In this document: positions 1 to 64,000 of the stretch, piece after piece
Layout of the letters: each line of letters starts with the position of its first letter
Position numbering within the stretch: position 1 is the first letter of the stretch
Source of the DNA: Gigantopelta aegis
Lineage: Eukaryota; Mollusca; Gastropoda; Neomphalida; Peltospiridae
Assembly: GCF_016097555.1 (NCBI RefSeq)
Contig: NC_054699.1
Coordinates: 5,073,673-5,137,672 of the forward strand
Length of the DNA stretch: 64,000 nt
Reading direction: 5' to 3'
Notes under the pieces: generated by a model
What the model was told of the DNA's origin: nothing
The model's database searches: none
The model's input: the letters and a program-made list of their open reading frames with translations, nothing else
Program-made: the position numbers and the translations under genes

Positions 1-217
1 ACAATCGTTATAATCAACAGTCACATCAGTATCGTTTGAAGATAAAAGTAATAAAAGTAATATATTATCTTTATTCTTGTTATTTGTTTCTTTCTTTCTT
101 TCTTAAAGGTGGGGCTTCAATATAGCTGCATAAGCCTAATGTTTATTTTTTAAATCAGTAATTCGGCATTTTACTATCTAGACTATCAGTCAACTAAGCT
201 GCACAATAAATGATTGA

Positions 218-405
218 GGTACGAAATGACTTTGGTACGAAATGACCAGACATGGTACGAAATAACCATGGTACGAAATGACTATGGTACGAAATGACCA
301 AATAACTATGGTACGAAATGACCAGGGTACGAAATAACTTGGGTACGAAATGGTAAAATTGGGTACGAAATGACTATGGTACGAAATGACTATGGTACGA
401 ATTGA
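218..405. repeat. GGTACGAAATGAC minisatellite
   Basis: About eleven imperfect copies of a 13-19 bp motif built on GGTACGAAATGAC, with variants ending in AACC, ACC or ACTAT. No coding sense is apparent; the reading frame that starts inside it is spurious. Confidence 0.85.
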
Positions 406-488
406 CTGGTTACCTTCCCTTCTAGTTTCACGAGTCTCCTACATAATATATAGAACTACGGCCCAAAACACAGAGGATCAGGGTGACT

Positions 489-655
489 GGATCTGTCATC
501 CGACAAACACGGTAGCACATACCACGGCCTTTGATATACCAGTCATGGTACACTGGCTGGAACGAGAAATAGCTCAATGGGTCCACCGACGGCAATCGAT
601 CCTAGATGGACCGCGCATCAGCCGAGCACTATACCACTGGGCTACGTCTCGCCCT
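489..655 (-). mobile_element. tRNA-derived SINE (family A), 5' part
   Basis: This copy reads in antisense. Its right edge carries the complement of a tRNA-like head (TAGCCCAGTGG-type A box; here 'ccactgggctacgtc'), and the body contains 'cctttgatataccagt' and 'gcactggctggaacg'-like text. The same body recurs at about 7.2, 35.2, 42.9, 43.5, 43.9, 48.5 and 54.1 kb. The 3' tail is missing. The assignment rests on the multiple copies in this window and the pol III-like head of the 42.9-kb copy. Confidence 0.8.
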
Positions 656-929
656 ACATTGATTAGAATGGAATATGCAGCTTATTTGGGTCTTCCAAAG
701 GAAGTGATTTGTCGATATTTCAAGGGCGAATCCAGGCTTTTGAATGATGGGGGATACTACTCAACAAGAGTACAAGCCAATTACAATGACACACCCCTCC
801 ATTTTCGAGCATTTTGAAGCAGAAATATATGTTTCGATAGAGCTGCTTGGTGATACATGTATTATATTGCAAACTGTATTAGCAACACCATATAAGCAAA
901 TGAAATGGGGTGGAGCGACTGACTGAGAT

Positions 930-2110
930 TCTATTTTCCCTGTATTTGAACGATTTAAAATAGTATTTATCTAGCCATGGATGTGAAGGGGTTTTCCCTA
1001 TCACAGACAACCAACATGACCCAATAGATATTGCTTTGCACATGTTTTGCTTGTTATATGCAGACGGTACTGCCCTATTACCCACTGCAGCAGACCTACA
1101 ACACACCTTAAATATGTTTTATCAATATTGCAATAAATGGCAACTTAAAATAAATGGTAACAAAATGAAAATATTGATTTTTAACGGTAACACTAGAGAT
1201 TATAAACATAATCATTTTAAGATTGGAAATAATACATTAGAAAATGTGAAAGAATACAAATACTTAGGAATTACTTTTACAAAATTAAAAAACTTTCGAA
1301 TTAGTAAGAATAGACATAAACAACAAGCTACCAAGGCCATGTACTTTGTACTATCAAAATCAAAGGACAACTATCTATCAACCGAATGTAAACTTAAAAT
1401 GTTCCACTCAATGGTTCTGCCAGTTTTATCATATGGATGCGAAATATGGGGATATAATAAAGTTGATATATTTAATTATGTACAAATAAACTTTCTAAGA
1501 CACATCATACTTGTTAAGAAAGCAACACCAATATTTATGTTACAATAGGGTGAATGCAAATCGAGTTAACTATATATGGTATGCTACTGGGCGCGACTGA
1601 TATCAGGAAAACAATCAAAATTGTCTACTCTTTTATACAAAATTATGTTAAATAACCACCTTGCTAACGGAACTAACTATACTGAATTAACATTGTTAAA
1701 AAAACATTGAATAACTTTGGAATGGGTGATATCTGGATAACACAATCTTCCATACCAGTGAATTGTCTCTCACAACAAATTGAACAAAAACAATGCGATC
1801 AGTATTTACAAACATGGAAAACTAACATATCACAGTCATCGAGAGGTAACACTTACCGATTATACAAAGAACAACTATTTTTCGAAAGCTATATTAATAA
1901 ACTACCAGAAAAACTGTGGACAACACTCTTAACATTTAGAACGTCTAACCATTGGAATAACATACTCATAGAATTTGTACATTATGTAACATTGGTAACG
2001 AGTTCTATTATCTTTTCATTTGCCTTTTTTTTCATAATTCAAGAGTCCAGTTTGTACACCCATATTATTATACGCGAACAAGTACTTATAAATTTAGAGA
2101 ACTAATGGAG
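930..2110 (+). mobile_element. 5'-truncated LINE (CR1/L2-like reverse transcriptase C-terminus)
   Basis: A decayed fragment of a non-LTR retrotransposon. Translation from about 936 gives an LFSLYLNDL-like RT motif. Next comes a catalytic box read as YADG where YADD is expected (about 1057-1068), then the EYKYLGITF thumb motif (about 1252-1278) and the VLPVLSYGCEIWG motif typical of CR1/L2-type RTs. A second open piece (1707-2105) matches the downstream linker. An in-frame stop lies near 1546 and the pieces sit in different frames, so no active enzyme is encoded. The endonuclease and the RT N-terminus are absent, consistent with ordinary 5' truncation. The clade is given only to the Jockey/CR1/L2 level. 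Confidence 0.8.
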
Positions 2111-2678
2111 AATAAACGAATTAGTACCCTAAAAAATTAACATGTTTCATAAATATAATAATTAATGAATTCAAACGCCCTTGACTACAAACACCAAAAC
2201 CAAAACTATTTTTTAAAATATTACCATTATAATTATACTGCATCATATATATGTTTAACAATCTATTCGTTAAGTACTTGGATACCCATATATCTGTATT
2301 AACTATCTGTATTATTACAAAATATATTGATATGTTTGTGTATGTATTGTAATTAATGTATTTACTGTCAGCCATCTTGTCACGTGTATATAACAAAATG
2401 TGTATGTATATATTCCTCCTATGTCATTGTGCAACGGTCCAGGTGTAAATAAAGGCTTGTCTTTTGGGCGCAAAGTGCCCGAGCTTCTATGGTGGTTTGG
2501 AGGGATACTTTCCCGGAAGATTCTGAAAACTCTATGTCCTAAAATGCTGTTTCGTGCATACAAGAATGAACAAAAAGTTAAAATGAAATAAATAACATTA
2601 CAGATAGGAAATAACCAGATCAAACTTCGATGACTAGTGGCAGTGTACTAGTGTCATTTTTGTCCCCATTTACTTTAA

Positions 2679-5678
2679 AAAGGACAGACCCGAGTTTCAG
2701 CCCATGAAACTGCACACTAAGTTTAGTTAATGTACAAACCTGTAACACATTTGGATAAAGTTACAATGGACAGACCCTAGTTTCAGCCCATGAAAATGCA
2801 CACTAAGTTTAGTTAATGTACAAACCTGTAACACATTTGGATAAAGTTACAATGGACAGACCCTAGTTTCAGCCCATGAAAATGCACACTAAGTTTAGTT
2901 AATGTACAAACCTGTAACACATTTGGATAAAGTTACAATGGACAGACCCTAGTTTCAGCCCATGAAAATGCACACTAAGTTTAGTTAATGTACAAACCTG
3001 TAACACATTTGGATAAAGTTACAATGGACAGACCCTAGTTTCAGCCCATGACAATGTACACTAAGTTTAGTTAATGTACAAACCTGTAACACATTTGGAT
3101 CAAGTTACAATGGACAGACCCTAGTTTCAGCCCATGAAAATGCACACTAAGTTTAGTTAATGTACAAACCTGTAACACATTTGGATCAAGTTACAATGGA
3201 CAGACCCTAGTTTCAGCCCATGAAAATGCACACTAAGTTTAGTTAATGTACAAACCTGTAACACATTTGGATAAAGTTACAATGGACAGACCCTAGTTTC
3301 AGCCCATGAAAATGCACACTAAGTTTAGTTAATGTACAAACCTGTAACACATTTGGATCAAGTTACAATGGACAGACCCTAGTTTCAGCCCATGAAAATG
3401 TACACTAAGTTTAGTTAATGTACAAACCTGTAACACATTTGGATCAAGTTACAATGGACAGACCCTAGTTTCAGCCCATGAAAATGCACACTAAGTTTAG
3501 TTAATGTACAAACCTGTAACACATTTGGATAAAGTTACAATGGACAGACCCTAGTTTCAGCCCATGAAAATGCACACTAAGTTTAGTTAATGTACAAACC
3601 TGTAACACATTTGGATAAAGTTACAATGGACAGACCCTAGTTTCAGCCCATGAAAATGTACACTAAGTTTAGTTAATGTACAAACCTGTAACACATTTGG
3701 ATAAAGTTACAATGGACAGACCCTAGTTTCAGCCCATGAAAATGTACACTAAGTTTAGTTAATGTACAAACCTGTAACACATTTGGATAAAGTTACAATG
3801 GACAGACCCTAGTTTCAGCCCATGAAAATGCACACTAAGTTTAGTTAATGTACAAACCTGTAACACATTTGGATAAAGTTACAATGGACAGACCCTAGTT
3901 TCAGCCCATGAAAATGCACACTACGTTTAGTTAATGTACAAACCTGTAACACATTTGGATAAAGTTACAATGGACAGACCCTAGTTTCAGCCCATGAAAA
4001 TGCACACTAAGTTTAGTTAATGTACAAACCTGTAACACATTTGGATCAAGTTACAATGGACAGACCCTAGTTTCAGCCCATGAAAATGTACACTAAGTTT
4101 AGTTAATGTACAAACCTGTAACACATTTGGATCAAGTTACAATGGACAGACCCTAGTTTCAGCCCATGAAACTGCACACTAAGTTTAGTTAATGTACAAA
4201 CCTGTAACACATTTGGATAAAGTTACAATGGACAGACCCTAGTTTCAGCCCATGAAAATGCACACTAAGTTTAGTTAATGTACAAACCTGTAACACATTT
4301 GGATAAAGTTACAATGGACAGACCCTAGTTTCAGCCCATGAAAATGCACACTAAGTTTAGTTAATGTACAAACCTGTAACACATTTGGATAAAGTTACAA
4401 TGGACAGACCCTAGTTTCAGCCCATGAAAATGCACACTAAGTTTAGTTAATGTACAAACCTGTAACACATTTGGATAAAGTTACAATGGACAGACCCTAG
4501 TTTCAGCCCATGAAAATGTACACTAAGTTTAGTTAATGTACAAACCTGTAACACATTTGGATAAAGTTACAATGGACAGACCCTAGTTTCAGCCCATGAA
4601 AATGCACACTAAGTTTAGTTAATGTACAAACCTGTAACACATTTGGATAAAGTTACAATGGACAGACCCTAGTTTCAGCCCATGAAAATGCACACTACGT
4701 TTAGTTAATGTACAAACCTGTAACACATTTGGATAAAGTTACAATGGACAGACCCTAGTTTCAGCCCATGAAAATGCACACTAAGTTTAGTTAATGTACA
4801 AACCTGTAACACATTTGGATAAAGTTACAATGGACAGACCCTAGTTTCAGCCCATGAAAATGTACACTAAGTTTAGTTAATGTACAAACCTGTAACACAT
4901 TTGGATCAAGTTACAATGGACAGACCCTAGTTTCAGCCCATGAAACTGCACACTAAGTTTAGTTAATGTACAAACCTGTAACACATTTGGATAAAGTTAC
5001 AATGGACAGACCCTAGTTTCAGCCCATGAAAATGCACACTAAGTTTAGTTAATGTACAAACCTGTAACACATTTGGATAAAGTTACAATGGACAGACCCT
5101 AGTTTCAGCCCATGAAAATGCACACTAAGTTTAGTTAATGTACAAACCTGTAACACATTTGGATAAAGTTACAATGGACAGACCCTAGTTTCAGCCCATG
5201 AAAATGCACACTAAGTTTAGTTAATGTACAAACCTGTAACACATTTGGATAAAGTTACAATGGACAGACCCTAGTTTCAGCCCATGAAAATGTACACTAA
5301 GTTTAGTTAATGTACAAACCTGTAACACATTTGGATAAAGTTACAATGGACAGACCCTAGTTTCAGCCCATGAAAATGTACACTCAGTTTAGTTAATGTA
5401 CAAACCTGTAACACATTTGGATAAAGTTACAATTTAGTGAAACATGAGACTGTGACTTTGAAACAGTGAAATACCCTCTAATAATAGACTAAAACTCGAC
5501 GCACGTGCCTTTTTAAAAATATGAGAAATGCATTTTGTGCTATTAAAAACACCAGGATGACCAAAAACACTTTGAATGTACGGAAATGGATAATCTAAAC
5601 AATACAATCTAAGTAAATAATGATTTCAGTTATCAAAAAAGGCTATAATAGTAAACAATATGCCTTAGGTATGTCCCT
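2679..5678. mobile_element. TTAA-bounded MITE expanded by an internal satellite
   Basis: The left edge reads TTAA (2675-2678) followed by AAAGGACAGACCC. The right edge reads ATGTCCCT followed by TTAA (5679-5682), which is the inverted complement of the AGGGACA terminus. The same ends, in cleaner form, bound the 157-bp palindromic MITE at 13824-13980. TTAA duplications are typical of the piggyBac and Kolobok superfamilies; which one applies here is not decided. Almost all of the interior is the 86-bp satellite. No transposase is present. Confidence 0.6.
2682..5433 (+). repeat. 86-bp satellite array, 32 copies
   Basis: Thirty-two head-to-tail monomers, each starting GGACAGACCCTAGTTTCAG and ending GTTACAAT. 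The first starts at 2682 and the last at 5348, a difference of exactly 31 x 86 bp, so there is no net indel across the array. Variation is limited to a few positions: TGCACAC/TGTACAC, GATAAAG/GATCAAG, CACTAAG/CACTACG and GAAAATG/GAAACTG. The monomer begins with the terminal sequence of the enclosing TTAA element, so the array probably arose from the element's own end. Confidence 0.97.
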
Positions 5679-5900
5679 TTAAGAGTGGGGGGTTGTCGAC
5701 TTCATATATTTGATCTTTGTGTTGATTCAAACCTTGAATGAATGAGTTAAGGGCGCAGATTCCGATACCAATGTTGTTCTTTGTGGGATTTCATTGGGTA
5801 GCATACACCATATAGTTACTATGGTTTTTGTAAAAGCTCACAGTTCAGGTACTCTGCACTGTTTTTGTCTCGTCTTCAGGGGCGTAGCGTGATCTGGACC
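5434..5900. other. Non-repetitive flank, no gene seen
   Basis: AT-rich sequence without a convincing reading frame. The first 245 bp are the right-hand interior of the TTAA element; the rest is unassigned. A CAGGGGCGTAGC motif at about 5877 resembles the hAT-like MITE end seen at 13185. Confidence 0.5.
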
Positions 5901-6032
5901 GGGGGGGGGGGGGGGGGGGGGGGGTCGAATATGTAGCAAGTGGACTTTTTTCTATTTTGTTTTTGCACCACCAGAAACTCCATATGTATAAACCTGTATG
6001 TTTTAGTTCTGAAAGCCGACCATTAGCTTCAG

Positions 6033-6076
<44 letters not shown>
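5901..6076. repeat. Two long poly-G tracts
   Basis: A run of 24 G at 5901-5924 and of 43 G at 6034-6076. Runs of this length are prone to slippage and sequencing error and may form G-quadruplexes. The poly-glycine reading frame through them is an artefact. Confidence 0.95.
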
Positions 6077-6494
6077 CGGTTCGTCCCTGGCCATTACGAA
6101 GTAAAAAGGCGACATTTAGATATTACTTTTCAAATTGCGGTTGCGGCGGTGACAGCGGTGACGGCGGTGGCGGCGACGTCAATGTTTGCATCATAAAGTT
6201 TGACTTTAACGTTTCACGTTTGTGCTTGGCACACACCTAGACCGATCAATGTCGACTCGACAGTCACGTCGGCGTTGAGCGGTTTCCTACCGGACGCGAT
6301 CGACGCGAGCGATTATTTTAGAAATCATTGATTTCAATTGCCGCATCCTAAACGCGTTGTGATACCGCGTGCCCTGTCTCGTACGCTTATGCTGTTACTA
6401 ACTAAACAGTATTTACATATGCTTCAGGCGAGTGCATAGGCGACAAAAACATTTGAAACTGGGACAAAATATGGATTTGAATAAATATATAGAG
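6077..6494. other. Unassigned spacer
   Basis: Contains a short GGCGGTGAC-type repeat near 6143-6176 and otherwise no gene or repeat that I recognise. Confidence 0.4.
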
Positions 6495-6637
6495 ATTATT
6501 ATACAAGCTTGTGTGTCGTACTGATTTTACGAAACGAGTGTCAGGATTTTGTATTGCCCTAGCGAGAGCGAGGGTAATACATGAATCCTGGCACGAGTTT
6601 CGTAAAATCAGTACGACTCACACGTGAGTGTAATAAT
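6495..6637. mobile_element. Palindromic hairpin element
   Basis: Two arms of about 65 bp (GTCGTACTGATTTTACGAAAC on the left, its complement GTTTCGTAAAATCAGTACGAC on the right, shown here without flanks) surround a short GAGAGCGAGGG loop. The outer ends are ATTATTATAC and GTGTAATAAT. No protein is encoded. It is probably a fold-back MITE; the superfamily is unknown. Confidence 0.8.
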
Positions 6638-6640
6638 TTC

Positions 6641-6951
6641 TTTATTATCCATATTATTATTGTTTTCTTTATGAATAACAAGACCCAAGCCAAAATCTTT
6701 CAGCCACAACTTGAAGGAGATGACGAAATGACGTCATATTTCAAATGCACAGTCTGAGCTAGGATTGGAGAAGCAACGTCATGTTATGACGTCGCTTATC
6801 ACAATTACGTCATTACACTTGTATTACACATGTGCTTCGTATGATTATTATTAACTCGGTTATGTTGAACCATATAACACTTGTTATTACACGTGTGCTT
6901 CGTATGATTATTATTAACTCGGTTATGTTGAACCATATGGATAATAATAAT
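6641..6951. mobile_element. Small inverted-repeat element with an internal 62-bp duplication
   Basis: The ends read TTATTATCCATAT (left) and ATATGGATAATAA (right). Inside, a segment starting ACACTTGT is duplicated with an offset of 62 bp (6815 and 6877); both copies run through TGCTTCGTATGATTATTATT. No coding capacity. Several TGACGTCA-like palindromes occur at 6724-6800. Confidence 0.5.
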
Positions 6952-7162
6952 TTTTCATTTACTCTCCGACCAATTATCTGGAAAGTTCACTATTCATATG
7001 AATGTAGGTTATAATTCGTCATGTTATATGATCTCACATTAAATGCCTCACCCCTCACCCAGTTGCTGGCATCTTCCTATGCCTATATGAAGTGTGCACC
7101 TCGGACCTCCAACCACCATCCGCCACCCCACCCCATTCTTCTGGTCCTCCACTGCTATTACT

Positions 7163-7412
7163 CCCCGTCGGTGGGACCATTGGGTTATTTCTCGTTCCAG
7201 CCAGTGCACCGCGACTGGTGTATCAAAGGCTGTGGTATGTGCTATCCTGTCTGTGGGATGGTGTATATAAAAGATCCCTTGCTACTAATGAAAAAAAAAT
7301 GTAGCGGGTTTCCTCTCTAAGACTATATGTTAAAATTACCAAATGTTTGACATCCAATAGCCGATGATTAATAAATCAATGTGCTCTAATGGTGTTGTTA
7401 AACAAAACAAAG
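7163..7412 (+). mobile_element. SINE family A, body and tail
   Basis: Sense copy from the GTCGGTGGGACCATTGGG region through the internal body to the 3' tail GTTGTTAAACAAAACAAA. The tRNA-like head is missing. The reading frames across it are shadows. Confidence 0.8.
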
Positions 7413-7582
7413 TTCTTCCATTACTATTAAGTTTGAAAATAGTCCAGAACTTTCTGCAATTGATCGATTGACATGCTGTCCTACGGAAATGTACTACCGA
7501 AACTCTGCCTTTTCGGGATTCTCAGGATTTTATGTATATAGACGGAAACTGGCCCTACCATTGTGGAGAAGAAGGAAGAAGG

Positions 7583-7712
7583 AAATGTTTTATTTAACGA
7601 CGCACTCAACACATTTCATTTACATTTATATGGCGTCGGACTTATGGTTACGGACCACACAGATATTGAGGGAGGAAACCCGCTGTCGCCACTTCATGGG
7701 CTACTCTATGGG
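7583..7712 (-). mobile_element. SINE-like family B fragment
   Basis: Begins GGAAATGTTTTATTTAACG and carries 'atatggcgtcggacttatgg' and 'aacccgctgtcgccacttc'. A longer copy of the same family lies at 41918-42118. Family B shares parts of its body with family A, so the two are related composite SINEs. Confidence 0.65.
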
Positions 7713-7764
7713 TTACATGTAATGAGAGCGTGTTAACCGTCCGGATGTCACTCTTAGACTCTAG

Positions 7765-8706
7765 TAGCCCGAGTACTCTGACTGTAAGAGAGCTAGACGG
7801 ACATTTGGACATAAACACGCTCTCATTACAGTCAGAGACCAACCTATGTCTTTTTTTGGCAATTCCTGACTACCAAACGGTAGGCAACGAGTCCCGCTCT
7901 AATACCACAACAATCCTATGTTTGACGTCAAATACCTTTACATCAATCATTTTCGAGTTAAGTGATACCAAAAAATCCACATATTAATCACTAATACACT
8001 TACTACAGAAAGAAACCCGACAGCACCCACATTCAGCTACGCTTCGTGACACTCCGTCGCAACAATTGCAAAGCTCGGCGATCTATTTCGAGACGTAGAC
8101 CACGTGATCGCGCACTGGGCGATTCCGCCTTGTGCAGCAGTTACAGGGGCCGTCTCATATCAAGCGAAGTTACAACATGGAAGAGTTGGCTAATGCCGTT
8201 TTGGATGAATTTGGATTTCATTACGTCATTAAACCAAAACAATTACACATTATTGATTCCATTTTGAATTTGAAGGATACATTTGGGGTGTTATCGACAG
8301 GATACGGCAAAGGTATGTGCTACGTACTGCCTCCTCTTATGAGACGACCCCTGTAACTGCTGCACAAGGCGGAATCGCCCAGTCTCGAAATAGATCGCCG
8401 AGCTTTGTAATTGTTGCGACGGAGTGTCACGAAGCGTAGCTTAATGTGGGTGCTGTCGGGTTTCTTTCTGTAGTATGTGTATTAGTGATTAATATGTGGA
8501 TTTTTTGGTATCACTTAACTCGAAAATGATTGATGTAAAGGTATTTGACGTCAAACATAGGATTGTTGTGGGAGCGGGATTCGTTGCCTACCGTTTGGTA
8601 GTCAGGAATTGCCAAAAAAAGACCTAGCTTGGTCTCTGACTGTAATGAGAGCGTGTTTATGTCCAAATGTCCGTCTAGCTCTCTTACAGTCAGAGTACTC
8701 GGGCTA
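7765..8706. mobile_element. Mutator-like element with long TIRs (Pack-MULE-like)
   Basis: Two inverted arms, 7765-8159 (395 bp) and 8338-8706 (369 bp), match closely over their whole length; the left arm has a few short insertions. The element starts TAGCCCGAGTACTCTGACTG and ends with its complement. It is flanked by a perfect 9-bp direct repeat, AGACTCTAG, at 7756-7764 and 8707-8715. Long TIRs with a 9-bp target duplication are the hallmark of the Mutator (MULE) superfamily. The only non-TIR sequence is the 178-bp centre, which encodes part of a RecQ-like helicase and no transposase. Some terminal stretches can also fold on themselves (CTGACTGTAAGAGAG against CTCTCATTACAGTCAG). Confidence 0.85.
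8177..8337 (+). pseudogene. RecQ-like helicase N-terminal fragment inside the MULE
   Basis: An ATG in good context (ACAACATGG) opens a frame that reads MEELANAVLDEFGF and then a Q-motif-like KPKQLHIIDSIL. It continues to FGVLSTGYGKGMCYVLPPL, which matches helicase motif I (Walker A, usually TGYGKS) of RecQ-family DEAH helicases. Only about 54 residues are present; the frame runs into the right TIR at about 8338. RecQ helicases are about 600 residues or more, so this is the start of such a gene, cut off just after motif I. The serine usually following GK is glycine here. It is either a captured host exon or the remnant of a helicase carried by a larger transposon. Confidence 0.75.
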
Positions 8707-8715
8707 AGACTCTAG

Positions 8716-8967
8716 GTGTTCTACTGTCAAGTACTCGAGCTAAGTGAGCCTGTAAGTATTAAAGTAAACCACTAAGTCGAAGTCTGACAATTAGCTAACA
8801 TGTTGTGAGATAAAGTATTTGATTAGAACAGAGAGAAAAATGTACTTACATTGCCGATTAATGTCAATGTTTCTAACTTCTTCAGCCGAATCTCTCAAGT
8901 GGATCTCGAAAACATGGCTTACAGAAATTCTAATTTTATAACTGGGGAAACCCCGCACGTGACGTAC
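8716..8967. other. Spacer, nothing recognised
   Basis: AT-rich, with no reading frame or repeat of note apart from a second AAGTACTCGAGCTAAG motif just right of the MULE. Confidence 0.4.
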
Positions 8968-9389
8968 AGGTTGGACTATACCAATTCAAATCCCATAGGC
9001 GACCATGTTAACGTTTGTGTTTAAAAACACTATATGCAACATATCAACCAAACTATGACCCATAAATATCAGTACTACCCTACCTCAAAGTATTAACTGC
9101 AGAAAATGGTACCTTTCATGGCTCATTTTCGGTATAACCAGATGTTTTTACAACACCCCTAGTTTCGCACAAAATTTTAGTACTTTTTTTTACATGTACC
9201 CCATACATGTTCCAAGCACAAGGCTACTTGACACAGTGGTACTAGATTAATTAAAATTGTATACATTTTTAGCCCAGATGAAACTAATTTTTTTTACAAC
9301 CAACACACTCACATTTATAACCAATCACAGGACTTGTGGTGTTAACTCGAACTTCGACCCAGCCGGAAATTAATTGGTATAATGCTACC
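8968..9389. mobile_element. AGGTT-ended MITE, copy 1
   Basis: Left end AGGTTGGACTATACCAATTC; right end, read as complement, GGTAGCATTATACCAATTAA. A 3-bp direct repeat TAC (8965-8967 and 9390-9392) flanks it. Related copies are at 52977-53427 and 57777-58179. The first 50 bp (ACTATACCAATTCAAATCCC, then GGCGACCATGTTAACG) resemble the monomer of the 60-bp satellite at 35.4 kb. Non-coding. Confidence 0.75.
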
Positions 9390-9606
9390 TACATACCGAT
9401 AGCGTAGTCTCTATAAGATTGGAACTTTTGTACTAGTATTTTATTCTATTATGTTTCCATTAGACGATTGTGGGGTGTTTTTTTAATAATAATACTAACA
9501 ACAAGAATAATATAGGGTGATTACGTTAGTTATTGTTTGCTTGTTCGTTTAGTTTTGTTGATGTGGGTGGTTGACGAGGCTTGATTATCAACGCCACCGA
9601 ACTATT

Positions 9607-10797
9607 AGGGTGCGCTCCATTCACTCTCCCGGAGAGCCAGTGTACTCCGCACAGAAATGGAGTGAACGGGAACACTGTCCAGGACTTACTCTACCTCTGC
9701 CAGTCGGCCTCAGACCACAATTAATTCCGCTATATGTTTCTATATAGCCTTAGTGGCTATAACATTTTTATTAATATCAGCAGGCCCGTGGATTTTTGTA
9801 TGTACCTTTGCCTGCCTGGGGGACACATACCCTGAAAAGGACAACCCCTGTTGTCCAGCTCTTTCTCCCAGCATATTGGTTTAAACAAACACACCCTCTA
9901 AACCAGGCCGGAGTACTCCCATTTTACACAAAGCACTACTTTTGCATGGGCCGGAATTACCACAAACAAGTCTTCAATGTCAACAAGTTACACATGTTTA
10001 CAAACTACATGATCTCCCCTGTCACTTCAGTCAAATAGTTGCCACTTCATAGCTGTCTGCCATGAAATAATCACAGTCAAACAGCAGACTACTTGCGCGG
10101 TCAAATTTCCGGATTTTGGACAACCAAATGGGGAGATACCTGTAATCTGAGGCCAGTCGATGACTTGGTGCAGCGAGAAGATAAGATGGCGGACAATTCA
10201 AGTTTTGTTTTTCAGGGAAGCAGAAATGACTAATTAGCTAGCCAAATGCGAGTAAAAAAAATCACAAGGACTAGTTAACCAATATAACCACCAGTCCAAC
10301 AGGCGACATCGGTCTTCTGATTGACTGTAGTCTGCAATTTAAAGCGTTTATTTTGGGTGCGCTCCTTTCACCTCTCCTGGACATGTTCCAACTGTTCTGT
10401 CCTGGACAGCGAAAGGAATGATTTTGGAACAGGAAGTTATTTCAACAACATGGCTGCCTCTATTGTTGTGGTCAAGCATTCGATCGTTTCAATTATTAAA
10501 CATAAAATAAACGCTTTAACACACACACTACAGTAAATCAGAATAACGATGTCGCCTCTTTGACTGGTGGTTATGTTGTATAACTAGTCCTTGTAATTTT
10601 TATACCTGCATTTGGCTAGCTAATTAGTAATTTGTACTTTCCTAAAACACAAACCTTGCATTGTCCGCCATTTTGTCTTCCGACTGCACCACGTCGTCGT
10701 CTGGCAGAGGTAGAGTAAGTCCTGGACAGTGTTCCCGTTCACTCCATTGCTGTGCGGAGTACTCTGGCTCTCCGGGAGAGTGAATGGAGCGCATCCT
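9607..10797. mobile_element. Fold-back DNA element interrupted by an LTR-like insert
   Basis: Outer ends AGGGTGCGCTCCATTCACTC (left) and the complement GAGTGAATGGAGCGCATCCT (right) extend into arms of about 300 bp around a centre at about 10356-10505. The left arm is split by the insert at 9716-10154; removing the insert and one AGTC lets the two arms align continuously. The centre repeats the terminal GGGTGCGCTCC. No transposase. I could not define a clear target-site duplication, so the superfamily is open. Confidence 0.75.
9716..10154 (+). mobile_element. Solo LTR-like element (GGCC ends)
   Basis: A 439-bp unit that begins GGCCTCAGACCACAATTAAT and ends GTAATCTGAGGCC, flanked by a 4-bp direct repeat AGTC (9712-9715, 10155-10158). 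It matches, in opposite orientation, both terminal repeats of the element at 59213-61748. It therefore looks like a solo terminal repeat of that family, older than the full copy because it differs from those repeats at visibly more positions. It carries no gene. Confidence 0.75.
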
Positions 10798-11153
10798 TTA
10801 TGTTGAATACTTGAAACGAATGCGTGACGACACAGTGATGTTTCGCCGTGAAACTTCGTGTGCCTTCAAATTTAGATGTTTTGTGTCGTGCATGGTTCAG
10901 ATTTGTTGTCGTCTGCTTTGTGAGGTCCCATCCTCCTACAAAAATGTTTTTTGTAAATAATTTCAGTTTGGTTTGATGTAAGACGAAAAGTAAAAATGTT
11001 TTGGAAATAACAATATACAGTGAAACCCCTCAATACCGGACATCCATGGGACCAAGTAAAATGTCCGGTTTTCAGAGGTGTCCGGTTTTCAGGGGTCTGC
11101 CTGAACGGAAATACCTTCCGTTCTCCATAAAATAGGGAAAGTGTTAAAGTGTT

Positions 11154-11465
11154 TTAAAACAAGAACAACAAGAATAATAATAAAAACATCTGCCATACCA
11201 GTTCATTGAGCTTATCAAATTTACATGCGTTATTAAACCGCCGTTTATTCCCGCTAATATTCTTTTCAAACTCTGCCTTATAAACCTCTCGTTTTTTGAT
11301 GATATCTCCAACTGTTGATTTGTCAATACTAAACTTTTCACTCAAAGATCTTAACGTTGGTTTAGGTACACTTTCGAAACTTTTAATTATTTTGAGTTTA
11401 TCATCGAGCGAGAGTTCAACACGGCGACGTTTAGCTGGACGTTCCGTCATGTTGAAAATCGACAT
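11154..11465 (-). pseudogene. pogo transposase N-terminal helix-turn-helix (CENP-B_N type)
   Basis: The frame starts at ATG 11465 and reads RPAKRRRVELSLDDKLKII, then PTLRSLSEKFSIDKSTVGDI. This is the DNA-binding helix-turn-helix seen at the N-terminus of Tigger/pogo transposases and CENP-B (a basic start, then L-S-x-x-x-F-x-I-x-x-S-T-V-x-D-I-I). About the first 90 residues are conserved in style; the last ten are low-complexity LLLFLLFLF and probably not original. The second HTH and the DDE catalytic core are absent. Full transposases are about 450-600 residues. Confidence 0.75.
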
Positions 11466-11650
11466 GAAAATGAAACACTACTGGGAACTGGGAAACTCTA
11501 TTATCGTGCCTCTATCCACGAAGGTTCAGGCACGCCCACTACGGATTTAGCCTCTGACTTCGCCAGTGACCAACTCCGGAGCGGGGGGGGGGGGGGGGGG
11601 TTGAGTTTGAAGTGGGCAGGTTTTGGAATAAAGCCATTTAGTGCGGTCAA
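11466..11650 (-). mobile_element. LINE 5'-end module, copy 1 (nested in the pogo element)
   Basis: Read on the minus strand: CTGCCCACTTCAAACTCAA, a run of 18 C (11583-11600 as G), then GTTGGTCACTGGCGAAGTC and GTGGGCGTGCCTGAACCTT. The same order occurs upstream of the LINE at 15.1 kb and again at 22.1 kb. Confidence 0.65.
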
Positions 11651-12698
11651 ACGCGAGCGCGGACCGAATAGCAGACACTTCGTAAACTTGAAGTATCACC
11701 GAGTGGGAGCCGTGCTCTGATTGGCTAAGTTTTGATTCCTCGGTGAAGCCTGGCAAATACCTAAGTCTACAAAGAGTAACTGCATCCAAAAACATGTCTG
11801 GACTCTAAAATTTGACCCAAAATAGTTAAGACTGCTCAGCCAAAAGGTTTTTAAGGTGATTTAAGGTGACACTACTAACATCTATTCGATTACGCAAAGC
11901 CAACATATACTTTTGCTTACTCTTTATTTCGCTAAACAAACGTTTAAAAAAACCCACAACACATTCACAGAATATTTGTGTCAATCTTTGAAGCAAATCA
12001 TGAGACATGTTTGTGAAGGATCACATTTAAGACCTTAAAACACACTCGTAACTTAATAAAGACATCTAACCCAAACCCGAACTCCGCTAATGTTAACCAT
12101 AATTACAACACAATCAATGTGTTTACAGTAGTTAACTCCATACCACAGCTTGCGATCAGTCCTTTTAATTGTTTATTGTCAAGTTGCTAATCTTGCCTGC
12201 TGAGCGGTACCTGTACTGTATGCAGCGGTGATTACACTGATAACAGCGATCTCGAGCATGCGCATATTGCACTAGCCATCGGTGTTCACAGACAGGTGGG
12301 CGCCATATTGATTGGTATCGGTTTGATCGTCCGGTTTTCAGGGGTAGGATTTACACTAAGTTGACACATTGGGACCGAATTGTTTGTCCGGTGTTCAGTT
12401 TAGAGGGGTTTCCGGTTTAGAGGGGTAAAATATAGTGTTAAAAGATGTGTAAATCACGGGACCGCGGAAAACGTCCGGTTTTGAGGGGATTCCGGTTTAG
12501 AGGGGGTCCGGTGTTGAGGGGTTTCACTGTATCATCAACGAACCTAACTGCGTTATGCTTCCAACTCTGTTCGGTTTGTTTTCTCGTGTACGGTTCCCCT
12601 GCGCGTGCTGTAACCTCACCGTGGTGCAGGGGTGTAACATTCTCTTTCAGAATGGCCAATACAGCACAAATAAATTTTGAGTAAAAGTCCGTATCCAA

Positions 12699-12945
12699 TC
12701 TAATTAAAATTAGCTCGGGAGTTGGAGAAATTACAACGCAACCGTCGAGTTGGCCAACTTTCTGCTGGCAGTTGGTAGTCTGGTCCTAGCATTATACCTT
12801 GGTTTGTAACGATGTTTGTCATTGGGTTTGCTCCAATCTAATTAAAATTAGCTCCACTATTACATGTGGATCTAACACCAGCCAGTTGGAACTCATGACC
12901 ACCAATCAAAACCTTACTTGCAGAATCCTTTATTAATAGCCAACT
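12699..12945 (+). mobile_element. Fragments of the CAATCTAATT MULE-type MITE
   Basis: CAATCTAATTAAAATTAGCT occurs at about 12699 and again at about 12834. From the second occurrence on, about 110 bp match the left arm of the element at 62038-62620 (CTCCACTATTACATGTGGAT and onward). No right arm follows, so this is a truncated copy. Confidence 0.7.
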
Positions 12946-12990
12946 GAATTTTTAAAATCACGTTTTTAATAATAATAATAATAATAATAA

Positions 12991-13147
12991 CACTGGCGTG
13001 GGAAGCGGGGGAGGGGGGGACAAGGGGGCATGTGCCCCCACTTTCAGATATTTTGCTTTATATTTGCTTTATAATAGTATAAAAGTGTGTAAATATAAAA
13101 GTGTTGCCCACACACACACACTTTTTGGCACCTTCCTACGTCACTGC
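12991..13147. mobile_element. hAT-like MITE with G-rich interior
   Basis: Left CACTGGCGTGGGAAGC and right CTTCCTACGTCACTGC are imperfect inverted repeats. G-rich and C-rich stretches (GGGGGACAAGGGGGCATG, TGCCCCCAC) follow the left end. No coding capacity. Confidence 0.55.
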
Positions 13148-13184
13148 ATAATTATAATTATAATTATACAACAACATTAATAAT

Positions 13185-13514
13185 CAGGGGCGTAACTACG
13201 TATACGCAATGTACTCATTTGAGTACAAAATGTTTCTGCTTATACGCAGTTTAGCTATTTGAGTACACTTTTTTTCTTCAACAATCGCACTAAATTCTCA
13301 ACGTTACGTATTAACGCTCCACTTATGGGGAATCCCCAACGTCATTCAAAGCTTGGGTTTCATGAAGATATGACGTCATATGAATTTGACCAATACAAGC
13401 GTTTGTAAGAAAATAAGTTTTACAGATTGGAATTACCAGTGACTAAATGGCACGATTTTGAGTGGTTTCGCTATTTTCTTGAGTACACATTTCAAAAGAC
13501 TAGTTACGCCCCTG
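13185..13514. mobile_element. hAT-like MITE, 330 bp
   Basis: Ends CAGGGGCGTAACTA and TAGTTACGCCCCTG are perfect inverted repeats. The flanking 8-mers TTAATAAT and ATAATAAT match at 7 of 8 positions. CAGGGGC-type ends with 8-bp duplications fit the hAT superfamily. Internal GAGTACA motifs occur near both ends. Confidence 0.75.
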
Positions 13515-13823
13515 ATAATAATAGTAATAATAATATACATATATCCTACATGCACACGTATCAGATTAATGTAACTTAAAGGTTAAAGTTGCCGCATAAA
13601 CAGGCGAGTGGTATGCATGGTTATTTGCACACTTTCGATGTTTTGTTTGACAGCCGATAGTCCCAAGTGCGCAACACGAGTAACTGATTTATACCACGCC
13701 CTTATATGACGTTGCATGGTGCGATAAGCAAGTTTGGCTCAGATTTGTTTTAAACGGTCGAAGCTTCTAATACAATCCCAAAAACTCGTATTTGATCCTG
13801 GCTAAAAAACTGAAGCAGCTTAA

Positions 13824-13980
13824 AGGGACAGACCCTAGTTTTAAACACTACGGCATATTTTTCACCCAAAGCCAGAGTCCATAACCGTTCCTTCTCAGAC
13901 ACACGTGCGTTTTCAGTGATCATAAACGGCTCTAAAAGTGAAAAATATGCTTTAGTGTTTAAAAACTAGGGTCTGTCTCT
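13824..13980. mobile_element. Short palindromic TTAA MITE
   Basis: AGGGACAGACCCTAGTTTTA at the left mirrors AAAACTAGGGTCTGTCTCT at the right, and TTAA lies directly outside both ends (13820-13823, 13981-13984). Arms are about 47 bp. It is the compact reference copy for the larger satellite-bearing element at 2679-5678. Confidence 0.85.
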
Positions 13981-13984
13981 TTAA

Positions 13985-14545
13985 TTTTGTTACTTTAGAA
14001 AATAAATCACGGAATACTCGTTTACAGTTGTATTGAACTTTACAACTTAAGCTATGGACTCCCGAGTTAAATGGTCGCTGGTTTATTGTGATTTAGATTT
14101 GTTTTTATTTTTAGATTATTTATTTATTTTATTTTGTTTATTGTTTATTTATTTGCGGGGGGTCATTTCGCCCCCCCCCCCCCTCCAACGATCCAACATA
14201 TTTTAAAATTTTATTTTACATAAATTTTTCATGTATTATTTGGCGCTGTTGAAGAATTACGTAACCCCTTTCCCTCTCTGAAATTACGTAATGAACGTCA
14301 TTACCCCGCTTTTGTTGTCATAATACAATTTGACCAATATTGTTGCATTTTATGTTTGTATTTTAATGCTTGTTTGGTTAATAAGTAATAAATACTAGAT
14401 AGAAAAATCATCTACAGTCCTCCCCACTGTCGTTTTCTTATAATGCGGGGATATTTTTTATGGTGCCGTAGTGTAGACTATACTGCATGTGACCCCTTTT
14501 AATTTGCTCTTCTCATAAGCGTACGAGAGAGAGGGCCGAGGTTTG
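13985..14545. other. AT-rich spacer
   Basis: TTTATT-rich low-complexity sequence and a C tract at about 14171-14183. No gene seen. Confidence 0.4.
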
Positions 14546-15122
14546 GGTTGAAAATGGGCAGAATTTTGAAAATAGCAATTAGTAAAAAAGTTAATAGAAT
14601 AAATTTTTTAAAAAAGAAAGAAAAAAGTTACAAGCCAAAAATAAAAAGAATTGACTGCTCGGCCGAATATTTATATAATTTGGAGCATTTTAGAAGGACA
14701 GTCCAAAATTAAATAAGAGAAAGAAGAGAGGATCGGACTATTTAATAATAAAAAAAGAGAGTAATTTCGACAAACTTTTGAACGCAGATCTAAAAGTTTA
14801 AAGTCCGATCGATATGTCCACGTGAGTGGCCTCGTTAAGGCCGTTTGGGTGCACAGCTTATAGGGACGAGATGGGTTGCATCCCGTCAAGAAAACCCCTA
14901 GATTGACAGTCGATAGACGTTGAAGGTGTAGTGCTGTGCTGAAATACAGATCTTTCTCTTATTTAATTTTGGACTGTCCTTCTAAAATGCTCCAAATTAT
15001 ATAAATATTCGGCCGAGCAGTCAATTTGTATTTTTTTTGGTTTGTAACCTTTTTATTTTTTTTATTTATTCTATTAACTTTTTAACTAATTGCTATTTTC
15101 AAAATTCTGCCCATTTTCAACC
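14546..15122. repeat. 577-bp inverted repeat upstream of the LINE
   Basis: The left arm (about 14546-14748) and right arm (about 14952-15122) are complements. The left starts TTGAAAATGGGCAGAATTTT and the right ends AAAATTCTGCCCATTTTCAA, directly against a run of 22 C. A 200-bp centre separates them. The right arm is continuous with the 5' module of the LINE, so the left arm may be an inverted copy of LINE 5' sequence. Confidence 0.75.
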
Positions 15123-15601
15123 CCCCCCCCCCCCCCCCCCCCTCCATCCCGAGTCAGGCCACCGATCTTATCGGAGGTCAGACTCCGGATGGGCGTGTTC
15201 GAAACCCTAGTAGTATATGGGCACGTTAAACTAGTTATTATCTTCATCAGCAAACACCAGGTAAACATCAACAAACCATAGACACTCGGTCTCCAGCTGT
15301 TTCGCAGGCCACTCGGCAGTCTCCGACACCTTTCGAAGCGTGTTCGGAGACGGCCGGGAGGCCTGTGTCGACCGATTCACATACTTCGGAAACTCTCGGA
15401 CCTAAAGAAAATAAACAAAAATCCTAACCTAGTGTTAGAGCGTCTGTGCCTAACAACAACACAACTAAACAAACTAAAGACACTACTGTTCCCCCTAAAA
15501 AAATCCCCCCCCCCCAGTGGTTGCGGAGGGTAGGGTGACGAGCCATGTTTTATCTTTGGACCCATAGCTGCTAATACATCTACTGACTTTACAGAAGTTA
15601 A

Positions 15602-16877
15602 ACCAAAGAAAACTAAACGAAGCCTTCAGTTTAACGAAAACCCAAAGACCCAGTCAGGAAGGACTTTTTGCGCACAAACACCAATCAGTCCCCTCCCCAT
15701 AAACGGAGGCCAATATTAAAATCCACTCGTCCCGGGGCAGAACCAATTAAAAAAAAGATCACTCTTCCGGTTTTCGATGAGGAGTATCCCCCACTCCCTC
15801 CTAAACCATTTAGCCCCACTCCACTAACCAAGGGCACTCAATTGCCCGATGTATTTTACAAAGGGGTGGAACCTGCCAGGGGCGGTTCTGGTATCGCCCC
15901 CCTCCAAAGTGAGGGAGCTGCCGCACCACCCCAGTTTTCTGTGGTCGGCCCTAAAAAAGAACTTACTAATAAAACCCCTAAGATACAAGACTTTACCAGC
16001 AGACGGTTGGTCAGGATGCCATCCGGACCACTGTCTGCTGTTCAACTACAACACGTTCTTATCAAAGAAAACTCGGACTTAGAGATTCAGAATGTCACCT
16101 TTTGGAGGAAAGGCTACTGGGACATTCTGCTTAAACATAGCAATAACTGTGTGGATTTAATCTTTTTCAGAGAACATGCATACCCCTTGCTGCCGTCCCG
16201 TCCCAAACCTATCAAGTGTGCCCAGTGCCAGAGGTGGGGACATAACGTTAGGAAATGTAGATCATGGGGGGACCCAGTATGTTTTAGGTGTGGGGATAAG
16301 CATCCAAAACGGGGACCGGACAATCCGTGTACCAAAACACTTAACTGTGCCAACTGTAGAGGTCAGCACTATTCACACAGCCAGGAGTGCCACCACTACC
16401 AAGAGGCAGTTAGGATATTAAACTCCAAGCCAAGGAAGTCGTCCGGCCACCCGTCAGGACCTTTACTAAATCCCGTCATGCACAATAGACGCACACCTGC
16501 TGCTGCTCCTCCTCCCCCCCCCCCTCCTCAGACACTCTAATCATAATGTTGGGGGCGCCCATGCAACGACCCCCCCCCCCCCCCCCTTGATTAAAACAAG
16601 ATTCATTAACGGTCCAGAACAGCCCATTACAGCAGTGCAACTTATGCGCATACTGACAGGGCTGTTTTTGGACGGTTCTTTGGGGGCACCTATTAAGGGA
16701 ACCATTGATGATGAGTCGATCAAATCCGCCACACACGCGGCCTGTCTCACTTTTAAGCACCATCTCGGGGTATCAATCAGCGAACCTAGTGTATTACCTA
16801 ACAATTTTGATTGGTACACTTCTAGAATGACCAAGCCAACTCCTGTCTCCACACCAAGTCACCATAACGTAGATTAA
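15602..16877 (+). pseudogene. LINE ORF1, gag-like nucleic-acid-binding protein
   Basis: The main open stretch (15668-16540, which starts at TTG rather than ATG) carries three zinc-knuckle units near its C-terminus: KCAQCQRWGHNVRKC, VCFRCGDKHPKRGPDNPC and NCANCRGQHYSHSQEC. This is the CCHC pattern of jockey/I-type ORF1 proteins, which bind the element RNA. An open stretch upstream in another frame (reading KTKRSLQFNENPK) and one downstream (16587-16877) look like parts of the same protein. The breaks lie near TTTTT at about 15665 and in the poly-C tracts at 16516-16586. Proline-rich segments border the knuckles. Confidence 0.7.
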
Positions 16878-16924
16878 TTAAAATTAATTTTAACTTAATA
16901 ATACAGTATTGTTTCCAACCAATA

Positions 16925-19378
16925 ATGGGAGACCAGAGAACTAAAATACCCCCAACCCCCTTATATAATATTAAAACTAATAATAATAATTATAATATGA
17001 ATAATAATAATAACAATGGTAAAAAAGCTAAAGTTAATATGGAAAGTTATAAAGGCTTGGCCGTTCTACAATGGAACGCTAGAGGCCTGAAATCCATGGG
17101 TCATGGAGACGAATTAAAAATATATGTTAAAGATACTAAACCAGTTATCGATGTAATTTGTATTCAAGAAACCTGGCTTGCCTCTGATAATTTAAGTAAA
17201 GCTAAAAACAAAAAATATTTTACTAGTTCCAATATCCCAGGCTATTTCGGCTTCTTTCATAATACAAACACTACTACTAGGGGAGGAATAGCTATTTACG
17301 TCAGAAATGACCTGTCCTACTCCCGCATCCCGCTACAAGATACACACACTAATATTGAGGCCATGGGCATCACAGTACATGGTGGGACTGAAAATATTGA
17401 TATCTATAATTTCTATATTCATCCAGGCAGTCTCCAATATAATCTTACTGTAGAAAACTACCTGGATTCCTTATCTAAAATAAGTAATAATAAATTAATT
17501 ATTGTAGGGGATTTTAATTGCCGCAATACTCTTTGGGGTTCTAATTATATTGATAAACAAGGATCCATCGTAGAAAAGTTTATGGAAGAAGTTAAAGTTA
17601 CCTGTATTAATGATGGTACCCCTACTTTTTACTCAGATTCCTACCACTGCTGGACGTGGCTTGACCTCACCATGGTATCCGACGGGATGGCCCCTAAATG
17701 TGAGCGGCAGGTCATGAACGACTTCAATAGCGACCACCTCCCCATAACTACTCACTACAATCTTAATGGGTCATGGAGGGAACCGATCAAGGCAAAAGAT
17801 AAATGGAACTTTAATAAAGCAGATTGGCCAGGTTTCTTTCAGTTATGCTCTAAACTTAATTTAGATGATATTAGAAGTAAAAATATAGATACTTTTAATA
17901 AAAATTTAACAGATAGTGTTATTAATATAGCTAATAAAACCATCCCGATATCTAATGCTAAAATTAAATATAATTCAGTTCCTTGGTGGAGTGATGAACT
18001 TGCTAAACTTACTAAATATAGAAATAAAATGCGTAAAATTTATCAAAAAAATAAGACTAAAGATAACCTTAATAATTTCAAAGAAAGTAAATATAAAGCT
18101 ACCCAAGAGATACTTAAAGCTAAAAAAGAATCATGGATTAATTTTTGTTCATCACTCAATAATAAAACAAACAGTAAAGATGTCTGGTCAAAGATTAAAC
18201 GCATCCAGGGGAAACCAGTTCCAAAATCTTCACTTCTTAGATCCAATAAATTATATACTAATAATCAACAAAAAGCTACTGTCTTTGGGCAAACGTTCCA
18301 AAAGAATTCAAGTAATAGTAATTTTCCGCTAAAATTCTCCCAACGTAAAGATTACTTAGAACAGAAATTTAAAATTCCCCTGGATGCTAAATTCCCCAGT
18401 ACTATTACTAATTATAATTTACCATTTACCATCCAGGAAATGGTTGAGGCCTTCACTCATAGGAAAGGGACCTCCCCAGGACCCGATAAATTTAACTACT
18501 TATGTTTTAAGAATAGGCCTAAATCTATCCTCAACCTCTTCCTGGAACTATACAATATTATTTGGAAACAAGGCTACCTTCCCCTTGCATGGAAGCATGC
18601 CGAGGTTCTTAGCCTCACAAAAAAGGGGAAGGATTTAACTAACCCCTCTAATTATCGCCCTATTTCCTTAACATCTAGTATCTGTAAAACCATGGAAAGT
18701 ATGGGCAACTCCAAACTCAGCTTTTATCTAGAAAGTAACCAACTTTTGACTAGTTTTCAGAGCGGATTTAGAAAAAAACACTCTACTTCCGATCACTTAT
18801 TTAGGCTTCAATCAGAAATTTCTAATACTTTTAGTTTTGGTGATAAAGTGGTTGAAATATTTGTTGACCTGGAGAAGGCCTACGACATGGTCTGGCGTCA
18901 CGGCTTATTAATTAAAGTGTATGACATGGGTATTAGGGGACCCATGTTTACATTTATTGAACGTTTTATAACTAATAGATCCTTCTCTGTTAATGTAGCA
19001 GAATCTTTTTCTGATGTCTTGAATCTGGAGAACGGTATCCCTCAGGGGTCGGTTATAGCCCCAACACTTTTCAGTATTTTTATTAATGATTTGGCTTCGG
19101 TCTTGACTAACTCGTCTAGGAAAGACATTAAGCTAAGTATTGGACTTTTTGCTGATGATACAGCATTTTGGCGATCTGGAAAGTGTATAGAAAAAATTAA
19201 AATAGATATTCAAAAAGATATTGATACGCTTCAAAATTGGGCTGACTCTTGGGGGGTCACCATTTCTAGATCCAAGACCTCTGCTATGCTATTCTCAACT
19301 AATCACTTAACCAGAACCCATAAATTAAATCCTATTTCTCAAGTAACAGCTGTTAAATTCCTGGGGGGTTACCTTTGA
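16925..19378 (+). CDS. LINE ORF2: endonuclease and reverse transcriptase
   Basis: ATG at 16925. Residues about 43-275 are an APE-type endonuclease: LQWNARGL, CIQETWL, GDFNCRNTLWGS and SDHLPI carry the expected Asn, Glu, Asp and His. The reverse transcriptase spans about residues 500-817, with SNYRPISL, FVDLEKAYD (about 646), GIPQGSVIAPTLFSIFINDL and the catalytic FADDTAFW (about 741). The frame stops at 19376 in KFLGGYL, where relatives read KFLGVTF. The cause is an extra G in the run at about 19364-19369. Translation of the next frame continues the protein with the thumb region. It nicks target DNA and primes cDNA synthesis there. Confidence 0.88.
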   Translation: MGDQRTKIPPTPLYNIKTNNNNYNMNNNNNNGKKAKVNMESYKGLAVLQWNARGLKSMGHGDELKIYVKDTKPVIDVICIQETWLASDNLSKAKNKKYFTSSNIPGYFGFFHNTNTTTRGGIAIYVRNDLSYSRIPLQDTHTNIEAMGITVHGGTENIDIYNFYIHPGSLQYNLTVENYLDSLSKISNNKLIIVGDFNCRNTLWGSNYIDKQGSIVEKFMEEVKVTCINDGTPTFYSDSYHCWTWLDLTMVSDGMAPKCERQVMNDFNSDHLPITTHYNLNGSWREPIKAKDKWNFNKADWPGFFQLCSKLNLDDIRSKNIDTFNKNLTDSVINIANKTIPISNAKIKYNSVPWWSDELAKLTKYRNKMRKIYQKNKTKDNLNNFKESKYKATQEILKAKKESWINFCSSLNNKTNSKDVWSKIKRIQGKPVPKSSLLRSNKLYTNNQQKATVFGQTFQKNSSNSNFPLKFSQRKDYLEQKFKIPLDAKFPSTITNYNLPFTIQEMVEAFTHRKGTSPGPDKFNYLCFKNRPKSILNLFLELYNIIWKQGYLPLAWKHAEVLSLTKKGKDLTNPSNYRPISLTSSICKTMESMGNSKLSFYLESNQLLTSFQSGFRKKHSTSDHLFRLQSEISNTFSFGDKVVEIFVDLEKAYDMVWRHGLLIKVYDMGIRGPMFTFIERFITNRSFSVNVAESFSDVLNLENGIPQGSVIAPTLFSIFINDLASVLTNSSRKDIKLSIGLFADDTAFWRSGKCIEKIKIDIQKDIDTLQNWADSWGVTISRSKTSAMLFSTNHLTRTHKLNPISQVTAVKFLGGYL

Positions 19379-19988
19379 CCAGGCACTCTCTTTTGTTAAA
19401 CATATAAACGAAGTAGTTAATAACTGTAAAAATTATATTAATCTATTTAGGGTTCTGTCGGCCACCACTTGGGGGGCCGACAGACATACTTTATTAATGA
19501 TTTTTGAAGCATTAATAGTCTTCAGGCTCCAGTATGGTGCTCAGGCCTTCTGTTGCGCCTCTCCAACTCAGTTGGATAGACTGGAAACAGTCTACAATAA
19601 GGCGCTCAGAATAATAACCAAAGTTACTCCTGGTACCCCAAATGACAGTCTGCGTGTCGAACTCAATATCCTCCCACTCAATGTTACGCGCACCCAACTA
19701 TGTCTTAAACACTGGTTTAAAGCCAAAAACCTAGTATCCCTTAATCCAGTTGCGGTTATGAAGCCCAATAATGATTTATATTTACATATAGATATTAATT
19801 CCGCTATCAATTTTAACAATAGAATGGCTTCTAACCTCGAACTCTTGGATTTAAACTCCGATAAATCTATCTCCCCCTTGGAGCCACCCTCGTTAATTAA
19901 ACCCCCCAATGTCTCGTTACTCTTGAGAAATGAGACCTTGAAACCGATTTCAACCCTTTTAAGAATATTATATTTAAAGCCGCCCTAA
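19379..19988 (+). pseudogene. LINE ORF2 continuation: RT thumb/connection region
   Basis: Directly after the ORF2 frame change the text reads VTFDQALSFVKHIN, ADRHTLLMIFEALIVFRLQYGAQAF (split here by its own residues) and then LDRLETVYNKALRIITKV. This is the usual post-RT region of I/Jockey-type elements. The frame is lost again near 19950, where the neighbouring frame continues into the RNase H domain. Confidence 0.75.
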
Positions 19989-20008
19989 ATGACTATTATG
20001 CTGATTAT

Positions 20009-20617
20009 ATGCATATTTATACAGATGGCTCCAATGATGCTGATACCGGTAAAGCCAGTATGGCCTTTTACGCCATGCCGGGCCAACCCACTATACCCAT
20101 TTCTTGCCAAGCCAGAATAACCGACCATGTATCTGTATTCACTACAGAACTGGTCGCTATTTACTCTGCGCTTAAATGGGTTCTTTCTGTTTCCAATAAA
20201 TATCCTGCACCCCAAAAAATTCTTATCTTATCTGACTCTTTGAGCTCCTTACAAGCTCTTCGGAATCTTAAATTCAAGAGTTCATATTTAATTAAGCAAA
20301 TTATCAACATTATTAACTATATTAATAATAAAGGCTGTTTTACTATCTTGGAGTGGGTTCCAGCCCATGTCGGCATCCCTGGCAATGAGCACGCGGACTA
20401 TTTTGCTAAAAAAGCACTTTTACATAATAAAATCGAAATCAACATTAAGGTTAATTTTAATGAAATTATGGCCATAGCACATAAAAATCTACTTAAGTTT
20501 TGGCAAACAGAGTGGAACAACAAAAAAAGACTATGGCATTACTTAATTAAACCCAAAGTTAATTCTAAAAAAAACAAAACCTTTTCTAACCCTAAATCTG
20601 AAAAAAATCATTACTAA
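20009..20617 (+). CDS. LINE ORF2 C-terminus: RNase H domain
   Basis: The start given is an internal ATG; the domain is part of ORF2. The catalytic set is complete: YTDGSNDA (Asp), FTTELVAIYSAL (Glu), LILSDSLSS (Asp) and WVPAHVGIPGNEHADYFAK (His and Asp). RNase H removes the RNA strand after first-strand synthesis. The frame ends at 20617 by a shift in an A7 run. Just beyond, another frame reads CTVCNKLDNVRHYLFYC (about 20690-20740), the terminal Cys/His finger usual in this group. Confidence 0.85.
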   Translation: MHIYTDGSNDADTGKASMAFYAMPGQPTIPISCQARITDHVSVFTTELVAIYSALKWVLSVSNKYPAPQKILILSDSLSSLQALRNLKFKSSYLIKQIINIINYINNKGCFTILEWVPAHVGIPGNEHADYFAKKALLHNKIEINIKVNFNEIMAIAHKNLLKFWQTEWNNKKRLWHYLIKPKVNSKKNKTFSNPKSEKNHY

Positions 20618-20770
20618 ACTTCGTCTGGGGGTGGTATATGGACTGAATGACAGCAAATTTAAAACAGAAAAAAGTACTACTGCCATGTGTACGGTATGTA
20701 ACAAACTGGATAACGTTAGACACTACCTGTTTTATTGCATTAAATTTAATAACGAAAGAGCTATTTAAAA

Positions 20771-22120
20771 AAAATTAATTACAGATCTTAATATTAAATT
20801 TAATCCAGTCAAACTATTCAATCCACCCCTAATCCATAAGCAACTGGTGGAACAGGCTATTATATCTTATGTAGCTAATACCAAGATTGTTATATAATAT
20901 AAACTATCCTTTAGTGTTCTTGTTATAACTTAGTCTGGCATATAAAGTAGCGATAGCCATTAATATTGGGACGGCCTGGGGACGTTAACCGTGGCGTTAA
21001 CTCGATCAGGAGTTTATATTATTTTAAATTATTGCATTACAATGGCGGATCGGTGGCTGGTGGCGGTTCGAGTCCCCGGTGGTGACCACTTCGGCGCTAC
21101 CCTCCCGTGGGACATGACGAACTACCTTTTAACTTAAAATTTTATATTTTAGATGTTTTTAATTTTTATTTATTATTCTAGATACTTTAGACGGCCTTTA
21201 CACGAATGTTTACATCCACTCACCAAATTGGTATTGACTGGAGAATTTAATTCTAATCACCTTCCTTTTTTTCCCAATCTATTTCAGATAAGGAATCCAA
21301 TTCCAGCCAACCACATCGTTGCTATAATAGATGCCTACCAGTTGGTCCGCGTACCGCGAGATTCCTTGCCTCCACGTCATTTCTCCGTCTGACTGTCGAC
21401 TGGGTTTTTTCGTGACTCGTATGACGGCCATTTTGCAGAACGCCACTGTTGTTCGCGTTTAGTCTCTACATGTCCGAGCCTGTCCTAGCAGCCCTGGAAG
21501 ATTGACCGCCCCACTCTAAGAAGAAATAGGAAGCGGGGTCGGCCCCTACTACTCTTTTTCTAGACTTTACCTTGCTTTATAGTGATACCATCTCGTATCC
21601 TCCGGAGTCGGACTAGCTGCCATCTCCTCAACTATACGTTTCACCACCACTCCAGACGGCCGCTGGCGGGCTTTCACTACCATTATCATTCCAATCCTAT
21701 CATTCCTTCCCTTCCTTCCCCTATACCATCATCATTCTAAATAGCCGAACTGGGCTACCCGCCTGTTTGAGCGCTGACTAGATTGGGCGAGACGCTCCCC
21801 CCTTTGCGAATCCTTATTCCTCCAGGGCTTAAGATTATAATTAACTAATTGTATAATTATAAATATTATATTATTTATTTTTATGATATATAGTTTTTTA
21901 GACCAGCCCGACTGAAAAATATACTGCACCGACTAAATATTAATTGTAACTTCATAACCCGAGTTAGCTAATATTGAATTGGTGCTTTTAAAAACAAATT
22001 AAATTAAATTATAATTAGTTAAAAGTTTTAAGTCCCCTATTTATTTTACTTTGGCTTTAAGTGGTCATACCACGTTTCTAAATTACTCCCCTACGTATTT
22101 TATTCCCCCCTTCCCTTACC
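20771..22120 (+). other. LINE 3' region
   Basis: No coding signal. Contains GC-richer text at 20960-21120 (GGGACGGCCTGGGGACGTTA) and 21390-21830, then AT-rich sequence. I treat it as the 3' untranslated region plus possible older insertions; the exact end of the LINE was not found, and no clean poly-A tail is visible. Confidence 0.5.
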
Positions 22121-22124
22121 CCCT

Positions 22125-22225
22125 CCTGCCCCGGAATTGGTCACTGGCGAAGTCAGAGGCTAAATCCGAGGTGGGCGTGCCTGAACCTTTGTGGATATGG
22201 GCACGTAAATAGAGTTCCCATCCCA
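22125..22225 (+). mobile_element. LINE 5'-end module, copy 3
   Basis: GGTCACTGGCGAAGTCAGAG, then GGTGGGCGTGCCTGAACC and ATATGGGCACGTAAA, after a C-rich stretch. It is nearly identical to the minus-strand copy at 11466-11590 and more distant from the copy at 15.1 kb. The LINE is thus bracketed by two direct copies of its own 5' module. Confidence 0.6.
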
Positions 22226-22304
22226 TCCCTCTATATATTTTTATGCAAGTATTCTGTCACACACGTGCTATATAAAAAAAATATTCTCAATTATGTCACT
22301 ACAG

Positions 22305-22449
22305 GTAGAAACACGACCGCCACATTCCAATGCAGACAATCAGTCACTGTATATTGTGTATTACTTGAAGGAAGGAAAACATCACCCAGATGTAACTGTC
22401 AGTCACCAAAGTGGAATCAGAAAGGCTATTAAAAAATATTCCATTAAAG
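22305..22449 (+). CDS. Penultimate exon of an unrecognised host gene
   Basis: A 145-nt block between a plausible acceptor (TTATGTCACTACAG, ending 22304) and a strong donor (AAAG|GTATGT, GT at 22450-22451). It is open in one frame, reading VETRPPHSNADNQSLYIVYY and then GKHHPDVTVSHQSGIRKAI, and ends in phase 1. That phase fits the next exon exactly. I do not recognise the protein. Codon content is unlike the surrounding repeats and no other copy exists in the window, so it is more likely host than transposon. Upstream exons would lie further left, beyond the LINE insertion, or outside the window. Confidence 0.6.
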
Positions 22450-22646
22450 GTATGTTTTTGATTATTCCTCAAATCATATTTATCTATCAGCTACAATTCC
22501 TAAATATAATTTGTTAGATCTGCTTGTAGGATATCAGTATCCTGTTATAATATTTGATTCTAGGCCATCTCCACCTGTCCCCCACCCCAAGCTATACCTT
22601 TTCCCTGTCATTTCCCTCTCCCATATACAACTAACTCTTTCAACAG

Positions 22647-22678
22647 AATTAAACCAATACGAGTCGCCAAAGGCATAG
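22647..22678 (+). CDS. Terminal exon of the same host gene
   Basis: A textbook acceptor precedes it: CTAAC branch-like motif, pyrimidine-rich tract and TCTTTCAACAG ending at 22646. Joined in phase to the previous exon it adds ELNQYESPKA and a TAG stop at 22676-22678. Poly(A) signals follow within 50 bp. The intron is 197 bp. Confidence 0.55.
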
Positions 22679-22696
22679 AACCCATGTGGACGTAGG

Positions 22697-22724
22697 AATA
22701 AACTTTTATGTTCTGAACAATAAA
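22697..22724 (+). terminator. Two AATAAA polyadenylation signals
   Basis: AATAAA at 22697-22702 and again at 22719-22724, the second followed by TTGTTTTATTTG, a T/G-rich downstream element. They sit 19 and 41 bp after the stop codon of the terminal exon and support that call. Confidence 0.55.
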
Positions 22725-22922
22725 TTGTTTTATTTGCAGCTTGAATATTAATTGATAAAATCTACTTTTTAATTCTGTTTTTAATTAATTCTGCTATCTT
22801 ATTTTGTACTGATTGATGAATTTGTTCTTCAGTGGTTTGAGAATTAAAAAATAATTTATTTAAGTCAGTTGTGAAAACTATTTCTATTCTGCTTTTTTAA
22901 TATTTATAAATAAATATAATGA

Positions 22923-23238
22923 TTTCCCTAGAAATTTGGGGCATTTTCACCATTTTCGGGGCACTTGTATTTCATTGAAAATAGATAAAAATTTATCGAA
23001 ATAAACATTAATGTAATTTATGTGTTTGCTTTAATAAATTTATGGCAAAAGATATAAAAGGCATATTTTATTAATTAATAATACCTTTTTTTTGGTGTTT
23101 TATAAAGGCAATTTTAAAATTAATTACTGAAAAAGGCTTCTTTAATCTCAGGGCAGCATGGTGCTGATTAAGGCAAGATGGCACTAGACTTTTGAGGCAT
23201 GGTGCCGCACCATGCTAAAACAAGCTAGGGAAAACACT
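22923..23238. mobile_element. MITE-like repeat with CCCTAG ends
   Basis: Starts TTTCCCTAGAAATTTGGGGC and ends AAGCTAGGGAAAACAC, a short imperfect inverted repeat. The interior repeats GCATGGTGC/GCAAGATGGCAC motifs. No target duplication was found, so the call is tentative. Confidence 0.4.
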
Positions 23239-23266
23239 AAAATAGCATATATGTCATTAAAAACAA

Positions 23267-23466
23267 NNNNNNNNNNNNNNNNNNNNNNNNNNNNNNNNNN
23301 NNNNNNNNNNNNNNNNNNNNNNNNNNNNNNNNNNNNNNNNNNNNNNNNNNNNNNNNNNNNNNNNNNNNNNNNNNNNNNNNNNNNNNNNNNNNNNNNNNNN
23401 NNNNNNNNNNNNNNNNNNNNNNNNNNNNNNNNNNNNNNNNNNNNNNNNNNNNNNNNNNNNNNNNNN
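23267..23466. other. Assembly gap, 200 N
   Basis: Exactly 200 unknown bases, a round value typical of a placeholder. The true gap length is unknown. It separates host-like sequence from the Polinton-type element and cuts a gene of that element. Confidence 0.99.
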
Positions 23467-23661
23467 CTTGTGTTTCTTCAACTTTTCAAATGTCTGTTTG
23501 GAGAGTGGAACCTCACCATACAATATATTGGCAATAATGATGGTCAAGGCTTTCAACTGATCCGTGGTAATGTGTTTCAAGAGTAGATTTGTCTGTTTCA
23601 TTGATTTTCCATACAACAGGAACCGAAGAAAAGACAAGTTCTCCTTGATGACTTGAGACAT
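23467..23661 (-). CDS. Small basic Polinton/adintovirus-type protein, cut by the gap
   Basis: Starts MSQVIKENLSFLRFLLYG and continues through LLKHITTDQLKALTIIIANI and a lysine-rich stretch before the unknown bases. A short protein with this lysine/leucine-rich start, placed next to the packaging ATPase, recurs in animal Polinton and adintovirus genomes; its role is not known to me. Partial because of the assembly gap. Confidence 0.55.
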
Positions 23662-23691
23662 TTTGATGTGGCTTTAAAAATGGGCTGCTAT

Positions 23692-24558
23692 TTATACTCT
23701 CGGGTCGTAGACGATGGAGTCTTCATTGGGAAATATCCGAGTTCTCGATCTCAGCTTATCATCACCATTGGGCGACATGTCCACCACCAAATAGTTAAAA
23801 GGGGTCTTCATGGCATCCCTATAAGCTTCCACCAATACACCAGCATGGCCAGGAAACAACTGACGGCCCAGCGTCATGATCTGTGATGTATCTCTCACAT
23901 TTTTAAAGAGGACAAGATACCACGTGTTGAGCGCAATGGTTCTTGCAGACTTTCCCTGTCCATAGAGATTTTGGGTAATAAATATGACGCTCAATCTTCT
24001 GTGATGACATCCTTGGGTAAACAACAGTTCTATGTCTTTGTGTTCCAGTACTTGGTGCATGAGATCATCCAAGATGATAAGTCCATGTTGTCCATCAGCA
24101 AAGTCTTCTATGTCCACCTGTGTAGGTAACCCCGAATGAAACATAAGGTTAGCTGCAGTCTTTTCCATCTCGTCATAAAGTGGCTGGTACACACCATAAC
24201 AATACATGATTTTCTTTGGAGGGTCTTTGACGTACATACCATTCAGGTTCTTCAGGAGTCTGTATACCCACTGAGTCTTTGCAGCACCCGTGGGGCCTGA
24301 TGCACACATACTCGAACAAGGTTCAAATGGCGCCAAACTCTGTGTTTCCCACCAAGGACGTGTGAGATCCACCACTGCTTCGGGACTCCACGAAATGGCA
24401 CTTGTAGGTAATGTGGGTTTCACTGATTCAAATGTCTCCTTTGTCAACCAAGATACTCTGTCTTTCAAACTGTGTACTTGAGACAGATGGTTAGGAAGTC
24501 TCAATAAATTCTTGGCCTGACATCCTGGAACTGGGCAATCTTTTCTGACACGACCCAT
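23692..24558 (-). CDS. Polinton/adintovirus packaging ATPase (FtsK/HerA, A32-like)
   Basis: A 288-residue frame starting MGRVRKDCPVPGC. An N-terminal Cys2-His2-like finger (CPVPGC...LPNHLSQVH) precedes the ATPase core, with a P-loop region at about residues 88-96 (SGPTG...KT), a Walker B strand LIILDDLM at about 160, and a sensor-like VIFITQNLY at about 191. The A32-like family pumps genomes into virus particles. Length and domain order match the usual 250-300 residues. It lies immediately upstream of the small basic protein on the same strand. It looks whole as a reading frame. Confidence 0.85.
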   Translation of the reverse strand: MGRVRKDCPVPGCQAKNLLRLPNHLSQVHSLKDRVSWLTKETFESVKPTLPTSAISWSPEAVVDLTRPWWETQSLAPFEPCSSMCASGPTGAAKTQWVYRLLKNLNGMYVKDPPKKIMYCYGVYQPLYDEMEKTAANLMFHSGLPTQVDIEDFADGQHGLIILDDLMHQVLEHKDIELLFTQGCHHRRLSVIFITQNLYGQGKSARTIALNTWYLVLFKNVRDTSQIMTLGRQLFPGHAGVLVEAYRDAMKTPFNYLVVDMSPNGDDKLRSRTRIFPNEDSIVYDPRV

Positions 24559-24609
24559 AGCAACAAATGTATCTACTAAAATAAACTACTTTGCAAATCA
24601 CAACTATTT

Positions 24610-25040
24610 TTATAGTGTGGCCCTGAAAATGGCCCTGTGTGGCCCTGAGAGTAGCCCTGTGTGGCCCTGAGTGGCCCTGACAGGCCCTGAGTGTGGCCTT
24701 GAGTGGCCCTGAGTGGCCCTGAGTGTGGCCCTGAGTGGCCCTGAGTGTGGCCCTGAGTATGGCCCTGAGTGGCCCGGTGTGGCTCTGAGTGTGGCCCTGT
24801 GTGGCCCTGAGTGACCCTGTGTGGCCCTGAGTATTGCCCTGAGTATGGCCCTGAGTGGCCCTGAGAGTGGCCCTGAGTATGGCCCTGAGCATGGCCCTGA
24901 GTGGCCCTGAGTGTGGCCCTGAGAGGCCCTGTATGGCCCTGAGTGTGTCCCTGAGTGGCCCTGTGAGTGGCCCTGTGTGACCCTGAGTGGCCCTGAGTGT
25001 GGCCCTAAGTGGCCATGAGTGGCCCTGAGTGTCCCTTTAA
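24610..25040 (-). repeat. GGCCCTGAGT minisatellite within the Polinton-type element
   Basis: Dozens of 10-12 bp units (GGCCCTGAGT, GGCCCTGAGTGT, GGCCCTGTGT) in the spacer between ATPase and polymerase. The repetitive QGHSGPLRA-type reading frames across it are by-products of the repeat. Confidence 0.9.
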
Positions 25041-25224
25041 CATACAAATATGACCATCTGTGTCCCTCCAACATACAAATTGTCCCTCTGGGTCCAACCA
25101 TGTGACCCTCTAACATAAGAAAGTATTCCTCTATGTATCCCTTTTGTCCATAAAGATGTTTCTCTCCTGTTTGTCAGTGACACAAATGTCTCTGTTGTCC
25201 CTTGTTCACCACGTGGAGGTCACA

Positions 25225-25725
25225 GAGATTCGAACAAGATATACCAAATTTGATGTTGGATACCAAGTTTGATGTTCCATACCAAGTTTGATGTTTTCAT
25301 ACCGAATTTTATGTTTTTAGGGAGACTGAAATGGAGGGGAAATACCAAGTTTGATGAACTATGCCCGTGTATGTTTTTATATCCAAAACATTAGTTTGCA
25401 GCTTCCCCCTTAAACACCACTTGTTTGTGTCCAAGAGGTGAGTGGAGAGTGGGATAATGCATGGAGAATTTAGACTACCTATAAAATGTTGGATCGTGGG
25501 CCTAAAAAACGAGTATTTAATCACTAATTCACGAATTTATCAGACTATTTATAAAAAAAAATAAACAAAAGTGAATTTGAACTGCGGCCAAACAAAGTCC
25601 AATAAAACAAGTTACAGTTTAGAGATTCATACCAAGTTTGATTTTGGGGGTAAATACCAAGTTTGATGTTTCATACCGAGATTGATTTTGGGAGATAAAT
25701 ATCAAGTTTGATGTTTGATGCCAAA
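25225..25725. repeat. Iterated ACCAAGTTTGATGTT motifs
   Basis: About ten degenerate copies of ATACCAAGTTTGATGTTT in two clusters (25240-25360 and 25630-25725), spaced mostly 16-25 bp apart, in the spacer downstream of the polymerase. Function unknown; they could be protein-binding iterons or simple repeat growth. Confidence 0.7.
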
Positions 25726-28700
25726 TTTGGTTTAACTGACACAAACTTTAATAGCCATAAGGAAGAGTGTCCAAGTTGTCTTGAATGACACGTTTGGTGT
25801 ACACAATCTTGTACGTTTTCTCTTCCACTTTGTTGTACATTTTTCTCTTTCTTTTTTCTCTTGAAATTTTGGATGGGTTTTTTAGTCAGGGTACCATCTT
25901 TGGTAGGTGACAAGACCATCTCGCGGATAGCTTCAAAGTGGATGAGTTGTGTGTTGGTGTAGTTTAGAGAAATACCTCGCACCTTGCACACTTCTGAACC
26001 TTTGTTGGTTCTGTAGGCATCATTTTTGGGACCTCCACTGACAAATTCAGTGATAAACTGACCATCCAGGTCATCAGTCAGTTCTCCGAGATAATCTCCC
26101 AGAGGGGGTTGATAGTGTCCTGGTCTGGCCACGAAGATGACAGAGTTTGTGTCATAATACAACACATTTTCACCCAACTGTTCTAATACACTGTACAACT
26201 TCAATCTCGCCCAGGAAGTGGTAAACGTTAGTTTTTTAAATCTTCTGGGATGAAGGTGGACTTGTGTTGATATTCCAGCTGTAAAATGGACTCTGTCAAC
26301 ACCTGGAAATCGATGATATTTTTGGTAGGATTTGCCAACATCTGGAAGAAAACGTCTGCATTGTTTTCGTGAATGAAGGCAGATTGTTTCATGTTCAGAC
26401 GTTGGCCGTATTTCCCCCAGAAACTGTTCAGACACAGCTTGGCTAACGAACGAAGCCCAGGGTTCTTTACAATTTTGTCTTGGTCCAGCTGTATGCCCTC
26501 TTTGTCTCTGTACTGTCTGATGTATTGGTTTTTGTCTTCCTCTGTGACACACCATTCGGGCCATCCACTGGCTTCTTGCTTCAGCTTGAGGAAGGTGTTA
26601 ATATAGTCTGCAAAGAGGCCACCCTCGTGTGTTGTTGGCTCATACTGCATTGTTTCAGGCCAGTTGTAAACTTCATAGACTCTGATGACTCGATACCCCT
26701 TTTCCATGGCTTTAAGGATTTCAGGTATACACCAGGTTCCAATGATACTCCTCTCTTCGTCAGAATGGTGACATTTTGTTTGCAATTCTTGGTCTGAACA
26801 GCTTCTACACAGTGGGAACTTTAGTTTTCCATTGGAACGGTAGGGTAGGACGGGATGATAAAGTTTTCTGGGTGATGCCACTTTCACCTTGGCAATGCCA
26901 AAGTAGTGATCCAAAGGCTTGAAATCCGTTTGTACGATTTCAGGATGTCCCACGGGATACCGGCAATACTTGTTGACCCAGGGATAGAGAGACGTAAAAT
27001 CCACATACTTAATTTCTTCCCCTTCTTTGATTTTGTAATGCAATTTGCTTGCATTGGTTCTTCCTCCAAAGAAAGAGTCTCTAGGATCTAGTCGGTCTTG
27101 TAGATCCAATGAAGTCACAAAGTGCTTCATCTCAAGATTTGATTTCAGATGATCTTGGAATTGATGTTCCCACATCTCGATGACTTTGTATCCCTTGACT
27201 TTCAAAACTTCCCTCTTTCTACACGTCAAGGCATACAGTTCTTCAATGGATTGATTGGTTCTTGGATGTGTTGTGGTAGAACGCTCGTGTGGGAAGCAGT
27301 GTCGACAACCGTGCCACAAACAGCCATGGAACTCGAATGCAGTGTTTGTTGTAGCACAATATCCATCCAAACGGTAGTGAGTTCCTGGTACCAGATGTTC
27401 CCCACCATTCAGAGCATGTTGTATCTGGTATTTGTCTCCATGTCGGTGTTGAAACCATTTCAACCACTGGATGGACACTTTGCTGAATATATCCTTTCTT
27501 GTATAGCCACTGCTTGGAACTTGAGCAATGGGGCTGGGTACGGTTTCCGATTCAGCTACAGTCATTCCACGATCTCTCAACTCTTCTCTGACCGTCATCC
27601 AGTCCGTGATCTGTCGTCCATTTGTGAGTTTAACATGCTGGTATTCTTTCAGAAATTTACTCTGAAAGATGCCCATGCATACCGAGGCGATGGTGATGTA
27701 CTGGGCAAAAGGGTCGATGCCGTTTATGTAGTTGACTGCTTTGGTGTCGAGATCGATCTGTTTTTCGCCAGTAGCTTTCAGCATCAGAGCTTGAAATGTA
27801 AGGCAGGCTTCTCTGAGAACGGCGACATCTGACACACAGTATGCCTTCATTTCTTTCTCAAAGTCGAACACTCCCTGTTGCTCAGCATGCCACATCAGAA
27901 ATTCGGATCTCTCCTTGGATCCCATAAAGTTGACACCATACATTTCTGGTTCTGGAAATGGTCCACAGTAGTTTTGATGTGCTTGGGTGTTGAAATAATG
28001 GGGAAAGTATCCTTTCTTCAATTCCGTCAGTCCAAAGGCTTTTGGGAAAGCAGCCAGCTTCATGGGCAGAAAATTCAAGCTGTCGATAATCCGGATGTTA
28101 AGCCCCCTCTCCACTTGCAGGTACATGATTTTCGAGCCATTGTATATGATTTTTTGAGGGTACATGGACTGGTCAATCATGTACTCTAGCAGCAAATAAG
28201 CGTCATAGGCCTTGTTGTTGTGCGCGATAGCTGTGACATCTTTGTGGTGATTTTGGAAGAGCCACTGACAAAACTGGATGTGAGCTCCATCGCCTTGAAA
28301 GATGACTTGACGGAATCCACAGGTTTGCTCACATGGTATTTTCAGGTACTGTTTCTTCTTGTCGCGTTGACTGCAACAGGGACATCTCGACCCGCATTCA
28401 TGGCATTTGGATGTTTCTGTGACAGGCAGGTGTTTGCAAGCTTCACAGGCCGTCTGTGCCACCAAATAGTTTGGGACATGTTGTTGTTTCCCACACCATG
28501 ATTGCTGGCAATGTTGACAGCGAGACTGATGACTGCAGTTGTCTCCTGGGCAGGTGGGACAGACTCCACTGGGCAGGTAACCATCTTTGCATCGAAGTAA
28601 TTCGTCCTGGCAGCATTCAAAGTCGTAAAATATGAATTTGGCGTGGACGTCGTTGATTTCTTTTGGAGGCTGGTAACAAAGATGACCTTGGTCCACATAG

Positions 28701-30323
28701 TTGTTGCAACAAGGACATTTCCATTCCCCGCAGTTGTGGAGTTGTGGATCCCTCTCGCTTCTGTCAAGTACTTTTTTGCAGATGGTGCATTTCCAAAAAC
28801 TCTCACACTTGGAGGGGATGGAGCGTCCCTTCTTGTCTCGTTTCTGTTGTTTGTGACGTTGAAAGCAATCCATAGATCGACAGGTCACGTGGCAGTGACG
28901 GCACGACATCTGGACATCGGTTTCTGGGCAGTTCTGGCTGTGGCACACGATGCAAGTTAATGAGCATGAATGATGTGTCTTGTCGTTGTACGGTTTCAAA
29001 CAATGTTGACAAAAGAAGGACGCCGAGAAGAAGCCTGTAATGTTGACAATGGCATGAAAATGCGGTTGGGGCTGCTCCACAAAGTACAGGAACAGTCTGG
29101 GTGCCTGTGACGTCTGGTCGCCTACTCGCAGAAATTTATTGCCTAGTTCAGCACTGACCACAAGAATCTGGCATCCCAGTACTTGTTCGAAGGCGGGGAT
29201 GTCATTTAAACTGCATGAACGATTGGTGGGGATTCCTGCCAATTCACACAACTTCAGGGCCAGAGTCTTCTGCTCTCGACGATTCTTATTTCTAACGTGA
29301 TGTAGAATGACTGGGGACATTTCTTGTGTTGTAGGATCAACTCGATCAGTGGCGTCTTGGGGTAGGGACCACCCACGAGTTCTTGCCAGTCCTTGCTTGA
29401 AATGCAATTCAGTTTGGCCCAGGCCACGCCGATCGCACGGGGCATACAGAGGTCGTCGTCGTTCACAATTTCGATTAATGATCTTTTAATGTGAACAGAG
29501 TTATCAGACCCTGTCAGATCGGTCAAAGTGGTAACAGATCTTCCACCTCTCGGTATTTGTATGGTACCGATCTGAATGCTGAAGGATGCGTCTAAAGGCA
29601 AATCTTCATGGCTTTGTAACACTTTCTCGATATGAGCCAGGATGACGTCAGCATTCAGTTCGGATAGTGGTTGCAGGGGTATGACGATCGGCGAGTTTAG
29701 AGCATCGTGGTGAACAATCACCCGTCCGACATCGCTGTCTTGTAAACCGCTGGTGGCTTCTTCCAAAACATCTTCAAACATGGTATGTAAATCTTGGTGT
29801 AAATGTTTTAGCTTTTCCCCTTGCCACTCTTCATTAAATTTAATTTCAAATGTCGTGTCAGTTGCCGTCGTCTTCTTGTGCGTTCTCATACTTTTCTTTG
29901 TAAAAGTATATGGTGAGGATGGTATTTCAGTATTCACTGACGTAACAGGTCCGATCCCCCCATTGGATTGATGGTACGCTGTCGTTTGACGGGTGGTTCT
30001 GACGATGTGGATGGTAGTGGTGACGATGTGGTTGGTAGTGGTGACGATGTGGTTGGTAGTGGTGACGATGGTCTCTGTTCGCAATGCATTCTGTGCTTCA
30101 TGAGATCGGGCATTCTCCTGATGGTGGCGTGGCAAAACGGACATGGCAGGCCTTTTCTCTTCTGGTCTATGTCCATGGCTTGTTCGTCATTCGTTGTTGG
30201 ACAGGGAGCCGTTTCGTCTGGGTGGTGGGTGCACATTGTAGTCAGTCCTTCGCTACTGGGATTCCAGTGTTGGTCACAGAGTTTGACGAGTTCGTCATAT
30301 TCTTCTGATGTTATATATTCCAC
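25671..30323 (-). pseudogene. Protein-primed DNA polymerase B of the Polinton-type element (fossil)
   Basis: Parts in order: an N-terminal region with a Cys/His finger (PCPFCHATIRRMPDLMKHRMHC) and threonine-rich linkers; a Cys-rich segment with several CxxC pairs; the exonuclease region (FIFYDFECC, then AHNNKAYDAYLLLEYM and a YCVSDVAVL motif); the polymerase with motif A (FTSLYPWVNKY), motif B (KLCLNSFWGKYGQR) and motif C (VLYYDTNSV). This is the protein-primed PolB type that copies linear virus-like genomes. The usual length is 1000-1300 residues and all main domains are represented. The gene is broken, with about three breaks, and is described here only as a fossil. Confidence 0.85.
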
Positions 30324-30540
30324 AGGCCAAACATCGTCATTAACCTCGGAAACAGGAGGGGGAGTGGTACGGCTTCTTCAGATTGTTCCATTTCTTTACA
30401 CAGTAGCTCGACCATCTTTAAATTGACGTGCTCGTCGTTTTCCAGACCAACCTGCTTAGCCCAAGCAAGCAATTCGTCACTGCTGGTGAAGGAGTCGACA
30501 ATGGGTATTGTGTTAACGATGAAGCGATCCATCTGAAGAA

Positions 30541-32139
30541 GAAAACGTTTTGTTAGTCCTCTTCAAATTTATGTTACTTAATAACAATTCTATAATTTTA
30601 TTGACTCCATCTAGTACAGAGATACACTTTTGGTCTGCGTCAGTACACAATATTTTCTCAGGTCAACATCGTATAAAGTCAAACTGAAACAAACATTATG
30701 TGACTCCGCTTAAAAATAACATTGACAGTGATTTAAAACTCAGTGTCAGTTTGTGGGATTCGAACCTACATTATTCGCATCACATGTATCAGAAAAGCGC
30801 CCGAATACATTTAATATTATTTGAAATAATACATAAAACTCATTTAACTTATTTTAAAAAAAACCCCACTTCAAACATGACTATTGTTTAAAAAAAAAAA
30901 AGACCATATATATTCTTGCTTCATCACATTTCATATTTTTATTTTATCTGCGTGCATGTATGTTTGTTATTAATATATTTATTTATTTTATTTCATTTAA
31001 TTTCATTTTATTTTACTTTATGTCGTTGCTTGTTGCTGATTAAATACTATTATTATTTCGCTGTATACTGTATGCATTTGTTCATTCATCTCAGAAATTG
31101 TTATTATTATTATTTAATGTTTCCAGTTAATATCAAATAACATCTGTTTCATCTAAAACCAAGATCAAGCGGCTGGCTTTTTTCTAACACATTGATCAGT
31201 ATAATAGTCTTTGTTTCCCTACAACTAAATTTCACCATAGAAATAAACATTATTGGTCATAACATTTTACACATTCGTGTACTTTTCAAGCGTCAAGCGT
31301 TGAGGTTTCAGAATTCCTGTTGTTTAATTCAAATATTGTTAATAAATGATAATAATGTTTTCAATCATTCCATGTCACAGCTTTTTGTTTCTTGTACGTC
31401 TTTTTATGTACGACGGTCACACACCTGGGCGTGTTTCGACAGTGACTTTTGTTTTATTCTAGTCGACCCTCTCACCATACCTAAACAAAGGTCATTGAAC
31501 TGTTTGTGATGAAACACGGTTACAGTTGTTTTTGGCACTTGAGAAAGAGACATTTTCAACATTTTGTTAATGGCTGGCATAGTACTGCATTCCGTAACAT
31601 CTGTAATCGCATACAAATGGTCTTTTTTTATTTTTCTCTGTACCCCCGACCCGCACTCGCATCGATATTTTTAAGTGTCTTTGTTATAACACCAAAAATA
31701 AAATAATAGCCATTAAAAGATTCCTTTAAAAAGGTGACATCTGTGTGGGACAGAGGACAAGCCTTTTTAAATACATTCCAATACATTTGTAATCGCGCAT
31801 CTGGCCTTTCCTTTTTATGTATTCACAGTGGACTCGCATCGATATTTTTTTGAGTAAAGTGTCTTTTAGCACCAACAAATAAAATAGTAACTATTCAAAA
31901 AGAGTTCTCGCCAAAAAAAGACTGCAGCTGTGTGCGAAACACAATGAGTAATCATATGCAAATAACGAAACGGACATAATGTAGTATGGTTTGGTTATAA
32001 AGTGATCCCGTGTCATTGGCCTTTTTTCACAAAAAATAATAATTATCATAACGGTGAACAGGCAGCTGAAAAATCATAATGTTGCAAAAGTCAGATAAAA
32101 TGAATCATACGCAACTTATAAAGATCTTTTGGAACCATA
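30541..32139. other. Unassigned region right of the polymerase
   Basis: No convincing gene. It contains a tRNA-like 3' half on the minus strand (about 30752-30800, B-box GGTTCGAATCC) and a direct duplication of about 130 bp (31602-31735 and 31787-31915, sharing CTCGCATCGATATTTTT). The rest is T-rich sequence. It may belong to the virus-like element or to the host. Confidence 0.4.
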
Positions 32140-32142
32140 AGG

Positions 32143-32148
32143 TATAAA
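32143..32148 (+). promoter_or_regulatory. TATA box of the small spliced cassette
   Basis: TATAAA in the context AAGGTATAAACAAACC, about 52 bp upstream of the ATG at 32195. A second TATAAA lies at 32117-32122. Confidence 0.5.
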
Positions 32149-32194
32149 CAAACCAATTACTTCCCACTCCACACATTCAACTCACAAAGTCAAG

Positions 32195-32570
32195 ATGGAC
32201 CCCAACGCTTTTGAAAAAATGGATGATTGGCTGACCATGGCGGATAATACGTAAGTATTTTTTAAATTTTATTATCGGAATTTGTCATATTTTGAAAACA
32301 ATTTAATTATTTATTTTCGTCTTTCGTTTATATTGTTTTTTCTGTCTTTTTATTTTCAGCAACGACACATCATTTGAAGAAATGATGCGGGAATTTAAGT
32401 AAGTAGTATTTTAAAGCTAAAACATTTTACTTTTATTTATTTTTTTACTAATTTTAAAATATAAGCACAAACGCGGTTTTAATACCTGACATTTCTATTT
32501 CCTGTTCTACCCATTATTCTGTTTTAGTAATATCTTGACGTAACGTGTGTGTGTGTGTGTGTGTGTGTTT

Positions 32571-32613
<43 letters not shown>

Positions 32614-33336
32614 GTTTGTGTGTGTGTGTGTGTACCAGTGTGTGTGTGTGGGGGGGGGGGATATCAGTTGTTTCATATAAACAAAATATAATCATTATAA
32701 GAGACAATATTATTTAAAAACAAAACAGAAACAAACACTTGTTTTAAAAACGTACTTTACGTAATTTTATTATTTAAAAAAAATGTAATTCGTGGATTTT
32801 TAAAAATATTATTTTAAAAATGTTTTACACATGTTAATTCATGTTGTTGGGGTTGTTTTTTTTATTAACAGGACCAGTACGAAGACAGGACCCATGATAT
32901 TAAGAAAAGGCTGGTGGGCAATCATTTGTAAGTATTTGATTTTTTAGATTTCAAATTATGAAGTAATACACAATACAGCTCTTTGAAACAACGCATGTTT
33001 TAATTTACTCTTTTTAAAAATTGTAATGTCTGCATATTTGTTTTTCATTTCTAAGTATTTTATTATCTGTTTTTCTATTGATAAGGTATTCCAAGCACGT
33101 CTTTAAACCAATGTATTGTAATAGCACTTTGATTTTTAGCCATTCTAACACAGTGTATATACCATATAAAAAAATGCTTGATGGTAACGGCGAACTTTTT
33201 TTCTTCCAGAGAACGAAGGATGCTGGTGCAGCCAATCAAGGCAGTATCAATGAAGCAAAAGTGTATAAAAATTAAAGAAGACCTTAAAAAAATTGAACAA
33301 TTGCTGGAAAATGTTAAAAATCATTTACCATATTAA
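32195..33336 (+). other. Compact spliced cassette, four exon-like blocks
   Basis: Blocks bounded by consensus splice signals: 32195-32250 (ATG, ends at GTAAGT), 32360-32398 (after TTTTCAG, before GTAAGT), 32872-32927 (after TTATTAACAG, before GTAAGT) and 33210-33336 (after TTCTTCCAG, ending in TAA). An AATAAA follows at 33361. The first block reads MDPNAFEKMDDWLTMADN. The last is lysine-rich with a coiled-coil-like heptad pattern (IKEDLKKIEQLLENVKNHL). Exon sizes of 39-127 nt are unusually small. I do not recognise the product. Because the cassette may be an accessory gene of the neighbouring virus-like element, no joined product is given. Confidence 0.5.
32544..32657. repeat. (TG)n microsatellite in the second intron
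   Basis: Two long TG runs separated by TTTAAG and TTGTT interruptions and followed by a G tract at 32650-32659, inside the largest intron of the spliced cassette. Confidence 0.9.
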
Positions 33337-33993
33337 AAACAATGTGTATAAAAGTTATATAATAAATTCTGTCTTGATGTTAAATATTATTTTGTTTTGT
33401 TATTTTTATATTCATAAAAAGACGTGCTGATATGTCACGCGCTGTTATTTTATATTTTATATTATTTACGCTCAAGTACCTGTGATCATCGGGGGTGGTG
33501 TAGTGTGTTTTCTTTATGAAAGACTAGGCTTTGTACGAGGTCTGATAAAGAACTTGAACTCAATAGTTACAAGATGACCATCAATAAAGGTTTACAGATT
33601 GAATAGAAAAGCTATTCATCGTTCATCCTTTGTGTAGGATTATTAAGCGAATGAATGCTCCTGAGAACATAAAAGGTTGTGGTTGAACACCGTGGCGATG
33701 GAAACACGTAAACATTTCTACCCAGTCCAGACCTAAGAAAGTACCAAACTTTCGCCTCCCTGGGTATATAATAGGACTTTGTGACTCGTCCTTTGAAGAC
33801 GGAGTCTGTAAACATGAGTGTTGTGTACTGAACCTTAAGTGGATATAAAACACTTAGAAACAGACTTTTGAATGTCGGTATGATAAAAAGATTTTGTAGT
33901 AGTGTTAAAATAGCGACGTGTAATGAACCAAAAAAGATGTTGGCCAGTGAAAACAATTCTTTTAAAAACATAAAATAATTTAATACAATATAT

Positions 33994-34196
33994 TTGAGAA
34001 ACGAACTTACTTTTTGTTGGTGTTTTTCACAGTCTTCAAATATAATCGCTTTCTTTCTCAGTTTATTTTTGGTGAAGTCTTGAATTCTCCACAACAGTTG
34101 TAAGGTTTAAGATAAATTTTATTTCAACATGAACGTAGATCTGTAGACTTCGGTGAACGAATGACAATGAAGCCAAAAGCACCCTTTTTATACCCG
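33994..34196 (-). other. Candidate minus-strand promoter and first exon
   Basis: On the minus strand GTATAAAAAGG (34186-34196) is a good TATA box. About 180 bp downstream, the sequence CCAACAAAAA is followed by a consensus donor GTAAGTTCG (GT at 34010-34009). A second TATA-like site on the plus strand (TATATAATA, 33763-33771) faces it. No recognisable protein. Confidence 0.35.
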
Positions 34197-34234
34197 AGGG
34201 AGGTACACTCAGCTCACTCCAAGGACCCACACCT

Positions 34235-34800
34235 GTACCCAGGCCATTGTCTCATACACAAAGACCATTGTTTCCTACATAAAGGCCATTGTTTTCCTAC
34301 CGAGACCATACACCTATACCTCCCTATACAAAGGCCTTTGTTCTGAAAGTAGGGGATGTCCATGCACCTGTTCACCACAGATACTAACATCGCCATTGTC
34401 TACACCAAGGCCTTTGTTTTTTTCTATAACCATTGTTTCTTACCGTAATCGCACACCTGCACCTAGCCCATTGTTTACACCAATCCTATTGTTCATACCA
34501 AGCCTATTGTCTATGCCAAACCCATTGTATACACCAACGCCTTTGTTTCCTCCATGGCCATTGTTTCTTACCAGGATGGCACACGTGCACCGTCCTATAC
34601 AAAGGCCATTGTTTCCTCCACAAAGGCCATTGTCTATACCAAGCCCATTGTCTCCTACACAAAGGCCATTGTTTCCTACCCAGGCCAGACACCTGCACAC
34701 TACTAGACAAAGGCCATTGTTTCCTACACAAAGTTCATTGTCTATACCGAGCCCATTGTCTACACCAAGCCCCATTGTCTACACCAAGCCCATTGTCTCA
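34235..34800 (+). repeat. Degenerate GGCCATTGTTTCCTACAC repeat
   Basis: About twenty imperfect copies of CCATTGTTTCCTACACAAAGG, with variants CCCATTGTCTACACCAAGC. The reading frames on both strands are repeat by-products. Confidence 0.85.
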
Positions 34801-34858
34801 AGGTCACGTGATCACGGGAAAGTAGGTCATGGCGCCCGGCAGGCCCCCCTACTACTCA

Positions 34859-34964
<106 letters not shown>

Positions 34965-35195
34965 TCAGGCAGAGACAGATGAGGCAGGCAGACAGAGAGA
35001 GAAAGATGAGGCAGACAGACCGACTTGCAGAGAGCAGAGGGAGAAAGGAGTTAAATGTTTGTTGAACACCCGACAAAAGCACCCTGCCAAACATTTGATA
35101 GTTGTGACATTCAGCTCTAGAGGAAACCCTCTACGTTGTTTTCACTAGCAACAAGAGGTCCTTTTATATGCACTCTTCACTAAACTGGAACGCTT

Positions 35196-35345
35196 TTACC
35201 ACGGCTTTTGATATACCATTCTTTGTGCATTGGTTGGGACGAAAAAAATCAATCAGAGAATGGTTCCATCGTGAGGGTTCGATCCTTCGATCCATGCTCC
35301 TGAGCCTTGGACACTGGCTCGAGCACTGGAGGGAACACACTGGTT
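35196..35345 (-). mobile_element. Diverged SINE family A fragment
   Basis: Contains 'ccacggcttttgatatacca' and 'gtgcattggttgggacgaaa', clear but diverged matches to the SINE body, followed by the head region with a GGTTCGATCC B-box-like string. Confidence 0.6.
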
Positions 35346-35446
35346 CGCCTCAAGCAATCGATTTTACCACCGATCGCATCTCGGGCGATCGCTTTATTAC
35401 TGAGCTACTTGGTTGATGTGATTTTTTAAGAGACTGTCCCTAGTTT

Positions 35447-37681
35447 CCTGCTATTGTAACATATTACCAGCTAGCAGGGTGTATACTACCAAATCAAATC
35501 CCAGAGACGACAATAGTAACATATTACCAGCTAGCAGGGTGTATACTACCAAATCAAATCCCAGAGACGACAATAGTAACATATTACCAGCTAGCAGGTT
35601 CTATACTACCAAATCAAATCCCAGAGACGACAATAGTAACATATTACCAGCTAGCAGGGTGTATACTACCAAATCAAATCCCAGAGACGACAATAGTAAC
35701 ATATTACCAGCTAGCAGGGTGTATACTACCAAATCAAATCCCAGAGACGACAATAGTAACATATTACCAGCTAGCAGGTTCTATACTACCAAATCAAATC
35801 CCAGAGACGACAATAGTAACATATTACCAGCTAGCAGGTTCTATACTACCAAATCAAATCCCATAGACGACAATAGTAACATATTACCAGCTAGCAGGTT
35901 CTATACTACCAAATCAAATCCCAGAGACGACAATAATAACATATTACCAGCTAGCAGGTTCTATACTACCAAATCAAATCCCAGAGACGACAATAGTAAC
36001 ATTACCAGCTAGCAGGGTGTATACTACCAAATCAAATCCCAGAGACGACAATAGTAACATATTATCAGCTAGCAGGGTGTATACTACCAAATCAAATCCC
36101 ATAGACGACAACAGTAACATTACCAGCTAGCAGGGTGTATACTACCAAATCAAATCCCATAGACGACAATAGTAACATATTACCAGCTAGCAGGTTCTAT
36201 ACTACCAAATCAAATCCCAGAGACGACAATAGTAACATATTACCAGCTAGCAGGTTCTATACTACCAAATCAAATCCCAGAGACGACAATAGTAACATAT
36301 TACCAGCTAGCAGGGTGTATACTACCAAATCAAATCCCAGAGACGACAACGGTAACATTACCAGCTAGCAGGGTGTATACTACCAAATCAAATGCCAGAG
36401 ACGACAACAGTAACATATTATCAGCTAGCAGGGTGTATACTACCAAATCAAATCCCAGAGACGACAACAGTAACATATTACCAGCTAACAGGGTGTATAC
36501 TACCAAATCAAATCCCAGAGACGACAATAGTAACATATTACCAGCTAGCAGGGTGTATACTACCAAATCAAATCCCAGAGACGACAATAGTAACATATTA
36601 CCAGCTAGCAGGTTCTATACTACCAAATCAAATCCCATAGACGACAATAGTAACATATTACCAGCTAGCAGGTTCTATACTACCAAATCAAATCCCAGAG
36701 ACGACAATAATAACATATTACCAGCTAGCAGGTTCTATACTACCAAATCAAATCCCAGAGACGACAATAGTAACATTACCAGCTAGCAGGGTGTATACTA
36801 CCAAATCAAATCCCAGAGACGACAATAGTAACATATTACCAGCTAGCAGGGTGTATACTACCAAATCAAATCCCAGAGACGACAATAGTAACATATTACC
36901 AGCTAGCAGGTTCTATACTACCAAATCAAATCCCAGAGACGACAATAGTAACATATTACCAGCTAGCAGGGTGTATACTACCAAATCAAATCCCAGAGAC
37001 GACAATAGTAACATATTACCAGCTAGCAGGGTGTATACTACCAAATCAAATCCCAGAGACGACAATAGTAACATATTACCAGCTAGCAGGGTGTATACTA
37101 CCAAATCAAATCCCAGAGACGACAATAGTAACATATTATCAGCTAGCAGGGTGTATACTACCAAATCAAATCCCATAGACGACAACAGTAACATTACCAG
37201 CTAGCAGGGTGTATACTACCAAATCAAATCCCATAGACGACAATAGTAACATATTACCAGCTAGCAGGTTCTATACTACCAAATCAAATCCCAGAGACGA
37301 CAATAGTAACATATTACCAGCTAGCAGGTTCTATACTACCAAATCAAATCCCAGAGACGACAATAGTAACATATTACCAGCTAGCAGGGTGTATACTACC
37401 AAATCAAATCCCAGAGACGACAATAGTAACATTACCAGCTAGCAGGGTGTATACTACCAAATCAAATCCCAGAGACGACAATAGTAACATATTACCAGCT
37501 AGCAGGGTGTATACTACCAAATCAAATCCCAGAGACGACAATAGTAACATATTACCAGCTAGCAGGGTGTATACTACCAAATCAAATCCCAGAGACGACA
37601 ACAGTAACATTACCAGCTAGCAGGGTGTATACTACCAAATCAAATCCCAGAGACGACAACAGTAACATATTATCAGCTAGC
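35447..37681 (+). repeat. 60-bp satellite array, about 37 copies
   Basis: Unit ATATTACCAGCTAGCAGGGT, then GTATACTACCAAATCAAATC, then CCAGAGACGACAATAGTAAC. Variants are GGGTGTAT/GGTTCTAT, CAGAGAC/CATAGAC and CAATAG/CAACAG. Seven monomers are 58 bp because one AT is missing (starts 36001, 36119, 36357, 36775, 37193, 37431, 37609). A TTAA-type element end (TTAAGAGACTGTCCCTAG, 35426 on) lies just left of the array. The 60-bp period leaves frames open on both strands; I do not treat these as genes. Confidence 0.97.
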
Positions 37682-37691
37682 TTGAGCTGGG

Positions 37692-37699
37692 GTGTCGTT

Positions 37700-37759
<60 letters not shown>

Positions 37760-37821
37760 TAATTTAAAAATAAAATTAATAATTAATTTTGACCAGTATG
37801 TACCTTTGATACAGTGTCGTT

Positions 37822-37877
<56 letters not shown>

Positions 37878-37941
37878 TAATTTAAAAATAAAATTAATAA
37901 TTAATTTTGACCAGTATGTACCTTTGATACAGTGTCGTTTA

Positions 37942-38005
<64 letters not shown>

Positions 38006-38060
38006 TAATTTAAAAATAAAATTAATAATTAATTTTGACCAGTATGTACCTTTAATACAG
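37692..38060. repeat. Triplicated (CA)n unit
   Basis: Three direct copies (starts 37692, 37814, 37932) of a unit of about 120 bp: GTGTCGTTTAACA, a CA run, then TTAATTTAAAAATAAAATTA and ACCAGTATGTACCTTTGATA. Confidence 0.95.
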
Positions 38061-38112
38061 TGCCTTTAATTAGAGCTATATAGCTGCGTTTGTATGTTGT
38101 ACTGGTACACGA

Positions 38113-38297
38113 TGCTGTCGACTGATCACGATTCGACTGAAGTGTTTCTTTTTCGGGAAATCATTTCTGTACTTGCTAGTTCTCCAGAAACAGAAACACG
38201 CTTTGGAAATATTGTTCACGAGTTACGTGGCGTCAAACAAAGCTGGGTCACATGCTGGAAATTTCCACCAGACATACAATATAAACAGCCTGACAGG
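38113..38297 (+). CDS. Candidate first coding exon, unrecognised
   Basis: ATG at 38113 opens 61-62 codons (reading STDHDSTEVFLFREIISVL and then RFGNIVHELRGVKQSWVTC), ending at GACAG|GTAATG, a fair donor with GT at 38298. The composition looks protein-like (amphipathic helix, conserved-looking tryptophans) and no copy exists elsewhere in the window. I do not recognise a family. No downstream exon was found within reach, since transposons begin at 38.7 kb. It could be a host exon or a transposon fragment. Confidence 0.35.
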
Positions 38298-38697
38298 TAA
38301 TGCTTGTCAAGGTTGGAAACAATACCTGTAGGACGTTTGGACCGATATACGACCAGTTCCACTATATAGGCCCACAGTTTTATAATATTGAATTTCTATT
38401 CAACGAATGCATGCCTCAATAAGTCGCATAATGTTTGTAAAGCACGTTTTAAACTACGACTGACAGTAGCTCGAGTGTCCTCTAGGTCTATTCTGTTAAA
38501 ATAGGGCTAGAGTGCTTAATGTTAAAAACGGTACATTTTCACATTTCTCACAACCAAAAGATCGTTAAGTACTGTTTCTATAATATATATAGAGCTTGTG
38601 GTGCGGGTGCTGGTTTCTGATAGGGGAGTCGCGTTTCTCCTTGTAACTTTTATACTAGTCACTAACTAAGTATATTTCTAATAGAGGCTATAATATA
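38298..38697. other. Spacer, nothing recognised
   Basis: AT-rich, with no reading frame or repeat match in the window. Confidence 0.4.
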
Positions 38698-39505
38698 CTT
38701 AACTCCAAAAGAAACGCGAAAATTTTAAAATATTAAAAAACCCACATTTGAATAAACTATGTACAAATCGATTAAGTTGACCAATAGCCATCTTGTCAGC
38801 GTATCCAATTCCACATAACGCATGAAAAAAACGAGTACAGTGTGACGTCACGCACGTGCTGAAATTGACGACCAAAATCGATCTGGAATGCAAAACGGGT
38901 GGATCATGAAAGATGCGAATTGCACGTGAAACACTACCAGGCCTGGGTATAAAAGAAACGCCAGACAGCAATGTTCAACTCATTTTACGAGTAGCGATAC
39001 AACGATGCCACGACTTAACGCTGATTCCAGACATAGAGCTTTGGGGAATTTGGAGGCCGGAATGGATGCCAGGCAGGTTGCACGTGCTTTCGGTGTCCAT
39101 GTCTCGACAATCTACCGTCTCATAGACCGATTTCTACAGAACAACAACGTCGTCGACCGTCCACGTAGCGGCCGTCCCAGAGTGACGTCACAGCGCCAGG
39201 ACCGTTACATCGTCCGAACTCACATGCGTGATCGGTTCGTACCAGCCACCACAACAGCCCGGCAGACAGTGGGAACCCACAACCGCCCCGTTTCCTACAC
39301 CACGGTACGACGTCGTCTGATCGCCATCCATCTGAACTGTCGTCGACCGTACATTGGACAACGTCTCACACAGCGACACCGCCTTGCACGACACAACTGG
39401 GCTGTTCTGCATCGACAGTGGCGGAACCGACAGTGGCAGAACATCGTCTTCTCCGACGAAAGCCGCTACTGCTTAGATAGGGCCGACGGTCGTATGAGAT
39501 TAATC
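38698..39505 (+). mobile_element. Truncated Tc1/mariner transposon
   Basis: Left terminal region TTAACTCCAAAAGAAACGCG and a 5' leader with a TATAAAAG box (about 38949), followed by the transposase N-terminal half. The right half and right inverted repeat are replaced by the composite repeat that starts at about 39510. Confidence 0.8.
39005..39500 (+). pseudogene. Tc1-type transposase, N-terminal two thirds
   Basis: ATG at 39005. Residues 1-60 form the first helix-turn-helix (RALGNLEAGMDARQVARAFG, VSTIYRLIDRF). A GRPR-type linker follows (DRPRSGRPRVTSQ), then the second DNA-binding domain, and the catalytic core begins at about 110. One catalytic Asp lies in IVFSDESRYCLD; the first would be upstream and the last carboxylate is lost. 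The final residues of the open frame come from the adjoining repeat. Full Tc1 transposases are about 340 residues; about 165 remain. Confidence 0.85.
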
Positions 39506-39509
39506 ACCG

Positions 39510-40603
39510 TCTATTGGCTATCAAGTATTTAATAATTCTGACATATAACGTTAGTTGAATCTTGCTACATTATTCACAGGACAGCATATACCACGGTCTT
39601 TGGTATACCAGTCGTAGGGCACTGGTTCGGTTCACTGAGGGGTTCGATCATGTGACCGAAGCATCTGTCGACTCGAGTGCTCTACCGACTAAGCTAGTAA
39701 GAGAATGAACGAATGAATGAATGAATGACGAAAATTATATCGCCTATTGGGTGTCAAACTAAGTAACTAAATGAATTCATAATCACCATCAATATAAATT
39801 GAAGAGTTAAAATTAAAACACAGTGTAAAGAACTCTGATTTTTTAAAATTTTATAATAACATTCAGTTCAGGATGGAATCGAGCGAGTCAATATTGTATA
39901 ATGTCCTTAGCAAAGGAGAACTTTCCCGAGAAAACACAATTCTCCAGAAAACAAAATCTAGTTGTCGTGTGTAGTGCATTCATGTATAATATATAGCTCT
40001 GTCGAGTGAGTCAGTATTGCACAATACCCTCAGCCAAGCGGAGCTTTCTCGGGGAAACCTAATTCTCCAGAAAGGAAAGCGATAACACAATAATTGATCT
40101 TTACACAAGGGCCTGCACTATTTGCGACTCTGGTTTGTCTATTACATCAATCTTTTCAGTTGGCTGGAGGCCAAATTGGCAAACTAGTTTTTCTTTCTTT
40201 CTTTTAAATTAGTTTCGTGCTTATATCCAATTAAGGTTCAAGCACGCTGACCTAGGCACACACCTCAGCTATCTGGGCTGCTAATTATTAGTGGTTAGTG
40301 AGAGAGAGAAGAGGGTGTAGTGGTCTTACACCTACCCAATGAGTCGTTAAAACTCGCTCTGGGTGGGAGCCGGTACCAGGCTGCGAACCCTGTACCTACC
40401 AACCTTATGCTTGATGGCTTAATCACGACACCACCGAGGCTGGTACTAGTTGTTAATGTCGTTGGTTTGGGAACTGGTAAGTGCTGGGTTCGCATCCCAG
40501 TACTAGCTCCTACCAAGAGTGATTTTTCCAGACACTGAGTGTGTGGTTAAGACCAATTATATTATCAATTGTTCGCCAATATATGTTTTCTATGCGTTGA
40601 TTT
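39510..40603 (-). repeat. 1.1-kb composite repeat, copy 1 (empty site)
   Basis: Contains a SINE A-like segment (39560-39690), two internal versions of the CAATATTG/CAGTATTG...CTCCAGAAA motif (39882-39953, 40004-40078), and a second tRNA-derived SINE-like segment (40330-40460). That segment reads in antisense: TGTCGTGATTAAGCCATC as A-box region and GGGTTCGCAGCC as B box. It is colinear with 45020-47654, which carries a Tc1 insertion. Here that site is empty (TATAATATATAGCT, about 39990). Confidence 0.8.
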
Positions 40604-40639
40604 AATTCTTCACAAAACATAAAGGTTATCTATTTAAAA

Positions 40640-41090
40640 CCATTTCTAACTTAGATGGTTCCAATACAGGATACTTCATAAAATATTAACTACTAATAAT
40701 TTCGCATATAAATTTAAATTAGTTGACAGTGAAACGTGTACTCTTTGTCAAGAAGGAAAATAATCAATAGTACATTTATTTTGGGAATGTAAAATTGTTC
40801 AGCACTTTTGGAATGATTATTGAAATTGGTTATCAAACTCATGCAAGCATATATGTAATTTAAAGCTTTCTTTTGAGTTAGTGATATTTGGATGTAAAGA
40901 TAATATTAAAACAAATAATATTTTTGACCTGTTACTATTATTAGCTAAATACTTTATATATAAATGTATAATGCAAAGGGTCCAATTAAATATTATACAT
41001 TTCCAAAACGAAGCGAAACAATGATATAAAGTAAAACAATATATTTATTTAATAAGAACAATCTTACTAAATTCTTCACTAAGTGGTCAG
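40640..41090 (+). mobile_element. LINE 3' fragment with Cys/His finger
   Basis: Translation gives ILHKILTTNNFAYKFKLVDS, then CTLCQEGK and HLFWECKIVQHFW, the terminal zinc-binding motif (CxxC...HxxxxC) of L1/CR1-type polymerases. A stop after QEGK and others show decay. The upstream RT is absent. Confidence 0.65.
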
Positions 41091-41171
41091 TGTAATATTC
41101 CCTCTTTGAACAGACCTAATTTTGTAACATTCGTTGTGCATCTTCTTGTTCTCGCCGGTACACGTAAAAAG

Positions 41172-41280
41172 TAAAGTAAAGTTTGTTTTATTTAACGATA
41201 CCACTAGAGCACATTGATTTTTTTTATCTTATCATCGGCTATTGGACGTCAAACATATGGTCATTTTCAGTATTCTAGCT
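41172..41280 (-). mobile_element. SINE family A tail fragment
   Basis: Contains 'tttgttttatttaacgatac', 'cactagagcacattgat' and 'atcggctattggacgtcaaa', the SINE tail in antisense. The 360 bp that follow hold no gene I can support. Confidence 0.75.
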
Positions 41281-41759
41281 AGCAATAAATAGAGGGGCGC
41301 TGCGCCCTGCCCCCGTTTTGTGCCACCCTGCCGTGTTTGTTTCAGAACCGCCCCTGATTATCGCCGCCCTGCCCTAATTCATTGTCAAACAAAAATACAA
41401 AATCTTGCTTTCCTCTCAAAGCGTGTACAGTGTTGTTACGGGTCTGAATTCCCAATTAAAAAACGTTTGACAATACATTGTTTGGCCACAGTTGTGAAAG
41501 CCGATAGCAGTAACGTGATATGTTTTTTTCCTTTTCTATTGTTAGTCGATATGACTGCAGACGAGAGGACAGGCAGTCTTACAAAGCTTGAATGCGAAGT
41601 AATCCTCACACCGTCACGCACATAACCACACACCACCTAGCAAACATCTAGTTGAAAGTAGACCATCATGATAAACTTCGACAGAACGTCAAATGCGAAA
41701 TGCGAAGTAATTGTTGCCTTTGCAAATACCCAGACCAAGATACATATAGTTTAACTCAC

Positions 41760-42325
41760 TCAGGGTTTGGAGTCTGTATCTGGATTAAAAATCCCATGCC
41801 CCGACAGGGATCCGAACCCAGTACCTACCAGCCTGTAGACCGATGGTCTAACCATGTGCGTATTTTAAATATTTATGTACGTCGTTCATAGAATGGAAAA
41901 GAAGGAAAAAAGAAAGAAAGAAATGTTTTATTTAACGACGCACTCAACACATTTTATTTACGGTTATATGGCGTCAGACATATGGTTAAGGATCACACAG
42001 ATTTTGAGAGGAAACCCGCTGTCGCCACTTCATGGGCTACTCTTTCCGATTAGCAGCAAGGGATCTTTTATTTGCATCTCCCACAGGCAGGATAGCACAA
42101 ACTATGGCCTTTGTTGAACCAGTTATGGATCACTGGTCGGTGCAAGTGGTTTACACCTACCCATTGAGCCTTGCGGAGCACTCACAGGGTTTGGAGTCGG
42201 TATCTGAATTAAAAATCCCATGCCCCGACAGGGATCCGAACCCAGTACCTACCAGCCTGTAGACCGATGGCCTAACCATGTGCGTATTTTAAATATTTAT
42301 GTACGTCGTTCATAGAATGGAAAAG
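41760..42325 (-). mobile_element. SINE-like family B flanked by a 140-bp direct repeat
   Basis: A family B copy (41918-42150, 'atggcgtcagacatatggtt') sits between two nearly identical segments of about 140 bp (41760-41902 and 42184-42325). Each holds a tRNA-like piece in antisense (GGTACTGGGTTCGGATCCCT, with a B-box-like GGTTCGGATCC) and the tail ATTTATGTACGTCGTTCATA. The arrangement suggests one SINE inserted into, or recombined with, another. Confidence 0.65.
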
Positions 42326-42393
42326 AATGATAAAATGTGTTTTTTGTGTGAGAGAGAGACATAAATGGAAAGCTAGATTGATTAGATATATAG

Positions 42394-42394
42394 T

Positions 42395-42469
<75 letters not shown>

Positions 42470-42525
42470 GGGGATGAGGGAGGGAGGGGTGGTGGTGGTG
42501 GTGTGGAGGGGGGGGGGGGGGGGGG
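42394..42525. repeat. (GA)n microsatellite and G tract
   Basis: About 73 bp of GA repeats followed by GGTGGTGGTG and a run of G at about 42508-42525. Confidence 0.95.
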
Positions 42526-42842
42526 TGTCACGGTTGCAAGCCAGTATGCTAAATTATTATATTGTGTTGTTTTATTATTTCTATGTACACAACTCATGTT
42601 TTGTCCTTGGCATGTGTTGTTCTAATTGTAAACAAGGGGCTGGGAATAAAAAATACCCCCAAAAAAACCCCATCAAAACCCACCAACCTCACACCCCACA
42701 TCCCGTAATTTAACTTGGAACTAGTTTATGATGAGACTGAACAAAGTCAAACTGTTGCGTTGAAATAAACTTTCACAAGCGCATGTGTTCGCCATTTTCC
42801 GAGTTGTTATACAGACCGACATCGTAGACGTCGTGCCTTTGG

Positions 42843-43140
42843 TTACAAACGGGCGGGACATAGCCCAGTTGTAAAGCGTTCGCTTCATGCGCAGTCGGTC
42901 TGGGATTGACCTCCGACTGTGGGCCCATTGGGCTATTTCTCCTTTCAGCCAGCGTAGCACGACTGGTATATCAAAGGCCGTGGTATGTGCTACCCTGTGT
43001 GTGGGATAATGCATATAAAATATCCCTTGCTACTAATAAAACAATGTAGAGCGTTTCCTTTTTAAGATTTTATGTCAAAAGTACCAAATGTTTGTATTAA
43101 TAAATCAATATGCTCTAGTGGTGTTGCTAAACAAAACATT
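42843..43140 (+). mobile_element. SINE family A, nearly full length
   Basis: The best copy in the window. The tRNA-like head GGGCGGGACATAGCCCAGTT has an A box (TAGCCCAGTTG) and a degenerate B box (GGGATTGACCTCC). The body follows ('ggcccattgggctatttctc', 'gactggtatatcaaaggccg'), then the tail ending GTGGTGTTGCTAAACAAAAC. Such elements are transcribed by RNA polymerase III and copied by LINE machinery. Confidence 0.85.
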
Positions 43141-43448
43141 TGGTTATAACAGAAAAAAGATAGGTGAGGTCCCATTTCCGTTGATTAATTCTAGTAGTGA
43201 GCTGTTCTTGTATATGGTATTTTTGGCGTGCTTCCATCAGAAAACTGCTCAAGCACGCCAGTCGTGGGCACAACCTCTGACTTCGTCAAAGAGTTCCATC
43301 CAGGTCTGGCTTGTAGTATTTATATTTATGTCGTATATCTTGACTGAAATGTTGTAAAGCAAAATTATTTAGCCACATATTTTACCATTATTTGAAATTA
43401 ATTTTATGGTTAGCACCAAGAAAGGTTCTTTTGGGTGTATATTATCAG

Positions 43449-43976
43449 TAAAATAGTTTGTTTTGTTTCTCGACACCACTAGAGCACATTGAATTATTAA
43501 TCATCGGCTATTGAATGTCAAACATTTGGGACTTTTGACATATAATCTTAGAGAGGAAACCCGCTACATTTTCCGTTAGTATCAAGGGATATTTTATAAT
43601 ATGCATCATCGCACAGACAGGATAGTACATAGCAAGGCATTTGATATACCAGTCGTGGTGCACTGGCTGGGACGAGAAATTATTATTCCAGGAAATAACA
43701 CCCACGATAATTCCCCGTGTCTAGTATACAGAAAGTATAGCTGTATTTCTCGGAAATCAATACTAGAACTGGGCCTTTTGTCGTCTGATAACGATCCATA
43801 TTTGTAACAGTTTTCTGGAAAAACCCAGTTCTAGGAAAATAGCAGGGCTCGTGTCATTATGTCGTGTCAATGAATATTGTGACATCCCACAGACAGGATA
43901 GCACATACCACGACCTTTGATATACCAGTCCTTCGTGGACTGGTTGACTGATTGGAACGAGAAATAGCCCAATGAG
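43449..43976 (-). mobile_element. Two SINE family A pieces with an intervening segment
   Basis: 43449-43683 is the tail and body in antisense; 43887-43976 is a second body piece. Between them lie about 200 bp holding a loose inverted repeat (AGAACTGGGCCTTTTGTCG region against TTCTGGAAAAACCCAGTTCT). Either two insertions or one SINE split by a small element. Confidence 0.7.
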
Positions 43977-44029
43977 TTGTTAAAACTAACATTTCATTTT
44001 GATTTATTTTTATCCTGGGCGCGCGAGCG

Positions 44030-44545
44030 CGCACACACACACACACACACAGACACACACACACACACACACGCACGCACACCAGTCATCTATCTAGACT
44101 GTCTGTCCAGGACAGTCGTTAATGGTGGGTACGCACACACACACACGCGCACACAGACATACACACACGCACACATACACACACGCACACATACACACGC
44201 ACGCACGCACACACACGCACACCAGTCATCTATCTAGACTGTCCAGGACAGTCGTTAATGGTGGGTACGCACACACACACACACGCGCACACAGACATAC
44301 ACACACGCACACATCCGCACGCACACACACGCACCAATCATCTACCAAGTCTGTCCAGGACAGTCGTTAATGGTGGGTACACACACACACACACACAAAG
44401 ACACACACACACCAATCATCTACCAAGACTGTCTGTCCAGGACAGTCGTTAATGGTGAATACACACACACATACACACACACGCGCGCACAGACACACAC
44501 ACACATCTACCTTGACTGTCTGTCCATGACAATCGTTAATGGTGG

Positions 44546-44596
<51 letters not shown>

Positions 44597-44677
44597 AATC
44601 ATCTACCTAGACCGTCTGTCCAGGACAGTCGTTAATGGTGGGTACACACACACACACACACACACATACACACACGG

Positions 44678-44709
<32 letters not shown>

Positions 44710-44753
44710 ATCATCTACCTTGACTGTCTGTCCATGACAGTCGTTAATGGTGG

Positions 44754-44792
<39 letters not shown>

Positions 44793-44940
44793 AATCATCT
44801 ACCTAGACCGTCTGTCCAGGACAGTCGTTAACGGTGGGTACACACACACACGCACACACACACACGAACGCACACACACACACGCACACACACCAATCAT
44901 CTACATAGACTGTCTGTCCAGGACAATCGTTAATGGTTAG
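44030..44940 (+). repeat. Composite CA-microsatellite array, nine units
   Basis: Nine direct copies of about 50 bp (ATCTACCTAGACTGTCTGTC, CAGGACAGTCGTTAATGGTG) separated by CA/CG-rich runs of 25-80 bp that vary in length. The constant part resembles the start of the composite repeat at 45.0 kb (GGTTAGTGGTTAGTGA). Confidence 0.95.
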
Positions 44941-45553
44941 TGGTTAGTGAAAGTTAAAAGTTGAAGTTTGTTTTGTTCAATTCCACCACTAGAGCACATT
45001 TATTTATTCCTCATCGTCTATCTAACATTTAATAATTCTGACATATACCGTTAGGGGAAACTTGCTACGGTATTCAGACAGGACAGCACATACCACGGTC
45101 TTTGGTATACCAGTCGTAGGGCACTGGTTCGGTCCACTGAGGGGGTTCGATCATGTGACCAAAGCATCTGTCGGCTCGAGTGCTCTACCGACTAAGCTAG
45201 TAAGAGAATGAACGAATGAATGAATGAATGACGAAAATTACATCGCCTATTGGGTGTCAAACTAAGAAAATTCATAAATGAATTCATAATCAACATCAAT
45301 ATAAATTGAAGAGTTAAATTAAAACACAATGTAAAGAACTTTGAATTTTTTTTTATAACAACATTCAGTTCAGGATGGAATCGAGTGAGTCAATATTGCG
45401 TAATGTCCTTAGCCAAGTAGAGCTTTCTCGGGAAAACATAATTCTCCAGGAAAGAAAAACATCTACCCCCATACTGGCGAAAACACGCTTCCTCGAAGAG
45501 CGTGACAGAAACTAGAATAAAACGTTGTGTGTAGTGTATTCATTTATAACATA

Positions 45554-47039
45554 CTGACAGCCATAGAAAACGCTGCACCAACTCAAGTGTCACTATATCA
45601 GTGAAAGTAGCAAGCAATTTCCATTAAGGGACTGTATTACGAAAAAGACACCATTCTGCAAAGAGATGACAAAGTCCAAGAGGTTGGTAACATCCTTTAA
45701 TTTCATTAACCAGCACTTATTGTGCGTGGGGTACCAAACAGAATTTCAGGCAATGTGGTACAAAATATCAATATCGGGTATGGCCACTATGGACATCCAA
45801 TATGGCAGCACAGCGACGTCTCATGGAGCAGATGACCCCCCTGATGAAGGCCTGGGGGATCTGATGCCACACGCGAAACACATTTGCTCTAATTGCTGAA
45901 GAGTGTAAGCAGGGGCTTGCATCCGGAGTAATCGTCCCATTGCATCCCAAACATGTTCTATAGGAGCAAGGTCGGGTGACAGAGATGGCCATGGAAGAAC
46001 ATTGATGTGTTGCTGGTTCCGATAGGCAATGGTGAGATCTGGCGTATTCATGTTGTAACGTCTATAGATGAGGGTTAGCTGCCATGTTGGGCATGACGTG
46101 GTTTTGGAGGACCTCGTCTCAATAGTTTTGGGCGTTGCAACGTCCCCCGAAGATGCATGTCGATATCATCACACTACCACCTCCCCAGCGATTCACCTCA
46201 TGGACACAACATTTGGCGTATCTGTCCTCACGTCACAGCCACACCCGCATCCGCCCATCGGTATAGCTGAGATTAAATCTGGATTCATCTGTGAAGAGGA
46301 TCAGTCCCCATTGGCGTTGTTTTTATCGACGATGCGTTCGAGCCCTCTGAATTCCCGATTGTCGATGCAGCTGTGTCAGGATGAGTTCAACGTAGGGTAT
46401 TCTCGGTTGCAGGCCCTGCTCCCGTAGTCGGCGTCGTACGGTCTGTTAGTTGATGAGGCCGTTTGGGGCATGGGTGGTAGTAGCTGTCCTAGCTGCAGGT
46501 TGAAATCTGTTGCGCAGGTGAGACAGGTAAATTTGCCGATTTTGGTGGCGGGAAGTGACACGTCGTGGACCAGAGCGGGGTCAATCACATGTGGTGCCAG
46601 TTTGTCGTAGACGGTGTTACAGTCTCACAATCGTAGAGTTGTGGCAATTGAATCAACGGGTCATTTCCCTCGCCCACAAGCCGGCTCTAAGACATCCTAT
46701 GGCTCGTTGGCTCTCAATGCCAGAATGTCGCGGCATCGTGAACGTCGTTGCATTAACCTAGAGTCGATCACAACATGTGAATTTCGCGGCTTTATAACCG
46801 TAGAACTGGTACTGTAAGGTGACAGTGGCATGACTTGCATGTGCGTTTTGGACATTTTCAAGAATTCTGCTTCCGAACAATAAAATGCTTCAGCACGTGC
46901 ACAAAGTACGGTTTGACGTGACCTTCCATCCCGTTGCATTCATTGTACCCAATATTGCAGACCGCATCTCAAAAAAAAAAAAGAAGGAAAAAAAAAGAAG
47001 AGCTAAATAAATAAGTTCTGCGTTTTCTATGGCTGTCAG
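45554..47039 (-). mobile_element. Tc1-type transposon with complete ends
   Basis: Terminal inverted repeats CTGACAGCCATAGAAAACGC (left) and GCGTTTTCTATGGCTGTCAG (right), with TA on both sides (45552-45553, 47040-47041). Length 1,486 bp, typical for Tc1. The interior holds a decayed transposase on the minus strand. It sits inside composite repeat copy 2; copy 1 provides the empty site. Confidence 0.92.
45780..46800 (-). pseudogene. Tc1 transposase pseudogene
   Basis: Minus-strand pieces in at least three frames. The N-terminal part reads RHSGIESQRAIGCLRAG with a PRSG linker-like string. A middle piece has LFTDESRFNLSYTDGRMR with a catalytic Asp. The C-terminal piece has LSPDLAPIEHVWDAMGRLL with the later catalytic residues. 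Multiple stops and shifts make it inactive. The family differs from the Tc1 at 38.7 kb. Confidence 0.8.
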
Positions 47040-47654
47040 TATATATAGCTTATGCCGAGGGAGTCAGTATTGCGCAATACCCTCAGCCAAGCGGAGCTTT
47101 CTCGGGAAAACTCAATTCTCCAGAAAGAAAAATGATAACAAAATATTTGATCTTTATTCAAGGGCCTGCAGTAGTTGCGACTCTCTATTCTTTTGTATTT
47201 GTGTTTCTCTATGGCGTCAATCTTCTCAGTACACTGGAGGCCAAATTCTTTCTTTCTTTTAAATTAGTTTCGTGCTTATATGCAATTAAGGTTCAAACAC
47301 ACTGTCCTGGACACACACCTCAGCTATCTGGGCTGTTAGTTGTTAGTGGTTAGTGAGAGAGAAAAGGGTGTAGTTGTCTTACCCATTGAGTCGTTAAAAC
47401 TCGCTCCTGGTGGGAGCCGGTACCGGGCTGCGAACCCTGTACCTACCAGCCTTATGTCCGATGGCTTAACCACGACACAACCGAGGCCGGTAATTGTTGT
47501 TAATGTCATTGGTTTGGGGGATGGTAAGTGCTGGGTTCGCATCCCAGTACTAGCTCCAACCAAGAGTGATTTTTCCAGAGATTGGGTGTGTGGTTAAAAC
47601 CATTATATTGTCAAGTGTTCGCCAATATATGTTTTCTATGCGTTGATTTAAACA

Positions 47655-48232
<578 letters not shown>

Positions 48233-48418
48233 ACAGAAACAAGAGTTAAATTTTGGGGCCTTGAATCGTTGTTTTTTCTATACGTCGAAAGATTTTTATA
48301 AAAATTACAAATAATCACTCAAAACTGCTACAATTATAGAATGAAAAAGTTGCTAGAATAAACATGAAAAGAAATGGTTGCGTTTAAAATATCAGACCAA
48401 CAACGCCTGTTTGTCAAG

Positions 48419-48694
48419 TAAAAGTAAAGTTTGTTTTGTTTAACGACACCACTAGATCAGATTGATATATTAATCATCGGCTATTGATTGTCAAACATTT
48501 GGTTATTTTGGTCTTATAGAGGAAACCCGCTACATTTTGTTCCATTAGTAGCAAGGGATCTTTTATATGCACCATCCAACAGACAGGATAGCACATACCA
48601 CGGCCTTTGATATACCAGACGTGGTGCACTGGCTGGAACGAGAAAAAACCCAATGGACCCACCGACGGGTATCGATCCCAGACTAACCGCGCAT
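48419..48694 (-). mobile_element. SINE family A, antisense
   Basis: Tail ('tttgttttgtttaacgacac') through body to the head-proximal GGTATCGATCCC. The A-box end is missing. Confidence 0.85.
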
Positions 48695-48884
48695 CACGAC
48701 CACACGTCTGTTATCACACACGTACGAACATAGAAAGACACACATTACACATAAATGTATATATTAAACGTACTTAAACAGTTACTAACATAGAAACCGG
48801 CAATAATATCAAACCACCACGGTACAGGCAAATTACTCATTAACATATTCACCTGCATAGTCATGATCTTATTATTTAGTCTAA

Positions 48885-50837
48885 TAAAACGTGTATATAC
48901 ACATGGCTGTAAATGGCAGAAAACCTGGAGATAAACATGGTTCATTTACATGTATTAGCAATAACAGAACAAGTCTGGTTGATTATTGTATTGTTTCTTC
49001 ATCTATATTTAATTCAGTAAATGATATGATAGTTCATTCTAGAACTGAGTCAGATCATCTCCCAGTTTCCTGTGTTTTAACATTTACAGAAACCACATTA
49101 TAAGTATATTGTTCCAGAAATGGTAGTTACAGAACCAGTAGTTAGATATAAGTGGTCTGATGATTGTTTTAACAATGTTTAACACGACCTTCACTCGGAT
49201 AGAGCGCGAGTTGTCTTTGATTCATTTGATTACTTGGTGCATATAGATGTAAAGCGTGCCACTGATTCATTAATTGATGCATTGTGTTTTGCTGGAGACC
49301 ACTTGAAATGTTCCATTATAATAAAGGAACATAATTTAGGACAGCCTGTTTGGTTTGATAGAGAGTGTTATAAAGCTGAACAAAATAAATATTGCTTATT
49401 AAATATGCTTAGGAAGTACCCAATTAAATCAAACGTGACGGCTTATAATAATGTTAAGAGATTTGTTCGAAAACTATGTGACAATAAGAAAATGCTGTAT
49501 AACCAAAGTATTATTAATGGTATTGATTCTGCTGTTAAAGAAAAGGATGGTCAAACATTCTGAAAAAAAAGGTAAATTTGCTATTATTTTGCAAAAGTAG
49601 ACAATCAAGCTTATCTCTAGAGACATAGCATTCATATTTGAAAACCTTGCTTAATCCTAGTGTTTGTCATGGTTCAACTGTTGATGATGAGGTAAACTAT
49701 TTTATTATTAATCATGATCCTGTTGACTGTGTTAACTGCATTACATTTAATTCTACCTTTGATGCTATTAATGATGAAGAAGTAAGAAGTGTTATAAAAT
49801 CGCTTAAGCCCAGGTGTGGATGGTGTGCTATCAGAGGGTTTTTTTAAGAATGCATTATTTATTATTCCATATCTAAAGGTGTTATTTAATGCTGTTGTAA
49901 ATAGTGGTACGTTCCCAGATTCTTGGAATGTGGGCTTAATTATTCCATTGTTTAAGAAAGGAGATATTATAGATACAAATAATTTTAGAGGTACATGTTT
50001 TATTTCGTTATTAAATATTATTGGAAAATTATTTACTTTTATTTTGGAAACTAGGATTAGGACTTGGATTGAATTTAATAATTATATCCATGAAGCACAG
50101 GCAAGTTTCCGAAATATTTACTCTACAATAGATCATATATTTACACTTAGGCGGTGTGTCAAAAATACCTTTAAAAGCCTAAACATCGATTTTATGTTGC
50201 TTTTATCGATCTTCGCAAAGCGTTTGACTTGGTAGATAGGAATAAGTTAATGTATATGTTGCATATGTTCAAGGCAAACTATTTAACATTTTAAAATATA
50301 TGCATGAACAAGTAAAAGCTTGTGTTAGAGTAAAGAATGTTAGGACATATCCCGTTACAACATCTAGTGGTGTCTGTCAAAGGTGTATGTTAAGTACAGT
50401 TTTGTTTATATTTTTTTATCAATGAAGTTATAAATGAGATGAATAATAGTAATCTTAGAGGAATTTTTGTGAATGAAAATATTAATGATATACTACCGGG
50501 GTAATGCTTCTCTTTGCTGATGATGGTGTACTTATTGATGGTACAGTAATAGGTTTGCAAAAAAGCTTGATGTACTAAATACGATTTGTGTAAAATGGGG
50601 ATTTGAAGTTAATGTTGATAAATCTAATATAATTGTATTTCGAAATGATGGGTACTTAAGACGTAACGAGAAGTAGTTTTATAAGGGAATTCAGTTAACA
50701 ACTGTGTCATATTATAAGTATCTTGGTATAACATTATCTTCTCGTTTGAAATGGTCTAAGGCTTGCGATACTTTATCTGTTCAAGCGAGAAAAGCCTGTT
50801 TTCCTATTTTTACTTTATTTAAGACATACCCTACATT

Positions 50838-50882
<45 letters not shown>

Positions 50883-51580
50883 TACATATTGTCACGAATA
50901 TATTTGATAATAAAATAACTCCTATTTTACTATATGACTGATATTGGTGTAAATTTTTATATATGGTTTCATCCAGATATCCCAAAGCTTGTTATGATAT
51001 GTTGAAATGTCATGGTGAAACTGGTAAAATTAATTGGGCATCACATGTAATAACACCGTTGTTTGAAACAGGGTTTTCTTATGTTTGGAATTCTCAATAA
51101 CTTGGCAGTATCAAGTTATTTATGTCCACGTTTGTACAGAGATGTAAAGACATTCATTTTCTACACTGGCATGATAAAATTAATACTTCTCATTTTTAAA
51201 GGCATATTCTTCTTATAAATCTTTTTTAAAAACAGAAAAGTATATATTATATGTGTGACTATATACGGATCTCTTAAGAATGTTTTCTAAATTTAGGTGT
51301 TTGTCACATAAATTAAAAGTACAGAAAAGCCGATATAATCCAGTAATATAAAGAAATGAAACTATATGTTTAAAGTGTAATCTCAATTAAGTAGAAGATG
51401 AATATAATTTTCTTTCAGTATGTCCATATTATGCTTTGAGCAGGACATACTTCATAACAGAATACTTTATAGTAAATCCTTGAAGAGAAGCATTTTATTT
51501 ATTGATTTCCACCCAAAATATAAAGTGTACTAAAAGAGCATCCTTGTTTTTGAAAAGAAATCTACCAGTTTAAATTGAAT
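48885..51580 (+). mobile_element. Decayed LINE (CR1/L2-like), endonuclease end to C-terminal finger
   Basis: Pieces in several frames: the end of an APE endonuclease (LVDYCIVSSSIFNS, SDHLPVSC; 48891-49103), a linker (49234-49563), RT N-terminus (FPDSWNVGLIIPLFKKGD, NNFRGTCFISLLNIIGKLF; 49816-50235), a LFADDGVLI box at about 50513, YYKYLGITLSSRLKW (50707-50752) and the terminal finger CLKCN...FLSVCPYY (about 51370-51435). At least six frame changes or stops. An AT microsatellite interrupts it at 50840-50881. Confidence 0.8.
50840..50881. repeat. (AT)n microsatellite
   Basis: About 42 bp of alternating AT within the LINE remnant. Confidence 0.97.
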
Positions 51581-51585
51581 ATATA

Positions 51586-52466
51586 CTGATGGAAAGAAAT
51601 ACAGGAACACAAATAGTACCAGATAATATTGACTGCAACCAAAGCCACCACCTAGATCACAAGGAACTACTGTGTTACTGGTAGGCATACCCACAGTACT
51701 GGCATTCAGTCCCACAGCCACCACCCAGAGTACAAGGAACTACTGTGTTACTGGTAGACATACCCACAGTACTGACATTCAGTCCCACAGCCACCACCTA
51801 AAGTACAAGGAACTACTGTGTTACTGGTAGACATACCCACAGTACTGACATTCAGTCCCACAGCCACCACCCAAAGTACAAGGAACTACTGTGTTACTGG
51901 TAGACATACCCACAACACTAACATTCAGACCCTCAGCCACCACCCAAAGTACAAGGAACTACTGTGTTACTGGTAGACATACCCACAGTACTGACATTCA
52001 GACCCTCAGCCACCACCCAAAGTACAAGGAACTACTGTGTTACTGGTAGACATACCCACAGTACTGACATTCAGACCCTCAGCCACCACCCAAAGTACAA
52101 GGAACTACTGTGTTACTGGTAGACATACCCACAGTACTGACATTCAGACCCTCAGCCACCACCCAAAGTACAAGGAACTACTGTGTTACTGGTAGACATA
52201 CCCACAGTACTGACATTCAGACCCTCAGCCACCACCCAAAGTAAAAGGAACTACTGTGTTACTGGTAGACATACCCACAGTACTGACATTCAGACCCAAA
52301 GCCACCACCCAGAGTACAAGGAACTACTGTGTTACTGGTAGACATACCCACATTACTGGCATTCAGTCCCACACTACATATCTGTATTGTGTACAGACAT
52401 ATCTACTTCAATAGTGAATTAAATTTGGTCTGAGATACCATGTGCTCCCTTATTTCTTTCTATCAG
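51586..52466. mobile_element. Tc1/mariner-type MITE with an internal minisatellite
   Basis: Ends CTGATGGAAAGAAATACAGG (left) and the complement CTGATAGAAAGAAATAAGGG (right), each with TA outside (51584-51585, 52467-52468). The inverted match runs about 28 bp. The interior is almost entirely the 73-bp repeat. No transposase. Confidence 0.85.
51636..52371 (+). repeat. 73-bp tandem repeat, ten copies
   Basis: Unit contains CAAGGAACTACTGTGTTACT, GGTAGACATACCCACAGTAC and CATTCAGACCCTCAGCCACC. The GGAAC anchor recurs at exact 73-bp steps from 51663 to 52320, so there are no indels. Left units have CAGTCCCACAG and right units CAGACCCTCAG. Confidence 0.96.
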
Positions 52467-52694
52467 TATACATGTATAGTTATTTATACACACGTAGCGC
52501 ACGATGCATTTGTTTTAAAAGTAGTTTATCTTGGTCATGTGGCCTCAATAACTGAATAAATATCTTGTCTTGTCTGTCTTGTCTTGTCTATATACACGGT
52601 CAACACGTTTTAAAATCTACAATATATATAATTACCCTTAGCATGAAGATATTGGCCTACTGTCCACCAAAGCATATGGGCACATACATGGTGT

Positions 52695-52976
52695 GGGGGG
52701 GGGGGGGGGGGGGGGGGGAGAGACTTAATACTATGTATGTCATTGGGGGCCAAATTCTGTCTCCCTTTTACGCAAAATTACATAAATTACGGAATATGGA
52801 TCATGGTAGGGACGAATTTGTTTTATTTTTTAATATTTTGAAAGCAATGTACATACCTTCCCATCCATCCTTTTTTCCTTTTTTACTGTATTAAATTTTA
52901 GAAATTCATACATTCCCCCTTCCAATAGTGGGTTGCCCCCCTCTAATATAAAATAATGGCTACGCCAGTGGGTTTG
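52695..52976. repeat. G tract and hAT-like right end
   Basis: A run of about 34 G at 52695-52728. About 240 bp later comes GGCTACGCCAGTG, the complement of a CACTGGCGTAGCC-type end like that of the element at 12991. No matching left end was found. Confidence 0.6.
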
Positions 52977-53427
52977 AGGTTCTAATAGACCAAATCAATT
53001 CCTATTGCCGATAATGTTAACGTTTACTAATAAAACTGATATAAGCAACGTTTCAACACACCCAGTAAGTACAGCAATACAAAGTGTGGCACCTCACATC
53101 TAATCTACCTGCAAGAAAATGGGGGGTCACGTATCATTTAAGAGATTTAATTAATGTTTTTAATAGCAACCGTAATTTTTGCTGAAAATTGCACTTCCAT
53201 TTTGGGGGGTACCCCGCATTAGTTTCAACCTCTGGTATATACTGCATAACAACTGTATGACAAATAAAAGTGTATTTATTTATTGTCAATGGATAATAGT
53301 ATTTGCACAAATAATCAATGTCACATATTACTTACCAATCACACCCACACCAGCTTTTACTCCGTAAATATTTGATGGTGCATGTCGAACGTTGACACGG
53401 AACTCTCTTCTTTGGTACTATGCAACC
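52977..53427. mobile_element. AGGTT-ended MITE, copy 2
   Basis: Left AGGTTCTAATAGACCAAATC; right, as complement, GGTTGCATAGTACCAAAGAA. A 3-bp repeat TTG flanks it (52974-52976, 53428-53430). The left 50 bp (GACCAAATCAATTCC, then GATAATGTTAACG) parallel copy 1 and the 60-bp satellite. Confidence 0.7.
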
Positions 53428-53548
53428 TTGAGGGAGGTTGTAGGGGAGTAATCGTGGGTTTACTAACCTAATTTTAATTGCGCGCGTGTGTGCACACACA
53501 CAAACTTACAAATGAAACTCTTTTTTTCATAATTACAAACAGTTCAGT

Positions 53549-53552
<4 letters not shown>

Positions 53553-53587
<35 letters not shown>

Positions 53588-53598
53588 TATATATATAA
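53553..53598. repeat. (AT)n microsatellite
   Basis: About 45 bp of AT repeat with one AATA interruption. The surrounding 53431-54110 holds no gene I can support; an A-rich run lies at about 54037-54060. Confidence 0.95.
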
Positions 53599-54110
53599 CC
53601 CACCCTTCTCTTTCTACTTTCTATTTTCTTACTGTGACCCATTTTTCCTGCAGACGTTTGAGTCTTCATATCCATAGGGTTTGCAGAGTTATTTCCCATG
53701 TATACATTCATTTCATTTTAACTGAGGGTTATCTATAACCTATAATACAATACCCATGGTCTTGTTAATAGTTTTCGATCTTTCAGATCACTTCACATCT
53801 TTACCTCTGCACTGCTAATAGCATTTTTTATATATTTACCCGATGTCGCATTTTGTAAGAATATTTTGGCGCTGTGGTCCAGTCGACTACAGGCCTGAAG
53901 GATCATATCTGGAATAGTGATTTAGGCAGAGGTGGTACAAAATATATAAGCATAATATATGAACACTACACACCCACACTATGCGACCCACACTATGTAT
54001 GCATGCATGTATGATTTTATAAAATTTAATACAGTAAAAAAAAAAAAAGAAAAAAAAAAGTTCGATTCGGGGTACATGGCCCCCATCTCCCCACCCCCCC
54101 CCCTCCCACC

Positions 54111-54228
54111 CCCCTTCTAGCCAGTGCACCATGACTGGTATATTAAAGGCCGTGGTATGTTCTATCCTGTCTGTGCGATTGTGCATATATATAAAAGATC
54201 TCTTGCTACTAATGGAAAAACAAAAGAA
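54111..54228 (+). mobile_element. SINE family A fragment
   Basis: Sense body from 'ccagtgcaccatgactggta' to 'cttgctactaatgg'. Head and tail are missing. Confidence 0.75.
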
Positions 54229-54679
54229 TACCGGCTCATTTTACCCAATCCCAAAAGGTTTCTATAAGGAGCTACCTTTCGATCAACTAAGTCAAATCAA
54301 CCAATTAGCACTATTTTCAATTTTAATAAACCATTCTAAATTATGCGTCAAAATTACCTTCAAGAAATTACACAACATTTTCTATTTGACATTAATCCTA
54401 CAGGACATTTGCAGACCCTGGTCAGCCTGCTTTTGCTCCCTTACACATGCCGGAGCGGGCGATCCCCCCTCACACACCCGCCCAACTTTTTCCTGCCCTG
54501 GACGAATGTGCCGGTGAAAGTTGACATCTGCGCCCAAGACAGGCGTGTGCTATGAACAGACTATTCTGAACGTGCACGTGAAATACCTATGACCTGACAC
54601 TACAAATTTCACTCAAGCACGTGCCTGTGCCGTTGAATACGGACAGTGTTTCTGCAATGAAGCATATGCTATAAACTAA

Positions 54680-57600
54680 CAATATGGCATCTGATGAACA
54701 TGTGCTGCTGCGAATGTCTACGATGGATAAGACTTCTCTAAACAGACATGTGCCACATAATGAACACATACCATTATCTTCATCTAACACAGTCAATACC
54801 TTTTCAGTGTGGCAAGTGCTGCCCAAAAAGCATGTACCAACTTCACCATCTATTATGGGCAATACAAATGTGACATATTGAACAAAAGTCACTGTCACTG
54901 TCTCCCGTGGATAATATTCCCTCAAACATGCACATGCTGTCTGGCATGCAAGTACCATTCTCTTCATCTAATATCGAGAGTATTCCAAAAGCTGAACATA
55001 AGTTACCTTGTGAGCATGTTTCATTATCGTGCATCAACGTCGTCTTTTGTGTGCATTCCGGGCCTCAAGCACGTACCGCCGGATGTGACTCGAATTCCAC
55101 AAGACCTTGCTCGCAAAAATTAAACATTATCACATGCAACATTGAGGACTGTAAAATTAACTATCTTCAATCATTAAACTCTAGTAACTCCTTGTTGTGT
55201 TTACAGGAACATTTTCTTTGGGACTTTGAAAAACATAAGCTTGATAAAATATTTCCTAACATGGATATTCACACTCGGTGTCATGACACAAGTAACCCAA
55301 TATCAGTGTTTAAATTACCAAAGGGTAGAGCTGGTGTATCCACTGTATGGCCCAAAAATTATGGAACTTTGTTCAGAAACTGATGTTGGGAATGAAGGAA
55401 TAATAGCTCTAACTATATCTGCATCGGCCAGACTGTGTCTTATCAATACCTACTTGCCAACACATAGTCAGTTAAATCGCATGAAGAATATCTTGAATGC
55501 CTTGATATTCTACACAATACTATACAAACATATGGAAGCACTGGTGAGCTTATCATACGTGACGATCTAAATGGTAGACTCCTTGTGGTTAGGGATCATA
55601 ACAAACATGACATGTTATTGCACAAGTTTGTTAGCGAATACAATCTGAACATACCAATTAGCAACAAGGCTACATTCATCCATCATAAGTGCATGTCACA
55701 ATCACAGATTGACTATATCCTGCGTCGAAAGAAGCAACTTCAATCACACATTGACTATATCCTGTGTCGAAAGAAGCAACTTCAATCACAGATTGACTAT
55801 ATCCTGTGTCGAAAGAAGCAATTTCAATCACAGATTGACTATATCCTGTGACGAAAGAAGCAACTACAATCAGAGATTGATTTTTTCCTGTGTCGAAAGA
55901 AGCAACTTATATCAGACTATGACATCTTTGACTGTGATCCGATAAACCTTTCAGTGCCTGTACCGGTATGAGCCTGACTAAATGTATGTACTCCATATCA
56001 GAAAAATAACTAACAAAAAACAAAGCAAAATATCTATCTGTAAGCTACAGTGGGAAAATGCAGACGTTAGCAATTCAATACAACACTTGCGGCCAAGCTT
56101 CCATGTGAAGGGCAGTGATCCATCAACAAAGACCCTGCTAATCATGTCAGCACTACAGAAAGCTGCAGCAACATCAGTACCATCTAAACTAATCATTCCC
56201 AAGTAGAAATTTTCGCCCAGTGTTAAAATAATTCAAAAGCAATGTAAGTCTGATTACTCAACATGGCTTAAAGCTGGGAGACTGGTGTCTGGAGAGTTAT
56301 ACCTTCAAAAACAAATGTCTAAAAACTATTGCGTCAGCAAGTTAGGCAGGAAAAATGACTAGAGGAAAAGGATTTCTACAACCAAATAATGTCTAATCCA
56401 AACTCAAAGCTATTTTACAGACTCATTGCTAGAGATAGAAATCTGTTCGCTCTGAAACTGCATGCATTACGTATAAAGGAGAAAATAATTTCTCTAAAAA
56501 TTTACAACGTTAAAGTTTTGCATCTTACTATGAATACTTAGCAGTCCCACAAAACAACAATTATGACAATAACTTTAAATGTCTGTGTAATATTAGGCAT
56601 GATATCATCAGTGACATGTATTTGGAGGAACCGGCATCAATGAGTCCAGTCACCAGTGACGAAGTTGAGTGTGCAATTAGTAACTTGAATACAGGAAAAG
56701 CTTCAGATGAATTCAATATAACATCTGAGCACTTCAAGCTAATAACTTATCTATGTGACAGTTTCAGTGAAATCGTTAGTAGTCGAAGTGTACCGGATTC
56801 ACTCAAATGTGGCATTTTTACACATATTCTTAAGAAGGGCAAAGACTGTACATCAACTGATAGTTACAGGGGTATCACTGTCACTGCTGTGATAGGGAAA
56901 GTCTTTGAATGTGTACGATTAGGCAGAATAAAACCCCAGCAGAGTAGTTTGCAATACGGTTTTACTAAAGATCTCTCACCAACAATGCCTAGCTTAGTTG
57001 TATCTGAGGTCAATGCAGATTTGAGAAATACATCTGGCAACATATATCTATCGACGTTAGATGCCCCAAAAGCAGTTGATGTTGTTGAACACATCATTTT
57101 GTTAGACGAGCTGTATTATTAGAAAATTCATCCTGAGGTGTGGCTAATTGTAAAACATCTATATGAAGGACTAACAACTAGAGTTAAGTGGGCTGGAGAA
57201 TTTCGTAATAGCTTCAAGGTCTACCAGGGTGTTAGACAAGGAGGTGTGCTAGCAATTGAACTCTATAAAGCAACCATAAACAGTTTACTTGATGAATTAT
57301 AGCAGAACAGTATTTGTCTCTACATTGGTACTGTGTATGCTGAATGCCCCACATGTGTCGATTATGTTGCATTGTTATCACACAATCAAAGTGAATTGCA
57401 ATTAATGCTTAATATTGCCAGTAGATATTCAAAACAGCACTGCTACATGTAAAAGCAAAGTAATTACTAATGCCAAAACTAATACTCTAGAATACTAGAC
57501 TATAGATGATAATGAAATAAGTGCTAATGAACAGACAATCCACTTGGAATTAATCCAAGCGACTTCCAGAGAATCTAATTTAAAGCACTAGTGAGCGTAT

Positions 57601-57776
57601 CAGTTTGACAAGAAGAACAATGTATAGTCTCATTAATACTGGTCTACATGGTTCAAATGGTCTTAACCCAAATCTATCATATAAGATTTATCAAACATAT
57701 GTTCTACCAAGACTGCTGTTTGGCTTGGAAATACTGCCGCTGAGTAGCTCAGATTTAGAGAGCTTAAGGTAGTACT
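54680..57776 (+). mobile_element. Decayed LINE with endonuclease and reverse transcriptase
   Basis: An N-terminal non-enzymatic region (about 54680-55100) precedes endonuclease motifs: IITCNIEDCKINYL, LLCLQEHFL and a QSQIDYIL motif that has been multiplied in tandem. RT pieces follow: SPVTSDEVECAISNLNTGKA (56638 on), YRGITVTAVIGKVFE, GVRQGGVLAIELYKATINSL and a degenerate YVALLS box. Stops and frame changes are frequent (at least eight). The 3' end is cut by the AGGTT MITE at 57777. Clade not certain. Confidence 0.75.
55705..55914 (+). repeat. 42-bp tandem repeat in the LINE endonuclease, five copies
   Basis: Copies start at 55705, 55747, 55789, 55831 and 55873; each reads CAGATTGACTATATCCTGTG plus TCGAAAGAAGCAACTTCAAT. 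The 42-bp period keeps the frame, so the endonuclease SQIDYIL motif is repeated at 14-residue steps. Confidence 0.93.
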
Positions 57777-58179
57777 AAACCAAATAATTTCCGGCTGGGT
57801 CAAAGTTCGAGGTGTACCCTAACTTTTGATAGAGAAGTTGGTTGTAAAAACAATTGTTTCATCTGGTTAAAAAAAAAAAAAAAGTAATTTTATTTCATCT
57901 AGTACCACTGAGTCAAGTAGCATTGTGCTTGAAACATATATGGGGTACATGTAAAAAAAAGTACTCGAATTTTGTGTGGAACTAGGGTAGTCATAGACGC
58001 TACTCGTTATCTCAGAAATGAGCAGCTTGACCCCCATTTTTTTTCTGATTCACTTTAACGGTGAAGGGTGGTAGTATCCGTGGCGTTTATTTCGACTGAT
58101 ACGCTGCAGGTAGGACTTTTAGCCACATATGTTACTATTGTCGTCTATGGGATGGGATTTGATTTGGTAGTATACACCC
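57777..58179. mobile_element. AGGTT-ended MITE, copy 3
   Basis: Left AGGTAGTACTAAACCAAATA; interior CATCTAGTACCACTGAGTCA and GGGGTACATGTAAAAAAAAG match copy 1 in the opposite orientation. Its right end, GTTACTATTGTCGTCTATGG then GATTTGATTTGGTAGTATAC, is the complement of the 60-bp satellite monomer. It is the only copy of that monomer outside the array. Confidence 0.75.
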
Positions 58180-58566
58180 TATTGCCCATATTCAGTTAAT
58201 AATAATATAAATAAATATGATTTTGTATTTGTATTTAATTAAACTATACTGGTTGATTAATTAGCCATCACTCGACCATGCAAGTTCACAATGACCTTGA
58301 CCGTGACAATAATCACTGTACATGGGTCTGAATGGAGTTTGAATCAAAGTTAGCACCGAGGAAAAGTTGGTTGTGGCCAATAATTCATACTGTAAAGATT
58401 TCAATAATTTCTTTTTACATGGTATTTAACTTGCCATATACAACTGCTCTTAAATATGACATTATGTATAGGCAACCTGAACTAAGATTTTAATACCAAT
58501 TTATTTTTATATTCAAAATAGCATGTGCCAATAGTGGGTTAATGTCTTTAGTTTCGATTAACATAG
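58180..58566. other. AT-rich spacer
   Basis: No gene or repeat recognised. Confidence 0.4.
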
Positions 58567-58833
58567 TTAATTTTTCATGTATGAAATTCTGAAAACTCAA
58601 ATTTGTAAAGAACTTGATTTTTATTGTTATTTTGACATAGGGTGGTAAGTTAGATTTTAGACAAATTTGTAGTTTGATGCAAAATTTTAAGTACATTTGA
58701 AGAAAAACTTTAGCAAAGACATAATTAAATCTGTTGTTACTATTGTGCCTTCTGTTCTTATTTATACATAACAATAAGCTTGTTAAACATATATTTAGAT
58801 CTCCAGATAAAATTTTGTTTAAATAATCACTTA
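58567..58833 (+). repeat. 270-bp direct duplication, copy 1
   Basis: Matches 62849-63120 at about 95 percent (shared text TTAGACAAATTTGTAGTTT, CTTTAGCAAAGACATAATTA). Both copies border a TTTTCGCG hairpin element on one side. Confidence 0.9.
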
Positions 58834-58844
58834 GTATAATACTT

Positions 58845-58924
58845 TATTTTCGCGTGGAATTAATTTTCGCGTTTTTCGCGTGTGAATGAAATTCGTGAAA
58901 ATATATTCCACGCGAAAATAAACT
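58845..58924. mobile_element. TTTTCGCG hairpin MITE
   Basis: TTTATTTTCGCGTGGAATTA at the left faces ATATTCCACGCGAAAATAAA at the right. A related, shorter element (CGCGAAAATAAA twice) lies at about 62763-62832. Confidence 0.7.
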
Positions 58925-59212
58925 TTTTATAAAGGCCGACAAAAAATAAAATAAAATATGTAGTCTCGTTCAACTATACCACATTAGTTTCCGATGTACG
59001 AGGATAGTAGTAATAAAGCTCCCTACTGTCACGGAACAAACCACAAAACACAAAAGCTGTTTAAAACTTTAAATCAAGAACACGATTGTAAGTACATACA
59101 TGATAATAAAATAATACTAACACTAAAAAGCTTTATGCTGTTTTCCTTCGCATGTGCTAGCGATCAGTTCATCGGACAGAGTCTACACGTGTTCAACGAC
59201 GGAAGTAAACAT

Positions 59213-61748
59213 GGCCTCAGATTACAGTTATCTTCCCATTTGGTTGTCCAAAATCCGGAAGTTTCACCGCGCAAGTAGTCTGCTGTTTGACTGTGATTAT
59301 TTCATGGCAGACAGCTATGAAGTGGCAACTGTTTGACTGAAGTGACAGGGGATAGCATGTAGTTTGTAAACATGTGTAACTTGTTGACATTGAAGACTTG
59401 TTTGTGGTAATTCCGGCCCATGCAAAAGTAGTGCTTTTTGTGTAAAATGGGTGTACTCCGGCCTGGTTTAGAGGGTGTGTCTGTTTAAACCAATATGCTG
59501 GGAGAAAGAGCTGGACAACAGGGGTTGTCCTTTTCAGGGTGTGTGTCCCCCATGCAGGCAAAGGTACATACAAAACTTCACGGGCCTGCTGATATTAATA
59601 AAAATGTTATAGCCACTAAGGCTATATAGAAACATATAGCGAAATTAATTGTGGTCTGAGGCCTGATATAGTTCACACATTACACCGGTTAAATGCTTGA
59701 TTTGATGAAAAGTATTATAACCAGAGAGGTGAAATTACACAGACTGATTGTGCATACCACAAGGAATATGAAAACTAATTTATTTATTTTCTAAATATTT
59801 TATTAAATTAAAAAACATTTTTTTTTGAATTTATTAAAAATTAAAATTAAAAGTTTCAACTTTAAATTTCAATATCCTCCAAAAATAGCATAAAATGACC
59901 TCTGATGTTACTACAGGTTGTTGCAATATTTTTTAACAGTTTTGAGCTAATAATTTGGTAAAAAAGAGCAAAAGTTGGATTTTGTTAGTCAATATTGAGA
60001 TTTTGATTTTTTTTTTACTTGAATTTTAAAGAGTTTCTCAATTATTGCAATTGGACAGAAGATCTAAATATAATGAATATATCACTACTAAATGTAAATA
60101 AACACTTTAAATAAATAGTATACAGTTTTTAACAAGATTAAGTACTCTAATAATACATTTCACCTACATTTATGTAAATTACACATTTCAGTCATTTTTC
60201 AAAAATGGTCTTTTATCCTTAGAAAATCTAATAGGCTAATATTCTATGCTGTCTGAATGTATTTATTGTGTTCAGTAATCAGATGTGGTATACTTGTCAA
60301 GTTTATTGCAGAAAAATGTGCCAAAAGGTTAACATTTGGCTTGTAATACATATGGCAGAATAATCCATAATGCATATTCAGTGGTCATTACTACAAACAT
60401 CCTTCCAATCAAGAAATACTACACTGAGGTATCCCAGACACTGGCACATGACTACACTTGTTAACAGTTATCACTGGAAACTGAAAAATATGGTGCAAGT
60501 ACCTCTTGGTAGGATTTATATCAGCATTTTGTGACAAAATCTTCATTTTCAAAGTTGTCGTCAACAAAAAAAAATTATGGTGTATACCTAAGTAATATCT
60601 GTAGGGCATATTCATATTAATATGCATTTATATGGACTGTTTTTGCCTTTTACAAAGTGGCTACATGTCTAATACAGTAAATGAAGTAGATTAAGTAAAT
60701 ACAGCAGGTCAAAATTGAATATGAGGCCTATCATGTCTAATTTTCCCTGAAATTAGTGTGTAAACATTTGTTGCAAATGGCCCCAATTTTGTGACTTTCA
60801 CCATCCCTCTGACACATTTCTAATAATGGATCATGAATTCAGTCACCATATCTTTACTAAGCCTCCACTTATCATATCTAAAATGCAAAATTTTTACAGT
60901 TTTAGATTTTTTTGTTTTTCAAAAATTTAAATTTAAGTTTAATATTTAATTAAAAATGAAGTAAAATCTAATGATTGATTTTTTTTCTTTAAATATTTCA
61001 AAATCTTTCCAAGACAACACTGTGCAGATAGAACATATGTAGAAGAAAAAATAGCTGCTCATTGTATGAAGAAATTCCAAAATTTGATAAAGTTATTACA
61101 TTTTGAAGTTGGTGTCCCTCAAGTTTCCATTGCTAAAATTGGCCATGGCAAGGCACTGTGGTAGGTGTTTTAACACAGCCTCTGTATACTCTCAGTTTAA
61201 AGGTGACATACCGATACTTACCGAGCATTGCTTTAATATGTATATCATTGGAATGCATTAGTGTGGGCCAGTTTTTAGGGGAAAAAATGGACTGATAGGC
61301 CTCAGATTACAGTTATCTTCCCATTTGGTTGTCCAAAATCCGGAAGTTTCACCGCGCAAGTAGTCTGCTGTTTGACTGTGATTATTTCATGGCAGACAGC
61401 TATGAAGTGGCAACTGTTTGACTGAAGTGACAGGGGATAGCATGTAGTTTGTAAACATGTGTAACTTGTTGACATTGAAGACTTGTTTGTGGTAATTCCG
61501 GCCCATGCAAAAGTAGTGCTTTTTGTGTAAAATGGGTGTACTCCGGCCTGGTTTAGAGGGTGTGTCTGTTTAAACCAATATGCTGGGAGAAAGAGCTGGA
61601 CAACAGGGGTTGTCCTTTTCAGGGTGTGTGTCCCCCATGCAGGCAAAGGTACATACAAAACTTCACGGGACTGCTGATATTAATAAAAATGTTATAGCCA
61701 CTAAGGCTATATAGAAACATATAGCGAAATTAATTGTGGTCTGAGGCC
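59213..61748 (-). mobile_element. Young non-autonomous LTR-like element with GGCC ends
   Basis: Two direct terminal repeats of 451 bp each (59213-59663, 61298-61748) flank a 1,634-bp AT-rich interior. A 4-bp direct repeat ACAT lies outside (59209-59212, 61749-61752). I see one difference between the two repeats, so insertion was recent. The interior has no recognisable gag, protease, polymerase or integrase, so it resembles a LARD/TRIM-type derivative moved by proteins of another element. The ends GGCCTCAG...CTGAGGCC are not the usual TG...CA. The related solo copy at 9716 has its own 4-bp duplication. The strand follows that copy and is arbitrary. It looks structurally whole for a non-coding element. 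Confidence 0.7.
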
Positions 61749-62037
61749 ACATGCATTATCACAGTATATTAAAAATGTGGAAGTGAAAAAATCCGGACTG
61801 GGCTATGTTCAGATGTTTCACAATTTTATTTTTATTTTTGGCCTGTTAGCCAATCACAAACCGTTTTGAACTAGTATTTTGACGGCAATAAATATTGTTT
61901 CAGTCAAACTTAAGTTACTGAGTACTAGTAGCTTGTGCCTTCAAATTTCGTTTCGTTTGTTTTCGGTTTTTGTTTTTATAACAATTATAAGGACAATAAA
62001 GTCTTGATTGGTTAAAGCAGGAAAACTATTGTTTTAT

Positions 62038-62620
62038 CAATCTAATTAAAATTAGCTCCACTATTACATGTGGATCTAACACCAGCCAGTTGGAGCTCAT
62101 GTCCACCAATCAAAACCTTACTTGCAGAATCCTGCCAGTGATTTAAAAATAATTTGAAAACATTCCGAATTATCCTGAGGGTATACGACATGTTTCGTGT
62201 GAATTACGAATGCCTTAAAACATGTTTTATTTTATAAAATAAATAATTTTTAATGTAAAATTGAAGACTGATACGTATTGGTATGGTTCGCTGTACTGCG
62301 GCCACTAAACTAGACTCGCCCGATATTTTTAGAATTTGTATGCTCCCAAATAACGTTATAAAAGGCGAAGTGTGATTGGTCAATATTTAAATTATTATTT
62401 ACAGACGAAATGTTACCTGGACATTGGGGACTACGCAGTGTTGTTAGCAATCCGATTAAAATTAGTTCTACTGGTCTAAATAAGGCATTCGTAATTCACA
62501 TAAAATTATTTTTAAATCACTGGCAGGATTCTGCAAGTAAGATTTTGATTGGTGGACATGAGCTCCAACTGGCTGGTGTTAGATCCACATGTAATAGTGG
62601 AGCTAATTTTAATTAGATTG
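62038..62620. mobile_element. Mutator-type MITE with perfect 9-bp target duplication
   Basis: Inverted arms of about 105-115 bp start CAATCTAATTAAAATTAGCT and end with its complement AGCTAATTTTAATTAGATTG. The flanks are TTGTTTTAT on both sides (62029-62037, 62621-62629). Non-coding, 583 bp. A truncated relative lies at 12835-12945. The 9-bp duplication and arm length fit Mutator-like elements, but the end sequence differs from the MULE at 7765. Confidence 0.88.
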
Positions 62621-62848
62621 TTGTTTTATGTGTATAGCACTCGTGTGTACATGTAGGATTAGTTCTACAGATTAGCGTAACAACCGGCAAAACTAAGTTC
62701 CGTTTTTAAAACAAAATTATTGACATCTGTACTTCGTTTTTTTATTGATGGGGGTTGGGAGATTCGCGAAAATAAATGTTCGCGAATTGACCCATTTTCA
62801 TTAAATCGCGAAAATTTGATCCCGCGAAAATAAAGCATTCTACAGTAG

Positions 62849-63120
62849 TTAATTTTCCATCTATGAAATTCTGAAACCTCAAATTTGTAAAGAACTTGAT
62901 TTGTATTGTTATTTTGACATATTTATAAGGTGGTAAGTTAGATTTTAGACAAATTTGTAGTTTTATGCAAAATATTAACTAAATTTGAAGAAAAACTTTA
63001 GCAAAGACATAATTAAATTTGTTGTTACTATTGTGCCTTCTGTTCTTATTTATACATAACAATAAGCTTGTTAAATATATATTTAGATCTCCAGATCAAA
63101 TTTTGTTTAAATAATCACTT
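62849..63120 (+). repeat. 270-bp direct duplication, copy 2
   Basis: Partner of 58567-58833, about 4.28 kb away. A short TATTTATA insertion near 62930 is one of the few differences. Confidence 0.9.
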
Positions 63121-64000
63121 AGTTTGCTCTCATGAAGAGCATTTTGAGTTCATACTAGATTCAGAACCAATTTTTTTCAGATTTGATTATCTGCCTTGGA
63201 TTAAGTTGATAATTTATTTTATTGTTAAAGCTGTATTACCCAATGTTACTAGCTAAATAAAATGCTGGATCACAGATTGTAGGAATATATCCAATATACA
63301 TTTTGTATTCATCTGGATTAGAAAATAATGCAAGAAAATAGATGTTTGGGTATTTATGTCATTTAACATCGGGGGGTTTTCAGTAATTAATCAAAAGTAA
63401 ATGTGTGAAAGCTGCATGATAATTCCAGATATCACAACTATTAAAACCTCCAACTACAGTAAATAAATATAAATAAATATAAATAAAATATAGTTAGGAA
63501 TATTGGTGGCTGCCAATGGTTTTGATGGTTCATTATGAAAATCAGCATGGTCGATGGATTTGAAATTCCCACACCTGGTAACATGAAGAAACCCACACCC
63601 AGCATACAGGATTTCCTTCCAACACTAATGTTCAGGACATTAAGTTAATACTTCATACAGGTACAGTCATGTTGGTCTTTCCTTCCTCAGACAGTGTATT
63701 TTTTAATACTGATATTTCTTTGATGTGCCTGTTAAGGTCTTCATAATCTAGGAGTCAGTCAAGTGCATGTGTTTTAATGGAATTCTTTAAAGAGGTAGAG
63801 GTACTCTGACTATCTTTGTTGTCTCTACATATATACCTGAGTACACCCCCCGACAGTAAATATCTTCAGGAGTTTTATTTTAAAATATTTTGTTGTTTAA
63901 TATGATATATTGCATCTGCACAAAACTGTTTGCAATATATATGCCTGATGAGGTGTACATTATATTAGGTTGCACTGTAGAAACAACAGTTTCAGTTAGG
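63121..64000. other. Right-edge sequence, no gene seen
   Basis: AT-rich with a TAAATATAAATAAATATAAA run near 63463. Reading frames are short and without recognisable motifs. Confidence 0.4.

Follow-up and report, generated by a model that had tools for sequence, protein, structure and literature searches.

A high-copy MITE-like element with a RecQ-type helicase exon in Gigantopelta aegis, very probably an internal-deletion derivative of a helicase-carrying DNA transposon

The element described here, found in a 64,000-nucleotide stretch of the Gigantopelta aegis genome (the window), is very probably a high-copy, MITE-like deletion derivative of a cut-and-paste DNA transposon that carries a helicase gene. 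Because its middle is the leftover first exon of a helicase gene present in longer transposons of the same family, we read it as a shrunken transposon and not as a captured host gene. It shares its ends and part of its interior with the longer elements, has undergone an internal deletion relative to them, and is without a transposase, as is characteristic of MITE-like deletion derivatives.

The window copy spans positions 7765-8706, has the ends TAGCCCGAGTA, and is flanked by identical 9-bp duplications. The features of this copy and its immediate surroundings are as follows (type II denotes a group of longer relatives described below; TIR, terminal inverted repeat; TSD, target-site duplication):

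7718..7764, no strand: left remnant of an older, diverged related end in which the window copy was inserted
7756..7764, no strand: left TSD AGACTCTAG, 9 bp, a TSD length seen in 28/28 fetched copies
7765..8159, plus strand: left TIR, 395 bp, beginning 5'-TAGCCCGAGTACTC...
8160..8176, plus strand: 17 bp 5' of the ATG, lying within the ~415-bp TIR of four type II relatives and truncated on the right in the window copy
8177..8356, plus strand: 59-codon ORF, a RecQ-type helicase first exon (motif 0 and Walker A) fused to right-TIR sequence
8338..8342, no strand: TATGA microhomology at the internal-deletion junction (exon, CTCT-TATGA-AAGATAAAG; right TIR, GA-TATGA-GACG)
8338..8706, minus strand: right TIR, 369 bp
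8707..8715, no strand: right TSD AGACTCTAG, identical to the left repeat
8716..8742, no strand: right remnant of that older end, which closes ...GTACTCGAGCTA, from the joined-flank alignment

An earlier, sequence-only reading of this stretch had described TIRs of 395 and 369 bp and a perfect 9-bp target duplication, and both descriptions hold: the arms occupy 7765-8159 and 8338-8706, and the flanking repeats are identical here as in all 28 copies fetched from the genome. Across 369 aligned columns, the two arms of the window copy differ by 7 substitutions (1.9%) and by two indels of 5 and 21 bp. The 21 bp of the left arm that are absent from the right arm are likewise absent in the 28-copy consensus; of the 28, no more than one other copy lacks the 5 bp (TAATA). 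When the flanks are joined at one TSD, they align over ~75 bp to the element's own right end, through its last base, with a score of 47, where 500 shuffles reached 25 at most and 487 window stretches 26; this resemblance indicates that the window copy inserted within the end of a relative that is older and diverged. The other end of that relative was not found, and its presumed 9-bp duplication has no second exact copy in the window.

The window contains elements of other kinds as well. A segment at ~7580-7710 we take to be a SINE, and LINE-type ORFs (endonuclease, reverse transcriptase, and RNase H) lie at 16925-20617. A Polinton/Maverick-like DNA polymerase B ORF (PF03175), with neighboring ORFs, is found on the minus strand at 23692-30144. 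Another inverted-repeat element occupies 9607-10797, with two further copies of a 450-bp part of it at 59212-59663 and 61298-61748, and two more such elements are located at 14545-15123 and 62038-62620, the second with a solo relative at 12834-12929. Tandem arrays are present at 2675-5433 (86-bp units), 35456-37681 (60-bp units), and 51639-52373 (73-bp units). An Rfam search of the window gave no match.

Only one of the six frames of the 178-bp centre, frame +2, is open throughout. The corresponding ORF begins with the ATG at 8177, downstream of a stop at 8105-8107, and terminates at 8354-8356 within the right TIR. Its 59-residue product matches the NCBIfam profile TIGR00614 (recQ_fam) with E = 2.9e-9 over profile positions 6-50 of 470, bacterial RecQ (4tmu) with 4.5e-6, human WRN with ~8e-5, and Pfam DEAD with 1.4e-4, the last being below the Pfam cut-off; the match covers the start of the helicase domain through Walker A. 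The claim that the centre's sole open frame encodes a helicase start through motif I is thereby confirmed, and so is the RecQ assignment, which the same reading had made conditional on a significant match. The Walker A motif reads TGYGKG in the window copy, with GKG also in four others, and TGYGKS in the consensus of the 28 copies. In 26 of the 28 short copies the exon frame is open and TGYGK intact; of the other two, L013 carries a stop and L015 a changed motif. The 59-residue ORF is presumably a relic with no function of its own.

No homologue of the exon was found in the protein collection and none in the phage search. Among viral contigs, 21 stretches matched a peptide pattern with none confirmed, and three DNA patterns gave no matches. 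The genome-contig collection yielded 95 pattern-matched stretches and one confirmed match, a RecQ-like protein of archaeal origin that is 52% identical over 33 residues and uninformative.

To place the window copy in its family, the assembly of the same genome (1.149 Gb, 5216 contigs) was searched with the whole element, and the best 40 of 2409 first-look candidates were scored. All 40 are full-length, with 98%-100% identity; since they match across the whole element, the centre is common to all of them. Capture of host sequence between TIRs had been expected to produce TIR pairs with unrelated centres, which is not what the 40 best-scored copies display, a count to be read in the light of a scoring that favors copies matching the whole element. 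Of the 40, 28 were fetched (8 with the search and 20 later). A perfect 9-bp TSD flanks every one of these; 26 have the same 12-bp ends, and in the other 2 the left end differs by one base. Their mean divergence from their 947-bp consensus is 0.46%, a figure that leaves out older copies because the fetched copies are the best-scoring ones. Outside the 9 duplicated bases there is a symmetric target preference, C/T-A-N on the left and N-T/A-G on the right: on the left, C or T in 26/28 copies and then A in 23/28; on the right, T in 17/28 and then G in 20/28.

The two arms of the consensus differ by a 21-bp indel and 4 bases. Such differences are expected if the arms come from two parental TIRs, and the idea of a palindromic foldback newly made from one arm is accordingly disfavored. 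Dating by TIR divergence was also dropped, as the arms of the founder were already unlike each other.

Longer relatives were sought with a pattern that fits the exon and excludes the short-form junction, with the reversed pattern as control. This gave three places and no controls; L067 is a short copy with a base change, and L066 (2258 bp) and L068 (2289 bp) are longer elements, each with a perfect 9-bp TSD, that have the same left TIR and exon and continue via KDK to GTAAGT. Indels break the exon frame in L068; in L066 it is intact. The interior of L066, used as a DNA query, returned 5994 first-look candidates, many of them probably due to a SINE-like piece, and the best 40 were scored. The 12 longer loci examined from this search measure 2.22-2.34 kb and comprise type II (L071, which is L066, and L072-L074; 2.26-2.34 kb) and type III (L075-L082; ~2.22 kb). 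Their TSDs are perfect, 9 bp in 11 of the 12 and 10 bp in L076.

In the longer relatives, the left TIR leads into the ATG and the exon (MEELANAVLDEFGF..TGYGKSMCYVLPPLMKDK). A donor-like GTAAGT comes next, and ~1.2 kb devoid of long frames separate it from the right TIR. The exon continues to GTAAGT in 11 of the 12 (the exception is L074), and in 10 of these 11 its end reads CTCT-TATGA-AAGATAAAG-GTAAGT, L071 having a base change in TATGA. The right TIR reads GA-TATGA-GACGG in 7/8 type III and GG-TATGA-GACGG in 3/4 type II copies, and the junction of the short form (sequence CTGCCTCCTCTTATGAGACG) reads CTCT-TATGA-GACG. TATGA is therefore present at both ends of the deleted segment, and given these repeats in the exon and in the right TIR, a single ~1.3-kb deletion suffices to produce the 947-bp form. 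The longer copies and the 5-bp microhomology junction thus support the second of the two options that the sequence-only reading had offered, a deletion derivative of a transposon with its own helicase. The prediction attached to that option, a longer copy with the same TIRs, a transposase, and a complete helicase, held as far as the copies of 2.22-2.34 kb with the same TIRs; transposase and complete helicase were not found in them.

Type III is the longer group nearest to the short form, with a left arm 98.8%-99.6% identical over 570 bp. The exon frame is frameshifted in 8/8 type III copies, and this frameshift is absent from the short form; in type II, the frame is open in 3 of 4 copies (not in L074). 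The type III frameshift and the broken exons of L068 and L074 mean that the exact progenitor of the short form is not in hand. The right TIR of type II reaches inward to consensus position 415 (complement of ACAACATG) in 4/4 copies, so that the leader and start codon of the helicase are themselves terminal-repeat sequence.

Two of these loci have further features. At L077 (C4:88722206 region), exactly one 9-bp duplication (GGTATTATA) lies between two elements at ~3120-3165 of the oriented locus, the neighboring copy being in opposite orientation. The L066 locus contains, at ~2556-2958, near the left end of the 2.3-kb copy, a tandem array whose ~53-bp units all include the TIR terminus (GGCCCGAGTACTCGGACAG...).

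The sequence-only reading had given first place to a Pack-MULE, that is, a host RecQ exon captured between Mutator-like TIRs. Long TIRs, a 9-bp TSD, and a recognizable gene fragment are what one would expect of such an element, and a MULE transposase frame does lie near one diverged relative (see below). Against this, the exon and its donor-like site are also present in longer elements with the same ends, the start codon lies inside the TIR of four type II relatives, and the 30 host RecQ loci fetched have other sequence at the exon. A search of the genome with TIGR00614 gave 666 candidates (41 scored) and 43 matches; the 30 loci come from the latter. The helicase exon is absent from these 30 loci (at best, 34% identity over 53 residues or 54% over 24), so that the RecQ gene holding the same exon, as predicted for a capture, is missing from them, and no element DNA was detected in them at E <= 0.01. 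What lies between the TIRs is very probably a piece of an element gene and not of a host gene; capture of a host RecQ exon was rejected because the longer family elements carry the exon, and we regard the Pack-MULE reading as very improbable.

By motif, exons at the RecQ loci presumably resemble RECQ1, RECQ5, BLM, and WRN. At L030, which has a RECQ5-like look, the segment with the Walker A exon start is repeated several times, with ~85-bp spacing, ahead of the exon. Multi-copy genes with RecQ-like C-terminal parts were also encountered (L043/L058, L044/L046/L051, L047, and L052/L054/L059); together with L041/L049/L053, these form RecQ-like multi-copy families that may reside on transposons; the C-termini of some are rich in Cys. 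We considered the C-terminal genes as the downstream exons of the parent and rejected them: the 5 kb upstream of six of them (L060-L065) contain no exon 1 and no TIR, the best match to element DNA being 23 bp in L064 (E 0.002). They therefore look like other families, and are probably other mobile families.

Returning to the deletion derivative, the parent would have carried two genes: one for a RecQ-type helicase, beginning at one TIR, and, in another part of the element, one for a transposase. A parental element of the 2.3-kb type would have lost ~1.3 kb at the shared TATGA to give the 947-bp form, which parental transposase acting in trans could then have spread by cut-and-paste; each such insertion would leave a 9-bp (once 10-bp) duplication, with C/T-A and T/A-G outside the duplicated bases.

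A more complete parent was sought with a pattern for other right ends, which matched 11 places and no controls. Four of these are type II copies already found. Of the seven new places, L085, L088, L090, and L091 are right ends of the type II kind, L087 and L093 are left ends with ATGA, and L089 (C10:67246066) is an older copy of the short form that shares the deletion junction and has type II-like exon residues (GFNY). L087 is more diverged, with 84% identity to type II over the first 1.26 kb; its exon is open, 82% identical over 57 residues to the short-form exon, and has the motif TGYDKS. Its match to type II extends to position 1933, the point at which the right TIR of type II is reached, and L087 continues beyond it. 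Neither a right TIR nor a later helicase exon was found in the 12.6 kb from its left end. At 4.4 kb inside this end (L087/L094, C10:6332460-6340300) there starts an open 489-residue frame; its domain matches are FLYWCH, with E = 3e-13, and MULE transposase, with 1.5e-14. Residues 343-489 of the frame, the last 147, occur a second time, 98% identical, immediately beyond the left end of L087, and the 9 bp flanking that end are part of a ~37-bp tandem repeat. No further copy of the frame was found in the window or the other examined loci. Among the copies examined there was no complete helicase, and the best-scored candidates (~40 per search, so that other forms can be missed) included no two-ended copy above 2.34 kb and none that combined both ends with a transposase.

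These observations bear on two questions about the parent. First, an ancestral element might have taken up the 5' end of a RecQ-like gene including intron 1, with the 2.3-kb and 947-bp forms as its descendants, in which case the helicase gene never belonged to the element itself. The remaining part of the helicase is indeed seen in no element found, nor downstream of L087, and the longer copies end inside an apparent intron 1; on the other side, the ATG and the bases preceding it lie in both type II TIRs, as expected of a gene that starts in a transposon end, and the 30 RecQ loci include no source gene. We consider this earlier capture unlikely.

Second, the parent may be a Mutator-like, FLYWCH-type transposon with its own RecQ-type helicase, and not a member of AcademH, the helicase-bearing Academ transposons. 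The FLYWCH/MULE frame lies 4.4 kb inside L087, the sole copy seen to run further, and this makes a MULE parent now as likely as an AcademH one. The family's 9-bp TSDs and long TIRs point the same way, 9-11 bp being typical of MULEs (PMC3310237) and long TIRs being described for animal MULE groups (PMC6446971). However, the last 147 residues of the frame are also found outside the left end of L087, next to the 37-bp tandem repeat, suggesting that MULE copies may simply cluster there, and the right end of L087 was not found in 12.6 kb. In addition, a survey of 1631 MULEs (PMC6446971) does not use the word helicase in its main text, and AcademH has been published with a helicase and TSDs of 9 or 10 bp (PMC10045372). 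The partial frame copy leaves the superfamily between the two, and we give a Mutator-like lineage with its own helicase and AcademH alike a chance somewhat short of even. The MULE label of the sequence-only reading accordingly survives as a possibility: the frame at L087 speaks for it, and the lack of a right end there and the AcademH duplications of the same length speak against it. Somewhat more speculatively, L087 and its MULE frame might be the remains of a Mutator-like lineage of animals, not yet described, in which a FLYWCH/MULE transposase goes together with a RecQ-type helicase gene that starts inside one long TIR; this would imply that a cut-and-paste transposon acquired such a helicase independently.

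The family is thus of a fairly ordinary kind in unusual dress, MITE-like and produced by internal deletion of a helicase-bearing DNA transposon. In place of the claimed animal Pack-MULE, there is now a series of derivatives, L087 > 2.3 kb > 947 bp, that can be dated, with a helicase tag retained in every form; this makes the role of transposon-borne helicases testable. As the short copies keep little beyond their ends yet have moved in great number, the role of the helicase must be either supplied in trans or not needed by them. Should the MULE frame adjoining L087 belong to the parent, this would be a case of a RecQ helicase carried by a Mutator-like transposon. More generally, a gene fragment between TIRs at a single locus does not prove capture.

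Among known systems, Kolobok transposons have TTAA as their target duplication, which differs from the 28 short-copy TSDs, all of 9 bp and none of them TTAA. With KolobokH, the RecQ-helicase Kolobok elements described as reported from fungi only (PMC9587614), the family nevertheless has in common a RecQ helicase carried by a transposon. AcademH, Academ DNA transposons with a helicase (Kojima 2020, as named in PMC10045372 and PMC10799480), are stated to make TSDs of 9 or 10 bp, related to their helicase (PMC10045372), and have been reported in animals and fungi according to a title cited there; DEAD and Helicase_C domains are listed for AcademH, KolobokH, or Helitron (PMC10799480), and Academ is said to have expanded in bivalves (PMC10294476). 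Under the Repbase rule as given in PMC4455052, members of a family have the same TSD length and similar positions 1-11; our comparison with AcademH is by published descriptions and not by terminal sequence. By these descriptions, the likeness lies in the TSDs (9 bp in 28/28 short copies, in 11/12 longer copies, and in L068; 10 bp in L076) and in a probable element-borne, DEAD-type SF2 helicase gene, whose first exon (motif 0 and Walker A) is found in short and long copies. TSDs, long TIRs, and the helicase gene together fit AcademH; the differences are that neither an Academ transposase nor later helicase exons and domains were found in the copies examined and that the transposase frame near one relative is of the MULE type. 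Animal Mutator-like elements (FLYWCH-bearing, e.g., Phantom) resemble the family in the FLYWCH/MULE frame near the diverged relative, in long TIRs, and in TSDs, those of the short and longer copies all falling within the 9-11 bp of MULEs (MuDR); several animal groups in the survey combine 9-bp TSDs, long TIRs, and FLYWCH fingers, and the difference is the helicase, unnamed in the survey's main text (PMC6446971). Pack-MULEs have the same 9-bp TSDs, long TIRs, and internal gene fragment, but here the fragment is common to longer family elements and absent from the RecQ loci examined. Finally, like MITEs and other internal-deletion derivatives, the short form has intact ends, no transposase, a high copy number, near-identical copies, and a microhomology deletion junction, and it differs from them in the readable gene piece in its middle and in its unusually long TIRs.
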